A DNA stretch of 39,716 bases from Spirogloea muscicola (lineage: Eukaryota; Streptophyta; Zygnematophyceae; Spirogloeales; Spirogloeaceae), in assembly GCA_009602725.1 (NCBI GenBank), contig WELB01000186.1, positions 36,714-76,429 on the forward strand. Reading direction: 5' to 3'. The notes under the pieces are model-generated. The model made no database searches. It saw nothing but the letters and a program-made list of their open reading frames with translations, and was not told where the DNA came from. How positions within the stretch are numbered: the stretch's first letter is position 1; each line of letters opens with the position of its first letter. This document shows, in pieces, positions 1 through 39,716 of this stretch. The translations under genes and the position numbers were made by a program.

Positions 1-2
1 GC

Positions 3-1426
3 GCGCTCCGCGCCGCCCCTGCCGCCTCGCTCGGCGCCCTGCGGCTGTCGTCCGCCGCCAGCCTCTCCGCCGGCGCTCGCCTGCTGGCCCCGGCCGCCGG
101 CTCCCAGGCCCGGACTGTGGCCCTGTTCAGCAAGAGCAAGGACACCGGCAAGCCGGCCAGCGGCAACAAGCTCACCAAGAAGCTGGTATGTCCCGATCGG
201 GCTTGGCTGGACCACTGCCTCGGATGCGGACAACTGTCTCGCGGCGTGTGTGATCGACTTGGTGCTAATGCAGCTACGTGCAATGTGCTGATCGTCTCAG
301 GTGAACACCACCGATGGCATCTTCGGCACGTCCGGCGGCATTGGATTCACCAAGCAGAACGAGCTCTTCGTGGGCCGCATGGCCATGCTCGGCTTCGCTG
401 TATGCTCCTCTCATGCCATTCCAACTGCATACCCCAGTGCTAGCCTTGCCACATTGACCCTCATCCAAGATACGAACTGCACCTTATGCCAGGCATTGAG
501 CTGGCTGGCATTGTTTGCAGCATTGACAATTTGGAAATGCTTCTGGAGAGAGGTACATTGCATTGCCTGATCGCATGCATAGCATGCCCAATCAGCCTTT
601 CTCACTGGTGGCTCGACTTGTGCTGGCAGGCTTCTCTTCTCGGGGAGGCATTGACTGGCAAGGGCCCCCTTGCTCAGTTCGACATTGAGACTGGCCTGCC
701 CTTGAACGAGACCGAGCCCCTCCTGATCTTCTTTATCCTCTTCACCCTCCTTGGTGCCGTCGGCGGTCTGGGCGATCGCGGCAAGTTCATCGCGGAGCCC
801 GTGGGAGCTGTTGACAAGCCCATCGTCGAGCCTGGCAAGGGCATCCGTGGTGGTCTTGGGCTCCGCCCTCAAGGTGGGTCCGGAGGGCCTTCTTTCATCT
901 AGTCTGAGGGTTGGTCATTGACTCTGTCACCTGGGCACCTAGCCGCTAGCTGTGAAGATTAGCTGCACCGTTTAACCAGCTCAGCCAGTAGGCCGCCTCA
1001 GCCAACTTGTCCTTCACAACTCCATCTGACATTCTTTAAGTTATTGACATTATCATAGCTGACCACATTGCACCAGTTGACCAACTCAGCCAGTACACGC
1101 AGCAGCCAGCTTATAGTATTGACTCCTTTTGACATTTTATCAAAGCTTTTGACATTCTCAGAGCTGATGTCATCGCAGGCAAGCTCTTTGGCTTCACCAA
1201 GGCAAACGAGCTCTTTGTCGGCCGTATGGCCCAGCTGGGCTTTGCTATCAGCATCATCGGAGAGGTTATCACTGGCAAGGGTGCCCTGGCACAGCTCAAC
1301 ATTGAAACCGGTGTGCCTGTGACTGAGATTGAGCCCGTGCTGCTGTTCTTCATTGCCATCCTTTTCACGGCTGCCATTAACCCCGGCACTGGGAGATTTG
1401 TGAATGATGATGAGTTGGAAGCTTAG
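3..1426 (+). CDS. PSBS: PsbS, photosystem II 22-kDa photoprotection protein (5' partial)
   Basis: PsbS is a four-helix thylakoid protein of the LHC superfamily that senses lumen pH and triggers energy-dependent quenching (NPQ) around photosystem II. Exons read as join(<3..185, 301..399, 630..873, 1179..1426); phases fit and all introns are GT-AG. The visible N-terminus (about 60 residues, Ala/Ser/Arg-rich) looks like a plastid transit peptide. The mature part begins near the TDGIFGTSGGIGFTKQNELF motif. The family's internal duplication is clear: GFTKQNELFVGRMAMLGFA versus GFTKANELFVGRMAQLGFA, and TGKGPLAQFDIETGLPLNETE versus TGKGALAQLNIETGVPVTEIE. Acidic residues in both lumenal segments match the known pH-sensor positions. 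The C-terminus (INPGTGRFVNDDE) is plant-like and the stop is TAG. About 257 residues are visible; the true start lies left of the window. Identity is very secure. Confidence 0.96.
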
Positions 1427-3213
1427 ATTGCAGCCTACAATACCCAAGGTTCAGTAGACTCTCAAGGCACGCAGAGCAGAATAAGCCCGGAGAGTACGAG
1501 TTGGTGTGTTTAACTTTTAGCTTTTTGGTAGAAGTAGGGTAGGAGCAAAGTTTGCACTTGTACAAGTTCACCCCTTCTGTGCTCTATGTGATCTGACCCT
1601 TGTAACTGCTTCCCTCATATGGTGCATATGATACGCCTCCCAGATTTCAGCAACTGCCGTTCACATGTCCTCAAAAATGTCGAATTTTGTGACTAAAGTC
1701 TGAAGTTTGTGTTGATATTGTGTGGACTTTTCCAATAGCATTTATGAGTTTATGTCAAGCATCCTTTTAGAATACATTCTTAGTCATGCTCTGTCACAAT
1801 GAAACTCTGCTAACGCTAGCATAAGGTGGAGGTAGAGAGTAACAATCATGTTCCCAACTCTTGCATAGCGCAGGGCTGGCAGTTTCCCAACCTGTCACTA
1901 GCCGTGACATGACTCTCTTGATGGTAGGCAATCTCAATCTGCAGTTTGGAGAACCTTAACACGCTTTGGATATAGTCTAGAGTGAGAAAGTTGAAGATGT
2001 GGAAACTGCGAGTGTACCCACAGCTGTTACAGCATATTAGTATATTAACTACACGTCACTCCACTATGATATAGCATATCTGTGGTGAGGAAATTGTTAC
2101 TTGACCCTCTTACATAAGGACAGTAACAAACGCAGTGCCATCAATAGTTTATATATACTTGATGAGCTGGTATCGTGATAAAGACCATGCACCACTTCTA
2201 GAGACAAATTCTGGAAGGACGTCCAGCAATCCTTGCTCGAGAAACATCTGTAATCCTGTATCCTTGCATACTGCGACATGCTTCTAATGATATTACCAAC
2301 TCATCACCAACTCATGGATGTCATCGTGAATGAGACAAATCTGCGTGTGAATCCAGCCACAACTGCATCAACTTTCTATCAACACGGAATATGTTTCTAC
2401 ATCCGAGATCTTACGATGCACAAATTGTCATTTCTCATAGACGACCTTGTCATTCAGGAAAACTGCGTTGCAGATGAGTGACAATCAAAGTAAACAAGAA
2501 GAAAGCAGTAATGCCATACATCTTATAGCTAAAATTCTGTAAGAATCGGACTGTCAGGCAGCTTATTTGCACACCCATGCAACTCCTGATCACCTCGCAG
2601 GTTGAAAGGGTGATATCATAAGCATTGGATTTATGATGCAAAGTATCTGCATCCACTACATTGCAGCAATATCATTTGGCAATTGGAGGAAATTTCTATT
2701 TACTTACCCTTAATGAGTGCACAGTGCTCAACATTCTTCGTTTCTCTGAAGACAACACTTGGTGTGAAATTGATAGTCTGAATAGGAAGGTGGATACCTT
2801 GCTATTTGCTGGATAAGCGAATATCCTTGCACAGACATGTACACCATGTTCACAAGTACTGCTTACTTTCCTGCATAACGTTAAGTCTCTATCGACTTCT
2901 GTGAGAAGGTTGAATAAATTGGAAGACCTGTCAATTGTGCGTGTTAGCTAGTACAAAAGCCAGAAAAGACACACGCAACCTCCGTTTTGTGTACATGATA
3001 CTCTTGAGATTGAAAGAAATTGAGAGTGTTGATTATTTGAAATATTGAAAGTTGCAGAAATCTAGTACTGAAAGGACCCATTGTCACCGGAGCACGTTAT
3101 CTTTGCTGGACAAAGGGATGTGTGATGCTCATATTCAATTCGTAGCTGCCACTGCGCAGCTACAATTTAAAATGCATGAAAAAATGAGTGAGACCATGTC
3201 ATGCTCGTAACAC
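1427..3213. other. Intergenic, no gene seen
   Basis: This stretch is visibly richer in A+T than the flanking exons. It has only short open frames without recognisable protein similarity, and no tRNA-like or repeat structure that I could detect. It contains the 3' UTR of PsbS on the left and the unmarked 3' end of the minus-strand CAX gene on the right. Confidence 0.6.
1601..1605 (+). promoter_or_regulatory. Putative TGTAA polyadenylation signal of PsbS
   Basis: A TGTAA pentamer lies 175 bases after the PsbS stop codon. TGTAA is the usual polyadenylation signal of green algal nuclear genes. A pentamer can occur by chance, so this rests on position and on the lineage inferred from the gene set. 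Confidence 0.45.
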
Positions 3214-5763
3214 CTATGCATCATGGTGTAAGTATTCCTCCTTATGGTTGAAGAATGTTGCAGCCATGATGAGATAGATGGAGACTAACATGAGACCCTG
3301 CAAAGTAGTCATTGTATTGGCGAATGAGTATGGAGCTCTGATGAGGAGAAGGGCCCAGCATCATGCACGTTGACAGCAGAAGCACTTTGGTAAGGAAAGG
3401 TAGAAAAGTGAGGAGTGCACCTTCAGATAGTTGGCGCTCCCATCACTGAGAAGGAAGCAGGTGACTAAGACTGTGATGAAGAGGCAGCAAGTCTCAAAAC
3501 GATGTAAATTGAGGTCCATGTGCTCCCCCATAATCCATCCTCCAATTACAGCAACAGGCAGGAGGAACATTGATAGCTGCAACTCAAGATTCGGACCTAT
3601 CATGGATCAGCAAGCAGCAGCTACAAAAGGCACTGAGATAAATGTATACGCTCTTGCTTCCTCAAGCTGCAAGCACAAACACAAGTCGAAGTGCTTCTCA
3701 AGAACCTGGATGGACGAGCCAATTGCTATGCCAAGTGAAAGATCAAGCTTGTTGCGGAAGCCAAAGATGATGGCGCTGGCGTGTTCCGCAACATTGTTCA
3801 TGAGTGGCAGCAGCACCACACAAAGGAAGGAGATGGGCACATTGTAATCTGCAATACCCGCAAAAGACTGTCTGGAACGATCAGCATCCGGCTCAAATGA
3901 GTTCGAGCATGTTGCAAGGAACTTAACAATCCCACAGCAAGTACTGGCAGCCAGTCAGCGTCTAGCAAATAGCACAAAACGCCTTCACGATGACGGAACA
4001 GGAAAATGTACAAGCTGAAAGCTGCTCATCTAATAGTGAGCATGGGCAGCACCGAGTCCTCTGCACACAGCTAACAACAAATATTGACAGAAATTGAGGG
4101 CCGTGCTGAAAGTGTAGTGCCCTGCGCTTGCCTTTGGCAGCACCATCCACTGTGTCGACCACATAATCGGACAGAATGGAGATGAGAAACGTGACAGCGG
4201 CCAACCAAAGGATGGCTCCCCAGAGGTCCAGCACCTGCCAATGGCTTGAGCTTCAGCGGGAACCTCTGTACTCACTGGGGAAGCACCTCGTCGTATTTCG
4301 AGGAAGAAAAAGCAGCTTCCAACTTCTGGGAGGTGCTTCATTAGAAAGGCAGGACAGAGCAGCTGAAGAGTCTGGAGTGTGCAGGCCTGCTCCTCGTCGC
4401 CCTCGTCCTCGGCACTCTCGGGGCCCTTGAAGAGGTCCCGGTGGGAGACGAGCTGGAAGTAGACGTAGCAGCAGTAGGCCGCCAGGATGACGAATGCAGC
4501 AAAGCGCGAGAGCTCCAGCTCCGACGTGCCCAGGTGGAGCTCCGTGCTGGTCGCGTGCAGCAGGTTCGGTAACAAGAGGCCCGTCAGCCCGAGCAGCAGC
4601 AGGCCTGCAGCTCGCAGCACCAGGTCCAGGCTCGCTGCTCGATTACGGGCTAAGCTCGTGACGAAGAGGCCAATGTTGCAGGAGCAGGCTCTCCACACCC
4701 TCTCTCGGCAGCCTCTTCCTACATTGAGACTGAGTGCAGCGCTTGCAGGATTTCTCACCACTGTGCATCTGTGCTGCAGCAGCATTGTAGGTCTGGGTGT
4801 GGAAGCGTAGGCCGCCGGAAATGAAGGCCGAGCCGAGGCAGAGCAGCAGGTTGCCCACAATGCTGCCCAGCAGCGAGAGCTGAGTAGGAAGCCGAGGAGG
4901 AGGGGCAGCCATGCAGCTCAAGTGCTGCAGATCAGCACCACTCCGGGGCCAGAGCCAGACCACTGTGACCGCTGCTGTGGCGCGCTTCTTCATGACGACC
5001 ATCACATGGCAGCTGCTGCTGACACCAAGGAATCAGCAGCCGTTACAGGGCCAGCCCATTGAATTGTCCTGCAGAGCTTGAGCAGCTTGAGTACCTGTAT
5101 GACTCGCGTCTTGCCGGCTCTCAGAGCCACAATGACGAGGATAAGCTCGGGCGCATTGCTGAAAGTGGCGTTGAGCAGGCCGCCGACGGTCGTGCTCGTG
5201 CTCATTGCCAGCTGCGGCCAAGCCACAGCCAGGTGGGTCCCCCCGTCGCAATGCAAGCGCCTCAGCGAGGATGCCTCGAGGAGCAGAGGGCTGTGCAGCT
5301 CAAGTAGTGGCACAGTGGGGCGAGATGGAGCTGCGGACCTGCTCAGTGATGAAGCTGAGGCGCTCAGCCAGCGGCGCGAGCGAGATGAGGCAGAAGCCGA
5401 AGACGTAGCCGCTGCGCCATTGCAATGTCGCTGCCAGGGCGGCGGAGGCGGAGCCATGGCAGGCGCCGCAGCAACCAGGCGTCAGGGCGCGGTGCTGAAG
5501 CAAGGCGACGGCAGGTAACGTTAAATAACGACCATTAAGCCAACTTTGATGTGGCGGCGGCCGCGGCTAGTACCAGCGCAGAGTGCGAGGGGCAGGAAGA
5601 GCAGCAGGACGTTGAGGCGGGAGCCGAGGAGGACCGCCGCGGAGCCGCGGGCGAGGCCGGCGCCGCCGCGGCCGCGGTCGTGGGCGTGCAGGCTGCGCAG
5701 CAGCGGCGCCGCCGCCGTCTGCTCCAGCTCCTCGGCTCTGCCATTGACGCCGTTGCCATACAT
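3214..5763 (-). CDS. CAX: CAX-type vacuolar Ca2+(cation)/H+ antiporter
   Basis: Exchanges cytosolic Ca2+ or other divalent metals for protons, normally at the vacuolar membrane. Exons on the minus strand: 5574-5763, 5339-5430, 5095-5211, 4759-4879, 4276-4604, 4132-4234, 3706-3848, 3421-3576, 3214-3297; all phases fit and give 444 residues, the usual CAX length. Both cation-binding repeats are present: GGLLNATFSNAPELILV and NNVAEHASAIIFGFRNKLDL. Further family blocks are LGSIVGNLLLCLGSAF, LSDYVVDTVDGAAK, DLSLGIAIGSSIQLSMFLLP, GWIMGEHMDLNLHRFE and the C-terminal GLMLVSIYLIMAATFF. The acidic loop (SAEDEGDEE) between halves is also there. The internal blocks resemble the plant CAX2 group. The start at 5763 is the ATG closest to the first conserved block; the frame stays open upstream. 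The intron after exon 6 appears to be GC-AG. Exon 5 carries about 29 residues beyond the acidic loop that the family lacks; an alternative donor at its GAG-CAG codons would remove them. Confidence 0.93.
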
Positions 5764-5863
5764 GGCACTCGGGGCGACGGCGACGGCGGGCGTGAGCGGC
5801 GCAAGCCCCGCGCAGCTGTCACCGAGCAGCTGTGAGGCAGCTGTGAGGACAAGGACTGCACCA

Positions 5864-6141
5864 GGAGACGGCGATAGCTGTGGTTGGCCAGCCCAGTAGA
5901 GGGAAGACCAGCTGGGAGGGTCAGCCGAACGAGGCGGGCTGGGAGGCAGAGAAAGTGGCGAGAGCGGTGGCGAGCTGCCGGCTGCTGTGCACAGCCACTG
6001 CATGGAGACAGTATGCGTGTGCACACTCGTGTTGCTACCACTGCAGCCGGCTACCTCTCTGGTGCAGGCGAACCAGCTAACGTCTCGGAACAGCATCAAC
6101 TAGCACAACTTCCGATAGGAGCGGCACGTCCCAATGATTGA
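5864..6141. repeat. Direct repeat, left copy, upstream of CAX
   Basis: About 270 bases that recur in the same orientation at about 6740-7040. Both copies share a block beginning AGACCAGCTGGGAGGGTCAG, a block around CTGTGCACAGCCACTGCATG and a tail around AGCACAA-TTCCGATA. The copies flank a cluster of retroelement fragments. The left copy lies just upstream of the CAX start and may hold its promoter or 5' UTR. Confidence 0.75.
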
Positions 6142-6143
6142 GN

Positions 6144-6342
6144 GAAAGGGCTCGCCCATTGAGGATAGGGGCTGGACAAGCCAGCCCAAAAAAGAATGAA
6201 CAAAGAACGAGAAGGGGGCCAGAGGAAGCCAGAGGAAGCGCTAAGAAACCAAAGCACACAAAGAAAGAAAGCAGCTACAAATTACTCAGTAACCCCTGCT
6301 AAGCAGCCGCAAATCAGAGAGGGCTCTGCCGGCACGAAGGTG
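6144..6342 (-). mobile_element. 5'-truncated non-LTR retrotransposon copy, family 1
   Basis: In element orientation it ends with the family-1 3' UTR: a hairpin (GGGCTGG/CCAGCCC) followed by TATCCTCAATGGGCGAGCCC. Upstream are the last codons of the element ORF around the stop after LLSRGY. Almost identical to the copy at 39503-39716. An ambiguous base sits at 6143, at its 3' border. A short, rearranged coding fragment of the same family continues to about 6385. Confidence 0.8.
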
Positions 6343-6443
6343 CAGCGCCCGGGCCATGGACCTCTGCAGCGAGACCTCAATGGGCGAGCCCTTTCTTCCA
6401 GGAGACGGCGATGCCTGTGGTTGGCCAGCCCAGTAAAGAGAAA

Positions 6444-6735
6444 GGGTTACTGAGTGCTTCGTAGCTGCTTAGCTTCACAGCCGATTCTTTCATATCAGCA
6501 GCCGCTTTCTTTCTTTTTTAAGCTTCATATTGTGCTTGTCTTCCTTAGTGCTTCGCCTAGCCCCCTTCTTGTACTTTGTTCATTCATTTTTTGTGCTGGC
6601 TGTTCCAGCCCATATCCTCCATATCCTCAATGAAAGAGAAAGGGCTCGCCCCATTGAGGATAGGGGCTGGAAAAAGAAGAAAGAGCTGGAAAAGCGAGCC
6701 CAAAAAGAATGAACAAAGAACGAGAAGGGGGCCAG
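6444..6735. mobile_element. Inverted pair of family-1 retroelement 3' ends
   Basis: A plus-orientation family-1 3' UTR (about 6444-6632) meets a minus-orientation one (about 6640-6735) with their 3' ends facing each other. The left one is interrupted by a piece (about 6475-6515) of another repeat, the one also found at 22707-22795 and 31422-31508. There is no intact ORF. Confidence 0.7.
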
Positions 6736-6739
6736 GCGC

Positions 6740-7040
6740 CAGTAAAGGGAAGACCAGCTGGGAGGGTCAGCCGACTGAGGCGGGCTGGGAGAAAGAAAGC
6801 GCGGCCAAACTGACTGGTGGCTGTGAGAGGCCAGCCCAAAGTAATGGAAAGGAATGGAAGAGCAGTGGCGAGCGCCAGGTGCTGTGCACAGCCACTGCAT
6901 GGAGACAGTATGCGAGTGCACACTCGTGTTGCTACCACTGCAGCCGGCTACCTCTCTGGTGCAGGCGAACTAGGTGGCATCGGGGAAAAGCTTAAACTAG
7001 CACAATTTCCGATAAGAACAGCACGTCTTAATGATTAAGA
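6740..7040. repeat. Direct repeat, right copy
   Basis: Second copy of the repeat at 5864-6141, same orientation, with scattered substitutions and one internal extra block around 6800-6850. The remaining sequence to 7749 shows no gene that I recognise; it contains the 3' side of the PPR4-like gene. Confidence 0.75.
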
Positions 7041-7749
7041 CAAGGGAAATGCCACAGGTGCAGCAAGCATTTCGCGGAAGTTGTGCTGCTGCTCTTCCCA
7101 AGCAGGCCCGCATGGCCGCTTAGCCATGTAGAGCGAACACGAGACTCAAATAAGAGGTTGTGCTTCACAGGAAGCTCATGCACTCGGAGCTGCAGCTTTG
7201 TCATGGCAGTGTGTCCAATCACATGTCACACTTGTCTTTACTCCTCGCCTTGCATCACCAAGCTGGCCGCACCTTTGCAGACGACCTTCTGTGCGCTTCA
7301 TGTGATACCCAGCACTGCCGCTTTCTTCACTCACTAACAATCAATGGGTGCTACAAGGATGTGGCTTTCACTTTAGCTACAAGGGGCACATCATGGTGAG
7401 CATTTGATACTGTGTCAAGCCTCGTGCACTTTCCCTTAGCTCTTGCACCGACTTTCCAGGACCAGACCAGCAGTGAGTGTTCTCGCCTGCATAGCCCTTT
7501 CCCAGCTTGCTCTGCCGCTCTCTACATCAGCCAGCACCTTCGCCACTTTGTAGTCGCCGAAGAGCAAACAGCAAGGCCTCCAACGAGACAGGGCACAGGA
7601 AGCCCACCTCTCTTTACGCTCCACGCTGTCTGACTGCTTGCGCTACCAACTGCTGCAGCAGGACCTGCAGAGGGACTGAAGAAAATGACTGAAGCTTGGA
7701 GACTCTGACAAAGTGACGAGCTGGGTCTGAAGGCAGCAAGAATGGACTG

Positions 7750-10700
7750 CTATCTGGACAATTGCATCCACCTCGACCCTTCAAAGGTGCCACACTCCTC
7801 ACTGTCACGCCTTTCCCATTCCCATTGGCACTGCTGCTTCAGCTCTGCCAGTGGGGCACCAAGCAATGCAAGGCCGTCACCATCATTGCTTGGGCATGTA
7901 GGGTCTTCATGTTGCTGAATGCAGCTTGCTGTGCTCCAGTCTGTGGGCGCCACTGACACCAGGGCTTCGCTCAGCGGGCCTGGACGACGTTCAATGCGCC
8001 GGATGACCTTCAGCCAATGGCAAGCCGTCGCTTCATCAACGTGCAGGCCCTGCTCGGTCATCTCTGCAGCTACATGAAGGAAACCGGCCTCGCCGCTGCC
8101 CCCTCTGCAGGACAACGCAAAGTGGATACATAAGGTCTGGCCACCACCTGCTATTCACCTTCTCCGCAAAGAGAAATCTATGGCTGACACCAGCTATGAC
8201 TAGCATATCCGGAGTGCTGCATACAACTGGCAGCTGACGATCGGCTGCAGTGAAGAGGAGGACGTCATTCAAAACCAACCTGGTTACTGCAGCTCGTGAG
8301 AGCAGACAGGATAGCAGGCAATGGTAGACTGGCAGGTCACCTTGCAGCCCAGCCGCCTGCACAGCTTCAGAGAGTACTACGCAATGTCAAGCAGCCAATT
8401 CTTATCCAGCATCTGCTGCATCTGCATCTGCATCTACATCTGCATCTGCATCTGCATCTGCATCTGCATCTGCATCTGCATCTGCATCAGCATCTGCTGC
8501 CAAAGTAGACCATGCTGGCATCACCAGGCTGAGGAAAGCAGCAGACTACCTTCATATCCTCATATGAAACTAAGGCCTTCTCTGGCCGCAGCACCGAGGC
8601 CCAGCCATGGATAAGTGTTGCAAATGTAGTCTGATTTGCAGGGACCTCTGCCGCTTCCATCTCAGCCATGACTTCTTCAGCCCTCTGTGGATTGAAAAGC
8701 ACTGTCATGGTCAACTTGATTGGCTCGGATTGATTGTTTGATGAGTGAGGGTCAAGGAGATGGATACTGAAATGTTGCAGAGGTATGCTCAGAAAAGCCG
8801 TGTGAGGGATCACACCTCCATATCGCCGGCCTTGCAGGCAGCATTGAGGAGAGAGGTGTACGTGTGAACGTCTGGCGTCAAATTGAAGTGCCTCATCTTG
8901 CTCATGGCTTCCTCGGCCTCCCATACATCACCCCGCAATGCCCACCTGCCACAGTGCCCCAGATGGACTTCAGCATGAGCACTTTCTCTTGGCACCTGTT
9001 AAAGCACAGCATGAGCACCCAAGGAATTGCTGCTACCCGTTGATGATGGTCGTGAAGATGCGCTCATTGGGACGTACGCCAGTCTCAACCATCTCGTCCA
9101 GCAACAAGCTGGCTGCCTGCAGCCTGCCAGCCCTGCAGTTTGCCTGCCCAATATAGTCCAAAGACACGTTTTTTATCAGGTCTCTGGCAGAAGTACAATG
9201 GGCACCAAGACCAGTGTACTATTGTTCACTGTAAGCCTCTGCTGGTGCACATGTATCAATGTAGGCAAGCCAACTGAAAGATGTGAAGGTATCTTGAGCA
9301 AGCCAAAGCGTGACCACACCTTGATCAGAGCACCATAGAAAGTCACGTCAGGTTGCAAGCCTGCGGCCTTGACAGCCTCCAGACACTTGAAAGCTGACAC
9401 ATAGTCCCCACTATCGGCATAACCGCAGAGCAGGATTGTGAAAGTGCGAATGTTTGGTCGTAGACCTGCTTGCTTCATTTGCTGCATCACATCCTCTGCC
9501 TCATTCATCTGATGCCCACACAAATACACTCCGATAAGAAACTGAATGACCCTATAAAATTTGCGGCCCTTCTTCTGGGAGAGTCCTGAAGTACCTGGGC
9601 TCTGCAGGCGCGCCCGTGCATGATGATGTTGAATGTAACAAGGGAGGGCTGGCAGCCCGCCAGCCTCATCTTGTGAAGCCAATCCATGGCCCTCTTCATG
9701 TCGCCGCGCTGTACCATACTGCTCAAGACTCTGGAATGAGAACCGCCTCTGGCACTTCAGCAAATGAAGCGCTGGGCCAGTCAACGAGGTGCATTCAGAC
9801 GTGCAATGAGGTGCACTTAGACGTGCAGGAATGCAGTAGTGGAGTACACTGCCAATCGCATCCCCAGGGCAGTAGGTGAGACTGAGCTGACTGACGTCGT
9901 GTAGGTGCGGTAATTGGGGCTGATGTTCCGCTAGCGCATGACAGACAGCAGCGCAATAGCGTGGTCAACATCGCCTTGATAGCATGCAGCACTGACGAGA
10001 CTGTTGTACATCACCACGTCTGGCTCAACTCCCCAGGACACCTGCGCATGCCGTCCAAGTTCACCACTTCTTGGCACCACTGAGTGCAAAAATATGGCCC
10101 TCTAAGCAATCTGGTCGTCTCAGCTTTGAGGATTGCCATACAGCAGCAAGCACGCACCATCTCACTGAACATGGAAAAGGCCTCGGTGGGGTTGCTCTTG
10201 GCAAAGCCAGCCAGGAGCATGGAGCAGATTCGCTGGGTTGGCATTATTCCCGCCGTTACCATCTTGTCCAGCACCTGTTGAGCAGCTTCCATGTCCCCCC
10301 TCTGCCAACCCAGCCAATCATGAGCCCAAGGAAGAATGGATCATGATGAAGGTGCGCAGCCTGCAAGCTGGATAAGTATCAGACAAAGCCATAAGTACCA
10401 AATTGACAGAGAGCAACTCCAGGAAGAGTCAGAACCTGTTTAATTACTGAGTTGGGCTCCTCACATTGACGTGGAGATTGATGAGGCACCCATATGTTCC
10501 GATGCTAAGCTCATAACCTGCTTGCTGCACGTTGAAGCACAACAGTTACTGATGATTCTCAGATGCTTTGAGCATGCCTGTACTGTGCTAGCAACCAACA
10601 CCACCACATCAATATACAGATGACCCTGCCTAATTGCTCATGCTCATCGTCCTATGAGCTGCGCCAAGCCCTCAATAAGTGGCTGCTGTCGCTCTTTAGC

Positions 10701-12909
10701 GAGGAACAGACGACTCCCATATTGCAAGCAAGCAGTGCACCTGAATCCGTGACAGTGTGAGGAGGCACTGATCAAGCTGCACAGCCTGTGCATAACCATC
10801 CATGATAGCATTGTAGATTGTCAACGGCGGATCCAGACCGTCCCATTGCATATCTGCCAGCAGCTCTTCCGCCCTCCGCATGTTTCCACCTTTGCTGGCA
10901 GCAACCAAAAGAACAGCAGAATGGACCCCTCATGATAAGTGTGTGGCTAGACATGTGAACCTGATGAGCTTAATACATTCTGCTGATCCCGCCATCTATC
11001 GCAGCACATATAGAATATAGTAAGGGGCCAGGAACAAATCAGCTGTGACGAACCAATGAACGGAGATGATATTGCTGTACAGCACTGCAGAGGGCCGGAT
11101 GCCCTGTGCCTTCATCCGCAGGAACGTGTTGTCAGCGGACAGCAGGTCATTGGCCCGTCCGTGGGCAAGGATGAGGGTGGAGTACGTGGACTCCCGCAAA
11201 GCAAGGCCATCGTCCACCATGTCCCGAGCGCATGCCTCTGCCCCACGCACATCCCCCGCCTTGGCATAGGCATGGACCAGCCTGTAGCCTCAAATGCATC
11301 AATAGCAACAGGTATAGCTCAACAAGCAGGCCAGATCCTTCAAGTAGATTCTGCAATGGGGCAAGACCTTAAGCCTGGTTCCTCAAGCTCCAGGTCAGCA
11401 ACCATGATAAGATTGGGATAATTGGAAAGAGGTGCTGACGAGGTGTAGATGTAGGCGTCAGGCTTGATTCCGCGAGCCCGCATGGCCTCAAAGTGGCTGC
11501 GTGCGCTGTGCTTGTCTCCTTGGCGTGCTAGTGCTGTCACTAGCAGCCCGTAGTCCCCTCGCACGGGCTGAAGACAGGCATGCCAGACGAACACGATGCC
11601 CGGACAAGGGTCTCATTTGGGCTGCCATGCCCAAGCCATTGGAGCTCTCAAGCGTAGCGCTAGCGGACTTATGTTGCAGCACGCCCACTGTGCACCTTCT
11701 TGATGCCCTTAAAGGCAGCGAGCACTGCACTGAGGTCTTTGGCGTCCCTCTCCAGAACAAGGCGGAAATGCTCAGCTTCACAGCTACGCCGCCTAGGAGC
11801 CAGTGGCCCCTGGCTGTCCTGCCCTCTTTCCTGAACGCTCCAAGCAACACACTCCTGCTCGTCTTTCAGTATTGATGCTGAGCTTCAAGTTCTTGCTTTG
11901 CCAGTGCGTCAGCAGATTGGAGGTGCATAGCTCCACACGTGCCTGCTTCTGGCAGTAATGAGAAGACGGAGCTACTTTTGTCCTTCACTTCCCTTTGTCA
12001 GTCTCCCTCCCACCATCTGCCCTGCCCCCTATCTTCACATCGTCGACCCTCCAACTCTTATACACTTGACATTTTTGTAAGACCAGTGGACAAGGGTGTC
12101 AAAACGCAGCTGGTGTGAGCCGTCCAGTTGATATTCCCAGCCCACTCTCCCGCCGACCGTCGTCCAGCATGACATGAATCTCCTTGTCCATAAACTGCTC
12201 CAATGAGCCCCACAACACAGAGCTGAGGCCTCATCTCTGTGAGTGCCAGCAAATGTGTCGCTGTGCTTGTCTGTTGGCACGAGCACAATGTGCAGGTACA
12301 CTTCTGGCACAATATATGTACAAGAGGGCGATGCAGAGCAGGAGTGCAACGTGGAGCTTGGAGTGAGCAATGTGCAGACCTTTGTGCGGTCCAGCAGAAG
12401 CGCCCCCTCTGCGCTCGCCGCCGCTTGTTCGCCTGCCAGGACAGCAGACGAGCGCAAGCCCGTGCCCCAGCATGCAGGTTGGCTCAGGTTGTGAATCACT
12501 TTCTCAGTGACACAGATGACAACCAGACTCCGAGCTGGACTCGCAACTCCTGCAACCTCAAACCTCTGCATTGGAGTGTCGGATAGGGTCTAGAAGGACA
12601 AGGAGCTTCGACACATCGTCTCAGTGAAGCCAGGCTGAAGGAGCCGGAGTCGGAGGGAACGACCACGAGCCGTCACGAGCACCAGCAAGGTGCGAGGCAC
12701 TGCAGAAGGCGACTGTGGGGCTAGCCAGAACGCGGAGCGCACCAGCGAAGGTCGCGAAGCAGTAGCCCAGGTTGCGGCCCGAGCGGGCGCCGTCCCTCGC
12801 CAGCGCGACGTGCTGCAGCGGCCCGCAGCGGCTGAGGTGCGCCCAGACGTCCTCCTTGCGCGCCCGGAATGGCAGGTTGCGCACCACCACGCGGCCCAGG
12901 GGCGCCGAT

Positions 12910-12940
<31 letters not shown>

Positions 12941-13097
12941 GGGGCTCCTGCAGCTGCGCATCCCGGAGACGAGACGCCGCCACGGCGTCACGCGACGGCG
13001 GCGCGGGAAGAGGCTGCGGGGCTGCGTCTCGACCGCCGCCGCCGCCGCCACGACCGCCACCCCGGCGNCAGGCGGCGGGCGCGGCGGCGGCAGCCAT
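7750..13097 (-). CDS. PPR4: PPR4-like protein: RRM domain plus pentatricopeptide repeats
   Basis: In land plants PPR4 is a plastid RNA-binding protein needed for trans-splicing of rps12; here only the domain order and motifs are seen. Minus-strand exons: 12743-13097, 12380-12432, 12146-12194, 11696-~11775, 11440-11567, 11054-11281, 10741-10894, 10465-10524, 10158-10301, ~9896-10041, 9595-9718, 9320-9508, 9037-9143, 8816-8945, 8550-8684, 8280-8356, 7750-8095. The RRM follows a Gly/Pro/Ala-rich leader: VVVRNLPF (RNP2), NLGYCFATF (RNP1) and KEIHVMLDDGRR. A long series of about 35-residue PPR units follows, e.g. DPPLTIYNAIMDGYAQ, LQPDVTFYGALIKA and LTPDVHTYTSLLNAACKAGD. The C-terminus (ATACHWLKVIRRIE, then TDW) matches the plant protein. 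The leader could be a transit peptide and has an N at 13068. In-frame TAG at 9931-9933 (see findings). Exons 3-4 and the end of the exon at 9896 are the least certain. Confidence 0.88.
8409..8501. repeat. Hexanucleotide microsatellite TGCATC
   Basis: About fifteen near-perfect TGCATC units, with one TACATC and one CAGCATC variant, inside the intron of the PPR4-like gene between exons 8550-8684 and 8280-8356. Confidence 0.95.
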
Positions 13098-14003
13098 GGC
13101 GCGCGCGCGGCTGGCTCGCGGCCGGCGAGGGGGTGCAGCTGCGACGGCCTGTTAGTGGGTGCTGAGGTGCAAATACAGTGGCTCTGGAAGGCGTCGCGTT
13201 GCCGGCCCTGGCCCCACTGCGGACCATCTTCTGACAGCCGGTCACCTTCTCGCCTACGGAAGTAGATAAGTGAGCAGCTGAGGGCTGGCTCGCGGCCGGC
13301 GAGGGCTGCGACAAGCCAGTCCGATAAGAATGGATAAGGTCCGGAGGGGCCGGAAAGCGCTGAAGCACACAACCGAGCAAGTACCACAAGCAGAAGCTCA
13401 TCCAGAAAGAGGAAAGAGCTCTCTCGATGTAAGGCAGTGGCTGTGAGGAAAGGAATGAACAAAGAGAGAAGGCGCGCAGTGTGCATTTAAGGAAAGGGAG
13501 GCAAATATCAAGCTAACACCCTGTTCAGGCAAAAGCTAGTCCAAGGAAGAAGCAGCTTCTGCAATGGGGGCGAGGGCTGTGATTAGCCAGCCCTCGAACT
13601 ACTGAACATGGTCCAACGTCCAAGGGAACCCATAGTTGTGATAGAAGCTGCTTATCCAAAGGGGGCGAAGGCTGTAAAAGCCAGCCCACAAGAATGAGAA
13701 GCTCTTCGTAAAGGGGCAACTTTGCGTGCACGGACGCCAGTGGAGAGTATCAGGCATTCTGCTTACTGCTTTCACCTGCCCACAGAGCCAGGGAGCAAAC
13801 CCATGCAGCCCGAGTCTCCATCTGGGAACGGCACTTGCAGGCTGCTGCAGGATTGACGCTCTCATATCTAAGCGAGCTCCTCTCCCTGGCCCTGCTGCTG
13901 CTGACTTTGCAAACAAGGATACCTGGACTTGGACCCCCATAATGTGCGCCGCCAATAGCAGGTCACGGCACAAAAAGAGCATGACACTGTTGGTCATGCG
14001 ACA
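13098..14003. repeat. Intergenic with degenerate repeat fragments
   Basis: Between the PPR4-like start and the SufS stop. The parts at about 13276-13345, 13430-13560 and 13640-13700 contain decayed pieces related to the family-3 retroelement tail (compare 30930-31100 and 38300-38460): GGCTGTGA-type stems followed by AGCCAGCCC, AAGGTCC-AGGGGCC and a GGCGCGCAGTG block. No intact gene seen. The promoter of the PPR4-like gene should lie here. Confidence 0.55.
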
Positions 14004-16794
<2,791 letters not shown>

Positions 16795-17373
16795 NNNNNN
16801 NNNNNNNNNNNNNNNNNNNNNNNNNNNNNNNNNNNNNNNNNNNNNNNNNNNNNNNNNNNNNNNNNNNNNNNNNNNNNNNNNNNNNNNNNNNNNNNNNNNN
16901 NNNNNNNNNNNNNNNNNNNNNNNNNNNNNNNNNNNNNNNNNNNNNNNNNNNNNNNNNNNNNNNNNNNNNNNNNNNNNNNNNNNNNNNNNNNNNNNNNNNN
17001 NNNNNNNNNNNNNNNNNNNNNNNNNNNNNNNNNNNNNNNNNNNNNNNNNNNNNNNNNNNNNNNNNNNNNNNNNNNNNNNNNNNNNNNNNNNNNNNNNNNN
17101 NNNNNNNNNNNNNNNNNNNNNNNNNNNNNNNNNNNNNNNNNNNNNNNNNNNNNNNNNNNNNNNNNNNNNNNNNNNNNNNNNNNNNNNNNNNNNNNNNNNN
17201 NNNNNNNNNNNNNNNNNNNNNNNNNNNNNNNNNNNNNNNNNNNNNNNNNNNNNNNNNNNNNNNNNNNNNNNNNNNNNNNNNNNNNNNNNNNNNNNNNNNN
17301 NNNNNNNNNNNNNNNNNNNNNNNNNNNNNNNNNNNNNNNNNNNNNNNNNNNNNNNNNNNNNNNNNNNNNNNNN
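16795..17373. other. Assembly gap (N run)
   Basis: A run of N. It hides the first coding bases of both SufS (minus) and SHMT (plus), and therefore their shared divergent promoter. On its left edge is a (GCC)n run, on its right edge a poly-A run. True length is unknown. Confidence 0.99.

Positions 17374-17430
<57 letters not shown>
17374..17430. repeat. Poly-A run at the gap edge
   Basis: An uninterrupted A run of about 57 bases flush against the N gap. It stays open in all plus-strand frames and would read as poly-Lys. It is more likely an assembly or sequencing artefact than part of SHMT. Confidence 0.9.
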
Positions 17431-17431
<1 letters not shown>

Positions 17432-17432
<1 letters not shown>

Positions 17433-19731
17433 CAGCGCGAGCGGCGACTCCGTCGCCGCCGAGCAAGGCGGACCCGCAGCAGCAGCGCGAGCGCGAGCGC
17501 GAGCGCCAGGCGACGGACCTCAGGAAGTCCGCCAACAGCGCCTTCCAGACCGTCGAGCGAGCCGCCGCGGTCGCCGCCGCAGCGCCGGCGCCGTCCCCGT
17601 CGCCGACGGCGGCGGAGGCCGTGGCGGCGTGGGGCAACCGCGTCCTGGCGGCGGCGGACCCCGAGGTGTGGGACCTGATCGAGCAGGAGAAGAGCCGCCA
17701 GTGGGCCGGCATCGAGCTCATCGCGTCCGAGAACTTCTCGTCCCAGGTGGGCTCCCCGGGCGCGCTGTTATGGCGGGATCGGCCTCCCTCAAGCTCGTCT
17801 CTCACGGTCACGCTCTCCCGGCCGCCTCGCCGACTTGCTGGACTCAGCTCTGGCTTGGCATCCTCAGGCAGCACTCCTTGCTGGAGCTCCAGCATCTCAT
17901 CCTTACTCACATTTGCCAGCTCCAATGCTCCATGATTGTCCACACCTCTCTGCATAGCGGCTCAAGCGCTCGCTCGCTCAATCCTTCTGCGCCTGCAGGC
18001 GGTGCTGGAGGCGCTGGGCAGCCCGCTGACGAACAAGTACTCGGAGGGGATGGTGGGGGCACGCTATTACGGCGGCAACGCTGTGATAGACAAGGTCGAG
18101 GCGCTGTGCCATGCTCGGGCACTGGCGGCGTTCCGCCTCAGCAGCGACCGGTGGGGCGTAAATGTGCAGCCCTACTCGTGCACGTCCGCCAACTTTGCGG
18201 TGTACACGGCGCTGCTGGCGCCAGGCGACCGCATCATGGGGCTCGACCTGCCGAGCGGCGGGCACCTGAGCCATGGGTACTATACGCCGAGCGGCAAGCG
18301 CATCTCGTCCGCGTCCATATTCTTCGAGTCCCTGCCGTACAAAGTGAGCTCTCAGACAGGGTACATCGACTTTGAGCGCCTCGAGGAGAAGGCGCTCGAG
18401 TTCCGGCCACGCCTGCTCATCTGCGGCGGCTCCGCGTACCCCCGCGAGTGGGACTATGCGCGCTTCCGCCAGATCGCAGACCGATGCGGCGCTCTGCTCA
18501 TGTGTGACATGGCCCACATCTCCGGCCTCGTCGCTGCCCAGGCGCGCCAACCTTGCCCTGCCTCCTTGTCGATGTGACCTCCACGCCAAGTTCTTGTAAT
18601 TTGCTGCCAACGCAAGTTTCTGGACTGTGCCAAGTCGAGGTGCTGAAGTGGTGTATCTCACGTCCGCTTGCAGGAGTGCCGCAGCCCGTTTGAGTTCTGC
18701 GATGTTGTGACGAGCACGACGCACAAGAGCCTGCGAGGCCCACGCGCGGGCATGATCTTCTTCCGCCGTGGGCCGCGGCCGCCGCTCCGTCCCCATCACC
18801 ACCTGCTGCTCCTCGCGTCACCACTGGCGGCACCCTCCTCCCGCTCCCCGTCGGCTGAGGAGCACCAGCCCCACTATGACTACGAGGAGCGCATCAATTT
18901 TGCCATCTTCCCCTCCCTGCAGGGAGGCCCGCACAATCATCACATTGCAGCGCTCGCAGTGGCGCTCAAGGAGGCCGCCAGCGCGCCGTACCGCTTGTAC
19001 ATGGCGCAGGTGCGGCGGAATGCCACAGCGCTGGCGAATGCGCTCATGCGCCGTGGCTGTCGCCTCGTCACAAACGGGACCGACAACCACCTCATGCTCT
19101 GGGACCTTCGCCCGCTGGGCCTCACCGGTGAGCAGGTGCTTTAGGTAACAAGTTTATGCATCGCTGATATGAAACGCGTGGCAAGGTTGGCTCCTGCTGA
19201 GGCTGCTCAGCCTCGTCTGTCTGGTGCTGCTGCGTGGCAGGCAATCGGTACGAGAAGGTGTGCGAGCTCTGCCACATCACCTTGAACAAGAATGCCGTCT
19301 TTGGGGACTCGACTGCCCTTGCTCCCGGCGGCGTGCGCTTAGGTGGTTCCTCGTGGCCCTCTTGTCCTCTTGCTGCTCACTGTCACAAGTTGTCCCGGTT
19401 TTTGGTCAGAAAGTTGATGAGCTGATAGCAAGGCCAGCTCAGTGCCAGTGCACTGTGAGCTCAGAGAGGTGGAGAAGCATGTGCAGGCACGGCAGCAATG
19501 ACATCGCGGGGCTGCAACGAGGTGGACATGGAACGCATCGGGGAGTACCTCGTGCGCGCTGCGCAGATCACGCAGCGCATCCTGCAGGAGCACCCCAAGC
19601 TGCAACGCGAGTTCGTGCGCCGCCTTGAGGCGTGCCCCGACCTGCTTGAGCTTCGTTCACAGGTGACGGCGTTTGCGCGATTACTCCCGATGCCCGGCTT
19701 TGATGCCGCCACCATGAAGTACCGGAATTGA
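17432..19731 (+). CDS. SHMT: Serine hydroxymethyltransferase (5' end in gap)
   Basis: A PLP enzyme interconverting serine + tetrahydrofolate with glycine + methylene-THF; in plants and algae it serves one-carbon supply and, in mitochondria, photorespiration. Exons: <17432-17746, 17999-18541, 18674-19127, 19241-19342, 19487-19731; phases fit. Motifs: [86 protein letters not shown] (Lys binds PLP), [20 protein letters not shown], and [17 protein letters not shown] joined over an intron. Between RRGPRP and YDYEERINF is a low-complexity insert of about 25-30 residues not usual in the family. No ATG is visible upstream; the Gln/Arg/Ala-rich N-terminus may be an organelle-targeting extension. The intron after 18541 appears to use a GC donor. 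Confidence 0.95.
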
Positions 19732-19807
19732 CTGGCTGCCTGTCACTCTTGTTCACGTCAACAATGCCACGCCCAATCCTGCTGTTGGAGCAGTACCGTA
19801 CTTAGAG

Positions 19808-19812
19808 TTACA
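19808..19812 (-). promoter_or_regulatory. Possible TGTAA polyadenylation signal, minus strand
   Basis: TTACA on the plus strand (TGTAA on the minus strand) about 385 bases after the stop of the diphosphatase-like gene and only 77 bases from the SHMT stop. If real, the two convergent transcripts overlap. Weak evidence. Confidence 0.2.
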
Positions 19813-20195
19813 CATTGCCTTCCTCCCTTCCTTTCCTTCGTCACAGTAATTGGAGTACTGGGTCGCATAAGCCCCACTGGCTCTTCCATTTTTGGTGCCC
19901 CAACTTGAAGTCCTTAGGAAGGGGATGTGGTGTTTTTAATGCCTGCCTGGCTGCCTGTACAGTAGCAAGTGCTGCCCGAGCCCCTCTGCTCATGCACAGC
20001 AATAAGCACTTGGTGGCTTGCTGAGGAGCCTGCCACCTTGTCACTGCAAGCCCATAATTTAACATTCATTCGTGCATTCAGTCATGAGCTAATACGCTCG
20101 TTCAGCTTCTCTCGGCATCCAGCGTTGAATGCAATGCTGGTGCAAGGAGGCCGCTAGAGGGTGAAAACTTCCATCACAGGACGTGCCCTGCAGAC

Positions 20196-22571
20196 TCACT
20201 GCCTGCCCAAGCTATCAGTAGCAGCAGTGGGGGCCGCAGCAGTGAAGTGCATGCTCGTGCTCGCCATGCGATCCACACCGGTGAGGACCAGAGCGCCTTC
20301 GTACACATCCACACGGCCATATGCAGATCTCCCTGGCGGGCACTCCAGGACCTGCAGTGGCACTGTCAGCAGCATCCTGAAGTGACGTCACAAGTACTAC
20401 TACTGCAACATTTGAGCCCTAAAGACCTGTGGCAATGTTGCCTTGCTAGAGCAGTAGCCTCACCGCCTCAAGAACACGGTGGTGAATGCCAGCTGCATCA
20501 ACCGCATACCCACCAGCGTGCGCGTGCCCCGCAAAGCAGGCCACCACGCAGCCGTAGCGCTGCACCACCTCCATCACCTGTCAGACGCATCACCACACTT
20601 TGTCTCACCACCAATACCACGCGCCAATTCCAATGCGCAAGGTGAGGCAAAGGGCCAATAGTGTAGCCTGTGACCTCATCTGGCAACAGTTTGATAACTT
20701 ACAGTTGAGGGGAATCTCCGTGGCAAAGTTGAGTTGTCCACTGACCTCCTCATAATTCCACAATAGCGTTGCAGGGCTGGTTGCCTTCTCCTCCATGGGC
20801 AGGTGCCCAAGTACAATCACCTTCGAGCCCGCCGCTGCTGACTCCTGCCAGGGTGCACATTTAGCCCAAGGCGACCCTGACAGTATTTCATGCCAAGAAT
20901 GTATAATCCTGCTGTGACTTTGAGATTAGCCAGGGACACAACCCACCCCATTCTTTTGTGGAGAAAATATCAAATACCTGAAGCACTGAGTCCAACCAGG
21001 CCAGCTGCCGCGCCCCTACCCCACCACCAAACTTGACAAAACGCCTGCACAACAGCGTGCAGAAGTGCATTGTGCTTCGTAATATGTATAAATCCCTGCT
21101 CTTGCTTGAGGCGTCAGTGAGCCCACTTTGCTGTGTCCACTTGACGCAGCATTCACCTGGCAGGTCCTATCAGGCCATCCGGGCTATTCTTGTCTGTGTT
21201 GGGATTTCGTAAACTCAGCAGGCGCTCTGCCTCCACCGCATGTGGGTGAGCAGGTGGCCAGCCCAGCAGACTCACGTCGTACCCATCCAGTACTACGAAT
21301 CTGCATAACAGGACGACCAGTTCGGCCCTCGGCATCTGTCAGGTAGGTCAGAGCTGCACCTCGCTGTAGTTGCACCTCTTGATTGTCCAGAAGGTTGCCG
21401 CATGAGAGAACCTTAGGGACTGAAATCATATGGGCGCTGCAATATTTATTGCGACTGCACTACTTTCAACAACCTGAAAGCTGGGTGCGGGCTAAACTGG
21501 TAGAAAGCTTGCCCAGGCTCCTCGCCTGGCGGGATGCCAAGCAGCTTCACCAGCTCCATGCGTGGAAGATTGTAAAGGCAGTGGTTACCTGCCCAGAAGA
21601 GATGCATTTTGCTTGGTGACTTGAGCAAATAACTCTGGCACATGAAAGACAAATCGACCTTCGAAGTGCAACCCATCATTGTATTAGCACAGAGCAATGC
21701 TGGCGCCAATTGTGGAGGACTTGCCGAGCATGTGATACACAGGTCCCCCTTGAAATCCTCGAAGCTCTTCCAGCACCTGCCCGAGCGGTCGAGCTTATCA
21801 ATAACAGGATCCTGTGAGCACAGCATGCATGTCTGCTGAGCCGTTCGCCGGCTGCTCTTCAGTTGAAGGGCAAAAAGGGGCAGTCTGTCGGGCCCCACCG
21901 CCTGCACTGCGCTGTGCGACCGCTCGCGCGGGCAGAAGCCGTCGACAATGTCCCCAAGGTGCACGGCAAACGCCAGGTCCCCTGCCGCATTCCACGCGGC
22001 GACCGCCCTCCGCAGAGCTGCTCGCAGCACAGAGGCTCCTCAGGCTCTCCTGCTCAAGGCTGCTCGACCTGAGCGACATGCCATAGCCACGGTCTAGCCT
22101 AGCGCAAGGACTGGTGGCAAGGTCACACGAGGCAGCAGCAAGCACAAGCTCCCGACCTTCCAAACTGTGGCGGTAGAAGCGCGGGACGCCGCCAAAGGAG
22201 AAGCCATTGTCGATATCGGCATACCTGAGCCAATTGGGCAGACCCTCGAGCCCGATCAGAAGATCAATAGGCAAGGGCAGGCAGGCAGCTCTTGGCGCCA
22301 CTAAAGACTGCCTTTCACTGAGGACGGTGTGACTACAGACGACAGCATTGACTGGCTCTCGTTGTGATGCTGAGCTGGTGGGATGAGCGCCCGGCCCCGC
22401 TCACTGGACGTCGGTGGCGACGGCGAAGGAGAGCAGCGGGCGCGGGCGGCCGTCCGGCGCACGCAGCGGCGCGGCCTCGGGCTGGCCCGGCCGCATGGCG
22501 CGCCGCGCGGGGCTCGGCCTCGGCGGCGCCACAGCCGGCCGGATTGCCCAGCCCCCACGCAGCGTTCCCAT
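20196..22571 (-). CDS. Mn-dependent ADP-ribose/CDP-alcohol diphosphatase-like metallophosphoesterase
   Basis: Calcineurin-like phosphoesterase of the plant/animal ADPRM type, which hydrolyses ADP-ribose and CDP-alcohols. Minus-strand exons: 22405-22571, 22157-22224, 21899-22038, 21725-21776, 21474-21588, 21157-21300, 20978-21044, 20746-20844, 20464-20577, 20196-20351; all phases fit and give 373 residues. Metal-site motifs in order: FAVATDVQYADIDNG, AVHLGDIVDGF, HMLGNHCLYNLP, VIVLGHLP and CFAGHAHAGGYAVDAAGIHH. Other family blocks: RFVVLDGYDVSLLGW, NPNTDKNSPDG, KFGGGVGARQLAWLD and LLWNYEE. The exon holding GDIVDG joins the next through QA/VLEELRGFQGGPVYHM. The intron after 21725 begins GCAAGT, an ideal GC donor. 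The start at 22571 is the first ATG outside a retroelement fragment that lies immediately upstream (22605-22706). Faces SHMT tail-to-tail across 464 bases. Confidence 0.93.
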
Positions 22572-22604
22572 CTCGTCGTCGGGACGGGTGGCGCGCTCAC
22601 AAAT

Positions 22605-22706
22605 ACCGCAAGTGTACCGTATGCGCCTGGCCGTCTCGCTGCAGAGGTCTATGGCCCGTGCGCTGCACCTTCGTGCCGGCAGAGCCCTCGCTGCTGCCTC
22701 TGGCCA
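22605..22706 (+). mobile_element. Family-1 retroelement coding fragment next to a gene start
   Basis: Encodes VYRMRLAVSLQRSMARALHL and the following Ala-rich stretch, as in the long copy at 29556-30739, cut at AAASG. It ends 34 bases upstream of the inferred start of the diphosphatase-like gene (on the other strand), so it sits in that gene's promoter or 5' UTR. Confidence 0.8.
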
Positions 22707-22795
22707 GAAGAAAGCGGCTGCTGATATGAAAGAATCGGCTGTGAAATGCCAGCCAGATGCATACAGGTGTTCATGACGGAGCCAAAGGCTAGGCA
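22707..22795 (+). repeat. Short dispersed repeat shared with 31422-31508
   Basis: Runs from AGAAGAAAGCGGCTGCTGAT to GGAGCCAAAGGCTAGGCAG and is nearly identical at 31422-31508; a reverse copy of its left part lies at about 6475-6515. Its core resembles one arm of the palindrome at 30837-30899 and part of the first exon of the PC-esterase-like genes. Confidence 0.75.
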
Positions 22796-23215
22796 GAAGA
22801 AGGGCTCGCCCATTGAGAATATGGGCTGGAACAGCCAGCCCAAAAAAGAATGAACAGAGTACAAGAAGAGGGGGGGGGAAGCCAGGCGAAGAAAGTGCTC
22901 GCCCATTGAGAATAGGGGCTGGAACAACCAGCCCGAAAAAGAATGAACAGAGTACGAGAAGGGGGCCAGGGGAAGCGCTAAGTAACAGAAACAAAGCTGC
23001 TACGAGACACTCAGTAACCCCTGCTAAGCAGCCGCAGATCAGAGAAGCTGGGCTCCTGGAAATGGGTCCCCTGGCCAGAGCCAGAGGCAGCAGCGAGGGC
23101 TCTGCCGGCACGAAGGCGAAGCCCTAAGGCGAAGCAGCAGAAATGACAAGCACACAAGAAAAAACAAAGCAGCTACTAACCACTCAGTAACCCCTGCTAA
23201 GCAGGCGCAGGTCGG
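22796..23215 (-). mobile_element. Family-1 retroelement copy split by a nested insertion
   Basis: The outer copy (22796-22891 plus 23122-23215) is nearly identical to the uninterrupted copy at 32096-32277. It is broken at AGGCGAAG by the element at 22892-23113. Both hairpin arms and the stretch up to the end of the ORF can be followed. Confidence 0.85.
22892..23113 (-). mobile_element. Nested family-1 retroelement, 222 bases, with 8-base target-site duplication
   Basis: Flanked by AGGCGAAG at 22884-22891 and 23114-23121; the uninterrupted homologue has a single AGGCGAAG (32179-32186). In element orientation it runs from the CCTTCGTGCCGG codons through the ORF end and 3' UTR to GGGCGAGCACTTT. 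It is therefore 5'-truncated, as expected for target-primed reverse transcription. Confidence 0.9.
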
Positions 23216-23225
23216 AGAGGCTATG

Positions 23226-23435
23226 CCAGAGGACCCACTTCCAGGAGCCTAGCATCTCTGATCTGCGGCTGCTTAGCAGGGGTTACTGAGTGATTCGTAG
23301 CTGCTTTGTTTCTTTGTGTGCTTGTTTTTCTTAGCGCTTCCCCTATCCCTGGCCCCCTTCTCGTACTTCGTTTATTCTTTTTTTGGGCTGGCTTTTCCAG
23401 CCCCTATCCTCAATGGGCGAGCCCTTTCTCAATAC
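23226..23435 (+). mobile_element. Family-1 retroelement 3' end
   Basis: Contains the last codons (ISDLRLLSRGY, stop), the T-rich 3' UTR, the hairpin and TATCCTCAATGGGCGAGCCC. It lies head-to-head with the minus-strand copy on its left. Confidence 0.85.
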
Positions 23436-23514
23436 CGCCCCCGAGCAAAGAGCTCAGTAAGAGAGCGGGTCTTCATCGAAGTGGCTGTGGCTGCGAGAAA
23501 GTGCCTCTGCCATG

Positions 23515-24451
23515 GAAAAGTTTCGTGCATTTGATACAAACGAACGCCAAATGGCCAAGTACAAAGGCAAGCACATCTGAAGACCTACATAAGCTACAGC
23601 AGATTGACCCGCTCAGTAACCACGGGTCAATACATGAAGGTCGCTAATTGATGCCTGAATACTAGATGGCAGATACGAAGCCCTTCTGCCACCAAATAGA
23701 GGTCGCCCAGCTTTCTGGTGCAAAGCATTAGCCTGAGCACGCTGCAAACAGGCCGAAACGCGTCGTCGCAACAACGACAGATATGCAGCTGGCAAGCCCA
23801 TCTCAGCCGGGAACACATCTGCATGTCGTGTGTAGCCTAGATTGGTAATATTCTGAAGGAGAGTGTTTAGACGAGGACCTGAACAGCCAAAGATGGCGAC
23901 TGCCGCTGGCAGGAGCTGATTGCATTGGGGGTAATTGGAGTAGTGCTGCAGCTTTTCTTTGTTCAGCACTGCCCACTGCGTGGCCAGCGATGTGTGTCGA
24001 TGCTGGACCCTTTGTAGGCCTCCGTAACAACAATCGACCAAGGCCCGTGGTCCTCTACCAGGTTGCATGCCCACAATGTCAAGTGTGCGGCGGTGAGGAC
24101 GTCCCTGGGCATCCGTGATGGTAGGCATGACGTTGTTCACTTCCACGAGCGCACAGTACCCGGCGTCGCGCATCAAACCCGCCAGGACATCACGGAGGAG
24201 GTTGTAGATGCCCACCACTTCCGGTCAGTGGGGCAACGCAGCATGTGAGTGGCGAGCTCAGCAGCCTCTGCACGGAAGCCACACTCACACTGGCGCACCC
24301 CAATCAGGCAGTTAGGTGGGTGGCCGAGGAAGAGTTGAAGCGACGTCCAAAAGGCATCGGAGCTGAAGCTGAAGGCGTTGGCGACGGCGTAAAGGGCCAA
24401 AGGCTGTGAACAGCCAGCCCGAAAAGACTTGACAAGGTCCGAAGGGGCCAA
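23515..24451 (-). pseudogene. Degenerate non-LTR retrotransposon ORF end, family 2
   Basis: Two overlapping frames encode the C-terminal part of the same type of ORF as the copy at 29556. First comes a zinc finger (PPNCLIGVRQCECG ... ATHMLRC), then after a frameshift near 24215 a nuclease-like block with RRTLDIVGM, PRALVDCCYG and NKEKLQHYSNYP. It ends SISDLHVLTRGY and stop. The RxxD, VD and K residues fit a restriction-like endonuclease fold; this is inference from spacing. The 3' UTR (to about 23515) differs from family 1 but recurs at 39130-39270. The 5' end is truncated; sequence before about 24451 does not continue the ORF. Confidence 0.75.
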
Positions 24452-25004
24452 AAAGGGCCTTCCCCAAAGCTTTCTCGGTAGGATGATTACTTAGTGACCT
24501 CTATGTAGGAGCCGCTAATCGGAAAGACTAGCCGCAGGAAAGCAATCCCCTTGACGAATGCCAGAGGCTGCAGCTAGAGCACGGCCAGTACGCAGATGCA
24601 GGCGTGGGCCATGGACCGCTGATCCACTTGAGTAGCTTGCTAAGCACGAGATGACATTTGGTCTTGCATCTACTCACAGAGGCGAGGCGGTATGGTGCAC
24701 GTAGGATATAAGCCCAAACGCCAAAGAACTAATGTATACCAGCAGATCTTCTGTGCACATAGTTGCTGAGATGGTTGTTGTGGCGCAGAGTGCGAATGCC
24801 TGTGTCTCAGTGAAGGTAAGGCTCACGGTGCAGCCACATGGAGCCTGTGGCAGTGGCACCTCAGTCCCTACTACCTGCTTTTGCGTGAGCTTGCCAAAGA
24901 AAGCTGCTCCACCAATCTTAGTGATGACTGCCTCCTTGGTTGGACACTGCAAGTCAAAGCTCGTACAAGCTAGTGGAACATTCAGCTAGCAACTTGTAAC
25001 GAAG
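24452..25004. other. Intergenic, no recognised gene
   Basis: Holds one minus-strand open frame of 92 codons (24674-24952) with no similarity I recognise and no duplicate in unit B. I do not call it a gene. Unit A of the segmental duplication starts at its right edge. Confidence 0.5.
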
Positions 25005-26182
25005 TGATGTGTGAGCATGGCCACACTGCATCCAAAGTACGACTGACGGAATGCAACCCTGCATCTCACCTATCGTTCTTCTTTTGGCTTGCTGAGCAAT
25101 CGCGGAATTGCCAGAATGACTATAAAGGGGTTGAGCAAGTCACTAAATCCAGCCGCTGTCGAAGCAAGATGTGTCGGAAAGGCAATCAAAGAGGGTTGCA
25201 ATGCCAATACAGCACAACAAAGACTGAAGGTCGGAGGTCCGGAATTCCAGAGGGTGGCTGAAGTAATCACTATTTATCCCAACTCAGGTCCTCCCTATGC
25301 AGCCGACGGGCTTCCAGCACACCGGCCCTTTCCAGCCCTTATGCTCAAAGATCACCATTGATCTCGGCGATTGACGATTTATTAAGTGCGCCAACAGTAT
25401 GTTTCATCGGTCCCCCGCCACCGGGTTACCAACGGTCCGACGTCAATGGCCCGTCACTGACCCATCAACGGCCGATTACAGTCTGCTACCAACGGACTAG
25501 AATCATGGGTCTAACGTCGACATCCAACATCAACGACCACTTTCGGTCCTGTTTAGGTAGTCTCCACCTTAGTCGCCTCTTGTCGCCATCTCCGATGAGG
25601 TTCCTAGTCTCTTCAAGCATCTGTTAACCCGTCTTCCCTGCTGCATTGATTCTGAGCATGTGACCATCGTTACAATGGGTGCATCTGAAAAGCCACACAC
25701 TTACAGCTATGAGGAGAAGCTCGATTGCCGTTGCTGCTCGTGCAACTCTAGCTCAAGACTGGGCTTGACATTTTGAGGATGATACATGATGCAGGCCGAC
25801 ATCATGGGCCAAGGAAGTTGTCGTGATAGATGACAGTGTCAGCTGAAAGCTGGGGTAAGCCTTGGACGAAGTCAGGAAGGTTCAAGGACACGACGGACAT
25901 GCTGGGAGCCCAATTAGTAGTGCTCGTACCTTCTCACAGCTCAAAGCTGCATTTATATCTCAGTCTAATTCTGGATTTACCGTCTCAAGTTTGACGCAAG
26001 AGGATGATCATGCTTGCAGGTCCTGGCCTATAAATGGACAAGCAGAAAGGCCTCCAGCACCTAGTAACTGGGCGCAAGTGAAAGCACTTTTCTGTTGCAT
26101 GTGCCAGAATTTCTGCTGCACTCATGCACGCACGCACACTTTCACTATGAAGCAAGGGACTTCATGCTGCTACAAATTCTTG

Positions 26183-29172
26183 TCACCAGAACATGGGCAC
26201 ATTGAATTCTGGTGCTGGATGTCGAGCAAGATCCAAGCAGTGCCCAGGGGCCAGGCCCTTCTTGCAGAGAACTGCTGCAGCAGTGGTATAAAGTGAGTCC
26301 ATGACAGGAAGCCACCAGTCGACCATGTTCCCAAAATGCGTGCAGTCGCGCCTCGGTTTCTCAAGATGCGTTTGGTGGAAGCCATGCATGTCCATCTGCC
26401 AGTAGACTGGCTGGACAGATAGATTGCGACGATCGGCCTCTGCTTGCAGGACCTCGTTTCTCCACAACTGCGAGAGGCATTTTGGTGGGCTTTGCAGGTT
26501 CAGCCACATGGATCAGCCTTGACTCCTGAGTAGACTTTGCTTGCCTGTTACAAAGTACACAAAAGCCTGGAATGCCATCAACCATTACTACTCTAGGCTA
26601 CTGCCCTGCTTTTCTCATCCCACTTCACAAGAGCTTCGCTTCTGACGAACTTAGTGCTTCCCAGGGGTCCAGGCATCAAATTACTCTATCGTGGTGTTAG
26701 AGGAGGATGCACCTTGCGGAAGGGGAGACTAAGACAGAGGTAACTAAGACAGAGGTCAATGCGAAGGCATGAAGTCAAATCTTGTACCTGCCGTGTCTTG
26801 TTTCGAGCAGGGTAGCAGACGCTCGTCTCTTCAGCCGTTGCATCCGCCGGCATGGGATAGTCGCCAGAGCCGTCACGGGAGAAGAAATGCTGGGGAAGGG
26901 TCTCGCGAAAGAATGCTGCCTTGCCGGGTTGGCGCTGGAGCTCCTCCATGCGCTTACCCAGTACGGCTAGGTCATACCTTAGGTCCTCCACACTAGTGTG
27001 CCCATAGTGGATGCCCAAATTCGAGATGACCTGCAAAGACGACTCAGTGCAAGATATTGATGTCAGAGGCCATGATATGGTCTTGCTCTATACACCGTCT
27101 GCTGCCATTGCAGATTGATGGCACATCAATCACAAGAAGTGGACTGCTGACTACGAAGATTCAGGATTGCATGGCTAAATCTGCCAATTCGTCTCACAAC
27201 TCTCCAATCTGCAGCGATGCAATCTGACAGCCTCCAGATGACAGCGTAGTGAGCTGCTGACCACGTCATATTCACGAAACACATAGTCCAGATGACTGGT
27301 GAAGAGGGAATCAGGCTCTGGCCTCTCTCCACGTCTAGTAGGAGCCAAATGATACGCTGTCATCCAGGGAAAAAGAAATAGCTATTGAGAAAATTGTATA
27401 TGTTAAAGATGAACCCATGTGGACCTTCTATAGTAATCTCTACAGATGCCTTGGCTGGAGCACTATATTCCAGATTTGCACGTTATTGTGTATTACTTTC
27501 TCACAATATCTCTCCATACTTGCTACCAAAACACCCCCTCCCTCCTGAAAGCCTGATTAAGTTGCGCTTTCTGAGGAGCTAACAAAGAGATAAACTGCAG
27601 ATGCTTCTGTCCTACTGCCTGCCAAACACAAAGATACAAGAATGGGACTGCTGTCATCTTCAAATGAGAGCATCTAGAGTGAAGTCAAGGCCAGAGGAGG
27701 GCCTCTCGGTGTCATAAGCACCTCGCCAATATGACCACGTGGCCCCCTCAAAAGGACCATGTAAGGTAGCATTCAGGACCCAGGTCTCCTCCCTCCAAGG
27801 CTTTCGTACAGTTGTTTGCTTGGCCAGCATCTGCTCCACACTGTCCGTAAGACTCATGTTGAAGAAGTACCTGGATAAAGGGGAGACGATGTGCAGGGTG
27901 TTTAACTGGAAAAGCCCCTGTGATGCCATGATGCCACCCGTGTCCTCAGCAGCGATATGTGACAGGCAACAGTTCTCTATCCTGTGACACCAGTATAGAT
28001 ACGACCAATCACTGTAACCTGAGGTTCCTCTGTCATGGGAGTACAGTCTCTGCAATACATGGGGGACTTATGGTGACCCCAGAGTGGCCTGAGCCAATGG
28101 TGACGACGTGCCTAACGCAAACTGCAAGGGTCTGAGAGAGCACTGGCGTGCTTACTCCATTGTAGGCCCCTCTATAAGACTTCCATAACCAAGAGTCTGA
28201 AGGGACTTGCCAAACAGCCTGTAGACTTGGGCGGTCAATGAATCCCCGATTAGCGCCACCTTCAGACCTTTGAAAAGCTGCCACACAGGAGCAAGGCACA
28301 CGATGGCGTCACTCAATGAACGACGTAGAGGATCAAACGTCAGCAGCGCTCTGTGGATTGGTCTGAGTGGCATCGAGCAAGCTGTGGTGGACACAAATTA
28401 ACGTGACCAAGTGCGGCCACTCACAGCTAGCAGAACCTCTACCTTTGAGTTGCACTGCATGGTCATCCGGGGCAGTTGTGACAAACCGATGTGGCACTCA
28501 GACAAGGTGCTTCTGTTGAGCGCCAAGCACTTAGTCTAGCAATCTCCCAATGGCTCACTTCATGGCCATAGGCTACTGCCAATAGCAGTGACAGCAGTCA
28601 CGAGCAGGCAGTGACAGTCTTGTTCCCATACTCACTGAGGGTGGTCGCCAGGAGTATGACAAACGAGATGTGCTCACCAGGGCGACATCAGCAGCATTGT
28701 AGACACGAGAGCCATCGGTGTGGATGAACGCGAAGTGGCCATGCTTTATGTAGGCATCGTCTGGGTCGACGAAGGACTTAAGATCGCTGTGGGCGATGGG
28801 CCCCACCCACTTGAAAAGCGCCGGTGGCCGCCGTGCCAAGATCGGGGGAGCAGCAGGCCCTCCCATCTGCTGGCTGGCTTTCACGGCCGCTCTTTCGATA
28901 TTAGCAGCCGCATTGTTCATCTGCTCGACCAGCGACCTGCGCAGACGCAGCTTGCCCAGCCGCAGGGAGCCGCGCCTTGCCTGCCGCCCAGTCGCTCGGC
29001 CGCGCTGCCAATGAGCAAGCCCTGCGTAGGCTTGGCACGGATCCCGCGATCGCACGACGGCAGCATGGCGGCCGACCTCCAGCAGGTCGCCGGCAGTCCA
29101 GCTGCTCAGGCACAGCAGGGTGAGGCAGAGAAGCGGCCGCCGGCGCAGCAGCAGCTCTTGCTGCCCCATCAC
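26183..29172 (-). CDS. PC-esterase/SGNH-hydrolase-like protein, copy A
   Basis: Likely a secreted or Golgi acyl-esterase/acyltransferase-like protein of the PC-esterase (TBL/CAS1-related) group. Confident minus-strand exons: 28678-29172, 28156-28381, 27722-27870, 26788-27030, 26183-26467; likely exon 27262-27454; a small exon near 28443-28530 is unresolved. A hydrophobic signal peptide or anchor (LLCLTLLCLSSWTAG) follows an Arg cluster. Then come KVALIGDSLTAQVYRLFG (GDS nucleophile block), YFFNMSLTDSVEQMLAK, FREYDV/VISNLGIHYG across an intron, FFRETLPQHFFSRDGSGDY, and RRDCTHFGNMVDWWLP with the D-x-x-H of the catalytic triad. The family call is from these motifs; the substrate is unknown. The exon at 27262-27454 does not keep phase with its neighbours and differs by one base from copy B, so this copy may be damaged or mis-sequenced beside a T/C homopolymer. 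Confidence 0.72.
28870..28926 (-). repeat. Exon 1 segment similar to a dispersed repeat
   Basis: Encodes the NNAAANIERAAVKASQQMGG segment of copy A. The DNA is close to repeats at 22707-22795, 31422-31508, 30837-30870 and (reverse) 6475-6515; copy B has it at 37384-37440. Either a repeat became coding or an element captured part of this exon. Confidence 0.6.
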
Positions 29173-29372
29173 GGTCGTTGTGGCAGCCCCAGGCGGGGCT
29201 TTGCCGGATCCTGAACGGCCGCAGGGCCTCTGAGATCGTCACGAGCTCTTGGGGATCTCTGCCTTAGTACTTGGCCACTCAGGCCTTCCGTCACTCCATA
29301 CACACTCCATTGCTCTGTGAACGGTGGGGCAGCGCAGGCGGCCCCCGAGCAGGCGGCTGCCGGAGCTAGCCG

Positions 29373-30536
29373 GTGGCAGTGGGTTCTGCCATCATGGATA
29401 CCAGCGCCGCCGCCGCAGCAGCCGCAGCCGCCGAATGTGGAGGTCGCCGAGGGGCGGCTCGCCTGCCCCGCGCCGCGGCAGTGCGGGTCAAGCACCCGGC
29501 GAGGCGGCCGAGAGGCGCGCGCTCGAAGGCCGCGCGGCAGAGTCCGAGCGGCGGCATGGCCGGCCAGGCGGTCTCCTTTGCGCACCTCGCGCACACCGCT
29601 GACCTGCGCGTCCAAGCGCGCTTCGCGGCCGTCGTCGACAAGGCCGCCTACACCACCGCCGTGCTGCAGCTTCCTGAGGCTGACCTGCGCGGGCGCGCGA
29701 GACTACATTCGGCCTCCTCCCCGGGGGCAGCGGCGTGGCTCCAGGCACTCCCCATCACTGACGCTCTGACCCTCCCAGATGAGGTGTTTCGCACTGCCGT
29801 CCACCGGCTCCTGGGGCTGCCGCCTCCATGCCTCCAGGGCGTGCGTCAATGCCAGTGTGGCGAGCGAGGGGCCAAGCCTGGCGAGCTGGCTGCTCACGTC
29901 CTGCGCTGTTCCCATGGCGGCGAGAGGACGGCGGCCCACGACCGCCTCCGGGACGCGATGCACAGCATCCTGGTGGAGGCTGGCTTCGCGGTGGCAGCGG
30001 AGCACTCCGGCGTCATGCCGCTCCAGGCCAGGGCCGACGGTCTCCACGCTCGTCGCGTCGACCTGGTGGCCACCCCACAGGCCGGCGGGCCACGTCTGCT
30101 TCTGGATGTGGTGACTACCGACGCATTTGACCGCTCCCACCCAGCCCAGTCTGCCACCAAGGCTGGGTATGCGGTCGCCTGCGCCGCTCGGGCAAAAGAG
30201 ATCAAGTACGCCGACCATCCACCGGAAGACGAGTTCTTCCCGTTGGCAATTGACATCCATGGGGCACTGGGCGCTCGGTGGCTTGAGCTACTTAACCAGC
30301 TCGCCCGCCACGCAATCGCCCGTCGCTTCCATGGTGAACCGGTAGACTTTCCTGCAGCCGGGTCGCTGGCGCAAGTGTATCGCATGCGCTTGGCCGTCTC
30401 GCTGCAGAGGTCCATGGCCCGTGCGCTGCACCTTCGTGCCGGGAGAGCCCTCGCTGCTGCCTCTGGCTCTGTCCAGGGGACCCACTTCCAGGACCCTAGC
30501 CTCTCTGATTTGCGGCTGCTTAGCAGGGGTTACTGA
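29373..30536 (+). pseudogene. Open frame fusing host sequence to a retrotransposon nuclease end
   Basis: 387 codons are open. The first 61 (Ala/Arg-rich) come from the duplicated intergenic sequence also found in unit B. From codon 62 (base 29556) the frame is the C-terminal part of a non-LTR retrotransposon ORF. It contains a CCHC-like finger (CQCGERGAKPGELAAHVLRC), then HARRVDLVATP, LLLDVVTTD and AKEIKY, spaced like the R-x-D/D/K residues of restriction-like endonucleases of R2- or Dualen-type elements. It ends LSDLRLLSRGY. The reverse transcriptase part is absent because the insertion is 5'-truncated. Probably not a functional gene, though the fusion is in frame. Confidence 0.8.
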
Positions 30537-30739
30537 GTAATTTGCAGCTGCTTTCTTTCTTTGTGTGCTTTGGTTTCTTAGCGCTTCCTCTGGCTTCCTC
30601 TGGCCCCCTTCTCGTTCTTTGTTCATTCTTTGTTTCTGTTACTTAGCGCTTCCCCTGGCCCCCTTCTTGTACTCTGTTCATTCTCTTTCGGGCTGGTTGT
30701 TCAGCCCCTATTCTCAATGGGCGAGCACTTTCTTCTTTT
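29556..30739 (+). mobile_element. 5'-truncated non-LTR retrotransposon, family 1, longest copy
   Basis: 1184 bases between direct repeats GAGCGGCGGC (29546-29555 and 30740-30749). Unit B has one copy of the site (GAGCGGTGGC, 38054-38063) and no element. The 3' UTR is unusual: after CTTTGTTCATTCTT a second, slightly different UTR (TGTTTCTGTTACTTAGCG onward) is appended. This suggests template switching between two subfamily RNAs or two successive insertions. Confidence 0.9.
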
Positions 30740-30836
30740 GAGCGGCGGCTGCGGCCTGGAGGGAGCGAGGGAACGTGGGAAAGGCGGTGGGGGGACGCCG
30801 CTGCTGATGCACCTCTGGATGCACCTGGCTGGCATA

Positions 30837-30899
30837 CAGCCGCCCTTTCGATATCAGCAGCCGCATATTTCTTCTGCTGCTGATGTAAGGAGGCGGCTG
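30837..30899. repeat. Imperfect palindrome, unit A
   Basis: CAGCCGCC ... GGCGGCTG outer arms and ATCAGCAGC ... GCTGCTGAT inner arms around a T-rich centre, about 63 bases. The same structure in unit B is at 38194-38256. Confidence 0.8.
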
Positions 30900-30919
30900 T
30901 GAAAGGCAGCCTATTGCAT

Positions 30920-31190
30920 CCGGAGAATGAGCTCATCCCACAGGGGGCGATGGCTGTGAGAGGCCGGCCTGGTGTGGTGGACAAGGTTCACAAGGAGAAA
31001 GAGAGAGGGCGCGCGGTGCACGGGAATAAAAATCGAGGCCAACTCAAGCCATTACACTGTTCGGGCAAATGCTAGTGGGATTGCACAGAGCGAAGCCCCA
31101 CGCCAAGGAGGGCTAGAGTAACAATGCGACAGCAGGCTGTTGGGTCCTTCACGAGTGAGCACATGCAAAGCCGACAGGCTAACAGGCTAC
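30920..31190 (-). mobile_element. Retroelement 3' end, family 3 (unit A)
   Basis: On the minus strand the end of an ORF (LSALHVLTREG) is followed by a third type of 3' UTR, through GTGTAATGGCTTGAGTTGGC to CTCACAGCCATCGCCCCC. The unit B counterpart is at 38290-38520 and decayed pieces are at 13430-13560. Kinship with families 1 and 2 rests on the shared SDLxxLxR ending. Confidence 0.55.
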
Positions 31191-31421
31191 CTTGGGGAGC
31201 CGGAACACCGCTATGGAAGTCAGTGGCCTGGCGTAGTGCGTGCGGAGGAAGTTCCAAAGGGGCGCGGAAAAGCATGGCAGTGAAAAGGCCCCGAAGAAAA
31301 TGGACAAGATCCCCCTTTTTCTCCGGGCGAGCACCTTCTTCTTGAAGGGGCCGGCAAGCCGAGAGATCAGGGGGAGGTTGGAGAGAAATGGCTCGCCCAT
31401 AGAAAACGAGAAAGGTCCACA

Positions 31422-31508
31422 GAAGAAAGCGGCTGCTGATATGAAAGAATCGGCTGTGAAATGCCAGCCAGATGCATACAGGCATTCATGACGGAGCCAA
31501 AGGCTAGG
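31422..31508 (+). repeat. Short dispersed repeat shared with 22707-22795
   Basis: Near-identical to 22707-22795, with the same boundaries AGAAGAAAGCGG and GGCTAGGCAG. Located in sequence private to unit A. Confidence 0.75.
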
Positions 31509-31523
31509 CAGGCAGGGCGCCCT

Positions 31524-31690
31524 CAATACCCCCGTGTCAGCAGTAGGAAGTCAGATGAGCTGAGGGGAGGAAGAGCAACCCCGCTGCGCAAGCCAGAGGC
31601 TGCTGCAAGGGCGCGACCAGCGCGGCGGTGCAAAGCAAGCGCTTGGGAGCGCTGCAGGGACATAGACAATCGCATACAGTAGCAGGACAG
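31524..31690 (-). mobile_element. Diverged retroelement ORF end
   Basis: Encodes MRLSMSLQRSQALALHRRAG and ends SSSDFLLLTRGY with a stop; clearly related to the family-1 C-terminus but strongly diverged. No matching 3' UTR recognised downstream. Confidence 0.65.
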
Positions 31691-31727
31691 AGAAACAGAG
31701 AAGAGGGGGTTGGAGAGAGTTTGCACG

Positions 31728-31918
31728 ACCCTTCCAGGACCCTAGGATCTCTGATCTGCGGCTGCTCAGCAGGAATTACTGAGTCATTCGTAGCTGCTTT
31801 GTTTCTTCTTGTGCTTGTTTTTCTTAGCGCTTCCCCTGGCTCCCTTCTCGTACTTTGTCCATTCTTTTTTGGGCTGGCTGTTCCAGCCCCTATCCTCAAT
31901 GGGCGAGCTCTTTCTTGC
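31728..31918 (+). mobile_element. Family-1 retroelement 3' end
   Basis: Last codons in decayed form, T-rich 3' UTR, hairpin GGGCTGG/CCAGCCC and TATCCTCAATGGGCGAG. The stop region reads CAGCAGGAATTACTGAG, so the final Arg-Gly-Tyr codons have mutated. Confidence 0.8.
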
Positions 31919-32095
31919 ACGAGGCGGAGCCGGGCCGCGGGCCGGGCAATCAGGACCAACTCCGTGCCAGCAGAAGTCGGGGGGTGGGGGGGGGCGGAGA
32001 CGGAAGCGGGATGCCGGTGGAAGGGGCTGGGGCAGCGGCCAGCCGTCCACCTGCGCGCCACGTTCCGAGGTGGGTAGGGAGTCCGCCCTGGAAGA

Positions 32096-32277
32096 AGGGC
32101 TCGCCCATTGAGAATATGGGCTGGAACAGCCAGCCCAAAAAAGAATGAACAGAGTACAAGAAGAGGGGGGGGGAAGCCAGGCGAAGCCCTAAGGCGAAGC
32201 AGCAGAAATGACAAGCACACGAAAAAACAAAGCAGCTACTAACCACTCAGTAACCCCTGCTAAGCAGGCGCAGCAGG
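32096..32277 (-). mobile_element. Family-1 retroelement 3' end (uninterrupted homologue of 22796-23215)
   Basis: Nearly identical to the outer copy at 22796-23215 but without the 222-base nested insertion. It lies in the junction between duplication units A and B. A further plus-strand coding fragment (HLRARQSPRCCLWLWPGDPL region) is at about 32440-32515. Confidence 0.85.
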
Positions 32278-33201
32278 CCCTGGAAGGGGCTCGGCCCGGG
32301 GCAGGGGGCGCCCGCCCGGCCAAGTGGCGGGCGACGCCGCCGTTGAAGGGGGGGGCGAAACGGCCGGGGCAGGGCCGGCCCGCGGGCCGCGGGCCGGCCG
32401 GGGACCGACTGTTCCTCTCTGACACTTCCAGGAAAAGGCGATCGCGCTGCACCTGCGTGCCCGGCAGAGCCCTCGCTGCTGCCTCTGGCTCTGGCCAGGG
32501 GACCCACTTCCATTGAGACAGTTTGGTGCGTGAGCACGGCCACACTAAATCCGAAGTACGATTGACGGAATACAAACCTGCACCTCACCTATCCTTCTTC
32601 TTTTGGCTTGCTGGTCAATGACGGGATTGCCAGAGACTGACTATTAGGGGGTTGAGCGAGTCGCTAAGCCCAGCCGCCTACGATATAAGACAAGTTGAGA
32701 AGGCAATCACAAGGGGCTGCAATGGCAATACAGCAAAAGAGACCAAAGGTCAGAGGACCAGAGGTCCAGAGGGTGGGTGAAGGACTCACCATACTCCTCC
32801 TCTCGTGTCCTCCCTATACAGCCTACGGGCTTCCAGCACCCCGGCCCTTCCCAGCCCTTATGCTCAACGATCACCAATTAACTTGTGCTGAATACCTGTT
32901 GATTGAATTGACAGTCTACTCCACCAGTCTCCCGCCACCAGTCTACCAACGGTCCGCCGTCAATGACCCCGTCACTAACCCGTCAACTGACAATTGCACT
33001 ACTAACGGGCTAGCGCATCAATGTCAATGTCAACAACCACTTTTGGTACTGGGTAGGTAGTCTTCACATTAATCGCCTCTTGTCGCCATCTCCAGAGTTA
33101 GCACCATGCTGTCTCGCACCATGACTCCGGGTTCCGCCGCTCTTGGCTCGAGGAAGCAGACCAACTTCTCATCCGTCCGCCTGATGAGGTTAGGTGCCTA
33201 G

Positions 33202-34048
33202 TGTAGCGTTTGGTCCCTAACTGGCAGGTTAGAGCCGAATGCGTCCTCTTTGTTGTTTGTATTTTCTTAGCGCTTCCTCTGGCCCCCCTTCTCGTACTTT
33301 GTTCATTCTTTTTTGGGCTGGCTTTTCCAGCCCCTATCCTCAATGCGCGAGCCCTTCTCTTTGGGAGTGAGTGCTTGGGGATTTAGGGACAACCACCCGC
33401 CACGAAAGAGCACTCCGGCACAGTGGAAGACTTGCCCCGTGGCGCTGCCGCCAGGCAGCAGCTCCACCTCCTGGGCACGCGCTGCAGACTTGCCTCTAGC
33501 GGGACGCCGCCAAGGTCCCCAAAGCGAGCCGGCAACGAGCCGCGCGGGGCAGCGGTCTACGCAGCCCAGCAGGGCTGCGCCTCTCTCGTAGCTTCACTGA
33601 GTCCCCGGCCTCCCGTCGGGTCTCCCTCTGCTCCGTGCAATAGTAAGTGCTTCTCCGTGTCACCCTCCAGGGTGTATGGGGTCCGCCCCATAGGCTCACC
33701 CACGAGGAGCGTGCCTGACGAGGGCACCACGAGCTGTCTCCAGCAGGCGCCACGGCGCCGAGCATGGCCGAGACCGGGCATGGCCGAGCATGGCCGAGGC
33801 GGTCCATGCCGCCGGGGGCGTCCGGGCCCACGCATGCCGCCGAGCATGACGGGAGCATGCGAAGTCATCCGGCCGAGCCTGGACGGAACGAAAATAGCAC
33901 GAGTGCCAGGTCGGCACCGTACCGTCTGGCACGGGAAATAACGGCCAAAAGACCTGGGCAAGTTCCGGCGAACTTGCCCACAACTATTCGAACACCTTGG
34001 TAAGCGTCAACAACACTTTTTGGCGCTCACAAACCTGGGAACGTTACA
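33202..34048. mobile_element. Solo LTR with 5-base target-site duplication
   Basis: 847 bases beginning TGTAGCGT and ending ACGTTACA, flanked by CCTAG at 33197-33201 and 34049-34053. Unit A has a single CCTAG at the equivalent place (25603-25607). TG...CA ends and a 5-base duplication are the marks of an LTR retrotransposon; one LTR without internal genes suggests a solo LTR. Open frames inside have no recognisable similarity. It also contains a family-1 retroelement 3' end (about 33249-33362). Confidence 0.82.
33249..33362 (+). mobile_element. Family-1 retroelement 3' end inside the LTR
   Basis: Contains CTTAGCGCTTCCTCTGGCCC, the hairpin GGGCTGG/CCAGCCC and TATCCTCAATGCGCGAGCCC. It is a 5'-truncated insertion of about 110 bases nested in the solo LTR. 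Confidence 0.8.
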
Positions 34049-34321
34049 CCTAGTCTCTTCAAGCATCTACCAAATCGGCTTCCTGGCTGCATTGATACTC
34101 TAAGCATGTGAGGGAATTTACTGTGGGTGCATCTGAGAAGCCACAAACTTATAGCGATGAGAAGCTCGACTGCCATTGCTGCTCGAGCAACTGTAGCTCA
34201 AGATTGGGATGACAATTTGAGGATGATGAACGGTGAAGGCTAACATCATGGGTCAAGGAAGCTGTTGTGATGAATGACAGCGTCAGCTGAAAGCTGGGGT
34301 AAGCCTTGGACGAAGACGGGA

Positions 34322-34402
34322 AAAAGGGCTCGCCCATTGAGGATATGGGCTGGAACAGCCAGCCCAAAAAAGAATGGACAAAGTACAAGAAGGGGGCTAG
34401 GC
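34322..34402 (-). mobile_element. Very short family-1 retroelement insertion (81 bases)
   Basis: Only the 3' hairpin and flanking UTR remain. Flanked by GACGGGA at 34315-34321 and 34403-34409; unit A has GTCAGGA at the equivalent site (25871-25877) and no insertion. An extreme 5' truncation. Confidence 0.85.
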
Positions 34403-34715
34403 GACGGGAGGGTTTAAGGACACGACGGACATGCTGGGAACCAGATGAATAGTGCTTGTACCTTTCCACAGCTCGAGGCTGCAATTTGGTATCTAACTTG
34501 AATCTGAATCTAATGAGTCAAATTGATGTAAGAGGATGATCATGCTTGCAGGTCCTGGACTACGAGTGGCAAAGCAGAGAGGCCTCCAGCACCTTGTGAC
34601 TGAAGGCAAGTGAAAGCGCTACTCTGTTGCATGTGCCAGACTTGCTGCTGCACTCATGCACGCACGCACACTTTTCACTATGGAGCAAGGGACTTCATAC
34701 TGCTACAGATTCTTG

Positions 34716-37685
34716 TCACCAGAACATGGGCACATTGAAGTGCGGTGCTGGATGCCGAGCAAGATCCAAGCAGTGCCCAGGGGCCAGGCCCTTCTTGCAA
34801 AGAACTGCTGCAGCAGTGGTGTAAAGTGAGTCCATGACAGGAAGCCACCAGTCGACCATGTTCCCCCAATGCGTGCAGTCGCGCCTCGATTTGTCGAGAT
34901 GCGTTTGGTGGAAGCCGTGCATGTCCATCTGCCAGTAGACTGGCTGGACAGATAGATTGCGACGATCGGCCTCTGCGTGCAGTTCCTTGTTCCTCCACAA
35001 CTGCGAGAGGCATTTTGGTGGGCTTTGCAGGTTCAGCCACATGGATCAGCCTTGACTCCTGAGTAGACTTTGCTTGCCTGTTACAAAGTACACAAAAGCC
35101 TGTAGTCCCATCAACGTGCATTACTACTCTAGGCTACTGCCCTGCATTTGTCATCCCTCTTCACAAGAGCTTCGCTTCTGACATACTTAGTGCTTCCCAG
35201 AGGTCCAGGCATCAAGTCACACGACGGTGGCATTAGAGGAGGCTGGGCCTTGAGGAGAGGAAGACTGAGACAGAGGTGACCATGGTCAAGGCAAAGGCAT
35301 GAAGCAGCTCAAGACTTGTACCTGCCGTGTCTTGTTTCGAGCGGGGTAGCAGACGCTCGTCTCTTCAGCCGTTGCATCTGCTGGCATAGGATAGTCGCCA
35401 GAGCCGTCACGGGAGAAGAAATGCTGGGGGAAGCTTTCGCGAAAGAATGCTACCTTGCCGGGTTGGCGCTGGAACTCCTCCATGCGCTTACCCAGTACGG
35501 CCAGGTCATACCGTAGGTCCTCCACAACATTGTACCCATAGTGGATGCCCAAGTTCGAGATGACCTGCAAAGACGACTCAGTGAAAGAAATGAGGTCTGA
35601 GGCCATGATATGTTCTTGCTCTATACACCGTCTGCTGCTATTTCAAATTGATGTCATACAGATGACGGCACATCAATCACAAGAAGTGGATTGCTGACCA
35701 CAACAAAGCAGAATTGCATAGCTCCGATCTGCCAATCTGTCTCGCAGCTGTCCAATCTAGAGCGATGCAATCTGACTACAGATGACAGCATAGTGAGCTG
35801 CTGACCACGTCATATTCACGGAACACATAGTCCAGATGACTGGTGAACAGGCAGTCACCGTCTGGCCTCTCCCCACGCATACTAGGAGCCACTTTATACG
35901 CTGTCATCCAGGAGTAAAATAGCCCTTGAGACTTTTTCCAGATGTCAAAAGTGAACACAGATGGACCGTCTACAATCATTCTGATCGCATGCCTTTGCTG
36001 GAGCACATTTTTGTGCTCTTTACTTTCTCATGGCATCTATTCATTCTTGCTACCAAAACACCCCTTCCTCCCCAAAGCCTGATCAAATTGCGCCTTCTGA
36101 GGAACTAACAAAGAGATACTCTGCAGATGCTTCCGTCCTACTGCCTGCCAACACAAAGATACAAGAAGACTTTGTGACTGCTGTCATCTTCTAATGATAG
36201 AAATCTAGAGTGATGTCCAGAGGAGGGCCTCTCAGCATTATAATCACCTCGCCAATATGACCAGGTGGCCCCCTCAAAAGGACCATGTAAGGTAGCATTC
36301 AGGACCCAAGTCTCCTCCCTCCAAGGCTTTCGTACAATTGTTTTCTTGGCCAGCATCTGCTCCACACTGTCCGCAAGAGTCATGTTGAAGAAATACCTGG
36401 AGAAAGGGGAGGCGATGTGCACGGTGTTTGATTGGAAAGGCCAGATGATGCCATAATGCCACCCATGTCCTCAACAGCAATATGTGAAAGGCAATATTCC
36501 TCTGTCCTGTCTATTGATAAGATCAGTCACTGTAATCTGAGGTTCCTTTGCATGGGAATACAGACTCTGCAATGCATGGGGGACCTACGGTAACCCCAGA
36601 GTGGCCTGAGGCAACGAGGTGCCTAATCTACACTGCAATGGACTGAGAGAGCGCTGGCGTGCTTACTCCATTGTAGGCCCCTCTATCAGACTTCCATAAC
36701 CAAGAGTCTGAAGGGACTTGCCAAACAGCCTGTAGACTTGGGCAGTCAAGGAATCCCCGATTAGCGCCACCTTCAGACCTTTGAAAAGCTGCCATCCAGG
36801 AGCAAGGCACACGAGCGCGTCACTCAATGAACGCGTAGAGAATCAAACGTCAGCTCCGCTAGTAGGTGGAATAATCTGAGTGGCATTCTGAGCAAGCTGT
36901 GGTGGACACGAGTGAATGTGACCGACTGCAGCCACCCACAGCTAGCAAATCTCTAATTTTGAGTTGCACTGCATAGTGATATGGGGCAGTTATGACATAA
37001 CGATGTGGCATTCAGAAAAGGTGCTCATGTTGAGCGCCAAGCACTTGGTCCAGCAATCTCCCGACGGCTTACTTCATGGCAATTGTTACTGCCAGTAGCA
37101 GTTAACAGCAGTCACGAGCAGGCAGTGACAGTCTTGTTCCCATACTAATTGAGATGGTCGCCGGGAGAATGACAAACGAGCTGTGCTCACCAGGGCGACA
37201 TCAGCAGCATTGTAAACACGAGAGCCATCGGTGTGGATAAATGCGAAATGATCATGCTTCACGTTGGCATCATCTGGCTTGATGAAGGACTCAGTATCGC
37301 TCTGGCTGATGGGCCCCTCCCACTTGAACAGCGCCGGCGGCCGCCGTGCCGAGGTCGGGGGAGCAGCAGCCCCTCCCATCTGCTGGCTGGCTTCCACAGC
37401 CGCACTTTTGATATCAGCAGCCGCATTGTTCATTCGCTCGACCAACGACCTGCGCAGACGCAGCTCGCCCAGCCGCTGGGAGCCATGCCTTGCCTGCCGC
37501 CCAGTCGCTCGGCCGCGCTGCCAGTGAGCAAGTCCTGCATAAGCTCGGCACGGGTCGCGCGGTCGTCCGGCGGCAGCATGGCGGCCCACCGCCAGCAGGT
37601 CGCCGGCAGTCCAGCTGCTCAGGCACAGCAGGGCGAGGCAGAGAACCGGCCGCCGGCGCAGCAGCAGCTCTTGCTGCCCCATCAC
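34716..37685 (-). pseudogene. PC-esterase/SGNH-hydrolase-like, copy B, probably a pseudogene
   Basis: Paralogue of the gene at 26183-29172. Exons: 37191-37685, 36667-36896, 36248-36396, 35806-35997, 35322-35564, 34716-35000. The GDS block, NLGIHYG, FFRESFPQHFFSRDGSGDY and DCTHWGNMVDWW are all still readable. But exon 36667-36896 is 230 bases against 226 in copy A. A one-base deletion near 36831-36834, just before the GDS block, puts TGA codons in both joining frames. The exon at 35806-35997 also differs by one base. The small exon region around 36955-37050 has lost the copy A donor (AAAGGT changed to AAAATT). Exons 1, 4, 6 and 7 keep copy A lengths. Confidence 0.75.
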
Positions 37686-38193
37686 GATCGCTCGCGCAGC
37701 CCCAGGCGGGGCTTTGCAAGATCCTGAGCCCCCGCCGGGCCTCTGAGATGGTCACAAGCTCTCGGTGGTCTCTGCCTTTGTACTTGGCCACTCAGGCCCT
37801 CCACTCCACAGACAATCCGTTGCTATGCCAACGGGGGGCCGGCGCTGGCGGGCCCCGAGCAGGCGGCTGCCGGAGCGAGCAGGTGCGAGGAGGCGGCGCC
37901 CTCATAGAAGCCAGCGCCGTTGCTGCCGAAAGCCGCAGCCGCTGAGTCGAGGCGCCGCCCCGCAGCTCGCCTGCCCCGCACCGCGGCAGTGCGGGTCGAG
38001 CACGCGGCGAGGCGGTCAAGAGGCGCGCGCTCGAAGCCGCACGCCGGAGCGCCGAGCGGTGGCGGCGATGGTGGCGGCGGCGGCGGCGGCGGCGTACCGG
38101 AGGGAGCGAGGGAATGAGGGGGGCGTCGGTGGGGGGACGCCGCAGGTGCTGATGCACCTGTATGCACCGCTGTATGCACCTGGCTGGCTGTTA

Positions 38194-38256
38194 CAGCCGC
38201 TCTCTTGATACCAGCAGCCGCATCTCTTTTACGCTGCTGATGTAAGGAGGCGGCTG
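38194..38256. repeat. Imperfect palindrome, unit B
   Basis: Counterpart of 30837-30899, with outer arms CAGCCGC/GGCGGCTG and inner arms CCAGCAGC/GCTGCTGA. Confidence 0.75.
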
Positions 38257-38289
38257 TGAGAGGCAGCCTACTGCATCTGGAGAATGAGA

Positions 38290-38520
38290 CTACTTTGTAC
38301 GGGGCGATGGCTGTGAGAGAGCGGCCTGGGGTGGTGGAGAAGGTCCAAAAAAAGAACGAGAGAGGGCGTGCGGTGCACAGGAGATAGAGGGAGGGCAAGT
38401 CAAGCCTGCACACTATTCAGACAGATGCTAGGGGGGCTACACACAAAAGCGAAGCCCTATGCTATGGAGTAACAGCGCGGACGCAGACTGGAGGGGTACT
38501 TCACGAGCGAGCACATGCAA
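38290..38520 (-). mobile_element. Retroelement 3' end, family 3 (unit B)
   Basis: Minus-strand ORF end LSDLHVLAREV followed by the same 3' UTR type as 30920-31190. Copied with the segmental duplication. Confidence 0.55.
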
Positions 38521-38848
38521 ATCCGACAGGCTAAATGGGGGAGCCGGAGCATTGTCATGGAAGTCAGGGGCCTCTGGCTTAGTGCGCACAGGAGAGGTGA
38601 TGCAAAAGAGGTGATGCAAAGGATGGCAGTGAAAATGCTTCGAAGAACGTGGACAAGGTCCCGAAGGGGCTGGAAAGCGGAGAAGATCAGAGGGAGTTTG
38701 GAGTGCAGTGTCACGAGGGGGGCCGGGCCGCGGGCCGGGCAACCAGGGCCGACATCGGAACCGCCCTGTCAGCGGCCACGGCGAGAAACAGAGGCCAGGG
38801 AGGGGGGCGGGATGGCGGTGGAAGCGGGTGGGGCAGCCGCCAGCGAGA

Positions 38849-39058
38849 CACTCAGTAACCCCTGCTAAGCAGCCGCAGATCAGAGATGCTGGGCTCCTGG
38901 AAGTGGGTCCCCTGGCCAGAGCCAGAGGCAGCAGCGAGGGCTCTGCCGGCACGAAGGTGCAGCGCCCGGGCCATGGACCTCTGCAGCGAGACGGCCAGGC
39001 GCATTCGATACACTTGCGCCAGCGACCCGGCTGCAGGGAAGTCAACCGGCTCCCCACC
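38849..39058 (-). mobile_element. Family-1 retroelement ORF end
   Basis: On the minus strand encodes GEPVDFPAAGSLAQVYRMRL through SISDLRLLSRGY and stop, then ends after about ten bases of UTR. It matches the long copy at 29556-30739 closely. It lacks the 3' hairpin, so it was cut by later rearrangement. Confidence 0.8.
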
Positions 39059-39129
39059 CGCCAGCCGACCACCGGCGCGCCACGGCCCGAGAAAAAGGTG
39101 GGTGGCGAGGCCCGATCCCCGCCCGGGAA

Positions 39130-39270
39130 AGGAAAATTTCGTGTATTTGAAACAAACATAGGCCAATGGCCAAGTACAGAGGCAAGCAAGCACATCCAAA
39201 TATCTACATAACCCACAGCAGGTTGACCCGCTCAAAATCCACGGGTCAAAACATAAAGGTCGCTAACCGA
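39130..39270 (-). mobile_element. Family-2 retroelement 3' UTR
   Basis: Matches the 3' UTR of the degenerate element at 23515-23640 (shared blocks CGGGTCAA, TGACCCGCTC, TGGCCAAGTACA, ACCTACATAA-like). Only remnants of the ORF end remain. Confidence 0.65.
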
Positions 39271-39289
39271 TGCATGAATGCCCGGGAAA

Positions 39290-39440
39290 GGAAGAAAGGG
39301 GGCTCCGCCCGGTCAGGGGCGGCCAGCCGGCCCAATCGGCGGGACGCTTCGCTGCCGCCGGGGGGCCACCGGCCGGGGCACGGCCGGCCCGCGGGCTGCG
39401 GACCGGCAGGTCGCCGGCCGGTCCCCTCTCCCTCTCCTCT
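39290..39440. repeat. GC-rich repeat shared with about 32275-32420
   Basis: Both contain CGGCCGGGGCA, GGCCGGCCCGCGGGC and a GCCGGCCGGGG/GGTCCCC edge. Function unknown; it could be part of another element. Confidence 0.5.
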
Positions 39441-39502
39441 CCCCCCTCCTCTCTTTCTCTTGTCTCTCTCCATCCCTCCTCACTCTCTCCCTCCACCGAA
39501 AA

Positions 39503-39716
39503 AAGGGCTCGCCCATTGAGGATAGGGGCTGGACAAGCCAGCCCAAAAAAGAATGAACAAAGAACGAGAAGGGGGCCAGAGGAAGCCAGAGGAAGCGCTA
39601 AGAAACCAAAGCACACAAAGAAAGAAAGCAGCTACAAATCACTCAGTAACCCCTGCTAAGCAGCCGCAAATCAGAGAGGCTAGGGTCCTGGAAGTGGGTC
39701 CCCTGGACAGAGCCAG
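39503..39716 (-). mobile_element. Family-1 retroelement, running off the window
   Basis: 3' UTR with hairpin and the end of the ORF (LSDLRLLSRGY, then the codons for GTHFQ). Almost identical to 6144-6342; continues beyond the window. Confidence 0.85.

Follow-up and report, generated by a model that had tools for sequence, protein, structure and literature searches.

The window, meaning the whole stretch of Spirogloea muscicola DNA that was analysed (39,716 nucleotides), is probably a graveyard of truncated copies from at least four related non-LTR retrotransposon families. Their proteins would have ended in a zinc-finger-like motif (the finger), a restriction-like endonuclease (RLE) and a SDLxxLxRG[Y/H/F] tail, and their 3' UTRs would have diverged rather than been swapped. 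The protein ends are homologous and keep their motifs in the same order, the copies have variable 5' ends, flanking duplications and empty sites, and two of the families (F1 and F5) have a 3' core in common. The most likely source is an element of a known kind, not one assembled from swapped parts.

Truncated copies and their insertion sites

Self-comparison of the window finds a tandem duplication, with arm A at 25005-32420 and arm B at 32524-39429. The main match between the arms (25875-29555 and 34407-38063) is 85.5% identical over 3722 columns. Five further pairs lie to either side of it:

25005-25593 (arm A) and 32524-33093 (arm B)
25603-25878 (arm A) and 34049-34322 (arm B)
30742-31313 (arm A) and 38083-38662 (arm B)
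31918-32043 (arm A) and 38712-38844 (arm B)
32286-32420 (arm A) and 39299-39429 (arm B)

Since an element can be present in one arm and absent in the other, the duplication supplies natural empty sites, which makes the window unusually easy to read. The host DNA includes a frame at 17936-18574 that matches serine hydroxymethyltransferase chains in the PDB, the best being 'Serine hydroxymethyltransferase 7' (7qx8, E 2e-96). This is a plant enzyme, which points to a green-lineage host, probably an alga. A multi-exon gene on the reverse strand is seemingly present in each arm (25991-29240 and 34523-37751), and its scanned pieces have no match in Pfam. Some of its motifs we take to be reminiscent of plant PC-esterase proteins. 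A stretch like the 3' end of family F4 lies within an open frame of this gene in both arms (28871-28926 and 37385-37440).

The F1 family, with c1 as its longest copy, has these parts and copies:

29556-30739, forward strand: c1, 5'-truncated; its reading frame stops at 30536 and the 3' UTR follows
29850-29909, forward strand: finger of c1, C-x1-C-x12-H-x3-C
29910-30350, forward strand: putative restriction-like endonuclease core of c1, with E, R-x-D-x14-D and K-E-I-K-Y (features after the available text of PMC5678591)
30378-30533, forward strand: conserved C-terminal tail of c1, ending SDLRLLSRGY
30660-30735, forward strand: 3'-terminal core of c1 with hairpin
22892-23113, reverse strand: copy c4, nested in another F1 copy, whose two parts are c5 (~22797-22891) and c16 (~23114-23222)
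31729-31914, forward strand: copy c6, tail SRNY; 8-bp duplication TTGCACGA, p=0.0085
32095-32276, reverse strand: copy c7; 10-bp duplication GCCCTGGAAG, p=0.0012
34322-34402, reverse strand: copy c9, a 3' end alone; 7-bp duplication GACGGGA, p=0.035
38845-39057, reverse strand: copy c11, the protein tail up to 7 nt beyond the stop; the remaining 3' UTR and the hairpin are missing
39499-39716, reverse strand: copy c10, extending past the end of the window

The initial annotation had placed its first family at 30480-30739. This is indeed an F1 copy, but only the tail of the longer insertion at 29556-30739. That insertion is flanked by a 10-bp target-site duplication, GAGCGGCGGC (p=0.0015; left copy 29546-29555, right copy 30740-30749), and its site is empty in arm B at ~38063-38083.

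Flanking repeats were scored for 12 candidate insertions against random window positions; the breakpoints had been chosen by eye, and the p values are uncorrected. Duplications of 7-14 bp (p<=0.035) were found in seven of the 12: c1, c4, c6, c7, c9, F2b and a short F4 tail at 6.5 kb. The remaining five (c8, c5/c16, c3, F2a and c2) have no convincing duplication in this test (p 0.11-0.82). No two of the seven duplications have the same sequence. They therefore show no fixed target, and in particular no single specific one of the sort expected of the mostly site-specific R2, R4, CRE and NeSL elements.

Empty sites were found for c1, c9 and c11 in the opposite arm and for c4 in a paralogue. The site of c9, which lies in arm B, is empty in arm A at ~25875. 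The nested copy c4 has an 8-bp duplication, AGGCGAAG (p=0.0097), and c7 is an uninterrupted paralogue of its c5/c16 host copy, with 98-100% identity over the two parts. The 3' ends of 10 aligned F1 copies have a mean column identity of 88% and the 5' ends are scattered. Variable 5' ends, flanking duplications and empty sites support the view that the truncated insertions are non-LTR retrotransposon copies, as the initial annotation had proposed.

If these families work as known LINEs do, the RLE would nick a target of no fixed sequence and reverse transcription would start from the 3' terminus of the element's RNA, copying from the nick. As it would mostly halt early, the result would be short copies flanked by 7-14 bp duplications. 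For F1 and F5, the RNA end that is recognised would probably be the conserved 3' core with its GGCTG..CAGCC hairpin, whose function is presumed. The copy c11 counts against this explanation, as it lacks the 3' end that it should need. It is flanked on both sides by an 8-bp repeat, CCGCCAGC, read from the sequence, and its site in arm A is empty; it may record an internal start of reverse transcription. Three F1 pieces are exceptions to the common 3' end and lack it: c11 and those at 22607-22704 and 32444-32512.

The copies c10 and c2 (6145-6322, reverse strand) are 99.4% identical over 178 bp, which points to recent F1 movement or to homogenisation. Inverted pairs of F1 copies with their 3' ends outward occur at 23127-23429 and 6144-6398. 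Such pairs would follow if reverse transcription were primed from both nicked strands.

The C-terminal protein and its families

Besides F1, the window holds the following copies and one doubtful member:

23514-24385, reverse strand: F2a, second family; 5'-truncated and frame-shifted, with 3' UTR
24233-24385, reverse strand: finger of F2a
23616-24224, reverse strand: nuclease region and tail of F2a
39135-39279, reverse strand: F2b, a short second F2 copy, ending LTRGF-stop, then 3' UTR
31420-31681, reverse strand: F4, third family; tail ..SSSDFLLLTRGY-stop at 31526-31681 (52 aa), plus 3' UTR
24390-24601, reverse strand: F5, fourth family; tail at 24494-24601 (36 aa, one internal stop), ending RLLHRGH-stop
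30870-31195 (arm A) and 38210-38545 (arm B), reverse strand: 'family 3', doubtful; a 10-residue tail match and a 3' region
6478-6520, forward strand: F4-type 3' tail within an F1-type 3' UTR; 7-bp repeat AGCTTCA, p=0.034

The F1 protein (326 aa, 29556-30533) was compared with the two frames of the frame-shifted F2 copy, taken separately. The two families are homologous across the C-terminal ~200 residues (28% identity over 205 aa, E=3e-22) and around the finger (48% over 52 aa, E=5e-15), each E value being for a single comparison. They end in SDLRLLSRGY-stop and SDLHVLTRGY-stop, variants of the SDLxxLxRGY that had been noted from the letters alone. The F2 tail is 45% identical to that of F1, the F4 tail 63% (52 aa) and the F5 tail 69% (36 aa). 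The residues before the stop are RGY in c1, F2a and F4, RGF in F2b and RGH in F5.

F2b has a 14-bp duplication, GCCCGGGAAAGGAA (p=0.0012), and is 82% identical to F2a over 151 columns. The F4 3' UTR has a second copy at 22705-22796 (98% over 92 bp). An N-terminal extension of F2 at 24386-24490 was considered and dismissed, because this stretch resembles F1 3' ends and protein similarity to F1 begins only at 24385; it is more likely the F5 3' UTR read in frame.

The proposal of at least three families sharing a C-terminus stands for F1 and F2 and is weak for family 3; F4, F5 and F2b have been added. The protein match of family 3 covers ~10 residues without RGY and without a stop (tblastn E 0.96 and 3.9). 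It is rejected as an independent family since nothing matches beyond these ~10 residues, and its two places are a single locus duplicated with host DNA in both arms, not two insertions.

Several very small pieces were also seen. Those at 31314-31343, 6376-6398 and 6478-6520 correspond to the last 20-45 nt of an F1 or F4 element, and the one at 31314-31343 is in arm A and missing from arm B. At 24386-24390, 31385-31420 and 38600-38640 a truncated copy of one family sits immediately behind the 3' end of a different family, both in the same orientation. These junctions perhaps reflect preferred insertion at pre-existing 3' ends.

A LINE RLE is a variant of the PD-(D/E)XK nucleases whose K corresponds to the first of the two in KX2KY, on the second helix (PMC5678591, available portion). 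The same portion gives as its marks a knuckle of the CCHC type, an H and a K at the first helix (RH in the case of R2Bm), a D/E that ends strand 1 and GXW after strand 4. In R2 the second K of KX2KY is described there as less conserved, and KXRINALP or a similar motif lies upstream of the knuckle. F1 has the H, the E, the D without P, a second D after 14 residues, KEIKY, and LQALP upstream; GARW occupies the place of GXW. F2 has the E, D-x14-D as in F1, and KLQHY; a Y replaces the helix-1 H and the W of GXW is missing. The P of PD is missing in both. The finger is CX1CX12HX3C in F1 and CX1CX11HX3C in F2, and the published spacing in that portion is CX2-3CX7-8HX4C.

A regular expression for the nuclease residues took the published features as its model, but it was written post hoc and loosened for the observed finger and for the H position of F2. 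Without the finger it finds two ORFs in the window, F1 and F2, and none in 100 dinucleotide shuffles. With the finger it finds the F1 ORF alone, again with none in 100 shuffles; F2 is missed since it is frame-shifted. The finger and the R-x-D, D and K residues claimed in the initial annotation are present in F1 and F2 alike. With most of the published LINE RLE features in place, the sequence supports its assignment of the C-terminus to a restriction-like endonuclease, and the region would presumably have been catalytically active.

A Pfam scan of 18 window ORFs (8 and 10) gave nothing above the cut-off and no match to a reverse transcriptase (RT), an RNase H or an endonuclease at E<=1; the two matches under the cut-off are neither RT nor nuclease. 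Since the copies are 5'-truncated, no RT is expected in them, and the parent elements presumably encoded one. AlphaFold models of the C-terminal protein have mean pLDDT of 36.8 and 47.2, which is too poor for use. A Foldseek search with the 47.2 model gave a best E of 0.74, with no restriction-endonuclease fold recognised among the best 50 matches. Because of the low confidence of the models, no structural claims are made.

A sequence search of the PDB gave one match for F1 (E 1.8), which is not relevant, and none with a profile. A viral contig collection holds no relatives of the F1 protein, the F2 protein or the tail alignment A6, a genome contig collection has no match to A6, and a degenerate F1 3'-end pattern has no match in either collection. 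Since these contigs are viral or prokaryotic, a eukaryotic element is hardly expected there.

The 3' ends and the competing explanations

The F1 3' core is ~75 nt long and contains GGGCTGGCTGTTCCAGCCC or close variants. F1 terminates in GCCCTTT(CTTCTT), a short pyrimidine tail with no clear repeat. The window has 25 occurrences of the hairpin pattern GGCTGN{4,9}CAGCC, where 100 shuffles gave 1.52 on average and never more than 5. F1 copies account for 10 of these occurrences; among the remaining 15, some correspond to each other between arms A and B. A hairpin alignment of 13 rows has five invariant columns, with one row (F3B_mid) visibly misaligned. The F5 3' UTR contains GGGCTGGCTGTTCACAGCC. 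Rfam gave no match at the gathering thresholds.

The 3' ends were compared by local alignment against 1000 shuffles; the stretches had been picked by eye beforehand, so the z values are inflated. F1 and F5 have a common core (z 8.1) that includes the GGCTG..CAGCC hairpin. The F1-F4 comparison is marginal (z 2.0, p 0.048), as is F1-F3 (z 2.2 and 1.5, p 0.044 and 0.098). No similarity is found between F1 and F2 (z 0.2 and 1.1, p 0.37 and 0.16) or between F5 and F2 (z -0.5 and -0.6). The 3' UTRs had been called unrelated, which holds for F1 and F2 and fails for F1 and F5. A covariance model built from F1 ends gives no significant match to F5 (E 0.19) or F4 (E 0.26 and 2.8).

A piece at 13.3 kb scores z 6.3 against F1 and 11.2 against F5. 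Three hairpin-bearing 3'-core pieces on the reverse strand at 13275-13720 score z 8.3 to 11.2 against F5, with no protein tail recognised. A fourth piece at 13400-13480 is like F1 (z 5.0) and unlike F5. The pieces at 13275-13720 are likely to be additional families.

Ranked by how similar their 3' ends are to F1, the families run F5, F4, F2, and tail identity ranks them alike: 69% and z 8.1 for F5, 63% and z 2.0 for F4, 45% and z 0.2 and 1.1 for F2, from three families only. Therefore ordinary divergence, faster in the 3' UTRs than in the protein, is the simplest explanation for their differences, and swapping is unneeded. The simplest account is that the families nearer F1 have a conserved 3' recognition element. 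A comparable pattern is described in a plant L1 group, where the mean difference is 0.144 across the final 45 nt and 0.570 across the full sequence (PMC3747384, accessible part).

The initial annotation suggested modular exchange of the RT-recognised 3' end. In such a scheme a single protein lineage would repeatedly have gained new tails of this kind, whether through template switching or through nested insertion of a tail from one family into the 3' UTR of another. The F1 and F2 3' UTRs are unalignable beyond chance, an F1-like terminus follows F4 at 31385-31416, and at 6447-6530 an F4-type tail with AGCTTCA flanks (p=0.034) sits inside an F1-type 3' UTR, so mixed tails do arise. However, this 6.5-kb mosaic is most simply a nested insertion, the F1/F5 core is common to both families and the similarity drops with protein divergence. 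F5, the family closest to F1, keeps the core and the hairpin, and it is the most distant, F2, that has no recognisable similarity. Modular exchange is thus very unlikely. It is also improbable that c1 is a complete element of ~1.2 kb, encoding the finger-nuclease protein alone and mobilised by the RT of another element. An ATG is the first codon past the left duplication of c1 and RT is absent from the 18 ORFs scanned; the open frame upstream of 29556 is flanking DNA and is neutral on this point. Against it, LQALP before the finger resembles the post-RT linker KXRINALP of R2-type proteins in the published excerpt, and the other F1 copies start further 3' at differing points, which is typical of truncation.

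A third alternative amends the divergence of truncated RLE families rather than replacing it. The elements could be LINEs with a degenerate or repurposed C-terminal domain, in which an N-terminal APE nuclease makes the cut. The available part of PMC4640811 describes elements that combine an APE with an RLE (Dualen), and the missing P of PD, the odd finger spacing and the loss of two conserved flanking residues in F2 would fit such decay. However, the D, D, K and Y are retained in both families at ~28% identity, so this reading is a minority possibility. Divergence of ordinary RLE families remains the preferred explanation.

Relation to known elements

The families are likely to belong to the RLE LINEs (CRE, R2, R4, NeSL with Utopia, and HERO). 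As far as the available portions of PMC5678591 and PMC4640811 describe them, these elements also have a finger followed by an RLE at the C-terminus, D...D...KX2KY, an ALP motif upstream and a fixed 3' end of their insertions. F1 and F2 differ in the finger spacing and the missing P of PD, and RT is not seen in the window copies. Placement in a clade would need the RT; by description Dualen/RandI and HERO are candidates. HERO includes many non-specific elements in the same portions, and the window families likewise have no single target. Dualen/RandI elements occur in green algae, have an RLE and lie outside the four mostly target-specific RLE clades, according to the accessible text of PMC4640811, PMC3747384 and PMC8226300. 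However, the 3' ends of RandI are repeats such as (ATT)n and (CTATTT)n in all eight families tabulated in the available part of PMC3747384, whereas F1 has its short pyrimidine tail. On the other hand, (CTTT)n forms the end of a SINE that is paired with RandI-2 (same part).

The clustering Zepp/ZeppL elements of green algae are similar in being LINEs that cluster (PMC8226300 and PMC3747384, in the parts available). Zepp is an L1 with a poly(A) 3' end; F1 has an RLE-like C-terminus and no poly(A) in 10 aligned ends, and since poly(A) is missing, Zepp is unlikely. The stringent plant L1 group resembles the window families in a terminal hairpin region conserved across diverged families (PMC3747384, accessible part). 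That group is L1, whereas here the hairpin is convincing only in F1 and F5 among the tail-bearing families.

Among the matches listed in a literature search, by title and abstract opening, no publication describes the F1, F2, F4 or F5 families, which is no proof of absence. It is tentatively possible that they form an unnamed clade of probably green-algal, non-target-specific RLE LINEs with a SDLxxLxRG[Y/H/F] tail and, in part, a 3' hairpin core. The tail and the hairpin might act jointly in recognition of the element RNA.

As it stands, the window holds ordinary, well-documented truncated LINE copies. If longer copies agree, they would define a probably green-algal lineage of RLE-type LINEs with loose targeting and a conserved 3' hairpin. 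Such a lineage, if borne out, would help to judge whether RLE LINEs acquired loose targeting on more than one occasion, and how the RT-recognised RNA end evolves alongside the protein.
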